Source of the DNA: Diplonema papillatum
Taxonomy: Eukaryota; Euglenozoa; Diplonemea; Diplonemida; Diplonemidae
Assembly: GCA_030068145.1 (NCBI GenBank)
Contig: JAPJBO010000226.1
Coordinates: forward strand, 1 to 64,000
Length of the DNA: 64,000 nucleotides
Direction of reading: 5' to 3'
The notes under the pieces were generated by a model, which saw nothing but the letters and a program-made list of their open reading frames with translations, was not told the origin of the DNA and did not search any database. Of the stretch, positions 1 to 64,000 are shown piece after piece (position 1 is the stretch's first letter; each line of letters begins with the position of its first letter). The translations under genes and the position numbers were made by a program.

Positions 1-78
1 AAAAAGAAAAAAAAAAAAAAAAAAAAAGAGAGAGAACAGAGAGAATCAGAGAAGACAGAAGGCCAGCCTCCCCACGGG
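1..78 (+). other. A-rich leader before LINE ORF1
   Basis: An A-rich tract (about 1-30) followed by GA-rich sequence leads into the ORF1 start codon at 79. It may be the 5' UTR of the retrotransposon or the A tail of an older insertion upstream. The window begins here, so the true 5' end of the element cannot be fixed. Confidence 0.4.
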
Positions 79-1800
79 ATGGAGGAGCTCCAACGCTTCA
101 TCGCGAGGGCGCAGCACCTTGCGGAGAAGGCGGTGAGCGAGGCGGACATCAGCGCCGCGTACGGGATCGTCAAGATCCTGCTCGTTCTTGCGGAGAAGGC
201 GGCGGGGCAGCCCGTGAAGGCAGAGCAGACGCAGCCTGCGAAGGCAGGGCGGAAGCAGGCTGCGAAGCAGACGGCGGCGACACCGGCGGCGAAGGAGACG
301 AGGGCCGACGACGCCCGCGACGTGCAGACTGACCGGGAGGACGCAACGCAGCGGCCGGGCGTGACATGGGCGAACGTGGTGACGAGAAGTCCGCAGGCGA
401 GGGGCGGATACGTGAAAGCGCCGGGAGTCAGCCGCGGAAAGAGGCTGAGGCCATGCGACTGGCATGTCGAGGTGGTCGAGGCGGAGAAGGCGGAAGACAT
501 CCGGCAGGGGGTGGTCTACGCCGGAAGAAAGGAAACGGGGGAGCAGCTTGGTGCGGGGTACCGAGAGCTGTTGGAGATGGAGGCGAAGGACCTTAGGGTC
601 GCGCTGGTGACGCCGGGCAGGCTGACGGACGAGAGTCGGGAGCGGATCGTCAGATTCGACAACGGCACGGAGGCGTCGTGTTACGTGACGCAGTGGGGTG
701 GAGCCGACGTCGGGCGTGTACCGATCGCGAAGGAGGTCGAGGTGGGAGATGCGACCACGGTCATGTGGTGTACAGTAATGTACAAGGACGTCGACGAGAA
801 GACACGCACCTCGCTGAAGAGTGCCGCGACGGGAGCAGGAGCAGCAGACGTGCTGTGTCGAAGAGCAGCGGCGGCCGCGGGGGTCACCATCGAGAGGAGG
901 CATCGGTTTAACCACCGTTGCACGTCGACGCGGCACACGGTGTCAGTGCGGGTCACGACGCGCGAGGCGCCGACTCTACTGCGCTCCAGCGGCAAGGGGG
1001 GCGTGTACTGGGCCGCGCCATCCTTCGTCAATGGCAACGAGTTGCACCCCGTCGTGTGGCTGGCGGAGGATGCCAAGCTGGAGCAGGCGATGGAGATCGC
1101 CGGACACGCCGACGCGCTCGGGGTGGCAGCGGCGAGGACGCGGTACGGGGTGCGCTACTCCGCCAGCAACCCGGCGGCCCGCAGGACGCTCATCGACAGG
1201 GCCGGCTCCTTGGCAGCGCCGGAGCGCCAGGGCCCCCCCGAGGCGAGGTTCCTGGTGGAGAGCGAGGTCGGTGAGCATCAGGAGGAGATGCTCGCCGCAC
1301 TGCGTGCGGTGCAGTGGGACTGCCGGGTCACGAAGTGCTTCGTGACAGGCAGGCGCACCAACCTGGTGGTCAACGCCAGCACGGACCCGCCAGCCGAGGT
1401 GGTGAAGAGGGCGAACAGGACGCCGCTCTACATCCGGAGGGTGAGGGTCGGCGACGTACCTAGCGGTACGAAGCATTGGAAGGGCCGCATCCCCAACGCG
1501 CGGCTACCCCAGGGGGAACAGGATGCCCCACCGGCGGCTCGGCAGGAGGACGTGGCGCCGAGCGCGAAGCGGAAGGCGGGCGAGATGGAAGGCGAAGCCG
1601 CGGGAAGTGCGGAAGGCGAGATGCAGGTCGATGCGCACGTCCACAACTGGGGCGATGACGTGGAGAAGACGAAGGTGGCCTGGAAGTGCAGCCGCTGCAA
1701 CGGAGGGAAGGGGAAGAACACGCTGCAGAGGAAGTGCGCGTGTGGTGCCAGAGTGTGCCACGAATGCTACCGCACCAGGGAGAAGGCTGGCAGTGGCTGA
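79..1800 (+). CDS. Non-LTR retrotransposon ORF1 (gag-like nucleic-acid-binding protein)
   Basis: A 573-residue open frame starting at the first ATG after the A-rich leader. The N-terminal 110 residues are Ala/Lys/Glu-rich and probably helical or disordered. The middle is globular but not a family I recognise. The last 50 residues hold a compact zinc-binding cluster with a WKCSRC pair, a KCACGARVCHEC block and basic flanks, so the spacing differs from ordinary CCHC gag knuckles. It lies 93 bp upstream of an ORF encoding endonuclease and reverse transcriptase on the same strand, the usual LINE ORF1/ORF2 order. Inference: it coats the element RNA and acts as a chaperone in the RNP. The frame has no stops or obvious breaks, so the copy may be young. 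The function rests on position and the zinc cluster only. Confidence 0.75.
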   Translation: MEELQRFIARAQHLAEKAVSEADISAAYGIVKILLVLAEKAAGQPVKAEQTQPAKAGRKQAAKQTAATPAAKETRADDARDVQTDREDATQRPGVTWANVVTRSPQARGGYVKAPGVSRGKRLRPCDWHVEVVEAEKAEDIRQGVVYAGRKETGEQLGAGYRELLEMEAKDLRVALVTPGRLTDESRERIVRFDNGTEASCYVTQWGGADVGRVPIAKEVEVGDATTVMWCTVMYKDVDEKTRTSLKSAATGAGAADVLCRRAAAAAGVTIERRHRFNHRCTSTRHTVSVRVTTREAPTLLRSSGKGGVYWAAPSFVNGNELHPVVWLAEDAKLEQAMEIAGHADALGVAAARTRYGVRYSASNPAARRTLIDRAGSLAAPERQGPPEARFLVESEVGEHQEEMLAALRAVQWDCRVTKCFVTGRRTNLVVNASTDPPAEVVKRANRTPLYIRRVRVGDVPSGTKHWKGRIPNARLPQGEQDAPPAARQEDVAPSAKRKAGEMEGEAAGSAEGEMQVDAHVHNWGDDVEKTKVAWKCSRCNGGKGKNTLQRKCACGARVCHECYRTREKAGSG

Positions 1801-1893
1801 CTGCATCAGGATCCCCGGGCCACCGGAGGACCGAGGCCCTCGTTCGGGCTGCCGAGTCCTAGCAACGCTACTAGGCAGTTCGATCACGCAGCA

Positions 1894-4800
1894 ATGCGCG
1901 AAGGGGGCGGCAGACCCTCTTCTTCTTCTTTCTCCCCCTCTCTCGACGCGCCAGGCCTCAGTCGTCCGGGAGTTTTACCCCGAGGGCCCGACATTGCGCA
2001 CAAACAAACCCCCCACAATGACCAACATCCGCGGCCGACTTACGGCGAGGGGCAAAGACCCGGGAGCAAGCCCCCCCGAAGCAGGGAGGATGGACCCATT
2101 CCCGGGCTCAGCTTCCAGACGATCCCTCGGGACCTCCTGGAGAGGCTGAGCCGGGTCCCCGAGCTCAGACCGGAAGCCCCCTGGGGAAGGCTGGGGGGAG
2201 GGCATGGCAGGGAAACCCAGCAGTGGGGGCACGCCTATCGACAGGGCGGACCCCCGGTCAAACTGGAGCGGGGGATCCCCGAGGGGCCCCTGAGAGAAGC
2301 TGCGGATGTCATACGTGACCGTCTGGGGTGGGAACCGGACCAGTTGCTGGCCAACTGGTACCGGAAGGGAGTGGGGATAAACCCCCATAAAGACCAGCAA
2401 GAACTTGGACCGAGGGTTGCGACTGTTTCGCTACTGAGTGACACGGTCATGGAGTGGGAGAGGGGGACCCAAAGAGTGAGAACCCCGCTGCCAGCCGGCA
2501 CTCTGTGCCACATGGAGGGCGAGGCCAGGAACCTGTGGACACACGGGATCCGTCCCGGTGATGTCACACACGACAGGGTCTCGCTCACCTACAGAGCTGT
2601 GCACGAGGGAAGGGCCCGCTGCTCCTCCCCCACCAGAGGAGAACAAGGTACGCTGGATCCACCCACAATGCCCCCCCCACCCCCCCCACAGTCACTCACC
2701 CATCCCCCCCATCAACAGTCCAACCCTACGCATTTATGTAACAGTAAAAGAACAGAAGAATCAGTCAGAGGATCTGCACGAGAGCGGCTGTTAACAGCTG
2801 GGGACGTCGAACAGAACCCTGGTCCCGGCCGCACGGAGATGAAGTTCGCGACGCTCAACGTGACCAGCATGCTGCAGTACATAGTAGCGGTTAACGCGGT
2901 GGAAGCCGACCTTCTTTGCTGCCAGGAGGTCACACTCCTTCGATGCAAACGGGCACAGGCGGAGGAATACCTACGGAATTGGTGCTGCCACTGGGGTCCG
3001 CCACCTCCCGGGAGACTCTGTAGAAGCTCCGGTAGTCGCTCGACGACGAACGCTGCGAACGGGGGACTCTGCACTCTAGTACAGAGGCCGATACCGGCGT
3101 ACGACACGTTGGCAGCGCTCTCGCACGTGGCGTTACGGTCCCCGGACCGGGTAAGCCATACTGTAGTCGCAACAGGGACCGGCAGCACCTTCGTGCACGT
3201 GTTCAATGTCTACTGCCCATCAGGAAACGGGAGGGCGGAGAACGAGGAACGTGAGGACATGCTGGAGAAGGTCCTCTTTGCGGCGGCAGACAGCCTCGGC
3301 GACGTCCCCATACTGGTGATGGGAGACCTCAACACGGAAGAAGATCGGTCCCCTGTTCTGCGGAAGGCACTTAGGAACGGATGGTCCGACGCAGCGGAAC
3401 TGCACCATGCGCGCACCGGGAACACGCCTCCGCCACCGACCTTTACCAGCGCCCGGACGTCAGGCACGAGGATCGACCGCATACTCCTCAACCGCATAGC
3501 GGCGTGTGCATTCCGTCAATGCGTCACCACCGCGGTGAACGTACCGGGACACCGGCTCGTGACAGTGACCCTGGATATTGCAGCGCTGCGCCAAAGCGTG
3601 TGGCGATTTAAGGTGCCGCGGGAGATCCCGACAGAGGGGGGGTCCAAGTGGGACCTCTCGGAAGCAGAAGCCGACAGGGAAGCCGTACAGAGACTGGCCA
3701 ACTCCGAATTCGCGGAACGATTGGCGGCGCAGCGGGTGGAAGAGGCCTGGCTCGAGTGGTCACGGGTCAGTGAGCGGTACTTGCAGGATGCATTCGCCGT
3801 CCCTGTGGAAGAGAGAGGAAGGGGTACCGGCCGGGGGATGAAGACATTGCCGAGGAGGGTCTGTGTCACGGCGGGCACTGCGACCGACGGGTCGGGGGCA
3901 GCGAACAGCAGGCAGCTACGGCTTAGAAAGGCCATCCACCGGATGGAACGCATCTGCAGCTACCTCGCGCAACGTCGCGGGCCGGAAGCTGTTCCACATG
4001 AGGTGTCCCTCTGCTGGCAGAACTGCAAGCGGCTGGCACAAGCGTGCATGGTGGGCGACCAAGGCGCAGGGGGGTTTCCGGATCATGAGAAGGCGAAGCA
4101 GCTGCTCACAGCGTTGCGGGAAGAGACGAGTAGGCTCGGAAGGGAAGGATCTGCGGCCAGGTTTACGAAGTACCGAGACAAGCTTAACGAGAGGGCGGAC
4201 GCGAGCAGACGATGTCTAGCGACCGTCTGCGCCGGTCGCGCTGAGCCGTCGGGTGTGTTGCGCACCGGAGCGAAGATGACTGCAAATGTGGACGAGATGG
4301 ACGAGGTGTTGCACACTGCGTGGGACGCTATCCTGCGTAAATACAAGGACCGGCCAGAGCCGGAGTACGGACCGTTTCGGGATCGGTTCCAGGAGCACAT
4401 CGACACACACTTGATGGAACCCGGGACGATCACGGGGGAGGAGCTGCGGACTCTGCTAAGGAAGAAGCCGAAGAAAAGCGCGTCAGGCGTGGATGGCTGG
4501 CGCATGGCTGAACTGCGGGAGTTGCCGCTTCCCCTGCTGAATGCGCTAGCGGATGTCATGAACCTGGTCGAAGTGACTGGGGTTTGGCCGGCGAGCATGA
4601 CAACTGCCCTGGTGTCGATGGTGCCGAAGGATGAGAGCCAAGACCCGCTGCACACGAGGCCAATAACCGTCACGTCCGCTGTGTACCGCCTATGGGCGTG
4701 CCGCAGGCTTGCGGACATAGTCCTGTGGCAGGAGAAGTGGATCGAAGAAGGACAGAAGGGCTTTCGACCGGGTCACCGTATCGAGGACGTCCTGATGGAG

Positions 4801-7800
4801 ATAGGGCTCGAGATGGAGGACGCCTTGCTAGATGGAGAGCCGCTCTACGGAGTGGCGCTGGACTTCCGGAAATGTTTCGACATGGTCCCGCGAGAGATAG
4901 TGCTGCGCCTGGCCGGGGACTTAGGGTTGCACAATCGGGTTCTCAAGCCGCTGAGGGCGATCTACAGACTGCTCGCGAGACGCTTCAAGCTGCCTCTAGG
5001 GGTGGGCAGGGAGTTTAGTGTGACCAATGGTATCCTTCAAGGGTGCCCTGTATCCGTCATCCTCATCAATGCCCTGCTGTCGGTAGTGATGAAGGCGGTC
5101 AAGAAAGAAGCGGAGGGGGTGAGCCCAAAGTCGTACGCGGACGATGCCACGCTGCTATCGCGGCTGTCGGAGGCCGCCCTGCAAAAGGGGGTGGACGTGG
5201 TAGACGAGTTCTGCACGCTCACCGGAATGGAGCTGAACCTCCAGAAAACGGTCGCCTTCTCGACGAGACGTAGGCATCAGTCGACGCTCAGACTCCGCAG
5301 CGTGGATGCGCTGCTGCGGTTTGGCAAATCTGTCACGTGCCTGGGGGCCCTAGTCTCGACGGCGAAGAATAGGACAGAAAGGTCCGACTCGGAGAGGGTG
5401 GAGAAGGCGGCTGCCCTGGCGGAAGGCCTCCGCCATGCGCCGTTCCGGTACGAGAAGCGGGTCCGGATTGTACAGTCGAATGTGCTGCCGGCGGCGCTGT
5501 CAGGCTGCTCTTTCGCGCCGGTGTCGAAGGTGGCAATGAAACGGCTGACGACGTCGGTGATGGGACTGATCTGGGGTGGGTCCAACCCAAAGCGCGCGAG
5601 GGAGATGGTCCTAAATTTTCAGGAGAAGGGCCACCTGACGGACCCCAGTACATGCCTAGCATATAGGGTGACGACGGCGTTCTACGCGGCGTGCGAGAGG
5701 TTGCCACGACTTCTGCCTCTGATGGAGAGCATCCGGGGAAGGTACGCCGAGGAGGACCTACCCCTGGGGCCAGTTGGACTGGCGATGAAGAGCATGGAGG
5801 AGTGTGGACACGTATGGGGACCAGGGCCCCTGTCTCGCACGCTGAGGAATGGTGCAATATTTGACCCGATAGCCTCGACACCCTCGAAGAGGGGGCATGA
5901 AGTGAGGGCGGATTTGAGGGCGAAGACGTGGTCCCGTCTGGTAGCGAGGCGGCCGGGATTTGAGGGTGTACAGAGAGCCGACTTGGAGCGGACGAACTCC
6001 TTCTGGAGGATGCGTGAATGTCCCGCGCACACCGCGAGGCTTATACGTGTAGCGTTGGCGGGAGGAGTGAACACGGCTGAGTTCACGTCGCGGATGAGAC
6101 AGGCCGGAGCTGAGCCGCAGGCGCCCAGCTGCAAGCACTGTGGAAGCGGCGACACCGAGGACGAGAAACACGTATTCTGGGACTGCGGAGCGTACTCGCA
6201 CATACGGCGACGAGAGGCACATGCCGAGCTGATGGCGGCCAACCGCGCCGACTGGCCCAGATGCACGCTGGAACACGGAGTGGTAGTACCCGAAAATGCC
6301 CACTTCTCGAGGCGGCTCCAGGAGATGATGGCTGAAATCCTTGCGGAGCGGGCAGGGCTCGAAGCACGAGGCTGGGTAGCCAGGAACCCCACGACCCCCT
6401 GGTCGAGAGCGGATGCGATGCCTGCCGAGAAGCTCGACCACCCCTTTGCGCGGATTGCCCCGGCATGGGCGTGGGAGCGGAACAAGGCCTGGGGGCTACC
6501 GACGTTTTATGCGTTGGTAGCGTGGCTGTCAGACATGGAGTGGACCGAGAACGGGCAGGCGTCAATGCTAGAGCTTGCCATCGACTTTGAACTCTTTTCA
6601 GGCCTCAGCATACCGCTGCACGAGAATGCACCGAAGGGGGTGAGGGAGCGAGGAAACGTCCTGCGCTGCATGATCAGCGCGTTGGACAAGCTGGCGACAC
6701 AGCAAGGGCTGGGGAGTTGCGAGCGAGGCGAGAGAGTATGCCCGACGACGTCGCTGTCGTTCATGGGCATCACGGGGATATCGGGGGTGCGGCCCAGGCC
6801 CCGCTTTCGCGAGGCACACACGGGGACGATCCTCGAAGAGCAGGTGAAGGGAAGCGATGTAGGGACGCAGTTCCCGACGTACCCGGACTGGACGGCCGAG
6901 AGAGCGGCGAGGTGGGCCCTGCCTGCCCCACCACAGCTGCACCCCGACCCCGTGCATATGCCGGGTGTCGGAGTAGAGAAGGCGCTCGTCACCTGCGCGA
7001 CCCACCACAAGGGGAAGTGTGAGGCGTGTCGAGCACTCGTCCGAAGGGACGTGCCCACGGTAGAGATGTGCTGTCGGCACCATCACCACGCTGACGATGG
7101 GCAGCCGATCGCGGTGTGCGTGGAGCACAGCACGACGAAATGCGGCGAGTGCAAGACGGCGGCGGCGTGCTGCCGCAGCGGGCATCATGCCTGCCGCACG
7201 CATGGCAGAGGAACCTGCCAGGAATGCAGGGGGCTCCCTACGTTGGCGCAGAGGAGACCGGCAGCGTGCTGCCGCCGCGGCCACCACCAACCCAACGAAC
7301 CGAACGCCCCGGCAACCCCCGGACACAGCAAAAAGAAGAAGAGACCCCTCTCACCCACCCAGGTGGGCGTACAACGAGAAACACCGGCGGGAAAGCGCGC
7401 GGCGCAGGCACCGCCCGCCGTGGTGAAGCAGAAGACGGCGACGACCGGACGGGCGGCCAAGAGGCCGCCACCAACGCCAGGGACCGGCGAACGACCAGCG
7501 TTGAAGAAGAGGGTGCTCGGCACCCCGAAGGAGAGCCCGATCGCCGGCCGCAAGCGGAAGAAGGCGAAGGCGACCACACCCGAGTCAGGGGTGCAACGAA
7601 AAAAGAAGAAGGCCCTTAAAGCAAGCAGCTACCAGAAACGTCCGACGTCCCCAAGCACTCCGGTGCCCTCGAGAGTGAAAAACGTGCAAGCCTGTCCGCA
7701 CCTGTGCCCCCCCACGCAATCTCCAGAACCGCAAGAAAGCCCAGCGCCCCTGGCGCCACAAGTACTCGACCTTGACGACGCAATGACAGGTGACGACGTC

Positions 7801-7809
7801 ATAAAGTAA
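1894..7809 (+). CDS. LINE ORF2: AlkB-like dioxygenase, 2A peptide, AP endonuclease, reverse transcriptase, Cys/His-rich tail
   Basis: A 1,971-residue open frame. Residues about 75-240 match an AlkB-type 2OG-Fe(II) dioxygenase: HKD at 165-167, distal His in WTHGI at 217, then DRVSLTYR supplying Arg228 and Arg234, the 2-oxoglutarate-binding layout of AlkB. Residues 303-311 are GDVEQNPGP, a canonical 2A motif that should release the AlkB part from the rest. An EEP/APE endonuclease follows (LNVTSM near 320, MGDLN near 476, RIDRILLN near 526), then the RT (KGFRPGHR, ALDFRKCFD as motif A, LQGCPVS as motif B, YADD near 1081) and a CxxC-H-C knuckle near 1412. The C-terminal 270 residues contain many CC, HH and CxxC pairs, then a long Lys/Pro/Arg-rich tail. 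All catalytic motifs are intact. The exact start Met is uncertain because the first 70 residues are low complexity. The RT and EEP calls are secure; AlkB is strong by motif geometry. Confidence 0.92.
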   Translation: MREGGGRPSSSSFSPSLDAPGLSRPGVLPRGPDIAHKQTPHNDQHPRPTYGEGQRPGSKPPRSREDGPIPGLSFQTIPRDLLERLSRVPELRPEAPWGRLGGGHGRETQQWGHAYRQGGPPVKLERGIPEGPLREAADVIRDRLGWEPDQLLANWYRKGVGINPHKDQQELGPRVATVSLLSDTVMEWERGTQRVRTPLPAGTLCHMEGEARNLWTHGIRPGDVTHDRVSLTYRAVHEGRARCSSPTRGEQGTLDPPTMPPPPPPQSLTHPPHQQSNPTHLCNSKRTEESVRGSARERLLTAGDVEQNPGPGRTEMKFATLNVTSMLQYIVAVNAVEADLLCCQEVTLLRCKRAQAEEYLRNWCCHWGPPPPGRLCRSSGSRSTTNAANGGLCTLVQRPIPAYDTLAALSHVALRSPDRVSHTVVATGTGSTFVHVFNVYCPSGNGRAENEEREDMLEKVLFAAADSLGDVPILVMGDLNTEEDRSPVLRKALRNGWSDAAELHHARTGNTPPPPTFTSARTSGTRIDRILLNRIAACAFRQCVTTAVNVPGHRLVTVTLDIAALRQSVWRFKVPREIPTEGGSKWDLSEAEADREAVQRLANSEFAERLAAQRVEEAWLEWSRVSERYLQDAFAVPVEERGRGTGRGMKTLPRRVCVTAGTATDGSGAANSRQLRLRKAIHRMERICSYLAQRRGPEAVPHEVSLCWQNCKRLAQACMVGDQGAGGFPDHEKAKQLLTALREETSRLGREGSAARFTKYRDKLNERADASRRCLATVCAGRAEPSGVLRTGAKMTANVDEMDEVLHTAWDAILRKYKDRPEPEYGPFRDRFQEHIDTHLMEPGTITGEELRTLLRKKPKKSASGVDGWRMAELRELPLPLLNALADVMNLVEVTGVWPASMTTALVSMVPKDESQDPLHTRPITVTSAVYRLWACRRLADIVLWQEKWIEEGQKGFRPGHRIEDVLMEIGLEMEDALLDGEPLYGVALDFRKCFDMVPREIVLRLAGDLGLHNRVLKPLRAIYRLLARRFKLPLGVGREFSVTNGILQGCPVSVILINALLSVVMKAVKKEAEGVSPKSYADDATLLSRLSEAALQKGVDVVDEFCTLTGMELNLQKTVAFSTRRRHQSTLRLRSVDALLRFGKSVTCLGALVSTAKNRTERSDSERVEKAAALAEGLRHAPFRYEKRVRIVQSNVLPAALSGCSFAPVSKVAMKRLTTSVMGLIWGGSNPKRAREMVLNFQEKGHLTDPSTCLAYRVTTAFYAACERLPRLLPLMESIRGRYAEEDLPLGPVGLAMKSMEECGHVWGPGPLSRTLRNGAIFDPIASTPSKRGHEVRADLRAKTWSRLVARRPGFEGVQRADLERTNSFWRMRECPAHTARLIRVALAGGVNTAEFTSRMRQAGAEPQAPSCKHCGSGDTEDEKHVFWDCGAYSHIRRREAHAELMAANRADWPRCTLEHGVVVPENAHFSRRLQEMMAEILAERAGLEARGWVARNPTTPWSRADAMPAEKLDHPFARIAPAWAWERNKAWGLPTFYALVAWLSDMEWTENGQASMLELAIDFELFSGLSIPLHENAPKGVRERGNVLRCMISALDKLATQQGLGSCERGERVCPTTSLSFMGITGISGVRPRPRFREAHTGTILEEQVKGSDVGTQFPTYPDWTAERAARWALPAPPQLHPDPVHMPGVGVEKALVTCATHHKGKCEACRALVRRDVPTVEMCCRHHHHADDGQPIAVCVEHSTTKCGECKTAAACCRSGHHACRTHGRGTCQECRGLPTLAQRRPAACCRRGHHQPNEPNAPATPGHSKKKKRPLSPTQVGVQRETPAGKRAAQAPPAVVKQKTATTGRAAKRPPPTPGTGERPALKKRVLGTPKESPIAGRKRKKAKATTPESGVQRKKKKALKASSYQKRPTSPSTPVPSRVKNVQACPHLCPPTQSPEPQESPAPLAPQVLDLDDAMTGDDVIK
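2116..2600 (+). other. AlkB-like 2OG-Fe(II) oxygenase domain within LINE ORF2
   Basis: The encoded segment has the facial triad HxD (His165, Asp167) and His217, with Arg228 and Arg234. The block R-V-S-L-T-Y-R parallels the R-Y-N-L-T-F-R end of bacterial AlkB, and THGI parallels its YHGI. AlkB enzymes oxidatively remove alkyl groups from nucleic acid bases. Inference: repair or demethylation of the element's own RNA or cDNA, as proposed for AlkB domains in some plant RNA viruses. Substrate and activity cannot be read from sequence. Confidence 0.85.
2800..2826 (+). other. 2A ribosome-skipping motif (GDVEQNPGP)
   Basis: The nine residues fit the 2A consensus D-V/I-E-x-N-P-G-P, with the upstream context RLLTA typical of active 2A peptides. 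Known behaviour of the family: the ribosome fails to join Gly and the final Pro, giving two proteins from one frame. Here the break falls between the AlkB domain and the endonuclease, so AlkB would be a separate N-terminal product of about 310 residues. 2A peptides are known in some non-LTR retrotransposons. Confidence 0.9.
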
Positions 7810-7868
7810 CCTTAAGCGGCGACACAGTGCATGCTAATCCATGTGGTTCATGTACTTAAAAGAACTCA
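7810..7868 (+). other. 3' UTR and probable 3' end of the LINE
   Basis: The sequence after the ORF2 stop, including GCATGCTAATCCATGTGG and a TACTTAA-containing end, is shared with the minus-strand copy ending near 41618. Similarity between the two copies stops at about 7868, which marks the likely 3' terminus. No poly(A) tail is present. Confidence 0.6.
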
Positions 7869-8636
7869 ATGCTGAGCCGCACTCACAGTGGGCGGCACTC
7901 CCAGCAGAGATGCATCATCCGGCTACGAATCGGTACGTCCAGACCCGGCCCCGGGCTGCCAACTGTAGCAGTCAAGTTGCAAATCACCAACCACCACGAA
8001 GCTTTGTCGAAGGCCGTTAGGCAGAAGAAAACAGTCGAACGACGAAACGGAGTCATCACGATTTCCCAAGAAGTCTACAGTAGGGTCGGGCATGCGTGCA
8101 CCCTACGACCCGACCCTACTGTTCCCGGGCACCGACCAGCACCGGTGCCAGCCCCCACACTGTTCTGTACTACTAGTACAGTCACCCGCAGCACCCCGCA
8201 CGGCTCAACGTGTGCTGCGTTGCAGGCTAAAGTTTCGTGACACGTCTCGTATTGTTTCCTTGATCATAATTTGGATGAACTCCTCGGTTTGTGAAAACCG
8301 AGTGTGGCTGCCGGCAGCAGTGCCGCGGAACAAGCACAGCGGAGTGACAGCCACGCGTTCGTAGCGCGGTGGCGGCGACGTCTGCAGAGTCTGGGGTGCG
8401 GTAAGGATCGGCAAGGCCTCCGGGTTCAGTCGGCGTTTCGCCAGATCCAGCAGTCTTGAACAGGTGATGACTCAGCTGGGAACGGAGACTTTCTTCGAGC
8501 TGCCGGCCATTGACTTCAATTTGAAGCCTACAAGGGTTTCGGCAGACGAGTGTGACCTTACCGAACGACCACCCAGTACCTGCATCTGCAGGCCGCTCAC
8601 ACGATTCCGTGACCACGTTTTGTCGTAGATCGCTCA
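7869..8636. other. Unassigned stretch with one long hairpin
   Basis: No convincing gene. The arms AGTAGGGTCGGG (8079-8090) and CCCGACCCTACT (8109-8120) form a perfect 12-bp stem with an 18-nt loop. Minus-strand reading of 8230-8636 may continue the decayed RT remnant that lies just upstream on that strand, but I cannot align it to a motif. Confidence 0.4.
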
Positions 8637-9054
8637 CTACTTTACTGCTTTAGTGGCCGGACTGCGTTTTTGATTCGTGCTGAGCGGCGTGCTCTTCCCG
8701 GGAGTCCCGCCTGTCGGGAGCGTGCTGCCCGTCGAAAGCGCGCGCCAGGTCGAAGACGAGCAGCATGTGAATCGGCCTTTTTTCCGGTTGATTGCGGTGT
8801 AGAGCTGCTTCTCTGTGCCTCTCCCTACCCGGAAGCCTCCGGACTGAGGAGTCCATCGATGGAGGAACGTGGGGCGGTCTTTGATAATGGTCTCCACTAT
8901 CTTCCAAAGGGCAGGTGAGTGCGTTCTTCTTGTGGCGAATCCCCAGGAGGCCCCGAGGGGCTTTGGGGATGGGGAGTGACTGGTCTAAACGGTGGCTTCG
9001 GCAGTCCACACTGCAGCATCTGCCCAAGTGTTGGTAAGTGGTGGTACCGGCCAA
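8637..9054 (-). pseudogene. Decayed reverse transcriptase remnant (non-LTR type)
   Basis: Two overlapping minus-strand frames each hold part of an RT palm. One reads SGGFRVGRGTEKQLYTAI, matching the Q-x-GFRxGR-S/T block before motif A. The other frame reads LLVFDLARAFDGQH, matching RT motif A (F-x-D-x-x-x-A-F-D). Because the blocks are in different frames, at least one frameshift separates them. No YADD box was found downstream. The GFR block and motif A together make a non-LTR RT origin likely. It is unrelated at sequence level to the intact LINE at 1.9-7.8 kb. Confidence 0.6.
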
Positions 9055-10228
9055 ATACCTGACTCAGCCCGGGGCTCTGGAGTGCAATGAGAGCTCCAGC
9101 CCGGGGCTCCGTCTCGAGTGCTCTTCGCTCTGCTGTTGGGGTCCTGATTGGCTTCGCTTCATGGAACCGTCGTGACTCTGGCGCCCCAGGCTTCCCTGCT
9201 GCATCACCCTCGCCGCCTGCGTGGTTGCAGCCTCACCGACCCTCACTGAGGCTCGGTAAGCTGCAGCGGGCCCGGCAGTGAGGCCTCAGTGCACAGGGCA
9301 AAGCAGGTGCCAGGAAACACGCCAAAATATGCCCAGAAAACTTCGAAACTGAAGAAATTGGGGCGAAAAGTATCCTGAATGGGCTGGGAACCCCCCCCAA
9401 AAAAAAGAGCTACAAAAGGCTACAAAAGGCTACAAAAAGCTACGCTGTAGCTAGCTATAGCTTTTTGTAGCTAAACCTCACACTGACGGTGACAGTGTGA
9501 GTACAATGCAACTCCGAGCAAAAACTGAAGGGAAAACCTTCACACAACAAGCGAAAGGTTGGAGCCCGCAGTTAGGACTCCGAGCCCTGATTTCTCGTGC
9601 ACCGGGTCGGAAATACCCAACTGGTGCATGCCGTGGGTGTTTCCACCAACACCTGGCAAGACTCCTGCCAAGACTCTTGGAAGAGAGTACCCTAACTTGG
9701 GCCGAAGGTTCACTTTTTCTGGGGCTGTTGCTCAGTATCAGAGTTTCCAACAGCATGGCGACCGCAGTCCGACGAACTTACTGCTTCTCTTTTGGAGAGA
9801 GAGCGCTGGCGGCAGACGGGAACCACTGATAAATCTGGGGCTAACAAGATGTCCCATCCGGCCCCCATGCCGGGCCACGGTCACGATTGGCAGTGTCTCC
9901 GGCTGGCTCCGAAGTCAACTCCGGACCTGGCACAGCAGCTCCGGAGCCACCCCCACACTGCGATTGCCGGCCCATTGCCATGTTTGTGCTTCATGATCCC
10001 CCGCACACAGCCAGCTCCAAGAATTTGGCACGAGCAACGGCATCAGCGACATCATCATGTCAAAACCTTAGGAAGCCCCGGGTTCCAAAACCTCGTTTTA
10101 AGATTTCTTCTCCGCTTTGGAGGTCTAACATGACTTTTCCAAAAAAAGCCGAAACGAAACCGGCCCTGAAACCGCCTCACTGGCTGGCTCACACTCAACG
10201 GCAGTGCGAAAGTGTCAGCCGTACGGGG
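9055..10228. other. Non-coding stretch with paired hairpins
   Basis: GCTACAAAAAGCT near 9437 pairs with AGCTTTTTGTAGC near 9460 (13 bp), and CTCACACTG pairs with CAGTGTGAG around 9478-9502. The TCTCACAC word recurs in the tandem array that starts near 10230, so 9.4-10.5 kb could be one repeat unit. No ORF here has a recognisable domain. Confidence 0.35.
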
Positions 10229-10516
10229 TAAACACCATTCTCACACTTTTTCAACAATTCTTACCATTCTCACACGGTTGCAACAAATGCTACCATTCTC
10301 ACACAGTCGCAACAAATGCTACCATTCTCACACAGTCGCAACAAATGCTACCATTCTCACACAGTCGCAACAAATGCTACCATTCTCACACAGTCCAAAC
10401 AATTTCTTACCATTCTCACACAGTCGCAACAAATGCTACCATTCTCACACAGTCGCAACAAAATGCTACCATTCTCACACAGTCGCAACAAATGCTACCA
10501 TTCTCACACAGTCGCG
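10229..10516. repeat. 29-bp tandem array
   Basis: About nine copies of a unit containing GCTACCATTCTCACACAGTC. The first two and one central copy diverge (CTTTTTCAACAATTC, GTCCAAACAATTTC); the rest are nearly identical. Units abut directly with no unique spacers, so this is a minisatellite. Confidence 0.9.
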
Positions 10517-10617
10517 TGTACACACAAGCTCGTTTCCCCGGGTTAAGGCAGTCACTCAACATTCCCTTGCGCTAGTGCTATCAGTTACAAAGACGTGTTC
10601 TTACTTCTCCCTTTCTC

Positions 10618-10700
10618 CTAGGCAGTTCTCGTCAGACGATACGAGCAGAAGCTCTTCTAGGCAGTTCTCGTCAGACAATACGAAGAGCAGAAACTCCCCT
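10618..10700. repeat. Imperfect 41-45-bp duplication
   Basis: The block beginning TAGGCAGTTCTCGTCAGAC occurs at about 10618 and again at about 10658, followed by A/G-rich variants. It lies directly before the 41-bp minisatellite units at 10705. Confidence 0.6.
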
Positions 10701-10704
10701 CAAA

Positions 10705-10790
10705 CATCCGTTTTAGTGATCCAAAAAAGTGGGACAACCCTCAAACGTCAGTTTTAGTGATCCAAAAAAGTGGGACAACCCTCAAACGTG
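10705..10790. repeat. 41-bp minisatellite, left part (2 units)
   Basis: Two units containing GTGATCCAAAAAAGTGGGAC identical in type to the long array at 15026-15836. They form the left flank of the retroelement, which appears to have inserted into a single array. Confidence 0.9.
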
Positions 10791-10992
10791 AGAATGATCC
10801 TCCAGCTGCGTTTCCTTTCCGTGCCCCAGTTCTCGCTTCTGCGGCGCTCGTTTTGCTGCCGCTTCTACGCGCAGCTCTCTTCCGCCTTGCTCAGGGATCA
10901 AAACGGGAATGAGAGAAACACGGGCTACTTACCAAACAAACGAAGGGGTGAAACCGGCCGATTGGCTATGACGGCCGCAGGGACGAAGTCAC
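10791..10992. repeat. Split direct repeat A1
   Basis: 202 bp, repeated at 11391-11592 at a constant 600-bp offset. It ends at GACGAAGTCAC, after which the two copies diverge. Confidence 0.9.
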
Positions 10993-11277
10993 CGGGGGAA
11001 GGCGGGCGGGAAGAAGAAAAACAATGCAACCTACCTGACAAGAAAAGGAGACGCGGAACCGCCCACAATGGGCACAGGAGAATAGACAATGCCGTGCTGT
11101 TCGAACTGTTCGAACTGGATCGTCCTGGAGCGCAGGAACCAAGCTCTACGCCCTACCTGTAGCATCCGGGGTGACTTCCTAGGGCAAGGCGCAGACCCTG
11201 ACAAGGTTTCCTGCCGCAACACGGGCCCCGGCGAGTCCTGCAGCAAAAGGGATGGTGGGCGGGAAAAAAGAAACGAG

Positions 11278-11390
11278 GACGGGGGTGTGTGTGGGGCACT
11301 TACATTTCTTGTTCACCTGGATGAGGTTTCTGGTTATACTAGCTGGGAGCACAGTGCACTTCGCTGGGATAATTCCCCCGATAAATCGTC
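11278..11390. repeat. Split direct repeat B1
   Basis: Starts GACGGGGGTGTGTGTGG and ends ATAAATCGTC, directly abutting A2. Its partner is B2 at 14915-15025, which lacks about four bases near CACCTGGA. Confidence 0.9.
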
Positions 11391-11592
11391 AGAATGATCC
11401 TCCAGCTGCGTTTCCTTTCCGTGCCCCAGTTCTCGCTTCTGCGGCGCTCGTTTTGCTGCCGCTTCTACGCGCAGCTCTCTTCCGCCTTGCTCAGGGATCA
11501 AAACGGGAATGAGAGAAACACGGGCTACTTACCAAACAAACGAAGGGGTGAAACCGGCCGATTGGCTATGACGGCCGCAGGGACGAAGTCAC
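11391..11592. repeat. Split direct repeat A2
   Basis: Second copy of A. The RNase H reading frame on the minus strand ends inside it, so coding and repeat sequence overlap slightly. Confidence 0.9.
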
Positions 11593-12120
11593 GCCACCTG
11601 CCCCCCCGCGAGTGAAAAAGGCCCTCACCGCCAGTAGTAGTTGCCGCCTGTCCTCAGGAGAGGCATCGGCAGCAAGGGCCACCCGCGAAGGAACATCAGC
11701 CGGATTGTCCTTCGTGCTGATCCACATGATGGACCAGTCGCACTCTAGCTGCTGCAGTCGGGCAAGAGCGGCCACCACTGCGTCGTTTAATGCCTTGTTG
11801 GGCATGCAGCTCTTCTTACGTGCGACTCCGACAACCGTGGTGTTGTCGACATGGATGTCTACTGCGCCTCCCGACACCGAGGAGGGCAGGGACTCGACAG
11901 CCTTCCGAAGCGCACACGCTTCGAGAACATTGATGTGATCGCGAGCCTCGGACCCGGACCAGTTTCCCCCCAACACTCTAATCTCGGCTGTTTGTCTGTC
12001 AACAAGGACGGCTCCCCACCCCTGCAGCGACGCGTCGACGTATACGGCAAACGGGCGAACCCGGCTGGGGGGAAAATGTTTCTTGGGTTTGAAGAGCGCG
12101 TGGTGCTTGCACCACTGAGG
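11566..12120 (-). pseudogene. RNase H domain of the split-repeat retroelement, out of frame with the RT
   Basis: Translating the minus strand from about 12120 gives KKHFPPSRVRPFAVYVDASL, then QGWGAVLVDR, VLGGNWSGSEARDHINVLEA, VDIHVDNTTVV and STKDNPADVPSRV. These are the D-E-D residues and the NPAD-x-PSR end typical of DIRS/Ngaro RNase H. This frame is shifted by one base relative to the upstream RT ORF; the switch falls near 12120-12140. Either a frameshift mutation or a programmed shift joins them. The frame ends at 11566 inside repeat A2 without any recombinase domain. The RNase H identity is secure; the nature of the shift is not. Confidence 0.8.
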
Positions 12121-14899
12121 CCAGGTTATTTAACCGCGGATTTAGTGAAGGATTGTTCAGGAAACGGTCGCGAGCGAAACCCGACCAGGTAACGACCATT
12201 TCACTGTCTTCTTTGTTTTGTGATGCGAACATCACGAGGTGCTGTCCGAAGACACCGCCCACGTGAGCACTGTTAAGCAGCGGTTGCCAGATACTCCCGT
12301 AGCACCTGGGGGGGGGAAACGTTCTCTCACGATCGACGGCGTTGATCCATGCCTGAAGATCCGTACGGACCGAGGACGGGACCGGGACGACCTCAGACAC
12401 TAAACGGGTGCCTTTGTTCAGGCTGTTCGTGATCCGCCGGACAAACTTCAGCGTAAACCAAAAAGACCCCGGAAACGTTCCTGAGATTGCACTCGCGTGC
12501 AACAAACGTCCGCAGAGCGACTCTAGGTCACCGGCTGTGGGGAAATTCAAACAAACGGCCCGAATCTTATCGATCAAGCGGGCCGTGGGCCTAACGGTTC
12601 TCTGTCCATGGTCGAACGTGACTCCAATGAAGTCATACACCGAGGCCGCGTCGTTGCTGTCTTCGGGTTTCCATGAAGCACAGACTCGCGCGGCCAGCCG
12701 ATCCAGTTCATCGGTCTGGCGCAGTACCGCATCACGCGGTCCGGAAAGGCGAATATTGTCGACCCAAGCGTGGACGACTATGTCCTTTGCTGCGAACTCC
12801 GGTGGTACGAAATCCGGGTGCCCCGCCAAGACGGCGGTCAGCGTGTGCATCAACTCTGGTGCACACGAGTGCCCCATGGGCAGCCTGTTCAGCACATAGG
12901 GATTCCCCTGGTCATCGAGGAACCCAAAATGTCGGCGGGCCGCTAGCGGAACCTCGACCTGGTAAAAACCACAGCGCAGATCGCGCGTGGTGGCACACTC
13001 GGAACTGGCGACGTTAAGGTATTCAGAGACGTGGCCCAGCGGAACCTGAGCCACGTAGCCCTGACGGCTCAGCAAGTCGTTGGCCTCTTGTGTCCAAAGA
13101 ATGAACCTCTGACGCAGATGGCCGGCCTTATCTTCTACCACCGTGAATGGCAGATTGCTGAAGTCGCCGGGCGTGTGGGAAGGTGACGCGATGCCTAGCC
13201 TCACCATTTCCTCAGCATGACTCTGCTGCAGGTGACTACGACGCTCCCCACAGGAACGGCTCGCTGGCCGATCACGCACAGGAAAAAACGTGGCCTTCCA
13301 GACCGAATCGAATCTGGCCCGCACGTCGGGCTTCATTCTCTCCAGAAGCGGTCCCGTGTCCATGACGGGCACTGCTGCCACATGGAGCGGAGCTTCTCTC
13401 TCGGTTAGAGACACGGGAAGGCGGGTGCTGTGCGCGCGCCTGGTGATACTATGGCGTCCCCCCAGGTACGTGGGAGGTATGGCCTCCGGGGGAATCGATT
13501 GCTTGGTTGCTTGCGAAGTATTGGTAAAAGAAGCGCTCTGGTGACACGAGGGAGAATAAGGCTGTGACGCCACAAAACTTGATCCCCCAACAGGCTCCGC
13601 CGGAATTCCATTTTCGGGCAGGCTGCCCGCCACTTCGTAGTCACCGAGTGCCGATGGCAGCGGAGGGCAAGCCCACCCAGGCCGGGGGGGCACCCACAGA
13701 CACGGGCTATCCTGCGGCACAAACATTCCCGGGAGTAGGCTGTCGCCAGATGAGGGGAACCCCCGGACACCAGCTGACGTCACAAATGGAGCAACCACAC
13801 AAGTTGCGGAATTCCACAACGCGGGTCCGTGAAAACCAAAAGGGTCAAGACCTTCGAACAGAGAAAAATAACCAGCCTCCCCTAGAGCCACCGCTGGCCC
13901 GGGTCGCCGCGCATCGTAAGTGCATGCGGCGTAGTCCCCTTCGTGGGAATCATCGACCGGACCAGGTCGCTGCACACCGGAGCAAGCGCTGCCCCAAAGC
14001 TCAGTGTTGTCGGAATCTGCGACGTTGTGTGCTGCGTTCCCGCCAGCAATCGTAGCTGCGGGGGCCTGTGCCGCGTGGCCTCGCGGGTCTGAGCCCGAAC
14101 TGAGTCGCTGCACGGGGGGGATCGTGGGAGCGGGAAGGGAGTGGAGTCCGTGGGAGTCAGGCAACTGCGTGCCGCGACACGCAATGCCGTAACTTCCCGT
14201 TGGGTTGCTTGGTTGAGCAAGGGAGATAGACACCCGTTGCAGGGGCACCTGGGGCAAAAGCGGGGGCCGAGCTGGCACGACAGGCAAGTTGGATACCCCG
14301 GGAGCATCGCCCGTATTCCGGGTCGTCGACGGGTCAGGCTGCAACGAACCGCCGTTTCGCTCGTCCGGGGCGTTGCCGGGACTTCGGGTCGCCGGGACCA
14401 CAGGCTTGGTTGGTTGAGGGGGAGCGGGCACCGACTTCGGGCCAAGTGCGCGATCCCGCTTGCGGCGGCGTCGCACTGCGGGGTTGATGCGCCTCTTCCT
14501 GCGGGCCACCGGGCTCTCAGACGACTCCGGCCACCGGCGCTCAACCCAGACCTTCGCAACCGCCCTCAGCAGCGGGTCGGAGCTCTCCAGCTTCATCACC
14601 ATGCAGAACTCCTCCGGAGAGCAGCCGACTCGGGCCGCCGCACTCTCGATGCGCAGCTCCTCCAAAAGCTCGTCCCCCAGACGCACGAACTCCGCACACT
14701 CACGCCAATTCCCGAGTTCCTCCGCCGCAAACAGCCACGACCGCACGGGGCCGAGCCTTTTCCTCAACTGCTCCTGCAGCTCTGAGGAGACGCCCACTGA
14801 CACGTACTCAAATAACAGGTCGCCGGCGACATCACGGGCGCGCACACCACGCCCCAAGTCCAAATCCACGACGGATTGGATGGTGGCTCGCGTATTCAT
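11999..14899 (-). CDS. Gag-like region plus reverse transcriptase of the split-repeat retroelement
   Basis: The preferred start is the ATG at 14899 (MNTRATIQSV); an upstream in-frame Met at 14953 lies inside repeat B2. The N-terminal 150 residues are helical with an Arg-rich stretch (RRKRRINPAVRRRRKRD), plausibly gag-like. About 350 Pro/Ser/Gly-rich residues follow. The RT lies in the C-terminal 400: TTRDLRCGFYQVEVP (motif A), NRLPMGHSCAPELM (motif B), HAWVDNIRLSG (motif C with VDN in place of YxDD), then DFIGVTFDH. VDN and LPMG fit the DIRS/Ngaro branch. The frame ends in unrelated sequence after the point where the RNase H frame takes over, so the last 40 residues are probably not native. 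Confidence 0.85.
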   Translation of the reverse strand: MNTRATIQSVVDLDLGRGVRARDVAGDLLFEYVSVGVSSELQEQLRKRLGPVRSWLFAAEELGNWRECAEFVRLGDELLEELRIESAAARVGCSPEEFCMVMKLESSDPLLRAVAKVWVERRWPESSESPVARRKRRINPAVRRRRKRDRALGPKSVPAPPQPTKPVVPATRSPGNAPDERNGGSLQPDPSTTRNTGDAPGVSNLPVVPARPPLLPQVPLQRVSISLAQPSNPTGSYGIACRGTQLPDSHGLHSLPAPTIPPVQRLSSGSDPRGHAAQAPAATIAGGNAAHNVADSDNTELWGSACSGVQRPGPVDDSHEGDYAACTYDARRPGPAVALGEAGYFSLFEGLDPFGFHGPALWNSATCVVAPFVTSAGVRGFPSSGDSLLPGMFVPQDSPCLWVPPRPGWACPPLPSALGDYEVAGSLPENGIPAEPVGGSSFVASQPYSPSCHQSASFTNTSQATKQSIPPEAIPPTYLGGRHSITRRAHSTRLPVSLTEREAPLHVAAVPVMDTGPLLERMKPDVRARFDSVWKATFFPVRDRPASRSCGERRSHLQQSHAEEMVRLGIASPSHTPGDFSNLPFTVVEDKAGHLRQRFILWTQEANDLLSRQGYVAQVPLGHVSEYLNVASSECATTRDLRCGFYQVEVPLAARRHFGFLDDQGNPYVLNRLPMGHSCAPELMHTLTAVLAGHPDFVPPEFAAKDIVVHAWVDNIRLSGPRDAVLRQTDELDRLAARVCASWKPEDSNDAASVYDFIGVTFDHGQRTVRPTARLIDKIRAVCLNFPTAGDLESLCGRLLHASAISGTFPGSFWFTLKFVRRITNSLNKGTRLVSEVVPVPSSVRTDLQAWINAVDRERTFPPPRCYGSIWQPLLNSAHVGGVFGQHLVMFASQNKEDSEMVVTWSGFARDRFLNNPSLNPRLNNLASVVQAPRALQTQETFSPQPGSPVCRIRRRVAAGVGSRPC

Positions 14900-14914
14900 G
14901 TTAAAAAAAAAGAA

Positions 14915-15025
14915 GACGGGGGTGTGTGTGGGGCACTTACATTTCTTGTTCACCTGGAGTTTCTGGTTATACTAGCTGGGAGCACAGTGCACTTCGCTGG
15001 GATAATTCCCCCGATAAATCGTCAG
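14915..15025. repeat. Split direct repeat B2 (terminal)
   Basis: Terminal copy of B at the 5' end of the minus-strand element. It ends CGTCAG, which coincides with the CGTCAGTATT word of the flanking minisatellite. Confidence 0.9.
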
Positions 15026-15836
15026 TATTGGTGATCCAAAAAAGTGGGACAACGCTCAAACGTTAGTTTTGTTGATCCAAAAAAGTGGTACAACCCTCAA
15101 ACGTCAGTTTTAGTGATTCAAAAAAGTGGGACAACCCTCAAACGTCAGTTTTAGTGATCCAAAAAAGTGGGACAACCCTCAAACGTCAGTATTGGTGATC
15201 CAAAAAAGTGGGACAACCCTCAAACGTCAGTATTGGTGATCCAAAAAAGTGGGACAACCCTCAAACGTCAGTATTGGTGATCCAAAAAAGTGGGACAACC
15301 CTCAAACGTCAGTATTGGTGATCCAAAAAAGTGGGACAACCCTCAAACGTCAGTATTGGTGATCCAAAAAAGTGGGACAACCCTCAAACGTCAGTATTGG
15401 TGATCCAAAAAAGTGGGACAACCCTCAAACGTATTGGTGATCCAAAAAAGTGGGACAACCCTCAAACGTCAGTATTGGTGATCCAAAAAAGTGGGACAAC
15501 CCTCAAACGTCAGTTTTAGTGATCCAAAAAAGTGGGACAACCCTCAAACGTCAGTATTGGTGATCCAAAAAAGTGGGACAACCCTCAAACGTCAGTATTG
15601 GTGACCCAAAAAAGTGGGACAACCCTCAGTATTGGTGATCCAAAAAAGTGGGACAACCCTCAAACGTCAGTATTGGTGACCCAAAAAAGTGGGACAACCC
15701 TCAAACGTCAGTATTGGCGATCCAAAAAAGTGGGACAACCCTCAAACGTCAGTATTGGTCATCGAAAAAAGTGGGACAACCCTCAAACGTCAGTATTGGT
15801 GATCCAAAAAAGTGGGACAACCCTCAAACGTCAGTA
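15026..15836. repeat. 41-bp minisatellite, main array (about 20 units)
   Basis: Units carry GTGATCCAAAAAAGTGGGAC and CAACCCTCAAACGTCAGTAT. Most are identical; some have TTTTAGTG for TATTGGTG or GACCC for GATCC, and two units are short. Three units make 123 bp, so all frames stay open and give spurious repeat proteins. Confidence 0.95.
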
Positions 15837-16304
15837 AGGCCCAAACTGTGCTGTCGGAAGGGGCACCACCGGGCGACCGTGGCGAGAGGAGAAGAAGCAG
15901 CATCGAAGAAGAGGAAGGCGGAGCTGGAGGGCGCCGCGCCAGCGCCGAGACAGGCGAAGCGTGAGAACGTGGTGTTCATTCTGCAGGAAGCAGCAGAAGG
16001 CAAGCGAGAGCCCGCAACATCAACACCGACGTCAGCAGCGAAGGTCGGAAAGACGGCGCCAACGCCAGCGAAGAAGCGGCGATCAGACTCCGCGGCGGAG
16101 CCGGTACCGAAAAGACGCAAAGGACGCGTCGATGCGCCACGACCATCGCCCAGGCGCCGAGAAAAAGCAGAAGTCGACGCGCAACCGATGAACCTCGACG
16201 AGCAATCGAAGAAGAAGCGAAGCACCAAACGCGCGCCTGAGCGCGACGATCAAGACGAGCTAAAGAGGCGAAAGCATGACACTTCACGTGCGAAGAGATA
16301 ACCG
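15837..16304 (+). pseudogene. 3' fragment of a diverged LINE ORF2 (Cys/His and basic tail)
   Basis: The frame reads KLCCRKGHHRATVARG and then a Lys/Arg/Pro-rich tail to a stop near 16301. It resembles the ACCRRGHHQPN plus basic tail that ends ORF2 of the intact LINE. The following GCATTCTAATCC resembles the GCATGCTAATCC of the intact LINE's 3' UTR. It is a 5'-truncated copy of a related subfamily, joined directly to the minisatellite. The RT is absent. Confidence 0.6.
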
Positions 16305-17789
16305 CGCAGTCGGCGATGCAGATTATCGCCACAGATTCTTTGCATTCTAATCCAAAATATTACACTCGATTACGCTCGATCAGGGGGTGGGTGAATTGGC
16401 TCAAGTATCACATCCCGGTGCAAGTTTTGCAAAAAAAATCAGTTTTCCACAAAATTTCGTAAAGATTCCGCGACAATGACCCACGAAATTCTACGAATCT
16501 AGTGTGGCACGGTCGCCATTCTGCGTAGTACCGTGCACCCACAAGTTTCCCACAATGTGGTCAGATAGCCGAAGCATTTCAATACAATGTGGCTATTGTG
16601 GCGAGAATACGGAAGACTGTAGGGAGTGTGCCGACTTCTCGGCTGTCCGAGAAGCGTGCGAGTGCTCAGAGACTCCGGACCGAGCGAGAAACAGTCCCAA
16701 AAACGACAACCCAGTGCATCGAACCAGCGCACCGGTGCGCTGCACCGCACCGGTCCGCCGTCCACACTGACTCTTGCATACAAGTTGAACGAGTGCGTGT
16801 AGAGTAAGATGGATTGTGTCTGGCGCTCTCTCTCCCTTAGGCACCGGTGCGCTGGTTCGATGCCCTGGGTTGTCGTTTTTTGGACTGTTTTTCGCTCAGA
16901 GTCGCAGGTCCACGTTGCAGATCTTTTTCGACGATGTTTTGCTCGAGATCAGCTCCGATGAAGAGATCTGTGGAAAATGGACCTGGAGGCCATAGAGTTG
17001 GTACGTGGTTCGTCGAGCCAGGGACCGGGACGTGGATCCGCGTGAAAATGGAAATCGTGGAAATCGAAGTTTCCGTTTCAGATTTCCTGGTTCAAATGCC
17101 TGTGCACGCGAAATTATCAACTCCCGCAGGGCACGTTTTTTGACATTTGACCCCGACGAAACAACACTATTGCGCTGGTAGTTTTGACCGTTTTGGCGTG
17201 AATCTATGGTGCAAACTTTTGTCAAACCGCGGTGTAGTCTCCGTGCCCGGCTGCCCTGAACACAAGAAAGACCCACGAACCATTTGTTCCCTGGGTCCAT
17301 TTTTCACAAATCTCTTCATCTGAGCTGAACGTGAGCATAAAATCGACGAAAAAGGTCTGCTACTTGGACCAGCGACAAAATCTCCTCAACAAAGGAATTG
17401 TGTAGCGCACCGGCGCACCGAACAGCGCACCGGTGCGCACCGGTGCGCCCGCACCGGTGCGGAGGTCGGTGCGGCCCACACTGTACCGGTCCCCGGGGCT
17501 ATCATTCACGGATCTCCTCATCGGAGCTGAAGGAGAGCAAAATTTTGTCGAAAAAGTGCTGTGTCTCGGACCAGCGAAGAAATTTCACCACCCAGGGAGT
17601 CGATTCCCGCCCTTCCCAATGAAAACCCACTACCAGGTTTTCCGCGCCCGGTGCTCTGCATCTCAAGGTCCCACGAACCACGCGCTTACACTATGACCCC
17701 CGGACCTATTTTTCACGGATCTCTTCATCGGAGCTGAAAGCGAGCAAAGTACATTTGCGCCGGTAAAGACCGGCGCCCAGCGAGACTAG
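16305..17789. repeat. Repeat mosaic with fold-back arms and GCACCGGTGC palindromes
   Basis: 16682-16738 and 16841-16899 are near-perfect inverted copies (about 57 bp), both ending in GCACCGGTGCGCTGGTTC. GCACCGGTGC palindromes recur at 17400-17460. A second repeat family with TCTTCATCGGAGCTGAA and a TCGAAAAAG word occurs in plus orientation near 17310, 17515 and 17720 and inverted near 16920. I see no gene here. Confidence 0.6.
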
Positions 17790-18110
17790 AGGCAGCAGTT
17801 TAGTTCGGGCGAAGCTAAGCTAAGTCAAAGCAAAGTTCTGGTGAAGCTAAGTCCTGGGGAGGCTAAGTTCTGGTGAAAGCAAAGCTCGGGCGAAGCAAAG
17901 GAAAGTTCGGGCGAAGCTAAGTCAAAGCAAAGTGCAAAGTTCGGGCGAAGCAAAGCAAAGTTCGGGCGAAGCTAAGTTCTGGTGAAGCTAAGTTCGGCGA
18001 AGCAAAGCAAAGTTCGGGTGAAGCTAAGTTCTGGGGAGGCTAAGTTCTGGTGAAGCAAAGTTCGGGGAGAAGCTAAGTTCGGGCGATGCTAAGTTCCGGT
18101 AGACTGACTC
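17790..18110. repeat. Degenerate short-motif array (TTCGGGCGAAGCTAAG type)
   Basis: About 20 irregular copies of 12-18-bp words such as TTCGGGCGAAGCAAAG, TTCTGGTGAAGCTAAG and TTCTGGGGAGGCTAAG. The same words in reverse complement make the block at 53930-54135. Confidence 0.8.
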
Positions 18111-18338
18111 AAATTCCCCGGGGTGACCAATAGCCGTGAGACATTGAGAAACTCTGCAAAAAAACGCAAATTTCGGGCATACGACCCCGAAAACCAACAA
18201 ATTCCAAAACCCATTTTCGACTGGAAAAGTGTCCTCGGCCGGGTTCGAACCCGGGCCTCCAGACCTGAAATCTAGATGCAAATAGCCCTTTTCAATCACG
18301 GGGCAAAAAAAAAAAACCGGAGCCGTGGGAATTGACTA

Positions 18339-18500
18339 CTTAGGGTAGGCGATTTTTTTTTTTGGCCCATGTCCGTCGGCCCACAGAAATTTACGCGCGC
18401 GCGCGCAAAAAAAAAAACTTTTCATGGTGTGATCCACCCTGGAGTTTTTCCGGGTTTGTGCCGGGTTTGTGCCGGGTTTGTACCGGGGGGGGGGCAGGGT
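18339..18500. repeat. Dispersed repeat with unoccupied hAT target
   Basis: Read on the minus strand it contains CGCGCGCGTAAATTTC, then GGACATGGGCC, an A run, then CGCCTACCCTAAG. The last three elements flank the hAT insertion at 34489-35668, so this paralogue shows the uninterrupted site. The adjoining CCGGGTTTGTGCCGGG tandem also recurs at 31555-31600. Confidence 0.75.
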
Positions 18501-18788
18501 GGAACATAAGATCTGGGCCTCGGGGCCAAGGGCCAAGCAGGGGTTTTAGGTTTTTTTTGGGTGGACACCAGATTCTCTAAGGTGAAATGGTCAAAACCTC
18601 CTGGGAAATTGGGGCGAAAAAAAATTTACGAAGCGCGGTTTTTAGGTCATTCCGGCACTCAAAAAAATTTTTTTTTCGCTGACTTTTTCCCTACAGACCA
18701 CCTTCGCCGCCAGGTTTTACCGGTAGGTAGGTTTCAGTAAAAATGCAAGTACATGGCCCTACCCGCACGACTCCGGGTCCGAGCTTCA

Positions 18789-18876
18789 CCCCCCGCCGAA
18801 CGGTACGGTAAATCAAACTGCTTGCATGGGGGGTCCGGGGGGCAGCCCCCCCGGGGCACGGTACGGTACACAACAA
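18789..18876. repeat. GC-rich hairpin repeat, left end
   Basis: GGGGGGTCCGGGGGGCAGCC is followed by CCCGGGGCACGGTACGGTAC. The inverted counterpart is at 28640-28690, with another copy at 29365-29420. The G and C blocks can form a strong stem. A second CGAACGGTACGGTA word lies just outside at 18796. Confidence 0.7.
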
Positions 18877-19699
18877 ACAGGTGGCCTTACAGGCTTACAC
18901 TCGAATTTGGCGGTTTGTGACGGTCGAATTTGGCCTGGTTACGTCGTGTGATGCTGTGTGACGGTCGATATTGGTCTTTTTACGCCGCGTGATGCTGTGT
19001 GACAGGGGAAGGTCCGGGAGGGCTCCATCCGGCGCACGGTAGAAGGGATGCTGGCTTGGCAAGCTAGCTGAGATTTCCAGCAGAATTGTCCTGTTAGCCG
19101 TTTATGGTACGAAATGTCCTTCGCTTGACGAGTCATTAGCACGTCTGAACTTCACCAGGGCTTTCGATATTGACTTGTCTCTAGGTTTTTGCAGAAAGGT
19201 ATGCTCGCTGGAACACGGGACAGGCGCGATGACCCGCAGACAATACTCGAAGCTCATGCATGTTCATCGGCTCTACCTCATGAAGGGCTCAGACACACTT
19301 TGTAGACGAGCCTGCCACCCTCGTTCGCCACTGGCCAAGGCTCACTGCTGTAGCTCGGTTGGTTGCAAATTAAGCTCATCTGCACCATCGGGGAGTGGAT
19401 GTGTTTGGTCGTTCCATGCCTGTACAGGATGGTCTTATTGCACCTTGCTAAGAGCTAAGAAAAAAACGGCGAGAGCACGAAGGCTTCTGCGTCATCAGAC
19501 GAGACTGTCTCCCAGCGTCGGGCTTGCACAAAAAGTATGCCGCGGTTAGTATGTGATCGTGAAGCTAGTTTCCTCCAGAATACGCTAGCAAAATCATTTG
19601 TTTTTGTTTCTGCAATAACAGAACCCGAGCTGAACTCAAGGGATGTCGTTTGCTCGACACTAACGTTCTTGCAACGAGAAATCTCTGCGTCACCTCTGC
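18877..19699. other. Unassigned region downstream of the USP-hAT gene
   Basis: The first 130 bp repeat GAATTTGGC / GTGTGACGGTCGA words that resemble the 41-bp units at 28870-29310. The rest, up to the stop of the large minus-strand ORF, shows no recognisable coding sequence and would be its 3' UTR. Confidence 0.4.
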
Positions 19700-22600
19700 T
19701 CATTCGTCGGACCGGGACGAAGACGGGGACGAGGACGAGGACGAGGACGAGGAAAGGGAAGAGGAGGACGAACCGCAAGACGTAGAATCTTCCTCTGTCT
19801 CTTCTTCATCTTCTTCAACTTCTTCAACTTCTTCTTCTTCTTCAAATGCAGTCAACACTAAAACTGCCTTCTCGAAGAGAGTCTTTCCGTCAGCGGCAAA
19901 CCTGACATTAACTGCCTCCAGTTTTTCCCACTTGGAATCTGGAGCCGGTTCTGTCTTCTTCCGGCTGTCACCAGCGGCCCGTCGACGTTTCTGCGCCCAC
20001 CAAAGTCTACTTCCGGTCTCGATGAGCTCCCTTGCAGCAGCATCATCCCTCGGACCGTTTTTCACCAACATCAGCTCTGCACTGACGCTTGGCACTTTCG
20101 TCCGGTTGCGTACTGAGGGCAGTCGCGCCCGCATCTGACCGAAGTCACGCTCTACGCCGGCGCTACTAGCGCACGTGCAGCAGATGGCAACTTGCACCAC
20201 GCGCGGGACATTTTCTGTCATGTCCGCGTACGAGGCCAGTCGCTCCGACCAGAACTGCAATGGGTTCGGTGCGCCCGAACTCTTCTTGAAGGCTATGGCT
20301 GCAGCCTTTAGAGTCTGCCACTCCTGCAACAGACTCTTTGGCGGTACGTCAGCAAAGGAGCACAGACTCTCCCACGCGTCATTCCTGAAGCCTGGTTGCC
20401 GTAGTTCCGCCTCTTTGCAGAGAACACAGCTTACGACCAGGTTCGCAAGCACCACGTGTTCCGAAAGAACTACTTCCGGGACCATAAGTTTGGTTATGTC
20501 CTGGTGAATAGCCCGAAACCTTTTCGGAACGGTGTTGTCGATGGCCATTTTGCACAGTCGCATTTGAGTATTGCGAACGGCTCCTTCTATCTCGCAAGCC
20601 AGTCCTGCTTCAAGCTGGGCAACAAGCTGCGGGGAGGCAATTGTACGAAACAATTCGTGCAAATACTTCAGATCCGAAGCGAAGGAGGCTTTCTGCAAGC
20701 GGTCACAGAGCTTTCCTCTTTTCAGAAGCTTTACCTCCATGTCTGCAGCTTGGCTTTTTTTTTTTGATTTCTTCGTCTTCGCCCGGCTGAAGAGTTCCCT
20801 GTCACTCAATACAGCCAGCCATCCCTCCCGCATGCCAGGGGTGCAAGCGTTGGCGAAAGACCTCTCCCACTTCTTCATCCAACGAATGCGCCAGCTCGCG
20901 TCCGGCTTTGGCATCTTATGGCCCATCGCGTCCTCGAGAGCCCGGCGAAGAAGATTGCTTCCCCGAAAGATGCTGTTAATCTGGCGGAGCACAGACGTCA
21001 TGTCTTTAAACGCTGGGCAGTCTAGCAAGATTTTCATCTTGACCTGCATTCTGTGTGCAGCGTCCATGCTCATCGCCAGAGACCGCCCAGCCGCCTTCCC
21101 CATCAACGCCGCGGCACCGTTGTCGCAACCTGTCATCGTCGATCCGTCGTCCGAGCTCCACCCATATACGTGACGAGGATGCAGGCTCATCTGCTTCAGC
21201 ACTTCGTCTATGGCGGCAAAGGCTGCCTCTCCAGTTGCACCAAACTTCTTCTTTTTGTTCGTCTTCTTCGTGGCTGTCGGGGCGGATGTCTGCCCCTTAG
21301 CAGTTGAGCCCTTCGGAGCTGGCTTGGCAGCAGCTTTTCTGTTCGAGCTTTGCACTTTCGGGGTTGGTGCCGGCTTGGCAGCAACCTTCTCGCTCGACTT
21401 CGAACAGCGCGCTTTCGAGGTTGTCGTTGCTTGCCCCTTTGCAATTGTCGGCTTGACAGTGACCGCAGGCTTGTTCGCGGACGAGGGCTCCGACGCAGAT
21501 GGAGGTGGCAAGGGTCCTCTGGCAGCGAAGAACGCGGTGATGGGTTTGACGCCTAAAGCAGCTGCGACGGCAGACGGGGTTTGTACCGCCGCCTTCGGTG
21601 TCTTCGCCGTCGGTGGAGCAGCTGCGTTCTTCTGCTTTGGGATCCTCGTGCCCTTAAGCCTCGGTTTTCGTGCTGGGAGCGCGACGGCCGATACTAGGCC
21701 GACGAAAACTTCCTTCACCAGTAGTGGCGACGACAAGTCTACCCACCGCAACCGGACGGCCAAGACTTCATCACCACAATGCGGCAACGAGGAACCGTCG
21801 ACCACAACGAACAAAGGCGGTACGCACTTCGGTCCACGTGACAGTAGATCCTGTCGTAGCCGAAACAAGAGCAGTTTCGCCCACACGCCGATGAGCTCCC
21901 GGATGTCTCGTCGGAGCCCGTGCCTCTTTGTGACGGCGGTTCCTTGCAGCTGCTCGCCCCACAATTGGTGAGCGATCTGGCGGTGGCTGAGACCACCCAT
22001 GACACCGACATAGGCACGGGCATTGAGATTGTAGAGTGGTGTCTCAAGCCTTTCGTCTGTACGCAATGGCAAGATGCGGTCTTCGGTGTTTGAATGCCGC
22101 TCGGGCCGGGAGGGTACGCCCGCTACCGCAGTGCGGACGCTTCGAGCTTTCAACACCGTGAGCGCAGCGACGTGGCCACACTTCTTCAAGTGCTTCGTCC
22201 GCGACTTCTTGGCGGGCGGAGCCGACCAGTTCTGCTCTACCCCGAATGCGTATGCAGCCGCCTTAGCACTAGTCGGATAGGGGACGGCCTTCAGGAGGAT
22301 AGCTGTTCTGCACACTTTGCAAAACGTTGTCTTCCCTTCCACATCGAAGCAGTCTTCTCCTGTCAACTCATACAGAGGACTCTGCGAAGCCGTTGGGTTG
22401 ACGAATCTACCCTCTGATATCGTGAGCTCCTCTTGGCAACGAAGCTGGGACAGTTTGCAAAGTCGAACAACGAAACAGTGATCGCCCTTGAACACGCAGA
22501 AAGCTTTGGACCGGTCTTGCAGCTTGTCGACTTTCTCGAGGAGAGATGCGACCGAAAGGGCACCATCGATGTCCACGGCACTAAAACTGTGAAGGTTCAG

Positions 22601-25600
22601 CTTCTCCCGGAATTCGGTGAACGACTTCAACAAGGGAATGTAAGAGAGGGGGGTGAGACACTCCGTTGCTATGGCGTCGGCGTATGACTGTCTGTCCCGT
22701 TCGTCAACGATGAACTGACCGGCACGTGACCACCACTCCGCCAGCATGGACGTGTTTGGGTTCGCAATAGGTCTTCCTTCCTGCAGTGCGTTCACAACGT
22801 AACCCACAACGTACGTGCTGGCATGCAGCCGAGGGTCGACAGCGGAGAACCCGTTATTGCCTGCAACGGCGCCGCGTTCACGTAAGCCATCAGCCACCGC
22901 TTTTTGCAATGCGCCGGGGCGCGAGTCGTACACGTGAAATTCCCAACCCTTCAATGAAGGGCCAAATTCACGTTGGTCGTTGGAGCGGGTTGGATCGGAT
23001 TTCAACGCTGTCTTCTGACTTTTCCGCGGAGGACTTGTGTCAGGGTATGGGGGGCGGTCACCTGGACACAGGACTGTGGGTTCATCCTCTGCCTTTACAC
23101 CCAGGCGGGCCCGGATCACCCCGAAACAGTCAGGACACGCACAACACGTGCATTCTGAGCAGCGCCAGCCGTCTCTGCAGTTCTTGCCACAGACGTTACA
23201 TATCCACAGACTGTCATCCGGGCACTTTCGCTTCGCAGAAAAGCCTCTCAAACGGAAGTGGCCGTTGCATTCCAGACATCCGAACACCTTTTCTTCGGAC
23301 GTGTTGGACTTTGCCTCAGGAAAAGGATGAAGCGAGTCTTCTGGACTGGCGATAATATCCTCCTCCATCGCGACGACGGTAAGAGGTAGCTGTAACTCGG
23401 ACGGCAAGCACACGTACATGTACTGATCACATGCCACATGGCCTGCTTCTGCGGAAATGCGCACGATGTTCCTCGCCGCAAATGTGGCAGTGTCGGATGG
23501 GGGACCTGTGAAAAGCAGGTGTAACAGCTGTGCGAAGTCCAGGTATCCCAACTTATTGGCAGCCGCGAATTTCTGCACAATGTTGGCACTTGACTGGTTC
23601 TCCGAAGCGTAGCTGAAAAACTCTGCTACGTCTCGGATCTGAGTCCTCGTTAACGCATGCGAATGGCAATGATGAGCTGCCACCGCACTGACCAACATGG
23701 ACTCGCTGACGCTCGGACGTACGTCCAAGACCTCCACATCTACGACGGTCTCCAAGCGCTTTACCAGCTGATCGGCAGCTGCGCTTCTCCGGCATCCAAT
23801 GGTGACCCGAACAGGTTTGGGTATCGGTACCGAAGTCGAGGTCAACAAGGTATTGTCGGGGTCTGGACTGATCACATTTTTCGATGCGACGGTTGTGCTA
23901 GATAGCACACTTTGGCGTCTGTCTGAAGCGTTGAGGAAGCGTGGCAGTACTGGAACGGCCAAAATCTCCACCGTCTCTTTTCCAGTGTCGGCGTCGATAC
24001 TCGAGCGAGTCAACTGAGTGAAATTACGCTCGAGACCCTGGACGAGGGTCGGCTGCATGCGGGAGCTGCCTTGCAGAGACGGCATTCTCACGTAGATGAA
24101 GTGCCCGGTGCGAGACTTCATCTCTGCCATAGACGGAACAAACACGATGTTGTGATTTGTTCGCCACGTCTCCTCACCTTTGAGTATGGCCCACAACTTC
24201 GCAAACGGCAGGTAACCAAGACCTCTTGTCGCCGCAAAGTTCCGCACATCACGGCAAGGAATGCCGGCACCCGAGATGGTATCGAGGGTCAAGCCGTAAT
24301 CAGCAGCACATGCGTTTAATGCTGCATGTGCGATGTCAGCAAGTTGGCACCGTTTCGTTGCCACAACACTTGCATATAAAGCGCACGTATTGCCCTGTTG
24401 CACGCTCTGAAAGCATGTCGCAGTGTCCCATGCCGAAGCCATGCACCGAGCCAGCTGCGAAGAGAAGTTATTTCCCCACTCTGGCAACGAGTCAACGACT
24501 GCGAACGTAACGTTCTGGTGCACCCGGCGAAGCATCACAACGTAGCCGTCTTCGCGGAAGCTTCGGACGCAAGTCTTCCATTCGACACACCTTGACTCTG
24601 CGTCATTGCGCATTACCCACTTTCCGTTTTCCTTCAGGAAAGCAACGTTGTGGCCACTGAGCAAGTCCCTTCCAAGATGCGTCACAAACCCAACAACCTC
24701 AAACTCGTCTTCTGGGGCCACGGTCACGGTCTGAGTGAGGGTCACGGGTGTGCACCTCTTCGCTGTCCCTTTCGCAGTCAAGGCGTACCGCTTCAGCATG
24801 ACGAAAACGGTATCTTCCAATGTAACTTTGTCTGTTACATTTGTTGTGGAGTTTTGCTTGCACGCAGGACACGTATACTCTTCCAACAACGTCGGTAGAG
24901 TTGAAATGCAACCTTTGAGGTGCCATTCAAAGGTTCTCGCGAAACCGGAAGATCGTTCGAGCGCGATTTGAAGCTCCGTGACCGGTTCAGGAGTCACGCT
25001 TGCATGTGTACAGCTTGAGCAAGACTTCGTGCTCAAAAGCGTGTTTGCGAAGCGACCGTCGGTCTGCTGGCGAATCCTGGTCAGGATCTCGTGCGCATCA
25101 TGCATCGCGTACTCCGTGCCTGCCGGGAACATGACTTGCCGCAAGTCAAGAGCTCGTGTCTGAACTTCGGTGTCAGTCTTGTTTGACCGGTATGCCTCAA
25201 CTGTCTTCCTAATTACGGCTGCCAAGGGGGTCGGAGGCTGGGTCTGATTGGTTAGCTGGTTCAAATAGCCAGTGTCCCTGATCAGCAGTTGGAGAATGGC
25301 ATTGATGCAACACGTGTTCTTTGTGTTTGCAATGCCCCTCCCGGCAGTGGCTTCAGGATCGTAGGACCCTGATTCATCAACGCCGGGGTAAACGGCAGAA
25401 GGCCTGTCTGTGGTAGCCCGACTTTCAGGGTTGTGGCTCGGCGACTTCTTCAACGCGGTAGCTGTAGCAGAACGCTGCGCACTGACACCCATCGAAGGGC
25501 GAACTGCTTCAGGCACCTCGATGTTAGGCGGAGTCCATGTGCGGGCTTCGGCATCGTTGGCAAGCTGCTCGTACGCGACCGAATACACCACAGTGGCAGC

Positions 25601-25864
25601 TGCAGCAGCAAGGTCCGGACTTGAAGCTGAAGAGTCTGAGGTCGACTTTGCCTTCGATGTGGATATGACATCCAGACGGCCAGAACACGCTTGTGCCTCC
25701 ACCTGACTAAAATGGAAAAACGTCCAGCTGCCGGGATTGAACCCGCGTCTACAGCACCAAATTGCATAACAACAAAATTGCGACCGGCCAGAATACGCTT
25801 GTGCGACCAGCTCGCACCCGGCGGCACAAGCGTGTTCTCGGCAAGAACACACGTGTGCTGCCAC
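19700..25864 (-). CDS. Giant fusion protein: ubiquitin-specific protease plus hAT-like transposase
   Basis: A single 2,054-residue frame. The first Met (25864) lies in satellite sequence and residues 1-65 repeat the satellite, so the native start may be Met125 at 25492. Residues about 175-440 are a USP (peptidase C19): Cys box IANTKNTCCINAILQLL, paired EEYTCPACK cysteines, His box SGHNVAFLKENGKWVMRND. Residues 440-850 hold two diverged copies of a domain with QQGNTCALYA, LGYL-F-LL and GHFIYVRMP, perhaps a second thiol-protease fold. A Cys-rich finger (FGCLECN, ICNVCGKNC, CSECTCCACPDC) lies near 860-925. Residues 1230-2000 look hAT-like: LFVVVDGSS, an inserted Lys/Pro/Ala-rich linker, WSSDDGSTMTGCDNGAA, AAHRMQ, and the dimerisation block SSAGVERDFGQMRARLPSVR near 1920. 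The tail is Glu- then Ser-rich. No stops interrupt it. The USP and hAT calls are good; the middle repeats are unassigned. Confidence 0.85.
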   Translation of the reverse strand: MAAHVCSCREHACAAGCELVAQAYSGRSQFCCYAIWCCRRGFNPGSWTFFHFSQVEAQACSGRLDVISTSKAKSTSDSSASSPDLAAAAATVVYSVAYEQLANDAEARTWTPPNIEVPEAVRPSMGVSAQRSATATALKKSPSHNPESRATTDRPSAVYPGVDESGSYDPEATAGRGIANTKNTCCINAILQLLIRDTGYLNQLTNQTQPPTPLAAVIRKTVEAYRSNKTDTEVQTRALDLRQVMFPAGTEYAMHDAHEILTRIRQQTDGRFANTLLSTKSCSSCTHASVTPEPVTELQIALERSSGFARTFEWHLKGCISTLPTLLEEYTCPACKQNSTTNVTDKVTLEDTVFVMLKRYALTAKGTAKRCTPVTLTQTVTVAPEDEFEVVGFVTHLGRDLLSGHNVAFLKENGKWVMRNDAESRCVEWKTCVRSFREDGYVVMLRRVHQNVTFAVVDSLPEWGNNFSSQLARCMASAWDTATCFQSVQQGNTCALYASVVATKRCQLADIAHAALNACAADYGLTLDTISGAGIPCRDVRNFAATRGLGYLPFAKLWAILKGEETWRTNHNIVFVPSMAEMKSRTGHFIYVRMPSLQGSSRMQPTLVQGLERNFTQLTRSSIDADTGKETVEILAVPVLPRFLNASDRRQSVLSSTTVASKNVISPDPDNTLLTSTSVPIPKPVRVTIGCRRSAAADQLVKRLETVVDVEVLDVRPSVSESMLVSAVAAHHCHSHALTRTQIRDVAEFFSYASENQSSANIVQKFAAANKLGYLDFAQLLHLLFTGPPSDTATFAARNIVRISAEAGHVACDQYMYVCLPSELQLPLTVVAMEEDIIASPEDSLHPFPEAKSNTSEEKVFGCLECNGHFRLRGFSAKRKCPDDSLWICNVCGKNCRDGWRCSECTCCACPDCFGVIRARLGVKAEDEPTVLCPGDRPPYPDTSPPRKSQKTALKSDPTRSNDQREFGPSLKGWEFHVYDSRPGALQKAVADGLRERGAVAGNNGFSAVDPRLHASTYVVGYVVNALQEGRPIANPNTSMLAEWWSRAGQFIVDERDRQSYADAIATECLTPLSYIPLLKSFTEFREKLNLHSFSAVDIDGALSVASLLEKVDKLQDRSKAFCVFKGDHCFVVRLCKLSQLRCQEELTISEGRFVNPTASQSPLYELTGEDCFDVEGKTTFCKVCRTAILLKAVPYPTSAKAAAYAFGVEQNWSAPPAKKSRTKHLKKCGHVAALTVLKARSVRTAVAGVPSRPERHSNTEDRILPLRTDERLETPLYNLNARAYVGVMGGLSHRQIAHQLWGEQLQGTAVTKRHGLRRDIRELIGVWAKLLLFRLRQDLLSRGPKCVPPLFVVVDGSSLPHCGDEVLAVRLRWVDLSSPLLVKEVFVGLVSAVALPARKPRLKGTRIPKQKNAAAPPTAKTPKAAVQTPSAVAAALGVKPITAFFAARGPLPPPSASEPSSANKPAVTVKPTIAKGQATTTSKARCSKSSEKVAAKPAPTPKVQSSNRKAAAKPAPKGSTAKGQTSAPTATKKTNKKKKFGATGEAAFAAIDEVLKQMSLHPRHVYGWSSDDGSTMTGCDNGAAALMGKAAGRSLAMSMDAAHRMQVKMKILLDCPAFKDMTSVLRQINSIFRGSNLLRRALEDAMGHKMPKPDASWRIRWMKKWERSFANACTPGMREGWLAVLSDRELFSRAKTKKSKKKSQAADMEVKLLKRGKLCDRLQKASFASDLKYLHELFRTIASPQLVAQLEAGLACEIEGAVRNTQMRLCKMAIDNTVPKRFRAIHQDITKLMVPEVVLSEHVVLANLVVSCVLCKEAELRQPGFRNDAWESLCSFADVPPKSLLQEWQTLKAAAIAFKKSSGAPNPLQFWSERLASYADMTENVPRVVQVAICCTCASSAGVERDFGQMRARLPSVRNRTKVPSVSAELMLVKNGPRDDAAARELIETGSRLWWAQKRRRAAGDSRKKTEPAPDSKWEKLEAVNVRFAADGKTLFEKAVLVLTAFEEEEEVEEVEEDEEETEEDSTSCGSSSSSLSSSSSSSSSPSSSRSDE

Positions 25865-27355
25865 AATTTGGACGGAGACGTCAAAGTTCTGTCACTTTGA
25901 GAGGTGCACACGCGTGATCTCGGCCAGAACACGCTTGTGCCTCCACCTGACTAAAATGGAAAAACGTCCAGCTGCCGGGCAAATTGCATCCAACAAAATT
26001 GCGACCGGCCAGAATACGCTTGTGCGACCAGCTCGCACCCGGCGGCACAAGCGTGTTCTCGGCAAGAACACACGTGTGCTGCCACAATTTGGACGGAGAC
26101 GTCAAAGTTCTGTCACTTTGAGAGGTGCACACGCGTGATCTCGGCCAGAACACGCTTGTGCCTCCACCTGACTAAAATGGAAAAACGTCCAGCTGCCGGG
26201 ATTGAACCCGCGTCTACAGCACCAAATTGCATAACAACAAAATTGCGACCGGCCAGAATACGCTTGTGCGACCAGCTCGCACCCGGCGGCACAAGCGTGT
26301 TCTCGGCAAGAACACACGTGTGCTGCCACAATTTGGACGGAGACGTCAAAGTTCTGTCACTTTGAGAGGTGCACACGCGTGATCTCGGCCAGAACACGCT
26401 TGTGCCTCCACCTGACTAAAATGGAAAAACGTCCAGCTGCCGGGCAAATTGCATCCAACAAAATTGCGACCGGCCAGAATACGCTTGTGCGACCAGCTCG
26501 CACCCGGCGGCACAAGCGTGTTCTCGGCAAGAACACACGTGTGCTGCCACAATTTGGACGGAGACGTCAAAGTTCTGTCACTTTGAGAGGTGCACACGCG
26601 TGATCTCGGCCAGAACACGCTTGTGCCTCCACCTGACTAAAATGGAAAAACGTCCAGCTGCCGGGATTGAACCCGCGTCTACAGCACCAAATTGCATAAC
26701 AACAAAATTGCGACCGGCCAGAATACGCTTGTGCGACCAGCTCGCACCCGGCGGCACAAGCGTGTTCTCGGCAAGAACACACGTGTGCTGCCACAATTTG
26801 GACGGAGACGTCAAAGTTCTGTCACTTTGAGAGGTGCACACGCGTGATCTCGGCCAGAACACGCTTGTGCCTCCACCTGACTAAAATGGAAAAACGTCCA
26901 GCTGCCGGGATTGAACCCGCGTCTACAGCACCAAATTGCATCCAACAAAATTGCGACCGGCCAGAATACGCTTGTGCGACCAGCTCGCACCCGGCGGCAC
27001 AAGCGTGTTCTCGGCAAGAACACACGTGTGCTGCCACAATTTGGACGGAGACGTCAAAGTTCTGTCACTTTGAGAGGTGCACACGCGTGATCTCGGCCAG
27101 AACACGCTTGTGCCTCCACCTGACTAAAATGGAAAAACGTCCAGCTGCCGGGATTGAACCCGCGTCTACAGCACCAAATTGCATCCAACAAAATTGCGAC
27201 CGGCCAGAATACGCTTGTGCGACCAGCTCGCACCCGGCGGCACAAGCGTGTTCTCGGCAAGAACACACGTGTGCTGCCACAATTTGGACGGAGACGTCAA
27301 AGTTCTGTCACTTTGAGAGGTGCACACGCGTGATCTCGGCCAGAACACGCTTGTG
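25679..27355. repeat. 221/233/244-bp satellite with a tRNA-like segment
   Basis: Seven units, each starting near GATCTCGGCCAGAACACGC. The starts at about 25914, 26135, 26379, 26600, 26844 and 27077 give spacings of 221, 244, 221, 244 and 233. The long form has an added block containing GGGATTGAACCCGCGTC; read on the minus strand this is GGTTCAATCCC, a tRNA B-box-like T-arm. Units are otherwise nearly identical. The array runs directly into the 5' end of the USP-hAT ORF. Confidence 0.95.
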
Positions 27356-28612
27356 CCACCTCGGGAAATTGTCCAAATAGGTTTTCCGACCTCGAAACCC
27401 AGCATTGGAAAATTGTCCCACCTCGGGAAATTGTCCAAATAGGTTTTCCGACCTCGAAACCCAGCATTGGAAAATTGTCCCACCTCGGGAAATTGTCCAA
27501 ATAGGTTTTCCGACCTCGAAACCCAGCATTAGAAAATTGTCCCACCTCGGGAAATTGTCCAAATAGGTTTTCCGACCTCGAAACCCAGCATTGGAAAATT
27601 GTCCCACCTCGGGAAATTGTCCAAATAGGTTTTCCGACCTCGAAACCCAGCATTGGAAAATTGTCCCACCTCGGGAAATTGTCCAAATAGGTTTTCCGAC
27701 CTCGAAACCCAGCATTAGAAAATTGTCCCACCTCGGGAAATTGTCCAAATAGGTTTTCCGACCTCGAAACCCAGCATTAGAAAATTGTCCCACCTCGGGA
27801 AATTGTCCAAATAGGTTTTCCGACCTCGAAACCCAGCATTGGAAAATTGTCCCACCTCGGGAAATTGTCCAAATAGGTTTTCCGACCTCGAAACCCAGCA
27901 TTGGAAAATTGTCCCACCTCGGGAAATTGTCCAAATAGGTTTTCCGACCTCGAAACCCAGCATTAGAAAATTGTCCCACCTCGGGAAATTGTCCAAATAG
28001 GTTTTCCGACCTCGAAACCCAGCATTAGAAAATTGTCCCACCTCGGGAAATTGTCCAAATAGGTTTTCCGACCTCGAAACCCAGCATTGGAAAATTGTCC
28101 CACCTCGGGAAATTGTCCAAATAGGTTTTCCGACCTCGAAACCCAGCATTGGAAAATTGTCCCACCTCGGGAAATTGTCCAAATAGGTTTTCCGACCTCG
28201 AAACCCAGCATTAGAAAATTGTCCCACCTCGGGAAATTGTCCAAATAGGTTTTCCGACCTCGAAACCCAGCATTGGAAAATTGTCCCACCTCGGGAAATT
28301 GTCCAAATAGGTTTTCCGACCTCGAAACCCAGCATTGGAAAATTGTCCCACCTCGGGAAATTGTCCAAATAGGTTTTCCGACCTCGAAACCCAGCATTGG
28401 AAAATTGTCCCACCTCGGGAAATTGTCCAAATAGGTTTTCCGACCTCGAAACCCAGCATTAGAAAATTGTCCCACCTCGGGAAATTGTCCAAATAGGTTT
28501 TCCGACCTCGAAACCCTGCATTAGAAAATTGTCCCACCTCGGGAAATTGTCCAAATAGGTTTTCCGACCTCGAAACCCAGCATTGGAAAATTGTCCCACC
28601 TCGGGAAATTGT
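27355..28612. repeat. 62-bp satellite (about 20 units)
   Basis: Each unit contains CACCTCGGGAAATTGTCC and TTTTCCGACCTCGAAACC. The only common variant is CATTGGAAAA versus CATTAGAAAA, in runs of one to three. One unit near 28515 has CCTGCATTA. The near identity implies recent amplification or homogenisation. Confidence 0.97.
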
Positions 28613-28869
28613 ACAGGGGGGAGAGGGGCAGCTGAGGCTCAATGTACCGTACCGTCTCCCGGGGGGCGGTGCCCCCCGGACCCCCCCCTATATTAAAACT
28701 CGCGAGAGAAAACGGGGTTGGTGTCTATTCTGAAGGGAAAAACGGGCTGCATAAGGTTCTGGCCCCAAACCCCGCTCGCAAAAAAAAAAAAGAAATCGCC
28801 GCTGCGCGGGCCACCGGAGGAACACCTATAATTGGGGGTGGCGTTCGGCGTCCGCTTATTTCGACCCAA
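28613..28869. repeat. GC-rich hairpin repeat, right end, and flank
   Basis: 28640-28690 reads TGTACCGTACCGTCTCCCGG, then GGGCGGTGCCCCCC and a C run. It is the inverted counterpart of 18833-18876. The flanking 180 bp contain an A run and no recognised gene. Confidence 0.65.
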
Positions 28870-29310
28870 GGCGTTACATGTCGAATTCGACTCCAAAGTA
28901 GCGTGACACGAGCGTGACATGTCAAATTTGACTGTAACGTAGCGTTACACGAGCGTGACATACCAAATATGACTGTAAATTAGCGTTACCCGAGCGTTAC
29001 CTGCCCAATTCGACCGTAAAGTAGCGTGACACGAGCGTGACATGTCAAATTTGACTGTAACGTAGCGTTACATGAGCGTGACATACCAAATATGACTGTA
29101 AATTAGCGTTACCCGAGCGTTACCTGCCCAATTCGACCGTAAAGTAGCGTGACACGAGCGTTACATGTCGAATTCGACTCCAAAGTAGCGTGACACGAGC
29201 GTGACATGTCAAATTCGACTGTAACGTAGCGTTACATGAGCGTGACATACCAAGTATGGCTGTAAACTAGCGTTACACGAGCGTTACCTGCCCAATTCGA
29301 CCGTAAAGTA
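28870..29310. repeat. 41-bp repeat in a 123-bp higher-order array
   Basis: Subunits read GTAGCGTGACACGAGCGTGA / ATTAGCGTTACCCGAGCG, each followed by a TCAAATTTGACT-type word. Three subunit types alternate, so the larger unit recurs every 122-123 bp (near 28917, 29040 and 29162). Confidence 0.85.
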
Positions 29311-30269
29311 CCTGCTGGAACGGGTCGCCGAGTGGTGTGGCCCCCGGACCGCTCATTTCGAGCAAACTCATGTACCGTACCGTTCGCCGGGGGGCGAAGC
29401 CCCCCGGACCCCCCCCATTGTCGTGAGGCTGGTAAGGCCACCAAAAAAAACCCCCAAAAAGGACCTCACCGTAGGCGGGGGTCAAGGGCCAAGCAAAGTT
29501 CCAGGCTGGGGGGGGGTCCGGGTTTTTTATTTTTGTCTCCCCAGCACCCGCTAGCACCCTTGGTCGTGGAGATTTCAGGCTTCGCGGTGGATTTTGCCAC
29601 GTTTCATGATCGTCTGCTGCTCGTGGGGGTTTGTCCCGCACTTTGCGGTCCCTCGCCCTTCTGTCATAATCAGCCTACGGGCTTCGGTATCGTGTATATT
29701 TTGTCGGTTTGAGGCCCCTTCCGTAGCTTGGAAAACGGAAAGAGAAGCAAGCATCTCCATCGATTCAGAACGAGGGACAGAAGTTCCCACGCTCAACCCG
29801 CTCGGCTGTGCCATCGGAACGGAAGTCGGCAACAAGCGGTTCGGACGGGCGGGTTCCCCGCCCATCAAGTACAACCGGTTTTCCCTCTCGCCTAGAAGGT
29901 GCTGTCGGATGGCTTAAGATGGCCTGAGCAGACTGCTACCTTTGGTTCCGCATCCTTTCAAACTGTGGCTGACCAAGCCGCTGTTTGAGCTCTGCAGGGG
30001 TTTCGATGCACTCCAAAATGCGGGTACCAACAACCCCGGCAGCTGGGAGGAATGGCTACCGAGCATGGGTGCGTGGCGTTCGTGGACGCGCAACTGCATG
30101 CAAACAAGCGTCACGCAATTAGCAGAGACAGGTCACCACTCGTTCTGCAGTGGAGTTAGCATTAGCTCAATGTGTCGGGAGCAGTAGTTGTCGACTGAAA
30201 AGTACCGCGGATGCAGAACATCGATGCAGACGATGATGCCGCAAATGCAGCTTTCTGCGAGCAGGCAAG
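29311..30269. other. GC-rich hairpin copy and unassigned sequence
   Basis: 29365-29420 is a third copy of the hairpin repeat (TGTACCGTACCGTTCGCCGG, then GGGCGAAGCCCCCCGG). From 29420 to 30269 I see no recognisable protein, although short frames on both strands are open. Confidence 0.4.
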
Positions 30270-30920
30270 ATGGCAAGCGAGAGAGCGTGCCGTACCCCAG
30301 GCAGGTCGCTGACGGATGACCTAGCGATTGTGTGTAGTGCCTATACCGACGAGGAATTGCAGTCTCTTGCCCAGAAGGTCACTGCTGCTGTCGATGAGTG
30401 GGCACAGGAATTTCAGATGAACATGTCAGTCAGCAAGACGCACGTCATCTACTTCCCGGTACTTCCATCTGATCCCATTACGAACATCGCCGTCCACTTC
30501 CCGTCGTCCGCTGTCAACTCTCGACTCTCTTTGCAGGTCTTTGGTGATCTCAGTCTGCATCCTTCTGACCTCATTGACGCTGCGACTTGCACATTTCGAC
30601 TCTCGGACAAGGCGAAACAGTTCAAAGACCCGCACCTCACAGCAATTGACGGCCACCGAATTCTCCAGTGCAATGGTATTGAAGTTGCCAATCACACCAC
30701 TATATGGGATCCACTCTACGCCTTTCAAAACGTTCACCTTACTTCCGCCCCGCTGCTCCCAAACGTTAGATCTGCCCGCTTCCTAGGAGTCATCTTCGAT
30801 TCGAGTCTGACGTTCTCTGACCATGTCTCGAAAACGGCGACCCGAAATGGAAAATTCACCCCCAGGAACAATACCCAGCGGACTGGAAGCGCAGGCAGGC
30901 CGGATGGAAGCATGAGGTGA
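30270..30920 (+). pseudogene. C-terminal RT palm/thumb fragment of a LINE
   Basis: A 216-residue frame. SLTDDLAIVCSAYTDEEL matches RT motif C with TDD in place of YADD, followed by a helix, then NMSVSKTHVIYF (motif D-like), and SARFLGVIFDSSLTFSDHV, which matches the FLG-x-x-D-x-x-L-x-F-x-x-H-V block of non-LTR elements. About 90 residues of insertion separate the last two. Motifs A and B are missing upstream, so the copy is 5'-truncated. It is not close to the intact LINE of this window. The Met at 30270 is unlikely to be a genuine start. Confidence 0.7.
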
Positions 30921-32130
30921 AGCAGATGGGACAGAGGAGGCGGAAAAACGGGGCCGCACCAGTGGCAGACCCGGACGTTGGGGTTAAACAATCGAAGAAG
31001 AAGTGTAAAGACGAGGAAACACCGACTCGGGCACACCGGCCGAGAACAGCCAATCATGGAACCCAGGGCACAATGGAGGCTACGGCGCGGTGGTGAAGTA
31101 ACGGAGGCTACGGCGCGGTGGTGAAGTAACGAAGCTCGCTCGCTAGCATCCGGCAAGAGCCAGCATGACACATGAATTTGGAATTGATGCTTCATTTGGA
31201 AACAGCGAGGGCAGAGGGTTAATCTGCTTGTACTAGGCTCCTCGGTTCCCGTAGTATCGGGGGAGTTTGAGGCAATTGCTGGCTGGTGGTCGGTTGTAGT
31301 CCGTTGCGTCAAGCACAACCGGGCTTGCCCTCTGGAGGCTTTGGAAAATAGTGGTTCCTGTCTGTCAGAGATGCGCATTCAGCGCTGCAATGGCAAAGCA
31401 TTCCAGGTACCTTCTGCGGTGGACCTACATATTAATTGGTGTTGGTTTTTACTCGACAGGACCCTGGTGCCGTCGGTTTAGCTTGATTGCAGCGATCACC
31501 TGCCATAACCTGAAGGGGTAGTGCAAAATAAAAAATCGGACCCCCCTTGAGTTTTTCCGGGTTTGTGCCGGGCTTGTGCCGGGTTTGCACCGGGCATATG
31601 GATCACACCATTTCAGAAAAAAAAACTTTTGCCACAAGACTTTCTGCTACTGGATGTCACATATGTGCCGGCTATACTACTGGCCAGTCCGCTGTTGGCA
31701 CTTTTGTGCCCGTTGTTGGTAGAATTTCTAGACGATGAGCTCAAAGGTGAGTGTGAAGATGAACTTGATGTGTCCGAGGGGTTGCGGTGGCAGTCTAGAG
31801 TTCAACAGTTTTGAACGCCGCGCGGGGTGCGTTTCGACAAAACCTTCCATAGTCGGAGGCTGCAGATGATAGACGATGCCACAGGAGAAAAAACACTCGG
31901 GTTTGCACTCGAGATCGCGGTTCGCTGGGTACGCTGCGAACAATAAAGCAGTGACCCAGAGGACTGTCGATTGCGCGGGTGTCCGTCAATCTCTTATCTC
32001 TCTTCTGACATGCCCCATTGCGATGTCACGGTCCTACCGAACCACCGTGCGAGAGCCTACTGACGGCTGGTCGGTGGCATTTCCATCGGCGAGAATAAGC
32101 GCCAGCTACCCGCAGATAGTATGGTGAACT
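30921..32130. other. Unassigned repeats
   Basis: A 28-bp duplication (GGAGGCTACGGCGCGGTGG) sits at 31077-31130. The tandem CCGGGTTTGTGCCGGG segment with an A run (31545-31630) repeats sequence at 18420-18490. No recognisable gene. Confidence 0.4.
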
Positions 32131-32520
32131 TCAACTTCTGCTTTCCTCCACCTTGTGCAAGGATGGTTGCTCTCGCGGCTTCTGCGGCGGTCTGCTGTCG
32201 AAACCCCCAAAGGCGGACGTCGACACCGTCACTTCGGGTGTAGTGGCTTTGTCAATATTACCCGAGTACACAAAGATGCCCTGCTTGGTGCAAACGGAGT
32301 TTGTCGGTACTCTGCCGACCCTCCTGTCAGCAAGCTTTAGCCAGTGGCCACCTTCTGATGCGTAGCAAACGGCGCCGGACTCACAAGACGTACCTCACCC
32401 ACATCGAAAGAGACCATTGATGTCTCGACATCCGCACGGAGGGCAGGTGCTTCTAGCACACGGCAATTGGTTAGACGCCGTGTGCAACGAAGGCAGTTAT
32501 GCTCAGGGATGTGCGGTCTA

Positions 32521-33192
32521 CAGGGGGGGGCTAAATACAATTGTCTTGGAATACAATTGTGTCCTTTGAATACAATTGTCTTTTTATTTGGCCGGTTTCA
32601 GAGTCCGTCCAGCTGAATAGAATTGTGTTGGAACACTGTTGGTTTTGGTGCAGTTGCCTTGGAATACAATTGTGCACACGGTTTGTAATCGTGGACCCTC
32701 CACAACAGGTCTGGACTCCGGTAGACTGGAGACCGGTGGTCACGTTTGTCAAGTTGTCAGTGACTGTTGTGAAACCTTTGTAGGCTATTACGAGTCACTG
32801 CGCAAGCGTACTAAGTAGCGTGATGACCCGGCAGGGACGTGGTTTGTCGTAAGTGGTCGGCGGTGGCGAAGGGCGACGCCCACTGCTTCTACTACTGCGG
32901 CCCGGCCGTAGAAGATTGCGCAAAATCAGTGGAGAAGTAGAGTGATTTTGGAAGGTGGCGCATTCGTCGGCGGAGCGTTTGTAGGTGGCGCTTTGGTGGG
33001 CGCCCTTGGACGAATCGGCTCGTGCAGCTTGGCCGGACTGTCTCCGTCTTGGCCGCGTGACAAGGCGACTTCTGTAGAAACAATTGTATTCCAAGACAAT
33101 TCTATTCAACAACTGTCAAGTTCTGCCGGGGCAGGGATTGGCGTGCGTGCTTTGGAATACAATTGTGCACAACTGTATTTAGCCCCCCCCTG
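32521..33192. mobile_element. TA-flanked inverted-repeat element (non-autonomous)
   Basis: The ends read CAGGGGGGGGCTAAATACA inward on both sides with an 8-G tract, flanked by TA at 32519-32520 and 33193-33194. ATACAATTGT words recur inside. There is no transposase. The TA duplication and CAGGG-type ends suggest mobilisation by a Tc1/mariner-like enzyme. Confidence 0.85.
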
Positions 33193-33343
33193 TAGACTGT
33201 CAGGCGACGAGTGCCGTTTTCTTCGCAAATATACCGCGGTACAAGGCATTGCCGCCGGTCAAGTGCACTAAGTCGCAAGCACCGTGAACGCATCGCTTGC
33301 CCCGCGTCCTTTTCATGCCTCCTCAGTCGAGTCTCAGATGCTA

Positions 33344-33979
33344 CTGGGGGGGCCCAAATACAATAGGTATAATGTTGTATTTGGAGGGGAAGGATAGAGA
33401 AAACAGGGTTTTCAAACAGTCTGGATGCTGATTGTCTGGCTGCAGGCACTTGCAGGTCAACATTGGAGGAAATTTGGCAAATATTTTGTGGGGTGGAAAG
33501 AGCTACCCCCCGGCATGTATGGCACCTTTTCTACACTCGATGTGGCCAAAAATCTGGCCCCCAGATGGCATTTCAGACTTTGGAAAAACCACTCCGCCGA
33601 GGAATCGAACCAGCACCCTCAGCATCACATGTGGGTGTGGTGACCGCTGGACCACGGGCTAAAAAAAAGCGGGCCATTTATTTTTGTTTGGGTGCGGGCC
33701 TCAGGAATTATTGATCCCTGACCTGAGGAAAATGCCACAGATAGCGAGATCAAGTAGTCGACTCGAACTTTCGGCTTCAGGAGTGTTCCACATTGAACTT
33801 CTCTCGAAAAAGAAGCTGCTCTCGCGAGGGGAAGCCCGTGGAACCCCCTGCAAAACCCCACTGGGGACAAATAATATTGTGTTCCGAAACAATGCTCAAC
33901 GAAACCCCCATTTCAGCGTACCTACTGTATTCCGAAATAATATTGTATTTGGGTACCTAATGTATTTGGGCCCCCCCAG
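33344..33979. mobile_element. TA-flanked inverted-repeat element with tRNA-like segment
   Basis: Both ends read CTGGGGGGGCCCAAATACA inward and are flanked by TA (33342-33343, 33980-33981). The interior at 33590-33660, on the minus strand, holds GTGGTCCAGCGGTCACC and GGTTCGATTCC, like tRNA A and B boxes. A related copy starts at 45217. No coding capacity. Confidence 0.85.
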
Positions 33980-34488
33980 TAGTAGCTGCTTGAGGCGTCG
34001 GAAGGCATAGACGCGTGCACTGCCCCGGACTGGTTCTGTGTGATAATCGCACCACAGTGGCAAAACCTCCCGACATGCCTTGCCGGTAAAACCGCGCACA
34101 CTTTCGAGGCTGAGGCTGTGCTTGTATCCCGCGTGCTTCGACTGCGTCCAGCAGGAGCTGGCTAAAGCTACGCAAATCTTGCTGTTTAGATTGACACCAA
34201 CGTCAAAGTAGCACGATATTGCTTGCCCAGCGCACCAACCCAGCACCGGGCATAGTCAGCTTCAAAGTCAATACACACTGAGGTAAACAAAGTCTACGCG
34301 ATTTGCATCGCCGTGAAGTATCGGTGTGATGAACAGGTTTTCGACTTTTCGCGAGCCGGACACGCTCGTGACTACGCCTGCAGTCGCTCTCACGACCGGT
34401 TCCAATGCACAGATCCCAAAAGTTTTTTTTTGGCAAAAGTTTTTTTTTTCCGGGGGTTCCCAAAAATTTACGCGCGCGCGGACATGGG

Positions 34489-35668
34489 CAGGGGACTTTA
34501 AAATACCGGTTTATCGGTTTGACAAACCGAATAAACCGGTTTGAGTTTTTGAGGGGAAAAAAAAAAAATCTTATAGACCGATTTCAAAGTTTTACCACCT
34601 TCACTGTGTAGTAGTACTATAGTAGTAATGAACGTACCTGCCTGTAATAGCGTACAAATAAGCCCTCAAAAAACAGCTTAACCTAAAAAGGGGGAAAAAC
34701 GGGGAGTGGGGGGGAGTGGGGGGCTCATCACGGTAGTATGCCCCCAAGGCGCCTCAGGGTCGAAGATGGGCGGGGGTCGCAAAACATTCTGGCTGCGTTC
34801 GGGTTGCCAGCAGCTCAGCGTCGGCGGGGAGTCTCTCCATGGATGAAGTTGCGTACGTCGCCACGTCTCCGCTCGTGCCTAATGCACACGACGTTAACGA
34901 CGAGCTACAGGATCTGATTGCATTGATCCAGGCACGGGGATGGACCGACTTCAATCAGGTCCTTGCAAACGTTCTGGGTGACGCATACCTCAGATCACTG
35001 TACCCAGTTTCGACACAGTTTCTGCTGATTGCAGCAACAGTTCCCATCGGGACTGCCGGTGTAGAGAGGCTGTTTTCGCTCCTGAAGCTTGTCAAGAGCC
35101 GTCTCCGTGCCACTCTGTACGACGATACATTGGAGGACATAATGTTCACCACCTTGGAAGTACCGTTCTCCCACGACAAAGGGATGGAAGACGAGGACCT
35201 CGAGTGTGTTGTTGAGGCATTCAGGGCTCACTCCGCAAACCCCGACGAGGACGGAAGATCACGAACAACCCGTTACTGCTCGTTCAAAACATACAAGGAG
35301 GCCTTGGTGCGCGTACGCGCTTTGGACAATCGAACTTTTGTCTCTGTACACACACAAACAGAGTAGCTGGTGTATGAAGCTGGTGTTTCTTTACGTCTCC
35401 GCCTTTTTGTCATTTCTTATTGCAACCTTTTGTTCTGAAAGAAAAATGTGCTTTTCTGACCAACACAGTGCTTCTTTTTGCTTCCTTCATGTGGATCATG
35501 GAAACCGAGAGTGCCTAGAGTGCGGAAAACTCCACACAGAGTGCAGAAAGTAGCCCGCTCGTGATGCAGCACCGCATGCAAGTGTGATACACCGACCTAC
35601 ATAACCAAACCGGTTTTTTGGCTCAAACCGGGTTTTTGGCTCGGACCCCAAACTTTTAAAGTCCCCTG
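34489..35668 (+). mobile_element. hAT element, 1,180 bp, with 8-bp target duplication
   Basis: Both ends read CAGGGGACTTTAAAA inward. They are flanked by GACATGGG at 34481-34488 and GACATGGG at 35669-35676, an exact 8-bp duplication as expected for hAT. Near each end lie AAACCGGTTT-type words. It carries only the 3' part of a transposase gene, so it is an internally deleted derivative. Confidence 0.93.
34839..35366 (+). CDS. Truncated hAT transposase (dimerisation domain)
   Basis: A 175-residue frame inside the hAT element. Residues about 50-110 read SLYPVSTQFLLIAATVPIG, then AGVERLFSLLKLVKSRLR and DDTLEDIMFTTL, the classic C-terminal hAT dimerisation block (S/T-x-G-x-E-R-x-F-S). The DDE/RNase H-like core and the BED finger are absent, so the product cannot transpose DNA but might still bind a full transposase. 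The tail after residue 115 is acidic and unassigned. The start Met at 34839 is simply the first in the frame. Confidence 0.8.
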   Translation: MDEVAYVATSPLVPNAHDVNDELQDLIALIQARGWTDFNQVLANVLGDAYLRSLYPVSTQFLLIAATVPIGTAGVERLFSLLKLVKSRLRATLYDDTLEDIMFTTLEVPFSHDKGMEDEDLECVVEAFRAHSANPDEDGRSRTTRYCSFKTYKEALVRVRALDNRTFVSVHTQTE

Positions 35669-35676
35669 GACATGGG

Positions 35677-35705
35677 CCAAAAAAAAAAAAAAAACCGCCT
35701 ACCCT
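35677..35705. repeat. Right half of the hAT target repeat
   Basis: GGCCAAAAAAAA... then CCGCCTACCCTAAG continues the dispersed repeat found uninterrupted, in reverse orientation, at 18339-18374. Confidence 0.7.
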
Positions 35706-35835
35706 AAGCAGTTTTCTGAAACATTGCTGGCCATACAAGCAGTATTGAAACATTGCTGGCCATATGAGCAGTATTGAAACATTGCTGGCCATATAAGCAG
35801 TTTTGTGAAACATTGCTGGCCATATAAGCAATAAT
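35706..35835. repeat. 29-32-bp tandem repeat (4 units)
   Basis: Four units of GAAACATTGCTGGCCATA with AAGCAGTATT or ATGAGCAGTATT tails, ending just before the stop side of the minus-strand ORF at 35865. Confidence 0.85.
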
Positions 35836-35864
35836 ATCTCAGGTGTTACTCTTTGACCGGCCTT

Positions 35865-36857
35865 TTACTCCACAAAACAGTTCAGCATACGAGGGCGGGA
35901 CGGGTCGTGGAGGGTCATCGCCTGTTCTTCTAACGCTTGCCTCCGCTGAGCATTGGAATCCGCGAACCGTGACATGCGCACCTGTTTGCGCACGAGGCAC
36001 GCCATGCGGGCAGGTAGCACGACCATGTCCCTTCTGCTCCGTCGCTGGCACGCCAGTTGCAAACACTGCTGCAGGAGGGTCCGTTCGCGCCGACTGTGTG
36101 CGGCACAGTCAGACTTGCATAATTGATCCTCGTCGTTCAGCTCGGTTTCGAGGCGCTTCGTGTGCTGCTGAACACGTTCAATGGCAGCGCGTAAGCGTGC
36201 AAGCTCAGCTGCACTACTTTGACGGGATGACGATGACGACATCGGCCTCTCCCGCGCACAACCCGGCGTCCCTGGGCGCAAACCCGTCCACGGGCGCCCT
36301 TCAGGCACTGCCGAGCTCGCCCGTAACCGTCCATCTATTCCGCCAGCTTTTACAGCGACTTCCTGCGCCGACGGGCGTTTTCCGTGGTGGTAGGAGTAGT
36401 GGTGGTCGTGGTCCACTGCGTCGCCAAGATCCTGCGAGCATGCCTGAGCGGCTTCTTCTTTCAGCAGCCTTTCCCCCGGCGCGGATTCCTGGCAATTATC
36501 CCCCGCTGAACCGAGCTCCCCGTTCCAACTCGAGAAGGCTGACCCTTTTGGCATTTCCTTTCCTGCAACGCCATCTACTCCACAGCTTTTCGCTGAAATC
36601 TGCCGATCCCGTGCGACAGCATTCGATTCGTGAACTCGCCACGTTTCGCTCACCCTCTGAGCAGTGGAACCGTGCGCTCCGTGATCGATAGTGAAACCAA
36701 CCCATTTGGCATCCCCAAGTTGCAGCTCACTCAGCAGTCTCCGTCTCCGATCGTATGCTTGGAGCTGCCGGCTCAGTCGGAGAGCCCTGGCGGTGCGCTC
36801 CTTTGCGCCAATAACTTGCACGGCAAGCTCTGCTTGGAGCCTCTCGACCTCGTCCAT
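35865..36857 (-). CDS. Hypothetical coiled-coil protein
   Basis: A 330-residue frame not recognised as any family. The N-terminus (MDEVERLQAELAVQVIG and the following Arg-rich helix) and residues about 215-300 (AELARLRAAIERVQQHTKRL) have heptad-like Leu/Ala spacing and look like coiled coils. The centre is Ser/Gly/Ala/His-rich and probably disordered. There is no signal peptide or membrane segment. It starts 100 bp from the inverted end of the element at 36957 and shares no repeats with it, so it may be a host gene. Plus-strand frames here are also open (one of 282 residues), so coding strand and even coding status are not certain. Confidence 0.4.
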   Translation of the reverse strand: MDEVERLQAELAVQVIGAKERTARALRLSRQLQAYDRRRRLLSELQLGDAKWVGFTIDHGAHGSTAQRVSETWRVHESNAVARDRQISAKSCGVDGVAGKEMPKGSAFSSWNGELGSAGDNCQESAPGERLLKEEAAQACSQDLGDAVDHDHHYSYHHGKRPSAQEVAVKAGGIDGRLRASSAVPEGRPWTGLRPGTPGCARERPMSSSSSRQSSAAELARLRAAIERVQQHTKRLETELNDEDQLCKSDCAAHSRRERTLLQQCLQLACQRRSRRDMVVLPARMACLVRKQVRMSRFADSNAQRRQALEEQAMTLHDPSRPRMLNCFVE

Positions 36858-36989
36858 CGCTTACACATTTCCCCCGCAGCGTCTTTATCTCACTGCACAC
36901 TCGCCCCGTCGAGAGGCCTTCGTTTTTTCCTCTTGATACCTGCAGTGGGTGCGAATAGTACTCTACACGGCGGACTCCCCCGCCGGATG

Positions 36990-37095
36990 GGGGAGTGTTT
37001 GTGCGGTCGTTTGCGCGATGGGGGTCACTCCCGCATTGCGGGAGTCCCACTCCCGCAATGCGGGAGTCCCACTCCCGCATTTATAGGTAAAATAC
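36990..37095. repeat. Palindrome cluster, left terminal
   Basis: Three or four overlapping ACTCCCGCATTGCGGGAGT palindromes in tandem, able to fold as alternative hairpins. The matching cluster, inverted, is at 41085-41160. Confidence 0.85.
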
Positions 37096-37659
37096 AAGGA
37101 AAGTGAGGCACTTCCGCATCTCTGTAAGCCAACCTGTAGTGAACTCACCAAATGGGCACCTGGGGAGTTGCCGCTTCACTTTTGTTTATTACAGCAGCCC
37201 AGAAAAGTTCCAAGACTTTGTCTGCGGTCTGGCACGACCTGCTCCCACCCAGCAGCTCGCAGTGAGAAGACTCTGGTTGTGGTCCAGCTACAATTGAGAA
37301 GAGCACCAATTGTCCCCCGAGCGAATGAGATACCGCCCACCCGACTTCCTGCACTCGAGTTGCTCTGACAACTGGGCCAAAGTCGAAGACAGATGTTCAA
37401 GCGGGGGCTGCAGATGTCCTTGCGTCTGCAATGCGGGAGTGTCGTTGCGGAAAAGCGGGTACTTCTCGGTTTGAGAGCGGTTGAGTACCACCTAAAGCTG
37501 TGCTTCGTACGCGTGCAGAACAAGACACAAGGCATGCACACATTGAACAGCACAAATGATACTGCTAGGATGCGGAGTTAACCCCCTCTGAGGATTCCGC
37601 GCCACTTTCCTTCTTCTGTGATTGGCGTTGGTGTCGTTGGCGGCTTCTCTCTTTCGGAT

Positions 37660-38568
37660 TCAAACACATCCGCTTCGTTCTTGCTTGTGCTGCCTACCCC
37701 AACCCCTAGCTTTTGTGCCCAGGCGCCACCGTTCGTGCCGATGAATGTGTGGCAAAAAAACCGAAGATCGTTTGTAGGTGGTTCCCGTTTCTGCAGAAAG
37801 GTGAAGCCTGTAGCAGGCCAAGACGCAAAACAGCGACAGGGAGCCCTGGCTTAGCAAGACTGTAACGGAGACATCGTATCGGAGCCTGCATCTGAACGTT
37901 TCGTTAAAGAAGGCGGGATGCTTGTGGTGCATGTGCTGAGATAGACCGTTGGCACTGATGGTGGCACTACACTTTGGGCACTTCATCTTGCAGACGCATT
38001 TCACCAGCGCTCGGTGACGCGCATCGAGGTGGGCTGCAAGGGCTGCTGTACCCAGCTTTTTGCAGAGGGGACACTCTTGGTCGTCAGAACTGCTAACCTC
38101 TTCCATCTCTTCCTCTTCCTCCTCCTCTTCCTCTTCTTCATCTTCAGAACCGTCGTCTTCAGTCTCCGTCTGTTCCAACTCCGCACGCGCCTCACTTTCC
38201 AATTTCTGAGGAGACATACGGCCAAAAGGTGTCAACAAACAGCTTAAGCCCTTGAGTGCGAAATTGCTTGCCGCAAGTGCCGACTCGGATCGATCCATTT
38301 CCCTCCGGGAATTGGAACATCGTACATCCCGAACCTCAAGAAAGAGGAATGCCCCCAGAAGCCCGCGAGACAGCCTCTTCTCCGCGGCCTTCTTCTGAGG
38401 CATCTCCATCTTCGTCACATGCCCCTTTGAAATGCGCATGGACTTGCCTGTACGTCGCTTGTGCGTGGCATTGAGTTGCCCGCACTTGTTCTTGCTGAGG
38501 CCGCTGTTTATCCGCGAGGCCACCAGCGTCTTTCCCACCTCCGCAACATGCTTCGACGACTTTCCCAT
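37660..38568 (-). CDS. Element-encoded C2H2 zinc-finger protein
   Basis: A 302-residue frame. The N-terminal 70 residues are strongly basic (THKRRTGKSMRISKGHV). An acidic run of Glu/Asp sits near 135-160, followed by two C2H2-like fingers: ECPLCKK ... HLDARH and MKCPKCSA ... HMHHKHP. The last 80 residues are hydrophobic and less convincing; the real stop may lie earlier or behind an intron. It lies inside the 4.2-kb inverted-repeat element, upstream of whose other ORF it reads on the same strand. A DNA-binding role at the hairpin-rich ends is a reasonable inference, but no catalytic domain is visible. Confidence 0.6.
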   Translation of the reverse strand: MGKSSKHVAEVGKTLVASRINSGLSKNKCGQLNATHKRRTGKSMRISKGHVTKMEMPQKKAAEKRLSRGLLGAFLFLEVRDVRCSNSRREMDRSESALAASNFALKGLSCLLTPFGRMSPQKLESEARAELEQTETEDDGSEDEEEEEEEEEEEMEEVSSSDDQECPLCKKLGTAALAAHLDARHRALVKCVCKMKCPKCSATISANGLSQHMHHKHPAFFNETFRCRLRYDVSVTVLLSQGSLSLFCVLACYRLHLSAETGTTYKRSSVFLPHIHRHERWRLGTKARGWGRQHKQERSGCV

Positions 38569-39022
38569 TACCCCTTGTGCCTTTCGTGGTGAGATTGTAG
38601 CGTATCACGGATGATATTTCCTTGAGCTCATGAATCTCGCTGTATGGAGTGACCCTATTAATCGAAGACGAACTGAGGACAACGTGCTAGGGGACGACGT
38701 ATTTGCGGATGAAAAGTCAGCAGGCGAGGTTGCAATGCACAGCCGATCCTCGCAGAAGTATTCCTTTCGGGAGAATACCCGAAGGGAAAGAGCAGAAACA
38801 AGCTGATCATGAAAAAGCAGATGACCAGGCAAAGATAAAACCGGAAGATGTTGATGCAATGAAAGACAGGCGAAGCTTCAGCAACCGCGAATCACAGGGA
38901 AAAAGGCGCCGCTGAAGAAGTACAAAAAATGAACGAGGATAAGGCGCATCGACAGTTCCCGCATACAGGTTCCGAGGAACAGGGCGAGGAGCAGATTGTC
39001 GAACAAAGAGTTAGCGGCGACA

Positions 39023-40015
39023 TCACTGAGAAAGCTCCATGATGTCGTTGCCCTGAATGAGGAGAGCCTCGGGCTGTCCGTCTTCACTCCCCGCGGCTCC
39101 CTCACTCTCTGCGTTTTCCTCCACAGCCAGGTCGACACCGAGGATTCTCCGGTATTCTTCCTGCAAATTGGGCAGGGGAATTCCATCACTACCCTCCTCC
39201 GCGCGCACGGGCTCCAGCACCATTGTAACCCGCCAGAGGGCAAGACTTTCCTGCCGGACGGTGTGCAGAGAAGCTGGCTGGAGTGCGGGCCTCGGCAGGG
39301 TGAACTGCGCGTGGTATTTCCCCGAGGGGACGTTGCTCCCCTCGTTGACGTCCCGCTGGCACACCAGTGTCACCACGTTCCCTTGGTAACGCAGCGTTAT
39401 CCCTCGGAAAATGCCTTCCACCCCCACGCTGTACTCGTCGGGGCCCGTGCCGAGCAACGGGGTAATGGGCGGGAAGCGGGGGTTGCTCACCGGCTTCAGC
39501 TTCTCGTCGTTCGCCGAAGCCAGTGCTGTGTACACGGACGCCATGTCCGCGCACTTGTATTTTGCATGAAGGGCGGCCTTCATGCGGACGTACAACCCGT
39601 TCTTGGTATGACTAGCGACTGCCCAAGCCGGTAACATTTTGGACCTGAGTGCTAAGCCACCCAAGAGCGTGTCTTGGACACCTTGCCTGCGGGTTTCAGT
39701 GCGATAGCACTCCGGCAGGGTGCCGTCCTTCTTCATCAGCGGCACCTGGGAGCTGGCTAGCTTACCCATGTCGAACTTTTCTTTCAACCGCTTCACCAAG
39801 CGGGAGTCGTTTTTTGTTACATCGGTGTCGGTCACGGTCGCGAACGTTGACCGCAGCTTGCCGAGGATTAAGACGCCCCCCGGCTTTTTCATGACGAAGC
39901 TTTCAACGAAGTCTGCCAGAACGCAGACCTGGGAATCATCTTCTGAACTGTCGCTTGCAGCCCTCTTCCGTTTGTTCGGCGTCGACTTTGGTGTCTTCGG
40001 CGTCTTCGGCGGCAT
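39023..40015 (-). CDS. Element-encoded protein of unknown function
   Basis: A 330-residue frame with a typical nuclear N-terminus: MPPKTPKTPKSTPNKRKRAA followed by an acidic Ser-rich patch. The body (residues 40-290) has mixed alpha/beta composition with a VADFVESFVMKK start, a KLRSTFATVTDTDVTKNDSR segment and an acidic C-terminus. I recognise no family and see no DDE, HUH or tyrosine-recombinase signature. Codon use and lack of stops support a real gene. Position inside the 4.2-kb element, on the same strand as the zinc-finger ORF, suggests a shared role in mobility. Confidence 0.6.
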   Translation of the reverse strand: MPPKTPKTPKSTPNKRKRAASDSSEDDSQVCVLADFVESFVMKKPGGVLILGKLRSTFATVTDTDVTKNDSRLVKRLKEKFDMGKLASSQVPLMKKDGTLPECYRTETRRQGVQDTLLGGLALRSKMLPAWAVASHTKNGLYVRMKAALHAKYKCADMASVYTALASANDEKLKPVSNPRFPPITPLLGTGPDEYSVGVEGIFRGITLRYQGNVVTLVCQRDVNEGSNVPSGKYHAQFTLPRPALQPASLHTVRQESLALWRVTMVLEPVRAEEGSDGIPLPNLQEEYRRILGVDLAVEENAESEGAAGSEDGQPEALLIQGNDIMELSQ

Positions 40016-40207
40016 TTCTTCCTCGTTTTTGTTGCTTTTTCGGAGTCCCCTTGAATTAATTTATCGTAGCAATAGCATGACGCCTCAGCATTTGCGATGC
40101 ATATTTGCATCCGAAGTACGGTTCCGCGAGGGGGTGCCGTTCGGCGGTGCTTTAGTTGGCACGACACGCAAATGTCTCGAATCATCCGGGGCCTGTGGAC
40201 AGGATCG

Positions 40208-40774
40208 TCAATGTGTCACCACTTCAGATCTCTGCATCCGGGTTGCGGAATGTTCACTTCTCATATTCCCTTTCGGCAATCCTGCACGTCCGCGATTGCT
40301 GTTGACACCTTGCTGACCCCGACCCGCCATCTCGCTAAAGCTTTCTGGCCATGCTTTTGCCCAGGAATGCGACACAAACGTGGCCAGGACGCGGAACAGA
40401 GGTCTTCCTCGGTGCAAAACCTTAGGACTTCTAGGATGAAGCTGCAAACTGTGCGGTGCAGCAGGCTTCTTCAGGAAGGTCTCGTTTGTGTTGCAATCGA
40501 TCCCCAGACGAATTGTCGCATGCAGTGAAGTTCTTGCTTCGAGGTCGATGGGACCTTGAAGCAAATGAGCAAAGCGAAATGAGTTTTGTTCTTTCGTGCA
40601 GCGAAGCGACGAGGTTGATGCTGTAGCAACCACCCACGCGCATGCAAATCCTCCGAGAGCGCCACTCCAATCGACATACCCGATACGCGGCCTTGAATAG
40701 AGACACCAACGAGCTGGCCCAACTTTACAGCTGCTTCTGTGATAGCAAAGCTGACCAGTCAGAAATGTTGCCAC
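40208..40774 (-). CDS. Possible small ORF in the 4.2-kb element
   Basis: A 188-residue open frame, Ser/Arg/His-rich, on the same strand and 190 bp upstream of the 330-residue ORF. YVDWSGALGGFACAW has a faint RNase H-like look but no further acidic motif supports it. It could equally be chance. Confidence 0.2.
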   Translation of the reverse strand: MATFLTGQLCYHRSSCKVGPARWCLYSRPRIGYVDWSGALGGFACAWVVATASTSSLRCTKEQNSFRFAHLLQGPIDLEARTSLHATIRLGIDCNTNETFLKKPAAPHSLQLHPRSPKVLHRGRPLFRVLATFVSHSWAKAWPESFSEMAGRGQQGVNSNRGRAGLPKGNMRSEHSATRMQRSEVVTH

Positions 40775-41084
40775 CGTGGTCTATTCGATTCAAAAAAAGC
40801 CACATAACAAAATATCAAAACCCATGTTCTTACCGACGTACTTGTTGATGACTCGAGGTTCTGCTCTTCGCACCTGCCACCACGGCAGAGTTTCTTGCTG
40901 CGCGTTGCTGGGTGGGACACAGCAGGTTGTGCCAGACCTCAGTTCTCTGGCAGGCAGGGGTATGCGCGATCTGCTGTTTAACAAAGATTATTGGATCCAC
41001 TGTTGTTTGGCTTACCGTATCTTGGTCTGAGATTCCCAGAAAACGGTGTACGTGTCTCATTTTCTTTGTATTATTGCCCAGGAA

Positions 41085-41160
41085 TGCGGGAGTGGGACTC
41101 CCGCAATGCGGGAGTGCCACTCCCGCGTTGCGGGAGTGGGACTCCCGCACTTTTTCACTC
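41085..41160. repeat. Palindrome cluster, right terminal
   Basis: Tandem GCGGGAGTGGGACTCCCGC and ACTCCCGCGTTGCGGGAGT palindromes, the inverted counterpart of 36990-37095. Confidence 0.85.
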
Positions 41161-41208
41161 CCGTATTCACTCCCCCAACCGGTGGGGGAGCCCGCCGTGT
41201 ATAATATG

Positions 41209-41617
41209 AGACGATGCCAAACCCCCCCCCCTTTGCACTAGCCCGGGCCCTGGAAAAATTACCAGGGTTTTTGGCCCTGAACGATTACCAAAGGAAAAAC
41301 TCTCTGGTACGAGATGCAATTCGTTTACAATTCCATTCCAGGGCCCCAGACTGTCCTTGAGCTCAACGGATTCAAAAGCGTTCAAAAACGTCCTCGGAAT
41401 GTATTTTTCGCCACAGCCACGAAACCTGAAGAAGGTTTTCAGATTCTGGCAGGTCTAGCTGGCTTCCGAAAGGGTAAACCACGGCTGTCACCCAAGGTGG
41501 GCGTTGAAAAAACCTGTTTATTATCGTGGTCAACTCTACATACTTGGGGGCGTGATTGAGCTCCTCAGGCTCGAATTACTGAGCTGCACATTGTAAGCGG
41601 TTCGTCCGTTCGAGAGT
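41209..41617. other. Unassigned spacer
   Basis: Starts with a C run and a small CCCTGG/CCAGGG hairpin near 41258. No recognised gene. Confidence 0.4.
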
Positions 41618-43004
41618 AGTGAGTTCTTAAGTACACGAACCACATGGATTAGCATGCACTGCCTCGATAGCCAGGTTATCGGATGACGTCGTCACCTGCC
41701 ATTGCGTCGTCAAGGTCGAGCATTTATGGCGCTAGCGGGATTTGGCTTTCTTGCGATTCCAGAGACTGAGTCGGCGAGTACGAGGGCGGGCAGGAGTGCC
41801 CGTTTTCCACTTTCGAGGGCATTGGTGTGCCCGTGGTCCCCGGTCGTTTCTGAGAGCTACTTGCCCTCGGTACCTTCTTCTTCCTTCGATGCACCCCTGA
41901 GTCGGGTGTGGTCGCCTTCGTCTTCTTCCGCTTGCGGCCGGCGATCGGGCCTTCCTTCGGGGTGCCGAGCACCCTCTTCTTCAGCGCTGGTCGTTCGCTG
42001 GTTCCTGGCGTTGGTGGCGGCCTCTTGGTCGCCCGTCCGGTCGTCGCCGTCTCCTTTTTCGTTGCCGCGAGCGGCGCTCGCGCCGCTCGCTTTCCTACTG
42101 GCGTTTCCCGTTGTACGCCCACCTGGGTGGGTGAGGAGGGCCTCTTCTTCTTGTTGCGTCCGGGGGTTGACTGGACGTTCGGCTTGTTGGACTGGTGGTG
42201 GCCGCGGCTGCAACATGCCGCCGGTCGCCTCTGCGTCAGCGTAGGGAGCCTTTTGCACTCTTGGCAGGTTCCTCTGCCATACGTGCGGCAGGCATGATGC
42301 CCGCTGCGGCAACACGCCGCCGCCGTCTTGCACTCGCCGCACTTCGTCGTGCTGTGCTCTGAGCACACCGCGATCGGCTGCCCATCGTTCGCCTGGTGAT
42401 GGTGCCGGCAGCACATCTCTACCGTGGGAGCGTCCCTTCGGACGAGTGCTCTGCACGCCTCACACTTCCCTTTGTGATGGGTCGCGCACGTGACGAGTGC
42501 CTTCTCTATACCGACACCCGGCATATGCACGGGGTCTGGGTGCAGTTGTGGTGGTGCAGGCAGGGCCCACCTCGCCGCTCTCCCGATCGTCCAGTCAGCG
42601 CACGTCGGGCACTGCGGAAGGGGGTGAGAGAACGGGGAAACCTCCTGCGCTGCATGATGAGCGCGTTGGACAAGCTGGCGGCACAGCAAGGGCTGGGAAG
42701 CTGCATGAGAGGGGAGAGGGTGTGCCGGACGACGTCGCTGTCATTCATGGGCATCTCGGGGATATCGGGTGTACGGCCCAGGCCACGCTTTCGCGAGGCA
42801 CACACGGGGACGATACTTGAGGAACAAGTCAAAGGAAGCGATGTAGGGACGCATCGGCGCATTCCCGTGCAGCGGCATGCTGAGGCCCCGTTCTCGGTCC
42901 ATTGTATGTCCGACAGCCACGCCACCAACGCATAAAACGTCGGTAGTCCCCAGGTCTTGTTCCGCTCCCACGTCCATGCCGGGGCAATCCGCGCGAAGGG
43001 GTGG
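41618..43004 (-). pseudogene. 5'-truncated, internally inverted LINE copy
   Basis: On the minus strand it matches the intact LINE from about 6435 to its 3' end near 7868. From 5' to 3' on that strand: 43004-42856 matches 6435-6640 with about 50 bp missing near the TENG codons; 42855-42618 matches 6640-6868 in the opposite orientation; 42617-41618 resumes in order. The frame at 41724-42689 still encodes the Cys/His-rich tail (CCRRHHHQ-type pairs, CRSGHHACRTYGRGTCQEC) and the basic end. RT and endonuclease are absent. Confidence 0.9.
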
Positions 43005-43330
43005 TCAAATTTACGGCTGCCAAACATCCCGTGACACCGCGCAAGGTGGTAAAACGCTCTTTTGTTTTCTTTTCGATTGCTTTTGATGGGGCATGCAGGC
43101 CTGATATGCAAGAATGGAAAAGAGCCCGGGGGGGAACACTTTCCCCCCGGGCTGTACGCGTACGCACCAGTTTTTCGCGTACGCGTACGGCACCCAAAGG
43201 CGGACCGTCTACTACTACGAACTAAGAAACCCCGCGTTTCCGGAGGAAGTTCACAACGACTCCATCCACTCCTGCCAGCGGACTAACCCCTCAATCAAAA
43301 GGGGTACAGGTCAGGGCCTAACTTATTAGG
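43005..43330. other. Two adjacent strong hairpins
   Basis: AGCCCGGGGGGGAA (43123) pairs with TTCCCCCCGGGCT (43141), and GTACGCGTACGC (43154) pairs with GCGTACGCGTAC (ends near 43188). No gene is recognised around them. Confidence 0.6.
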
Positions 43331-43344
43331 TTTCACGTTCCAGC

Positions 43345-43455
43345 TGCAGTTGCTTCGCAGCTGTTGTGTTGGATACACACTGTTGTCGCATCACATAGCT
43401 GTTGTGTTGGATACACACTGTTGTCGCATCACATAGCTGTTGTGTTCTGTGCAGG
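43345..43455. repeat. 43-bp tandem repeat (2.5 units)
   Basis: Units of GTTGTGTTGGATACACACTG followed by TTGTCGCATCACATAGCT. Confidence 0.85.
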
Positions 43456-43497
43456 ATACGTGTCGCCATAGTGATCGCCTTGCCTCGTTTGTTCGTC

Positions 43498-43850
43498 CAG
43501 AGTAACACCACACGACAACAACAATGAGAACAAGACGAACACAACACGCCCAAGGCCAATCTCAAGCACACGACGACACGGAAAGCGGCACGGCACCTAC
43601 AGCACTGCTCGCCAGTGAGGAGGGCACTGCAAAACGACGGAGAATAAGGATTCCGCACAAGATCGAGAGATCCAAGGGAGGCATACCATACCAGCAAGAG
43701 AAGTAAAGACGCCAAGCGGCCGCGAAGGCGAAGAAACAAAAGAGTGCACGCGCCGGACCCACGACTTGGTGCGTTCGAAAAGGTAGTCACCCGACCGGGT
43801 GATGCAGACTGTGAAGACAGACTCTTTGCATTAAAACCTTCTGGAAGGTT
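43498..43850 (+). pseudogene. Basic-tail remnant of a LINE ORF2
   Basis: A short frame (MRTRRTQHAQGQ ... RRRIRIPHKIERS) has the basic character of the ORF2 tails. The downstream GATGCAGACTGTG plus CAGACTCTTTGCATT closely resembles the 3' flank of the fragment at 15837-16360. Likely another 3' scrap of that subfamily. Confidence 0.4.
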
Positions 43851-45214
43851 CCGGTTGTCTGAAGCATGGGCAGTCGAGCAGTACTCGCCGTTCTCCCGAT
43901 TTCATATCCACCCTGGATGGCCAGCCTCGTCAAGGACAGGTGTCACAGTGCCAATGGTAATACACTACCGCTTGGAATTGGGAAAGCTTTAGGCACGCGA
44001 TGACAGTTGGTGTCTTGAATACACGGGGTTGGGGGCGTTGCGCACGGGAACAGGGAACCTTCTGCAAGGTTGCCCAGCAAGCTTACAGATGGATGTTAGA
44101 GTCTCAGCGTGACTTTCGGCGAACGGCGATGACGGTGTTTGTGACACGGAGAGAGTTCTTTGCTGTCTGTCTGTTTGAACGAGGTTACTGAGTGCCAGAC
44201 GCGTGTTGTCCTAGGAACCCCACACCCCACACCGTAAGACGCAATAGTCAATGTGGCTCATCTACTCTCCAGGCTTTCTCAAAAACTCCGCTTTTTTTCG
44301 GGGGGGAAACGCTTTCACTCGACGGGGAGCGGCAGTTCTTTTTGTTGTGGCTCAAAGTCCACCCCGGCATACCCGGATAAACCCATCTTCATTCCTGCCC
44401 GAAGGCGTTCCTCCTTTGTCTTCATTCTTTCGCTTTCCATTGACAAAAGTGAGCGTTACCGACTAGCCCACCATAACGATGGTTCAAGGGCTAAAATCAT
44501 GGTGATTGAAGCCGTTGGTCCGTTTTCCTTTCGGCGCGCACTTGTGTGTTCATTTTACTTGCATGTTTTCCCTGGGGTCTGCGCTGAGCGAATTGACTAG
44601 CACAGCACGGGACGCTTGAGACGTAACGTTCAACTCCTGCAACCCACGCGTGGAAGAAGGCCCTTCCTACGGGCAGGGGTGGAGCAGTTCAGGAAAACGA
44701 ACCAGGGCGGCTTCTGAAGATAATTGGAAGCACGGTCACGCGGGGAAGGGGGAGGAGTAACAGTGCCACGGGCGCGGCTTCGTGAAGCCTGTTCCCGTGG
44801 CCTTTCTGCTGCAAACCCGCCAGAGGGCCCCCGAACATTTTACAAAGAGGCAACCATCATTCGACTGTGCCATTGGTCTTCCTTGCTGACCGCGGATAGA
44901 CCGATACTGACGAAAGCAATCGACCCGCAATTCGAGACCGTTACCGGGCGGTTTGATTGAGTTTCGGTTGAAGGTGTGGGGGTGTCGATCGCGATGTGCT
45001 TGAAGTCCTGAGGCTGAGGACGAGCGGCAGTTGGCTTTGCCGACCACGATTCAGTTTGAATGAGAAAGTGGCGCAAAGATCATTTAGCGGAAATCCTGGG
45101 CGCCAAGTCCGGATTGAATTGTAAAGCTTGCAAAGATTGATGCACAATCTCTGGTTCTTGAATGGGGTCGACTGACAATTTTCCGATCGTCTTCTCTCTT
45201 GACGTTCACATTGC
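43851..45214. other. Unassigned spacer
   Basis: Open frames on both strands are short and overlapping; none has a motif I recognise. Confidence 0.4.
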
Positions 45215-45601
45215 TACTGGGGGGGCCAAATGCAATAGGAATACAACAGCATTGGGAGGGGAAGGATAAAGAAACCCGGGGTTTCAAACAGTCTGGATGC
45301 TGAAAGTCTGGGCGCAGGCACCTGCAGGTCAGGAGGAAATCTGGCAAACTTTTCGCGGGAAGAGCTATCCCTGGCATGTATTGGCACCTTTTCTACACTC
45401 AAATTGGCCAGGAATCTGGCCCCCAGATGGCACTACAGACTTTTTTGGCCGAGCAAAACCACTCCGCCGAGCGCCGAGGAATCGAACCAGCGACCCTCAG
45501 CATCACATGTGGGGACCGCTAGACCGAGAGGGGGGGTTTTTTTTTGAGCAGGCCGAGTTCCAGGCCTATACTTCAGGTTGTTCTTCTTCTGTTTCACCTG
45601 G

Positions 45602-45760
45602 TAAAGGGGGGGGTCGAATAATAACAGTTATTTGACACACGTCTGGTTGTCGAAAACACTACCACTATTGGATCCTGCTACTGTTCGGCTACCCGGATCT
45701 TTTTTTATTATTCGACAAATCGAATAATAACACAGTGTTAGTATTCGACCCCCCCCTTTA
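45602..45760. mobile_element. 159-bp inverted-repeat element with perfect 19-bp ends
   Basis: TAAAGGGGGGGGTCGAATA at 45602-45620 is the exact reverse complement of 45742-45760. The outermost TA is probably the target duplication. AATAATAACA words repeat inside. Too small to code. Confidence 0.9.
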
Positions 45761-45892
45761 TGTCTTGAGTTAGGGATCTCCATGTGAAGGACGGACATGT
45801 AAACTGTGACAGTGACATGATCTTCAGTTTGGTGTTGGCTCGCTCATGCTCAGGCTTACATTTTTGGAACACATTGCAATGTCTCGAAAAAG

Positions 45893-46214
45893 AAAAAAAG
45901 TCTATTTAGCCACCTCTACAAAAAAAAGCACGCCAATCTTTTTTGACTTCGAGTGGTCCTCAGGAACTATTGTCCCCGAAATTGAGGAAAATGCGATCGA
46001 GCGAAATCAAGTAGTAGCCGATTGGACTTTCGGCTTCAAGAGTCCTCACTGATTCTCTCAAAAAGGCTGCTCCCCCCACTGGGACAAACAATATGGTGAT
46101 GATATCAAAAATAGGCCCAAAGGGGTAGAACTGATTTTAGAACTGGTTTCACAACATCTTGAGGGGTACAACTGGTTTTACGACATCTTGAGGTGGCTAA
46201 ATAGACTTTTTCTC
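45893..46214. mobile_element. Small inverted-repeat element
   Basis: AGTCTATTTAGCCACCTC (45899-45916) is the exact reverse complement of 46190-46207, extended outward by imperfect A/T-rich bases (GAAAAA / TTTTTCTC). Confidence 0.7.
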
Positions 46215-46981
46215 ACTCCGAAACAATACTGTATTTATGGTAGTGAAACGCGCGTTACGCTCTTGCTGCTTCTTTCTTTTCGGGAGGTCTGCGGGCGCGG
46301 GCGCGGACCAAAGAATTCACGTTTTTGCACGCGCGTGAATCACGCTCGTGACGCGCGGAACGCGCGTGAAGAGCGTGGCAAGAACCCCACGTATTCTGTC
46401 CCCTACAGGCGTCCGTTTTCTCGCACGGCCGTTCATCTGTGTGCTTTTAAACGGCGCTACGCAGGTCGTCGGTTCAACCTCGTGCATCGTCTTTCCGGCC
46501 GGCGCAAAATTCTTTACACAACAGGACAATGTGCCTCGCCAACTTCAGGTTCTGTGCGGCGCCGCGCTATGCCCTCAGCTCCAGTACGACTACAGGAACT
46601 GGCAGCCTCTCTGCCGCTGTCGGAATCCGATGGTTCTGTTGGAACAGGAAGCGCCCGGGTTATTTTACGCGACGGCATCTTCGTGCTTGTGTGTTCGTGT
46701 TTCCTGAGGGAGGTGCTTGGTTTGCAACTCATCAGACCTTGCAACGGACATGAAGGGCGCAAACAACCTCCTACTCTACTACCTGTGGAAGGGTGTACGC
46801 TCGGTACGACGTGCTCAGCGCACCAAAACGGACGCGGCGTGTATCACGCGCGTGAACAAACGGAGCATTTTTTGGTCACGCGCGTATCTTGAGGTGAGTG
46901 GGAGGGTGAGCGGGCGGAACGCGCGGTTCACTACCATGTGTATTTGACTACCTATTGCATTTGACTACCTATTGTATTTGA

Positions 46982-47000
46982 CCCCCCCCCCCCCCCCCCC
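46982..47000. repeat. Poly-C tract (19 bp)
   Basis: An uninterrupted run of 19 C inside the right end of the element above. The related ends carry only 7-8, so this is a replication-slippage expansion and may vary between individuals or assemblies. Confidence 0.85.
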
Positions 47001-47003
47001 AGT

Positions 47004-48018
47004 CATGGGTTGATTGACGAAAAACAAACTGCTCACTTCGCAGGCAAAAACATCTTCGACAAGCCAAAGCTAACTCCTTGCTGAGTCGCCTTTCCTCCGG
47101 CACACGTATTTGGTTGTGCGTTAATAGCGGCATCCTGCTTACGCCATCCACGATTTGTTTTTGCTTTTACAGGTCCAGTATGATCCTACAACCGTAAATA
47201 CAAACAATACAAACGGGAGTTCCTCTCGTCCTACCCCGTAGTGCTGTCGAATGCGCGGGCCCCATGGGCACACTCCAATAGTTGGGTACCAACCTGGCAC
47301 GTTCCCGGTTCATGGGCTAACGATCTAACTCTAAGACAATTCTGCTTGCCTAGGTTCCGAAGAGCCGACATCGCAGAAATCAAAAAGCAACGTCGCTATG
47401 AACGCTTGACTGTCACAAGCTACTTAAGACGATGCTATTGCTCAGCGACGTCAGAAAGTGTCATATGAACAGTGCTGCTGGCCGGCTAAATATAAAGGTA
47501 GGGCCAAGGGTATCCTACCTTGGCCCCAGGTTTTGGGGTTTGTTGGGTAACTGTCCGAGTGCCGATCCTTCACAAAGTTGCGCCAGTTGTGTTCCTCTTG
47601 TGCTCCAGTAAACAGAAATTCATTTTGTTACGTTTCCGGCTGCTTTATTTGCGACAAACTGCTTCGCTCGGTGTGCGTGATGAGCTTTTCTGCAAGACTG
47701 CTACATAATTCCATCTTCTTTCCCGATTGTCTTTGAGGGATGGGTGAATCCGGTCGGAACTACGCAAGGCTGGTTTGGGTTCTGCATGAGGCTGAAATAG
47801 GTTTCTGCGAAAGCGAACACGATCTTCACACCCCCGGTGCAGTCCTGCAGGACTAGCATTCGGTGGTGCTGCGCTATCACCAGTGCGTGCTTCACCCAGT
47901 CTTCAAATACAAGACCGTCGAGCTCAGGCAACAGCGCCTCGCATTCTGAAACAGCCGGGTTAGAGACTCGTTCCGGACGGGGCAACGACCGTGATTCTCA
48001 GGATCCGGGTGCGACGCT
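47004..48018. other. Intergenic region downstream of bestrophin gene 1
   Basis: Contains a 94-residue minus-strand frame (47701-47985) with no recognised motif, ending just beyond the bestrophin stop. An AAATATAAAGG word lies near 47487. No certain gene. Confidence 0.35.
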
Positions 48019-49281
48019 TCAATGCAAACTGCGCAACTCGTAAAGGGCGGAGTTGTACGCCGACTCCACGATGCTGTCTGCGCCCAAGTAGGTAGGGGAC
48101 AACGACGCCGCTCCTCGGGTCGGGCTGCTCAAGGTTGATTCGACACGTCTCGTCGGCAGCGTGTACTCATGCTCGTTTGAAGGGCGCCTCGACACGAATT
48201 TCGGCGACAGCGGATGCGGGGTGGGCGGCCCGGATTTGATGCTGCGGGGGGGCGCCTTCGGCTCACGCGTGTAACGCCTTTCACGCGTGTGCTTGATCAT
48301 CGTGATGTCGTGCTGGATGGTCTTCTCGAAGGCCTGCAGGTCGAAATCGTTGATGTCGTTGCCAAACGGGTCTTCCATCTCGGTACCAATCTGAACTAGG
48401 CCGAAAAACAGAAAGGAGCTGGCTAATATGAAAGGGATGCTGTACCACCCCATGACAGACGCCGCTGGGAACACCAAGGTAACGAGGAACATCCACAACA
48501 CCATACGAGACATGTGGACCCACGGGTACGGGAGGGGAGTCGTGGTAATCTTCATCATCCCATTCCACACGTGTTGCAGGTCGCCGACATTCGAGCTTAT
48601 CTCGATTTCTTGCAGAGGCGTGATATGGTGCGACACGCGCAGTGCATTGTTAACTTCGTACCTCAGCCACGTGAGGGTCACCAGGGGGTGGTTCTTCTCG
48701 ACGGCTTGCAGGTCGTCGTACTCGCCCTGCGTCAAATGCTGCAGCACAGCCGAGAAGTCCCAGACCCAGTCGGCCCTTGTACTGCCCTCCCTGAGGGTAC
48801 GCGAATGGGCGACTTTCTTCCAGTGCTGTGCCACCGTCAAGTTGATGAGCAGCGCGGTGGCCAAGACGTAGCGTTTGACGTTCTCCACGAATAGGTCACC
48901 ATCAGCGTCGAGAGGGGTGTAGCAGGCGACTTTCGCCATGATCTCCCGAGAGTTGTACACGAGACTCCCAAGGAGCGAGCGGCCATCCCAATACCGTGCA
49001 TAGGAGTTGGAGCACCGGAAGACGAGGAGGAAGGACATTGGGGTCAGCACAACCTGGTGGCCGGTGAGAGGCACGTCGAACACGTAAAAGTACTCGTTTA
49101 CCACTGTCACGATGGCACTGATGGCGGTCATGAACAGAACCGTCGTCCAGATTTCGCCCCAAACTGTGCCCGTTATCTGAACCAGGACCAACATAGACCC
49201 TCGCAGCCCTTGGCCCCAGATCCTGTACTCCGCGAGCTTCCGCCTCTTGTTGAACATATCTTTGTCTTCTCCGGCCGCCAT
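48019..49281 (-). CDS. Bestrophin-family anion channel (gene 1)
   Basis: A 420-residue intronless frame. Hydrophobic segments lie near residues 28-62, 72-92, 138-152 and 258-300. Family signatures: GHQVVLTPMSFLLVFRCSNS followed by YARYWDGR in the second membrane region, and the calcium-clasp-like EDPFGNDINDFDL after the last membrane segment. Bestrophins are pentameric chloride/bicarbonate channels; plant and algal members sit in thylakoid or plasma membranes and affect ion balance or bicarbonate supply. The last 110 residues are Pro/Ser-rich and probably a cytosolic regulatory tail. MAAGEDKDMFNKRRKLAEYR is hydrophilic, with no obvious signal or transit peptide. A paralogue lies 2.7 kb upstream on the same strand. 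The family call is secure; ion and membrane are not known. Confidence 0.93.
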   Translation of the reverse strand: MAAGEDKDMFNKRRKLAEYRIWGQGLRGSMLVLVQITGTVWGEIWTTVLFMTAISAIVTVVNEYFYVFDVPLTGHQVVLTPMSFLLVFRCSNSYARYWDGRSLLGSLVYNSREIMAKVACYTPLDADGDLFVENVKRYVLATALLINLTVAQHWKKVAHSRTLREGSTRADWVWDFSAVLQHLTQGEYDDLQAVEKNHPLVTLTWLRYEVNNALRVSHHITPLQEIEISSNVGDLQHVWNGMMKITTTPLPYPWVHMSRMVLWMFLVTLVFPAASVMGWYSIPFILASSFLFFGLVQIGTEMEDPFGNDINDFDLQAFEKTIQHDITMIKHTRERRYTREPKAPPRSIKSGPPTPHPLSPKFVSRRPSNEHEYTLPTRRVESTLSSPTRGAASLSPTYLGADSIVESAYNSALYELRSLH

Positions 49282-50915
49282 GCTGGCTTCGCCGCCCCAA
49301 CCTGCAGCCAGGGCCAGCTTCGTTCTTTACTTGAGGAAAGAGAGGGGGACAGGGGTGGTGTTTTCTTGTTTTCCCCGTCTCTCCAGTTGTCTCTAATGAG
49401 TCAAATTCGTCCCCATCCTGAAAGGGGGTTTAGACTGTGCAAGACGTGTATTTGATGGCTGGTTCGCCAACCCGTACTGCTGCCACTGCATTGACCTCAA
49501 CCAGATCACGAATACCTGGAACGAAGCACTCTACATACCGCTGCCTCCGATCTTTACAGCCGAAGGACAGGGGAAACATCGGGAGTAATGAGAAGTGAGT
49601 CCCCCGTGCACGTGGAAGCATCGATCCACTGTTGCAGTCATGAACAGAACCATCGCTCAGGTTTCGCAACTGCGTTGGATCCAGGCACAACGCTGTGAGG
49701 CCGCCGCCAGGTTGTTGTGCCCCATGTTTGGGAGTAGATTTAGGAGACCTTTCCAATGAGTCCCCTTGAGGCATAAGACTCTTGAGTTTGGACCACGCTT
49801 TCTCTTCCCGGAAGTCCCATCCTTCAGCCTCACACACGTCCGGGCATACGAGAGCGAGAAAGCATGCATGCGTACGCGGCGCGCTCCCTCCTATGCTTTC
49901 TCTTGAGGCGTTTCCCACTCCGGGTATTCGGTCCAGGAACACAAACGGGAAAGAAGCCAGGCACCGAGCTACTATGGTGCCTGAACATCAGAATCAGAAA
50001 GGCTGAAGGGACAACGAGCGGCCAGCATGCAATTGTTGGGATGTGAGAAAGCTGGCCCGAGAAACGCAAGGGTTGGTCCGGGAGGTGAACAGCGATTGCG
50101 AGCCAAGAAAAAGGAGGAAAGCTTCCTGTGGAGCACAAAAAACAGCTTCACGTGTAATGGTGCCGCCCCAGCCGCGCGCCACCGAGCAACACTGACTTTC
50201 CTAGCGTGGTGAACCTTGCCCAACACACTGTCGCGAAGGTTGTCCGCAGGCACGTGGCATCGTGTCAAGCTTCGGGGGCGCGCTACATTGACTGCGACCT
50301 TGAGTGACTCCTCGCGTCACCTTCATCTGGAGGATAGGACGAGGGTCCACATCGTTTCGGAAAGGTGAGCTTCAATTCCCAGGATGCTGCTTGTGGTTCA
50401 ACAGGGGACAAAGAGCAAATGAATGCACACTGCAGGCAGAACTCTGCCTTTAAAACCCTAAACCTGTTTGCATCAAGTGACAATGGATGCAAGACACCAT
50501 AGCCGGCAGTGGAGGAAAGCTTGGTGCCGTGTTATCCACCCTTGTTAGATGTAGCGTCCGCGTACGCAAAAGAGAAATGGTGTGCAAGACCCCAAAGTTC
50601 GAGTACACTGTTGCTTGTGCATCCATGGACGGGATCCAATCCTGCTTTGTGAAGGTGAGAGAAACACCTAAATTTACGATATTCTGGCTAACGTTCCCTT
50701 ATAGTGTTTACAGGTACGCTGCCCTCTTGTTTGCGAGAGATTGACATTGTTTGCAAGAGGCACCCCCCTCCAAATACACTGGTCCCTCTCGTGTCACCGT
50801 CTCTCACGGGTCCGGTAGCCGAAATTCGCCCGCGTTGGTTTCCTTGTGGTGTCGCAGGACTCCAACGCAAGCGGACACCCTGTGACGGAGGAAGACACCG
50901 AGAAACAACAACTGA
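49282..50915. other. Spacer between the bestrophin genes, upstream part
   Basis: No recognised gene. Presumed promoter of bestrophin gene 1 is next to 49282; no TATA-like box stands out. Open frames to 170 residues are of mixed composition and unconvincing. Confidence 0.4.
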
Positions 50916-51127
50916 ACAAAAATACTCGAGGACTGCCTTGTGCTTACTTCGAAGGAGGGGGAGAAACAATACAACTACAAAGTGGGTCATTTTTGTTGAA
51001 CGCTTACGCCCGCCACTGAACCCAGATTCACCTGTGTTTCGTGTGGGCTACAGCACATTTCCTCCTTTGATCTTTTGCAGCTGGCAGCCTCCTCAAGTAT
51101 TTCCTACAAAGCAGGTGCTTATACAAG
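50916..51127. mobile_element. About 200-bp dispersed inverted-repeat element (copy 1)
   Basis: Begins AAATACTCGAGGACTGCC and near its end has GGCAGCCTCCTCAAGTATTT, roughly the inverse, then CCTACAAAGCAGGTGCTTAT. The same sequence recurs near 58304, 59099, 61550, 62045 and 62410. Confidence 0.75.
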
Positions 51128-51947
51128 TAGTAGGTATGTGAAGCAGCCGGAGACAGCAGGCGCAGGGGGCAGGTCTTGCTTTACTTTTCTCTTCTTCATG
51201 AAGACCCGCCCCCGGCATCCCGACTGTCCAATCACTGTCGAGAGAAGGTTTGCGCCTATTGTGATTGACCAGGCCCCTGAAGCCTTATACACAACACGGC
51301 TACAACACGAGGATGCAGCCCTGCTTAGGTGTGCACTCAGCCATCAGGCCATTGGCTGCTAAGCACCCCCCGACCCGTCGATTTGCCACTTTTGTAGCCC
51401 TCTATTCGCCGGGCGGTGCTGTCAGCACTTGTTCCGCGTCGCATGCACAGCAAGTACATGATGCTAGCGGTTGGGGGATCGGCGACCGCGACTCAATTAA
51501 GGTGCGGTTAACAGTGTCGCCGTGAAGGCCCCCACATGACACCAATTGGTGGTGCTTAAAAAAAAAAAAAGAAAAGTGTGTTGGCAGTGGAAGAAGAGAC
51601 GAAAAACTGCGGGTACGAGGTAGCTTCCGGTTCCCACGACGCGCCTTCTAACTGAGAATCTGTTTTCGATTCTGAACTCGTCAATAGTTCCCAGTGACGA
51701 CATCGCGGGTTGCAACACGGGAAGCGCGGCACAGTGATGAGATGGGGTAGAAGCAGTCGTAGTTGTTCGAACTTGATATGCAGCGACGAGTGTGACGATT
51801 GACTGTCCAAGCCGCTACCGACTACCTCTTTGCTTTGGTGGCTTCTTGCGCGCACTGTTTGTCTTCGTGCGTGCACGTCCGCTGTGGAGTCTGCTGGGCC
51901 GAGGAATCACCAGATGATTCGGCGATAGTACTTGTCTAGGGTTGTCA
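51128..51947. other. Spacer downstream of bestrophin gene 2
   Basis: Contains an A run at 51560. No recognisable gene; it would include the 3' UTR of the gene at 51948. Confidence 0.4.
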
Positions 51948-53036
51948 TCACACGGGCATTCGCTTATCAGACTTTTTGAACCGCTTCTCGCGGAGCATAT
52001 CGAGAAGCTGAAGATCGCCTTCGATTGTCTTTTCGATGGCAAGGAGGTCGAAGTCGTTGATGTCGTTGCCGAACGGATCTTCCATCTCGTCTCCGATGCG
52101 GACCAGCCCAAAAAGGAGGAACGACAAGACCAAGATGAACGGCACTGCGACCCAATTCAATTTTGTGACTGCAGGCGGCACGAGAGTGACGAGAAAGACA
52201 TACAGGATCATGCGCGAGACGTGCAACCAAGGGAAAGGAAGCGGCGTTGCTGTGATCTTCGCCATCCCGTTCCACACGAGCTGGAGCTCGCCAACGCTTG
52301 AAGATATCTCTTGCTCTTGGAGCGGTGAAAGAACTTGCAGAACGTGCGCGTTGAGCACTTCCTGCCGCAGCCACTGCAGAGCGAGCAAAGGGTGATTTCT
52401 TTCGACGCATTTCAAGTCATCATACTCCGGCACGGTCAGGTACGTGACCAGGTCTCTGAACCCCCACTTCCACCCGTCTCCCTTCTTCTTCCTCTTCTCC
52501 CTGTCCGCCGCAACCTTGTCCCAATGCTGGGAGACCGTTCGGTTAATCAGCTTTGCCGTGACCATCGTGTACCTCTTCACATTCTGCACGAACAACTCTC
52601 CGCAGTTGTCATTCGGGCTGTAACAACACGCCTTCGCCACAATTTCCCTACAATGGAACACCATGCCGCCCAGCAGGGTCCGGCCGTCCCAGTACCGTCC
52701 GTATGAATTCGAACAGCGAAAGACAAGCAAAAAAGACATGGGCGTCATTACGATCTGATGCCCCGAAAGCTCTACGTCAAACGCGTAGAAGTTGTTGTGC
52801 ACGAAGGCGCAGACTGCGGAGAGGAGCACCATGCTGGCCACCTGCGTGAAGATGGCCCCCCAGACGGTACCGACGACCTGCACCAGTAGCAGCAGGGTGC
52901 CCCTGAGACCCTGGCCCCATATGCGGTATTCAGCTACCTTCCGGCGGTTCTTCGCGATGCGTTCGTCGGCTGTTTCCAGCATGGGAATGGCAGACATCCT
53001 CCTTTGAAGAAGGGAGGCCCGCGCGACGAGGTACAC
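51948..53036 (-). CDS. Bestrophin-family anion channel (gene 2)
   Basis: A 362-residue intronless frame colinear with gene 1. EYRIWGQGLRG is identical in both, then GHQIVMTPMSFLLVFRCSNS, YGRYWDGRTLLGG, SSVGELQLVWNGM, and EDPFGNDINDFDLLAIEKTI. The C-terminus stops soon after the calcium-clasp region, so it lacks the Pro/Ser tail of gene 1. The first 14 residues (MYLVARASLLQRRM) could be a short targeting extension, or Met14 may be the true start. Tandem arrangement and shared lengths indicate a local duplication. The two could form mixed pentamers, which is inference. Confidence 0.93.
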   Translation of the reverse strand: MYLVARASLLQRRMSAIPMLETADERIAKNRRKVAEYRIWGQGLRGTLLLLVQVVGTVWGAIFTQVASMVLLSAVCAFVHNNFYAFDVELSGHQIVMTPMSFLLVFRCSNSYGRYWDGRTLLGGMVFHCREIVAKACCYSPNDNCGELFVQNVKRYTMVTAKLINRTVSQHWDKVAADREKRKKKGDGWKWGFRDLVTYLTVPEYDDLKCVERNHPLLALQWLRQEVLNAHVLQVLSPLQEQEISSSVGELQLVWNGMAKITATPLPFPWLHVSRMILYVFLVTLVPPAVTKLNWVAVPFILVLSFLLFGLVRIGDEMEDPFGNDINDFDLLAIEKTIEGDLQLLDMLREKRFKKSDKRMPV

Positions 53037-53480
53037 GAGGCACGCTGGTCGGCCTTCTTCTTTTGACCAGACACGGGGGGCTTGAGCTCTCCGACGCCTG
53101 TCGACCTTTCGACAGCCGTTCGGCTAAACGGATCCGCAACCAGTGATCGTTGCAATCGAGTGGGCCCCACCCAGCTCCACTTCGCCACTCCCAACGACAT
53201 CCAAAATCCTTGGGTTTTTTGAAATGGGGTGTTTTCGTAAGCAAGGCCGTAGACTACAATACCACCGGTAGACGCCTGCCGGTGGTTAATCTTTTTGTTC
53301 AGAGCGAACAAAGTTCGCTTGGAACTCCGGGATATTTATCAAGACTGAGTATTCGCTTGAGAAACCGGGGTTTTAGAGTACTATTCGATCAATTCGCCTG
53401 CAGTTCTGTCACTTGCGAACAGCAAGCGCGTTCGCGGTTAGAACACGCATTTGTGCAGCCACAATCTGCACGGACCTTCC
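53037..53480. other. Upstream region of bestrophin gene 2
   Basis: Presumed promoter and 5' UTR. A GAAACCGGGGTTTTAGAGTA word near 53360 recurs in diverged form near 58630 and 63235. No gene recognised. Confidence 0.4.
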
Positions 53481-53483
53481 GAG

Positions 53484-53722
53484 ACTGTAGAGGTATGATA
53501 ATGGCTCTGTCGAGCCAACCCCACTGTAGAGGTATGATAATGGCTCTGTCGAGCCAATCCCACTGTAGAGGTACGATAATGGCTCTGTCGAGCCAATCCC
53601 ACATGTAGAGGTATTATAATGGCTCTGTCGAGCCAATCCCACTGTAGAGGTATGATAATGGCTCTGTCAAGCCAATCCCACTGTAGAGGTATGATAATGG
53701 CTCTGTCGAGCCAATCCCACTT
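53484..53722. repeat. 39-bp tandem array (6 units)
   Basis: Units contain GTAGAGGTATGATAATGGCT and the small stem GGCTCTGTCGAGCC. Single variants occur (TACGATAATG, TATTATAATG, GTCAAGCC). The length is a multiple of three, so several frames remain open by chance. Confidence 0.95.
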
Positions 53723-53924
53723 TCACGGGGTCCGGGGCGGAGCATGGCAGCACTTTAAAGTAGTTGACTGTCGTAGTAGTCAATTCCCCTGGGGCCGGGT
53801 CTTCAATGTATCGTCATTGGCAGGATATTTGCACGCCTAGTTTCGACCTTTTTGGCGGGTCTATACCCGAATTTTGTGTTTTTCTTTTGCCCAAGCTCGA
53901 AATATACGAACCTGGTATTGCCCA

Positions 53925-54140
53925 ACTTAGCATCGCCCGAACTGAGCACCAGCATCGCCGGAACTTTGCTTATCACTCGAGCGTAGCATCGCCGGAACTT
54001 TGCGTCACCAGAACTTAGCATCACTCGAGCTTAGCATCGCCCGAACTCAGTCCCGGACTGAGCATCACATGAACTTGGCATCGCCCGAACTTTGCTTCAC
54101 CAGAATGTAGTATCGCCCGAACTTTACTGCTACCCGATCT
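53925..54140. repeat. Degenerate motif array (inverse of 17790-18110)
   Basis: Irregular words such as AGCATCGCCCGAACTTAGC and CATCACCAGAACTTAG, the reverse complement of the array near 18 kb. Confidence 0.75.
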
Positions 54141-56023
54141 TCAACTGCTGCCTCTAGTCTCGCCGGGTACCGGTCGTTTCGCGCGCACGTACTTTCGAGG
54201 CACACGTGTTCACGACTGGAACACGCTCGAGACACGCCAGTGTTCTGCCACTTTTCCTGCGGCCGTGGCCCTACAAAAGTGTCAGTTCGCAAAGAAAAAA
54301 GCGAGAACAAGGAAGAAGTGCGAAAGGTCAAATTAAGCTGCATACATGAGGTCTGTTGTTGGAAAAAGAAGTTTTTCAAACTCGATGAGAGAACAGACGC
54401 TGGCAATCTTGAAAAAAAAAAGAAAGGAAAAAAGAAAGAAATACTCTGGAAAAGAAGACAGAGACAAAAGCAAGAGCTTTTGAAATTTTTCTCTTGCTGG
54501 CAACGTCAGACCAGGTGGCCACCTACCGAAGTATGCTAGAGCATGTTGTCGGTTTCGAAAACAGGGCGTGAGAACAGGCAACCTGTGTGCGCTAGCTTGG
54601 CATCACCGTGAACCCAGTAGCAGCAGGGCTCTCCCAATTTTTTGCTTTCACTTGGTCAACCCTGTGACAAGTGATTACCTTCACCATTTCTACCAACGCG
54701 CACCCTGCAAGAGAGTGAATTGACACGCAAAAGAAATGAGAAATGAACAATGCGAGTGCTGTTTGGTGTGTGGATGTTGTGTGAGTGTGCGTGAGTGTGT
54801 GAGTGAGTGTGTAGCGCCAGACACTGCCACGGGCAAAGTAAGAAAGAGACGAGGCTGAAAAAAGAATACTACAACGGTGATGCTTCAATCATACTCGCGA
54901 GCCGAGCTATATAAAAGCGAGGCACGTGCCACCACAGGCATGAAGATTCTCGGGGCACCGCACCGGAAGTCAGAAACAAAACAGTGCAGGATACCCCGCA
55001 AGAATGCATACTGATAAACACGTACACAAACTGTGAGTTCTCGGCTTCGAGCCTCGAGCATCACCTCGAGCCTCCCTACAAAGCTGACGCTTATGCGAGA
55101 GAAAAAAAGACGAGAGGTGGAAGACACAGGTACTACCCGTTCTTGGGGGGTCGGCGTGTAGGGAGGAGTGAAAAGCGAGAGAGAAAGAGCCAGGGCTGGG
55201 TTGCGCGAAGAAGACTGTTGAGAGAGAGAGAGAGGAAGTCGTATCTGATTTATTCATCCGAGTTGCGTACTTTCTTGCCCGGTTGATCTCGGATTCGTAC
55301 TGCGCGCAGTGAAGAAAATCGGCACCTGTCCTGACTCTTTCGGAGTAGAGAGAAGGGGGATGGGGAAGAGGGCGGGTGACTGCGAGGGGGAAAGGGGGTT
55401 GACATCTGCGACAATTGGGTGTTTCAGCCAAAGGACGAAAGCGCTGCGAGGTGCAGCAACACAGGATCGCGTCCGAGTGGCAATCGCTGGGCTGCGGTAG
55501 GCAGGTGCGTGAGTGTGTGTGAGTGTGCGTGCGTGTGTGGTGCGGGAACCGAAATGAGGAACGAAGCGGATATTGAATTATTCTCTTATTTTTTTTTCCG
55601 AGCGGGGGAAGAGAGGGGGAAGAAGCGTGGTGCCAGCTGCAGGAAAAGTCGAACAAGCAGCCCTTACCACTTCCAGAAGTGAACCCCCCGCTTGTTGGTG
55701 TCCTTGGCGAAGAAAAGCGACGAAAAAGAAGCGAAGTAACTTCGTTCGAGAAACAAGGGGAAACAGAAGCCTGGGTCTAAGCAGTAACCAGGAGACAGCG
55801 AGTCTGAGTGACAATCGGTTTCGTCCTCTTCGTTTAGTTTTCCTGGCGTGCATTCCCTGGAGGTACGGCTCCGACAACCGCCAAAAAACGTCACCCCGAC
55901 AGGAAACGGCTGTACTACATTGCCGCAAATGCCTGAGCTCAATGTTTAGGCAGAACACTGCCTAGCAAGCATGTGCGATGCTTGCATCAAGTCGTCGTCG
56001 AATGGAGTACTTTGTCCCCTTAC
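54141..56023. other. Low-complexity spacer with GTGA/GTGT microsatellites
   Basis: GTGTGAGTGTGCGTGAGTGT tracts occur near 54778 and a similar one near 55506, with A-rich and GA-rich stretches between. Open frames on both strands have biased composition and no domains. Confidence 0.5.
54906..54917 (+). promoter_or_regulatory. TATA-like box
   Basis: CTATATAAAAGC on the plus strand, 32 bp before an ATG at 54939. The frame from that ATG is only 23 codons, so either an intron follows or the box is fortuitous. Confidence 0.3.
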
Positions 56024-56024
56024 T

Positions 56025-56203
56025 GAGCCGGTCCGTCCCTATCTCTTGAAACTGCATCGAAGTGCCTGCCGCTGTTTATCACAGTGAATCACGGTCCACC
56101 CACGGTCTATCAGGTCCATCCCTAGTCCCTAGAGCTGCATCGAATTGCCCGGTGCTGTACTCTTTGGTCTATCACGGTCTATCAAGAAGTGATGGACCGG
56201 CTC
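56025..56203. mobile_element. 180-bp inverted-repeat element TGAGCCGGTCC, copy 1
   Basis: The ends TGAGCCGGTCC and GGACCGGCTCA are exact inverses, flanked by CTTAC on both sides, a probable 5-bp target duplication. Inside, CTGCATCGAAGTGCC and CTGCATCGAATTGCC are a direct repeat, so the element is itself two related halves. Confidence 0.8.
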
Positions 56204-57720
56204 ACTTACCCTACCGATATGGGAGTATCCAAACGAATCGAGCGCGGTAGCAGCAGGAATTGCCCAAGCCTGATTTCGATGAAGAAAAAGAAGAAAATAA
56301 AACAAAACAATCAACCACAAAAAAGAAACAAAGATTCTGATCGATTGAAGAGGGCAAACGAGCAAAAAAAAAAGAGGCAACAGCAAGAGAAACAATTTAG
56401 GTAGGGGATGGGGGACGGGATGGAAGGGGGGGGGGGGCGGAGGTGTCGTCTTTAGATTCAAAGACTCCTCATTTCTTCTTCTTTTTTTGTGTCGTCTGCG
56501 CGTTTTCTTTTTTTTTTTTTTGGCTTGTTGGTTGGGTAACAGAGCGCGTGACGGCCGCACCCGGGCCGGCCGGATGCAGCGAGCCGACGAAGTAAACGCT
56601 CACGCGCCAGCTTCTGGCAGTCTCGCAATTACAAAGGCCAAAGACAGTGTCCTCATGCTCGTTTTTTCCCCTTCTTTTTCGACCTCCTGCGGGGCTTCCG
56701 TTTTGTTGAGTGGCCGACTACACGGCTTTTCTTTCTACCGATTCAATCTGGTTAGCCCCGTAGCTTTTGAGCACAAAAAGTTCCGCGGTCCTATCTTGAT
56801 GGGTGTGGTCGATTCTTTGTCTGTAGGATGCTTCGTACATGAAAAAAGAGAAGGAGAATGCAGTGGAACAAGGGGGGGCGAAAGGTGCAGCCAGAGCTCG
56901 CCGCTTGCAGGAAGCAAGTTGCACTTTCACACACACTGAGACCCGTATCCCAGGTCACAGCTGAGCAAAACTCGGCGTTGCGTGGCTGGCTGAACTCGTT
57001 CAATACATACTGGACGCAGCCCTTTTTTACAACCATTTGGATTGACTCGCTTCGGAAGACCTGCGCAGGGTTTCCCGAAGCCGTCACGCGTGCGCGTTCA
57101 GATTGCTGACGTCGATGGTGGCGAGCTTCTTGGGTCTTTCGGAATTGAATGGTTGGGATCAAGTACTAGTAGTAGCAGATGTGTCGTTCTAGTCCGGGAG
57201 CAAGTCAGGAATAAGAACGGAGCAATCTTTACAGACCAACGAGTGACTTAACGTGGCCGCTTGAGCGGCGCCGATCCGAGCGCACACAGGGATCAAAAAA
57301 ATAAAAAGAGGCGGGGGGAAAGGAAAAAAACGACCGAGAAGAAGAGAAAATAAACGAGAGGTAAACGTCGCTTCATACCCCGCGTCCGGGGTAAGCGCGG
57401 TAGACGCATCGAAGGCTTGCAGAAACGCTAGGCGTCTGAATGCCGGCTGCTGGAGCCTCCCCCCCTGCATGCGGGGACTTTTTTCTTTTTTGTTGTATTC
57501 TTCTTCACGACAGGTCTTCTGCGATTCGGGCGCTTCGCCTGTGCCCGGAACCGCCGGCTCCAGGTTGGCTTGAAACTCCGGGGGTTTAGCGTCTCCGAGG
57601 CGCGGCCTCGTTCGCAACGCGGAAACAAAAAGCAGAGTTTCGACGGGGACTTTCGCAGCTTCTCCCTCGCGTGAGGCCCCGACGCGATATCTGTGCCGGT
57701 TTGAGCGCGAAGCGTGCACG
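56204..57720. other. Low-complexity spacer
   Basis: A-rich, G-run (56425-56440) and T-run tracts. Minus-strand frames near 57190-57815 are Arg/Ala-rich without recognised domains. No certain gene. Confidence 0.4.
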
Positions 57721-57894
57721 TGAGCCGGTCCGTCCCTATCTCTTGAAACTGCATCGAAGTGCCTGCCGCTGTTTATCACAGTGAAACACGGCCCACCACG
57801 GTCTATCAGGTCCATCTCTAGTCCCTAGAGCTGCATCGAATTGCCCGGTGCTGTATTCTTCGGTCTGTCAAGAGGGGATGGACCGACTCAGTAC
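57721..57894. mobile_element. 180-bp inverted-repeat element, copy 2
   Basis: Diverged copy of 56025-56203 with ends TGAGCCGGTCC and GGACCGACTCA. Flanks GCACG and GTACG may be a decayed 5-bp duplication. Confidence 0.75.
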
Positions 57895-58303
57895 GGCCCC
57901 GCCAGAGCCGGGAAGGCCAGCAACCTGAGGGATCAGGTGCGCACGGGAAGAAATGCACCCCCCACGCCCGTTCGGGAGGAGGGATGCGGCTTTGAAGAGG
58001 TGCTTGGAAATGCTGTGCGGGTGACTCTCCGTCGAATCTTCACCCACGAGAGAGATGCGCGCAGATACGAGACGGCCTAGCTCATCTGCGAAGCGAGGGC
58101 GATGAGGAGGACGAAACTGAAGAAGCCAATGGCACCCTGTGGGAAGTTGGTGGACGGTGAAGGTTGCGTTGTTTACTCTTCAGCAAGCAACCAGCTTGTC
58201 GGGGGACTCTGTTGCGGCTTACCTCTCACGGTCTGATCTTTGAGCAGGATGGTAAGCTCCACAGTTTGACGCTTTAGGAAGCGGGTTCTCAATATGATTG
58301 CAC
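57895..58303. other. Unassigned spacer
   Basis: No recognised gene. It separates two families of small inverted-repeat elements. Confidence 0.35.
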
Positions 58304-58512
58304 GAAAATACTCGAGGGACTGCCTTGTGCTCATTTCGAAGGAGGCTAGAGGGGGAGAAAACAACACAACTACAAAGTGGGTCTTTTTTGTTGAACGCTT
58401 ACGCCCGCCACTAAACCCAGATTCACCTGTGTTTCGTGTGGGCTGCAGCACATTTACCTCCTTTGATCTATCAGTCTCCTCAAGCATTACCTACAAAGCA
58501 GGTGCTTATACA
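58304..58512. mobile_element. About 200-bp dispersed inverted-repeat element (copy 2)
   Basis: Fullest copy: AAATACTCGAGGGACTGCC at the left, GAACGCTTACGCCCGCCACT inside, and CTCAAGCATTACCTACAAAG at the right, followed by an A-rich stretch. Confidence 0.75.
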
Positions 58513-59098
58513 AAAATAATGAGGTGTCAGTCCGTAGTCTATGGAAACGTATTTCGTGGCGTCTGCAAGAGCTGTTTCGTGATTCGCTGCACGCGAGTTT
58601 TTTTTAGAGTTATAGTTGGCTTGAGAATCCGGGATTTTAGAGTCTCCGGGGAACTTCGTCGAATGGGTTCTTTTAAAAGCTAATACGTACTGGTGGGTTT
58701 GGGGGGGGCATGCATTTTTGTGGTAACAAGCTTGCTTGTCTATATCAAAAAGTGTCGGCTGGCAGCGTGCTTCGTTAAATCACTCAAAACAGGGTTTACA
58801 CACGTACCTGGAGAAGGCGCTCCTCCTGCAAAGGCCAGCTCATGCAAAGCATTCAGAGAAGAGGGAAAAGGAGCGCCGGCCTCCCACATACCAAAAACAA
58901 AAGGGGCAAACCCCGTGGCACCTAGCGGTGCCATCCCTGGTCGCACAGGGGGTTGGCGGCAAAAAAGGGCCTAGCCCATCTACCACCCCGGGTGCCGTCC
59001 CGAGGACAGGACTCCATTCACCCACCGCGAAACTTCTCGCCCCCAAAAGGTCCTCTTCCGGGCCGGGTCGCAGCGTACCGCCTGAGCACGCACAAACA
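58513..59098. other. Unassigned spacer
   Basis: Short open frames on both strands; no motif recognised. Confidence 0.35.
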
Positions 59099-59282
59099 AA
59101 ATACTCGAGGGACTGCCTTGTGCTCATTTCGAAGGAGGCTAGAACTACGAAGTGGGTGTTGACCACTAAACCCAGATTTACCTGTGTTTCGTGTGGGCTA
59201 CAGCACATTTACCTCCTCTGATCTATCGCAACTGGCAGTCTCCTCGAGCATTTCCTACAAAGCAGGTGCTTGTAGAAAAAAT
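59099..59282. mobile_element. About 200-bp dispersed element (copy 3, internally deleted)
   Basis: Same ends as copy 2 but lacks the AGAGGGGGAGAAAACAAC stretch and part of the GAACGCTTACG block. Confidence 0.7.
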
Positions 59283-60250
59283 AATCCGGTAGTTTGGAGC
59301 CTGTTGACCATTGAGGCTGAGCTATAGAGGACAAAGACATACGTCGGCCGTGTACATACACACACCCACACACTTCATTTTGGCTAGCCAGACTAATGTG
59401 ACCGACACCAAGATCGCGTTAGGCAAGAATGTGATTTTAGGCCCCCCACGTCCGCGCATTTGTTCGGCCCTGGCGGCGAAGGGAAAAATGAATATGCACT
59501 GAAATAAACACACACCATGACGAGAAGCTTCTGAGAGTCGGGCCCCTGCGCGTGCGTCGAAACGTATTCTTTCCTCTTCGGCTTGACCTTCTTGGGGTTT
59601 TCCCCCTGCTTGGAGTCTAGGAATGGCAGAGTAACGATGGGCTGTGCATTGTGTGTCGTGTTGAGTGCTGCGGCGACGGAATGGTACCCCCCCTTCCTTC
59701 CAAGGCTTCGAATGGGCTTCCTTGAAAGGACACCTTCCCCTAGTCATGAACCGCTTTGAGGAGGTTGCTTGGAACTGGCGGGGTGATGCTCATTGTACGC
59801 CAGCGCCAGCGTGAAGAGTTGGGGAGCGGCGTTCAATTGGGTTTCTCAGGAATTTCAGTACTTCTAAAAATAGGCATACGTAAGCGTTGAGGTCCTCGGT
59901 GACCTTCTTCCCGTTCGTCTTGTGCCTCTTTTCCCGCTCCAGCCTTTTCTTCTCCCTGTGTGCGTGTGTGAACATGTGTGCGCGCGTGGTGTATACTGAC
60001 TTCTTTTGCCGCGAAGAGCTAGTTTGCCCTCTCGGCACTTGGCTGCGATTCAAAACGCTTTCGATAGTCTTCGTTCTTGAGCCGGCCCATCCTGATAGAC
60101 CGTGACAACGACGGCGACTCGATCGATGCGGTTTGGGGTCGACCGGCCCATATAGCTTGGCGTAAATAGCAGGTGCTTGCGCTGTGTGCAGCACTCGGTC
60201 CAGCCGGGTTGCCCCTGTCCGGCGAGGGCAAGCATGATTCTCTTCTTGGC
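59283..60250. other. Unassigned spacer
   Basis: Short frames only; ends at the start of the 216-bp array. Confidence 0.35.
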
Positions 60251-60254
60251 GAGC

Positions 60255-61150
60255 TTGAGCATCATCCATTTTCGGGACCGGTCAATTTACGGAAACCTTC
60301 TCCACTTCGGCCTTCAATGTTCTCCATTGAATATATTCGCTACTACAACCAAGATCTGCACTTATCCACGCTCCATCGAGGCTCGCGTCAACGACTTCGC
60401 GGCGTGGACCACGCACTCCTACGCACGCCTGGCTTTGTGATACCAGTACGCGGCCAACTATGGGTGGATCGCTTGAGCATCATCCATTTTCGGGACCGGT
60501 CCAGTTACGGAAACCTTCTCCACTTCGGCCTTCAATGTTCTCCATTGAATATTCGCTACTACAACCAAGATCTGCACTCATCCATGCTCCATCGAGGCTC
60601 ACGCCAACGACTTCGCGGCGTGGACCACGCACTCCTACGCACGCCTGGCTTTGTGATACCAGTACGCGGCCAACTATGGGTGGATCGCTTGAGCATCATC
60701 CATTTTCGGGACCGGTCCAGTTACGGAAACCTTCTCCACTTCGGCCTTCAATGTTCTCCATTGAATATTCGCTACTACAACCAAGATCTGCACTCATCCA
60801 CGCTCCATCGAGGCTCACGCCAACGACTTCGCGGCGTGGACCACGCACTCCTACGCACGCCTGGCTTTGTGATACCAGTACGCGGCCAACTATGGGTGGA
60901 TCGCTTGAGCATCATCCATTTTCGGGACCGGTCCAGTTACGGAAACCTTCTCCACTTCGGCCTTCAATGTTCTCCATTGAATATTCGCTACTACAACCAA
61001 GATCTGCACTCATCCACGCTCCATCGAGGCTCACGCCAACGACTTCGCGGCGTGGACCACGCACTCCTACGCACGCCTGGCTTTGTGATACCAGTACGCG
61101 GCCAACTATGGGTGGATCGCTTGAGCATCATCCATTTTCGGGACCGGTGC
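60255..61150. repeat. 216-bp tandem array (4 full units plus a partial)
   Basis: Unit starts (TTGAGCATCATCCATTTTCG) lie at about 60255, 60473, 60689, 60905 and 61121. The first interval is 218 because of an extra AT in ATATATTCGC; the rest are exactly 216. Since 216 is 72 codons, two plus-strand frames stay open through the array (SIIHFRDRSSYGNLLHFGLQ in one). I see no domain. Confidence 0.95.
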
Positions 61151-61549
61151 ATTCGGCAGGTGAGTTGCTACACACTCATTATCGGATGCCGACTTCCATG
61201 ACCACCGTCCTGCTGTCAAGATGAACCGACACCCTTTGTGGGATCTGATGAGCGATCACTCGGACACCTTAAGTCAGCTCTCGGTTCATCCCGCGTCGCC
61301 AGTCCTGCTTACCAGAAGTGGCCCACTTAGAACCAGGATTCTACGTCAGGGTTCAATGAAGTAACCCCGAGCTCACGCCCATTTAAAGTTTGAGGCCTCC
61401 TTTCAAACTTTTGTGTTTTTGGCGAAATTCGCTCGACCAGTTGCCTGTGAGGGCGTTTTTGAACGGAGGGCTCAATATCTTGCTTTGTGTTTTCTTCTCC
61501 GAGCGGCAGCAAGTGTCAGACTTTATTCTTGCAGGTGGTAAGGGCAGCA

Positions 61550-61815
61550 AAATACTCGAGGGGCTGCCTTGTGCTCATTTCGACGAAGGCTAGAGGGGAG
61601 AAAACAATACAACTACAAAGTGGGTCTTTTTTGTTGCCAGCCACGAAACCTAGATTTACCTGTGTTTCGTGTACAGCACATGGACCTCCTTTGAGATTGG
61701 TATATAGTTGCGATAGTGGGGAGTCATCGGCATGCCGATGAGTACCACACTACCTTTGAGATTTCGTAACTGGCAGTCTCCTCAAGTATTGCCTACAAAG
61801 CAGGTGCTCATACAA
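61550..61815. mobile_element. About 200-bp dispersed element (copy 4, rearranged)
   Basis: Left end AAAATACTCGAGGGGCTGCC, interior shortened and with an insertion near 61700, right end TCAAGTATTGCCTACAAAGC. Confidence 0.65.
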
Positions 61816-62515
61816 AATACTAAAATTCCTCACTCCTATGCTTGTGTCTGTCACCCTCGTCCACCGCTCCTGCCCTGCTTGCCGCGCGCCGTATGGTTGG
61901 AGTAAAAGGTGAAGCCAGAAAGCTGCTAATCTTGCTGCTAACCAGCAGAAACTGCAGCAAGCTACTTTGTTTCTCTGGACGGATGGAGCGGCAAACCTGT
62001 CGTTCGGATTATTACTAGTCTTCAAAGAAACAAGTTTCTTTGAAGACTGTTGAACGCTTACGCCCGCCACTAAACCCAGATTCACCTGAGTTTCGTGTGG
62101 GCTACAGCACTTTTACCTCCTTCGATCTTTTGCAGCTGGCAGCCTCCTCAAGTATTTCCTACAAAGCAGGTGCTTATACAAAATACTAAAATTCCTCACT
62201 CCTATGCTTGTGTCTGTCACCCTCGTCCACCGCTCCTGCCCTGCTTGCCGCGCGCCGTATGGTTGGAGTAAAAGGTGAAGCCAGAAAGCTGCTAATCTTG
62301 CTGCTAACCAGCAGAAACTGCAGCAAGCTACTTTGTTTCTCTGGACGGATGGAGCGGCAAACCTGTCGTTCGGATTATTACTAGTCTTCAAAGAAACAAG
62401 TTTCTTTGAAGACTGTTGAACGCTTACGCCCGCCACTAAACCCAGATTCACCTGAGTTTCGTGTGGGCTACAGCACTTTTACCTCCTTCGATCTTTTGCA
62501 GCTGGCAGCCTCCTC
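61771..62515. repeat. 366-bp tandem duplication
   Basis: 61771-62136 and 62137-62502 are nearly identical at a constant 366-bp offset. The unit includes the right half of the dispersed 200-bp element and GCTAATCTTGCTGCTAACC. Confidence 0.95.
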
Positions 62516-62583
62516 GAGTATTTCCTCCAAAGCAGGTGCTTATACAACAAAAAAAAACGGAAGTGCGCAAGAGAAGGACGTAC

Positions 62584-63200
62584 CGGGCAGCCTCGGCGTC
62601 CCTGGCCTCGTCGGCTTCTCGCTTGACGCGGGCTGCCTCCGCCCTACGGAGTTCCTCGCGCGCGGCGCGTTCGGCCTTCTCCGCGTTCTCTTTGAGGAGC
62701 TTCTCCCGCGCGGCTTCCTGCCGACGAACCTCGTTTTCGCGCTCCTGCTTCTTCTGCAGGCGCTCCTTCTCCTTCTTTTCGAGCAGCGCTGCCTCCTCCT
62801 TCTCGCGCTTGATCTTCCGCCGGCGTTCCTCGGCGTCGCGCTGCTCCTCCTCGAGCCTCTTCTCCGTCAGCCTGCTGTTGATCAGCTCGTTCTGCCTCTT
62901 CCTCTCGGCCTTCTCTTCCTCCGCGCGGGCTCGGAGTTTTTCGAGGCGTTCCTCCTCGAGTCGGAGGCGCTCCTTCTTCTCCCTTTCATCGTCCTTCTTC
63001 GCCTGCTCGGCGGCGGCCTTCTTTTCCTCGTACTGCCGCGTCCGCCGGGCTTCGTCCTCCCGCGCCTTCGCGGCGGCTTCTTCCCGCTGCTCCTTCGCGA
63101 GCTGCTCGTTCCGCTTCCTCTCCTCTTCGCGGCGCTTTAGCAGCAGCTTCTGCTGCTCCCGCTCTTCGTCCTTCTTCTTCTGTCGCAGCTGCGCTTCTCT
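62584..63200 (-). CDS. Internal exon of a long coiled-coil protein
   Basis: The minus strand encodes about 205 residues without a stop, starting REAQLRQKKKDEERE and ending near EARDAEAAR. Composition is almost entirely Glu/Lys/Arg/Gln/Ala with regular Leu (KKERLRLEEERLEKLRARAE), a single-alpha-helix or coiled-coil rod as in MAP7/caldesmon-like proteins. There is no Met, so it cannot be a whole gene. It is bounded by AACACAG before 63200 and by GTACGTCC after 62584, fitting splice acceptor and donor. The other exons were not identified; the rod might be a cytoskeletal linker, but no head domain is visible. Confidence 0.65.
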
Positions 63201-64000
63201 CTGTGTTTACGGGATTCAGATTGCACTTAGAGATCCGGGGGTTTAGAGTCTCCGGGTGCTTTGTTGTATAGGTTACTTCGAGGGTTCGTATACTAGTGTG
63301 CGTATCGTACCTGCGGTAATGGCAGTTCCTGTGCTTGTGCGTGTCTTTGTTGCCTATTGCCGACTATTCGGCTTATTTTAGAGCGCGCTTCTTATTAAAA
63401 CTAGACTGCAACGTGCAGAGTTTTGCACACACTCGTTTACTGAGTCTCTAAACCTGAGAAACAACGGAGGGAAGATACGCCTTCGCTCTTTCGCTATCCT
63501 TTTCAAAAACTGCTGCGTTGACGCATCCACAGAGTTAGGGATCTCATGTCTCGAAAAGAACAAATGCCCGGGAACCGCGTGAGGATGGCCGTGGACAAAT
63601 TTCTTGGACTGGTTCACACTGCATGCTTTTTGCGGTGCTCGACTCTCAAACTTTTTTAGGCCTTTTTTTGTTGTTCAGCAGGCGGCGGTTTATGATGTGT
63701 AAACTGTGCAGGTCGGTGAGACAAGGAACGAAAACGTGTGTACGCAGTAGGTCCGACCTGTGCCTGGGCATACGGAGGCGTTGGAGTATCCATTCTTTCG
63801 TCCGGCACCTTAAATGAACGCGTTCGCCACGGATCTTTCAAATTCAGCAGTTGTACGGCTGAAGAAGTCGAGGCCCGGCGTCGGAAAGGCCTAAACGATG
63901 ATTGGTCCAATGTTGATTTCGGCAAGCCGTGGTGGGGGGTGTGTTCTTTTTCCCAGAGAAGATACGCGGTGAGACAAGGTACGAAAAAGTGCGTGCTGCA
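63201..64000. other. Unassigned end of window
   Basis: Probably intron or upstream sequence of the coiled-coil gene. A GGGGGTTTAGAGTCTCCGGG word near 63237 resembles words at 53360 and 58640. No further exon could be supported. Confidence 0.35.

What the first reader, a model, noticed from the sequence alone, without database searches (positions are those of the whole stretch)
1894..2830. AlkB-type dioxygenase joined by a 2A peptide to a LINE endonuclease/reverse transcriptase
The sequence shows the complete AlkB residue set (HKD, distal H in THGI, DRVSLTYR) followed by GDVEQNPGP and then a normal EEP-RT. AlkB enzymes repair alkylated nucleic acids and have been seen fused into some plant RNA virus replicases; 2A peptides are known in some LINEs. 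I do not know of a described retrotransposon with AlkB released by 2A. An element carrying its own RNA/cDNA repair or demethylation enzyme would be a new self-protection strategy.
Basis: partly seen in the sequence, partly recalled or inferred. Interest (0 to 1): 0.9.

Follow-up and report, generated by a model that had tools for sequence, protein, structure and literature searches.

The report
Retrotransposon carrying its own AlkB demethylase
A family of jumping genes in a marine flagellate carries an intact-looking enzyme of the kind that strips methyl groups from RNA or DNA, and related enzymes ride on two other kinds of jumping gene in the same genome, which hints at a shared way of getting past a host barrier.

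Summary
Window 1801-7809 is one 2002-aa frame: AlkB dioxygenase (PF13532, E=5.8e-14; catalytic residues intact), 2A motif GDVEQNPGP, endonuclease (EEP), reverse transcriptase. It is no chance fusion: the host genome (almost certainly Diplonema papillatum) holds many copies, sampled here in five subfamilies, and the AlkB core is as constrained as the endonuclease (dN/dS 0.14 vs 0.16). Of 60 endonuclease places with a frame of at least 1980 aa, 59 have AlkB upstream. (2) At least 19 of 73 copies have a spliced-leader exon at the 5' side, so their template was trans-spliced mRNA. (3) Related AlkB modules sit in another LINE class and a Helitron. The substrate is unknown; my best guess is methylated element RNA. 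Nearest published precedent found: an orchid LTR element with AlkB. No expression or enzyme data exist here.

The parts
79..1800 (+). ORF1, 573 aa from ATG 79, cysteine-rich C-terminus, stop TGA 1798-1800
   Evidence: ORF1s of subfamilies F1, F70 and F72 are 24-33% identical
1798..1803 (+). UGA CUG, candidate readthrough stop; ORF2 continues in the same frame
   Evidence: UGA followed by CUG/CUG/CUG/CUA/CUC in five subfamilies
1831..1893 (+). 21-codon block with few synonymous changes (residues 11-31); possible RNA element
   Evidence: one synonymous change, dS 0.07, window vs L011; dS 0.16 window vs L019; no Rfam match
2101..2610 (+). AlkB-type 2OG-Fe(II) dioxygenase domain
2386..2394 (+). 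Fe ligands H196 x D198 of HKD
   Evidence: invariant in 12 of 12 aligned sequences
2542..2595 (+). H248 (Fe), R259 and R265 (2OG side)
   Evidence: invariant in 12 of 12; roles recalled from AlkB literature
2800..2826 (+). 2A motif GDVEQNPG/P; predicted skip between 2823 and 2824
   Evidence: fits -D(V/I)ExNPGP- of PMC4981915 (passages)
2869..3507 (+). EEP (AP-like) endonuclease
   Evidence: PF03372
4843..5262 (+). reverse transcriptase core
   Evidence: PF00078
7827..7873 (+). conserved 47-nt 3' end of the element
41620..43018 (-). rearranged 3' fragment of a second copy (no AlkB part)

Best explanation
This is an APE-type LINE of a diplonemid that has taken up an AlkB dioxygenase in the slot before its 2A. 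Likely working: the element is transcribed along with host genes and capped by spliced-leader trans-splicing. Ribosomes translate ORF1, and a fraction read through the in-frame UGA-CUN, adding AlkB to ORF1. At 2A the ribosome skips, so the products are ORF1, ORF1-AlkB and a separate EEP-RT, much as gag/gag-pol ratios are set. Because ORF1 probably coats element RNA, AlkB is held on the element's own RNP, where it removes methyl groups that mark the RNA for host control or that block reverse transcription. Shown by sequence: the anatomy, its conservation, the missing AUG in three of five subfamilies, the spliced leader at the 5' side of some copies. Inferred: co-transcription, readthrough, skipping, enzyme activity, tethering, RNA as substrate.
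For: Domains and residues. Selection: window vs L011 dN/dS 0.143 (AlkB core) and 0.160 (EEP), against 0.645 (AlkB-2A spacer) and 0.944 (linker). Retention: 104 of 150 scored EEP places, and 59 of 60 with a frame of 1980 aa or more, have AlkB upstream. Same-frame UGA-CUN in five subfamilies although ORF1s of F1, F70 and F72 are only 24-33% identical; CUN is 7.7% of ORF2 codons. First Met of ORF2 at residue 217, 221 or 263 in F1b, F72, F70, beyond the HxD motif. UGA CUA is the high-readthrough consensus in PMC4359377 (passages, human cells). Spliced leader: 19 of 73 AlkB places have an exact 37-nt SL exon 1.9-2.3 kb upstream on the same strand, 0 on the other, and one junction was read.
Against: No RNA, protein or enzyme data. 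F1 (this copy) has a Met at residue 32 and F3 one at residue 17, so those could start there by reinitiation. No shared hairpin was found 3' of the stop. CUA, the consensus high-readthrough triplet, is in one subfamily of five; the others have CUG or CUC. The linker evolves nearly without protein constraint (0.944) and the 27 codons around 2A show 0.649. Over the whole 180-codon AlkB piece dN/dS is 0.255, weaker than in the core alone. The Helitron AlkB cannot be explained by help to reverse transcription. Sequence points to ALKBH8, fold to ALKBH5, so the substrate is open. ORF1 RNA binding is assumed; ORF1 has no Pfam match over a cut-off.
Confidence: 0.5

Rival explanations
1. AlkB acts on DNA: it removes methyl marks from host chromatin or new insertions, so that copies escape silencing. 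This would suit LINEs and Helitrons alike.
For: AlkB modules of one clade sit in two LINE classes and in a Helitron, a DNA element. A DNA N6-methyladenine demethylase is among the best profile matches (8haz, 6.3e-17). The genome paper reports 5mC and base J genes (PMC10161547 passages).
Against: Best single and profile match is ALKBH8 and best fold match the RNA m6A eraser ALKBH5. The LINE arrangement puts AlkB behind ORF1, a presumed RNA-binding protein. DNA marks on these elements are unknown.
Confidence: 0.2
2. AlkB modifies tRNA (ALKBH8-like) or cellular mRNA to favour translation of element RNA, for example readthrough at UGA.
For: ALKBH8 is the closest solved relative by sequence (3thp, 6.2e-7 single, 4.3e-30 profile).
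Confidence: 0.12
3. AlkB is made by reinitiation or a non-AUG start after ORF1, not by readthrough, and is therefore a free enzyme parted from EEP-RT by 2A.
For: F1 has ATG at residue 32 and F3 at residue 17. A block with few synonymous changes lies between stop and AlkB and could be a translation signal.
Against: Three of five subfamilies lack any in-frame AUG before the AlkB core; L013 lacks ATG in all three frames of the 306 nt after the stop. The frame and UGA-CUN are kept across diverged ORF1s, which reinitiation would not need.
Confidence: 0.2
4. Chance fusion or passenger with no function for the element.
For: 46 of 150 scored EEP places have no AlkB match in my lists.
Against: Purifying selection on AlkB, presence in five subfamilies and in 59 of 60 long frames, invariant catalytic residues.
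Confidence: 0.03

Closest known systems
Orchid (Phalaenopsis) Ty3/gypsy elements with AlkB ORF (PMC9289625; passages seen)
   Same: A retrotransposon carries an AlkB-type dioxygenase with intact cofactor residues; theirs demethylates m6A in vitro.
   Different: LTR element, separate ORF, nested in the plant ALKBH5 group. Here a LINE, in frame after ORF1 and before a 2A, closest by sequence to ALKBH8, and with kin in other TE classes.
L1Tc of Trypanosoma cruzi and other APE-type LINEs with 2A (PMC4981915, passages and reference titles)
   Same: 2A in frame with the proteins that the LINE encodes.
   Different: L1Tc has a single ORF, a Pr77 promoter/HDV-like ribozyme and unspliced transcripts (PMC8190864 passages); here an ORF1, an AlkB and spliced-leader relics. 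No AlkB is mentioned in the passages I saw; the original papers were not held.
Plant RNA viruses with AlkB domains (PMC9452765, start of abstract in a search listing)
   Same: A selfish RNA element carries AlkB, linked to RNA methylation.
   Different: Viral polyprotein, not a retrotransposon.
EEP-RT relatives of this element in the protein database
   Same: RT 22-64% identical outside the family itself; 12 of 68 carry an NPGP-type motif in their N-terminal part.
   Different: None of the 68 matched the AlkB profile. Three carry OTU (precomputed Pfam). Gene models can start after the 2A, as P0004 of this very family does, so absence is weak evidence.

Membership tests
AlkB family of 2OG-Fe(II) dioxygenases | profile match and double-stranded beta-helix fold | tested here: met
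AlkB family of 2OG-Fe(II) dioxygenases | HxD...H iron triad and RxxxxxR | tested here: met
   H196, D198, H248, R259, R265 invariant in 12 of 12
AlkB family of 2OG-Fe(II) dioxygenases | oxidative demethylation of nucleic acid | not testable with these tools
   needs purified protein
ALKBH8 subfamily | RRM before and methyltransferase after the AlkB domain (recalled) | tested here: not met
   Pfam on ORF1 and on three ORF2 pieces, E up to 1, lists neither
APE-type non-LTR retrotransposon (LINE) | EEP endonuclease followed by RT in one frame | tested here: met
   PF03372 and PF00078
APE-type non-LTR retrotransposon (LINE) | dispersed copies, some 5'-truncated, with a shared 3' end | tested here: met
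L1Tc/ingi clade | Pr77 promoter/HDV-like ribozyme at the 5' end | tested here: inconclusive
   no ribozyme family listed up to E 5 in window 1-8300 and nothing up to E 1 in L009, L011, L012, L014, L019, L021; clade by RT tree not tested
2A / 2A-like recoding peptides | D(V/I)ExNPGP | tested here: met
   GDVEQNPGP; F3 has GDIEQNPGP
2A / 2A-like recoding peptides | ribosome skipping | not testable with these tools
   needs in vitro translation

The most novel reading that the evidence does not exclude
In Diplonema an AlkB module works as a general counter-defence gene that has passed between unrelated transposon classes (2A LINE, OTU-bearing second LINE class, Helitron) because the host restricts mobile elements by nucleic-acid methylation. 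In the 2A LINE it is delivered by stop readthrough as an ORF1-tethered eraser on the element's own RNA.
Probability: 0.35. Interest if true: 0.92.

Novelty: new variant of a known kind. Interest (0 to 1): 0.78.

Why it matters
A demethylase carried by several unrelated transposons in one genome, and kept under selection in the LINE, is what one would expect if the host uses nucleic-acid methylation against mobile elements; that is directly testable. [quoted passage not shown] The element also seems to use UGA-CUN, 2A and the spliced leader in one LINE mRNA.

Tried and rejected
Chance fusion in one copy: rejected. Assembly artefact: unlikely, since 29 contigs each hold a place with 100% identity over the 340-aa piece, and more diverged subfamilies exist; the genome paper does warn of artificially duplicated or collapsed repeats (section read). 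HDV-like ribozyme or other known RNA: no credible Rfam match. A shared stem-loop after the stop: single-sequence folds of five subfamilies agree on nothing, inconclusive. Relatives in viral contigs: none for the six peptide patterns used. AlkB piece alone in the 5.8-billion set: two matches among 148 candidates, both 33% identical, so a donor outside this genome was not found. Host donor: no host-type AlkB joins the TE clade, but the tree tool warned of long branches meeting, so the donor is open. AlkB in the 59%-identical family (P0012): not learnt, the genome tool did not complete. Cap idea: the spliced-leader cap of trypanosomes carries base-methylated nucleotides (recalled) and AlkB might let RT copy them; it does not explain the Helitron AlkB, so it stays a side idea. 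Fold search in the viral library: not answered. Not in print: I judged by titles and abstract starts of the papers listed in searches (20 of 110; 20 of 158; 10 of 15; 15 of 137; 12 of 166; 10 of 93; 14 of 14), and saw none on AlkB in a LINE or Helitron; one search (8 of 8) showed none on readthrough between LINE ORFs by title. The library holds open-licence papers only.

Full report

Host. The only proteins similar to the AlkB region among those of 0.55 to 1.75 times the length of ORF2 are three from Diplonema papillatum, and a D. papillatum protein is 100% identical to the RT part over 501 residues (P0004). The window lies in an unnamed assembly of 271 Mb, against about 280 Mb reported for D. 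papillatum (PMC10161547, start of abstract in the listing). The Diplonema spliced-leader exon, as I recall it, occurs 517 times exactly and the reversed control 0 times. The database model P0004 begins at MKFATLNV, just after the 2A, so AlkB is missing from that annotation.

Not a chance fusion. A search of the assembly with the 340-aa AlkB piece scored 119 of 559 candidates, and all 119 are listed as matches: 29 at 100% identity over the full length, others in groups down to 69%. With the F3 AlkB, 150 of 329 candidates were scored and listed. In the fetched loci L001-L022, which were chosen for having AlkB, a 2A motif lies in the same frame in all 22. The less biased test starts from the endonuclease: 150 of 1510 candidates were scored, and 104 of these 150 have an AlkB match 0.25-1.7 kb upstream on the same strand. 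The AlkB lists were capped and partly typed, so 104 is a lower bound. Of the 60 with a frame of at least 1980 aa, 59 have AlkB. The exception (C2711, 2379 aa) I could not read. The other 45 have frames of 389-1875 aa, as 5' truncation or later breaks would give.

Selection. Between this copy (F1) and L011 (F72), whole-frame identity is 87.2%. dN/dS is 0.143 in the AlkB core (residues 161-272), 0.183 in the part before it, 0.160 in EEP and 0.045 in RT, but 0.645 in the AlkB-2A spacer, 0.649 in the 27 codons around 2A and 0.944 in the linker. Over the whole 180-codon AlkB piece it is 0.255. The AlkB core is thus under constraint like that on the endonuclease. Between the close pair window and L009 the ratio is 0.50 in the core on 5 changes and 0.81 over the piece, too few changes to read.

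How AlkB is made. ORF1 (573 aa) ends at TGA 1798-1800 and ORF2 goes on in the same frame. The same holds in F1b (L009), F72 (L013), F70 (L014, L019) and F3 (L046, L040). UGA is followed by CUG, CUG, CUA, CUC and CUG in F1, F1b, F72, F70 and F3. Of L001-L022, 16 show this junction before the frame; in L010, L015, L016, L017, L020 and L022 the frame starts elsewhere (truncated or shifted), and their junction was not examined. The ORF1s of F1, F70 and F72 are only 24-33% identical; F3, of which 111 aa were compared, is 67% identical to F72 over 75 residues. CUN makes up 7.7% of ORF2 codons. In F1b, F72 and F70 the first methionine of ORF2 is at residue 217, 221 and 263, inside AlkB and behind the HxD motif; L013 has no ATG in any frame in the 306 nt after the stop. 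F1 has Met32 and F3 Met17, so for these two a start after the stop is possible. UGA CUA was derived as the high-readthrough consensus in human cells (PMC4359377, passages); only F72 has it exactly. I therefore think that AlkB is mainly made as a C-terminal extension of ORF1, and that 2A then frees the EEP-RT. A stretch of 21 codons after the stop has few synonymous changes (dS 0.07 to L011, 0.16 to L019) and may be an RNA signal, but the folds of five subfamilies share no hairpin.

Template. The 5' end of the F1 copy L053 reads: 3' motif of another copy, AAAC, ACCAACGATTTAAAAGCTACAGTTTCTGTACTTTATTG, then the 5' UTR and ORF1. L014, L016 and L019 carry whole or partial spliced-leader exons followed by other element sequence, which suggests more than one acceptor site. 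Of 73 AlkB places on contigs C1-C371, 19 have the exact 37-nt exon 1.9-2.3 kb upstream on the same strand and none on the other strand (the SL list shown was 100 of 517, ending on C372). So at least these copies derive from trans-spliced RNA. The window copy itself begins too near the contig end to tell. L1Tc by contrast is described with a Pr77 promoter, an HDV-like ribozyme and unspliced transcripts (PMC8190864, passages).

The same module in other transposons. A Pfam PF13532 search of the assembly scored 150 of 250 candidates, all over the cut-off; I fetched some of these. L052 (C641) has one frame of at least 2299 aa with AlkB, an OTU match just below its cut-off (2.9e-4), RT (PF00078, 9e-22) and a C-terminal part that I read by eye as a restriction-like endonuclease. 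Its AlkB is 76% identical to this one. Its dS to the 2A-LINE AlkBs is 0.55-0.71, not far above the 0.43-0.46 between F1/F1b and F72/F3, although the rest of the element is of another kind. L044 (C468) is a copy of it whose frame stops before RT. L042 with L049 (C166) has one open frame with AlkB (9.1e-17), Helitron_like_N (1.4e-27) and PIF1 helicase (3e-42). L043 with L051 (C930) has AlkB before a closely similar frame that ends early; Pfam on L043 gave AlkB only. In a tree of 26 rows, 16 rows form one clade (99/98): the AlkBs of the 2A LINE, the second LINE and the Helitron, three of unknown kind (L032-L034), L029 and P0002. Inside it are a 2A-LINE group with P0002 (97/99) and a Helitron-type group (99/100). 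The host-type AlkBs lie outside. The tool warned that long branches meet at this split, so it is not firm, and the donor cannot be named.

Relatives elsewhere. Of 68 RT relatives (7990 candidates scored), 36 are named D. papillatum; 12 carry an NPGP-type motif, and none matched the AlkB profile. Five of these with sequence before the motif showed no AlkB by Pfam. The 2A slot thus looks older than AlkB, but gene models can start after the 2A, so this is weak.

Reading. Shown: anatomy, conservation, selection, stop context, spliced-leader relics, AlkB in three kinds of transposon. Inferred: activity, readthrough, skipping, tethering to ORF1, and element RNA as target. A DNA target is the main rival, since the Helitron copy cannot profit from better reverse transcription. 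The nearest precedent found is the orchid gypsy AlkB (PMC9289625, passages). I found no report of AlkB in a LINE or Helitron in the searches named under Tried and rejected.

Noticed in passing
L042 1905-5000 of the reverse strand with L049 (C166); L043 (C930): AlkB at the N-terminus of Helitron-type frames (Helitron_like_N and PIF1 in C166), with a weak UCH match (0.066) at the end of the C166 piece.
   Followed up: partly
L052 (C641), L044 (C468), P0001: A second LINE class with AlkB, zinc fingers, OTU-like part and, in L052, RT in one frame.
   Followed up: partly
L053, L014, L016, L019; 517 SL exon copies in the assembly: Spliced-leader exon sequence at 5' ends of element copies, followed by differing element sequence: reverse transcripts of trans-spliced mRNA.
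   Followed up: partly
window 7827-7873 and many loci: The 47-nt 3' motif also lies just upstream of other copies, so elements often sit head to tail; several 3' flanks share CACGTGGGCGGC followed by what looks like a stem-loop with changed but complementary arms, perhaps a target.
   Followed up: no
P0002 (DIPPA_14024), residues 1308-1442: A gene model with a weak TRP channel match ends in an AlkB that groups with the 2A-LINE AlkBs: chimeric model or domestication.
   Followed up: no
L033, L034, L032: Closely similar AlkB frames on three contigs with no partner domain sought or recognised, in the transposon AlkB clade.
   Followed up: no
L011/L013 vs L014/L019: ORF2s about 98% identical but ORF1s (L013 vs L019) 25-31% identical: ORF1 swap between subfamilies with the UGA-CUN junction kept.
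   Followed up: partly
window 19700-25891 (-): 2063-aa frame with a ubiquitin hydrolase domain (UCH 5.1e-13); by eye a hAT-like transposase end.
   Followed up: partly
window 48019-49326 and 51948-53123 (-): Two neighbouring bestrophin-type channel genes (Bestrophin_2, 2e-45 and 8.6e-42).
   Followed up: partly
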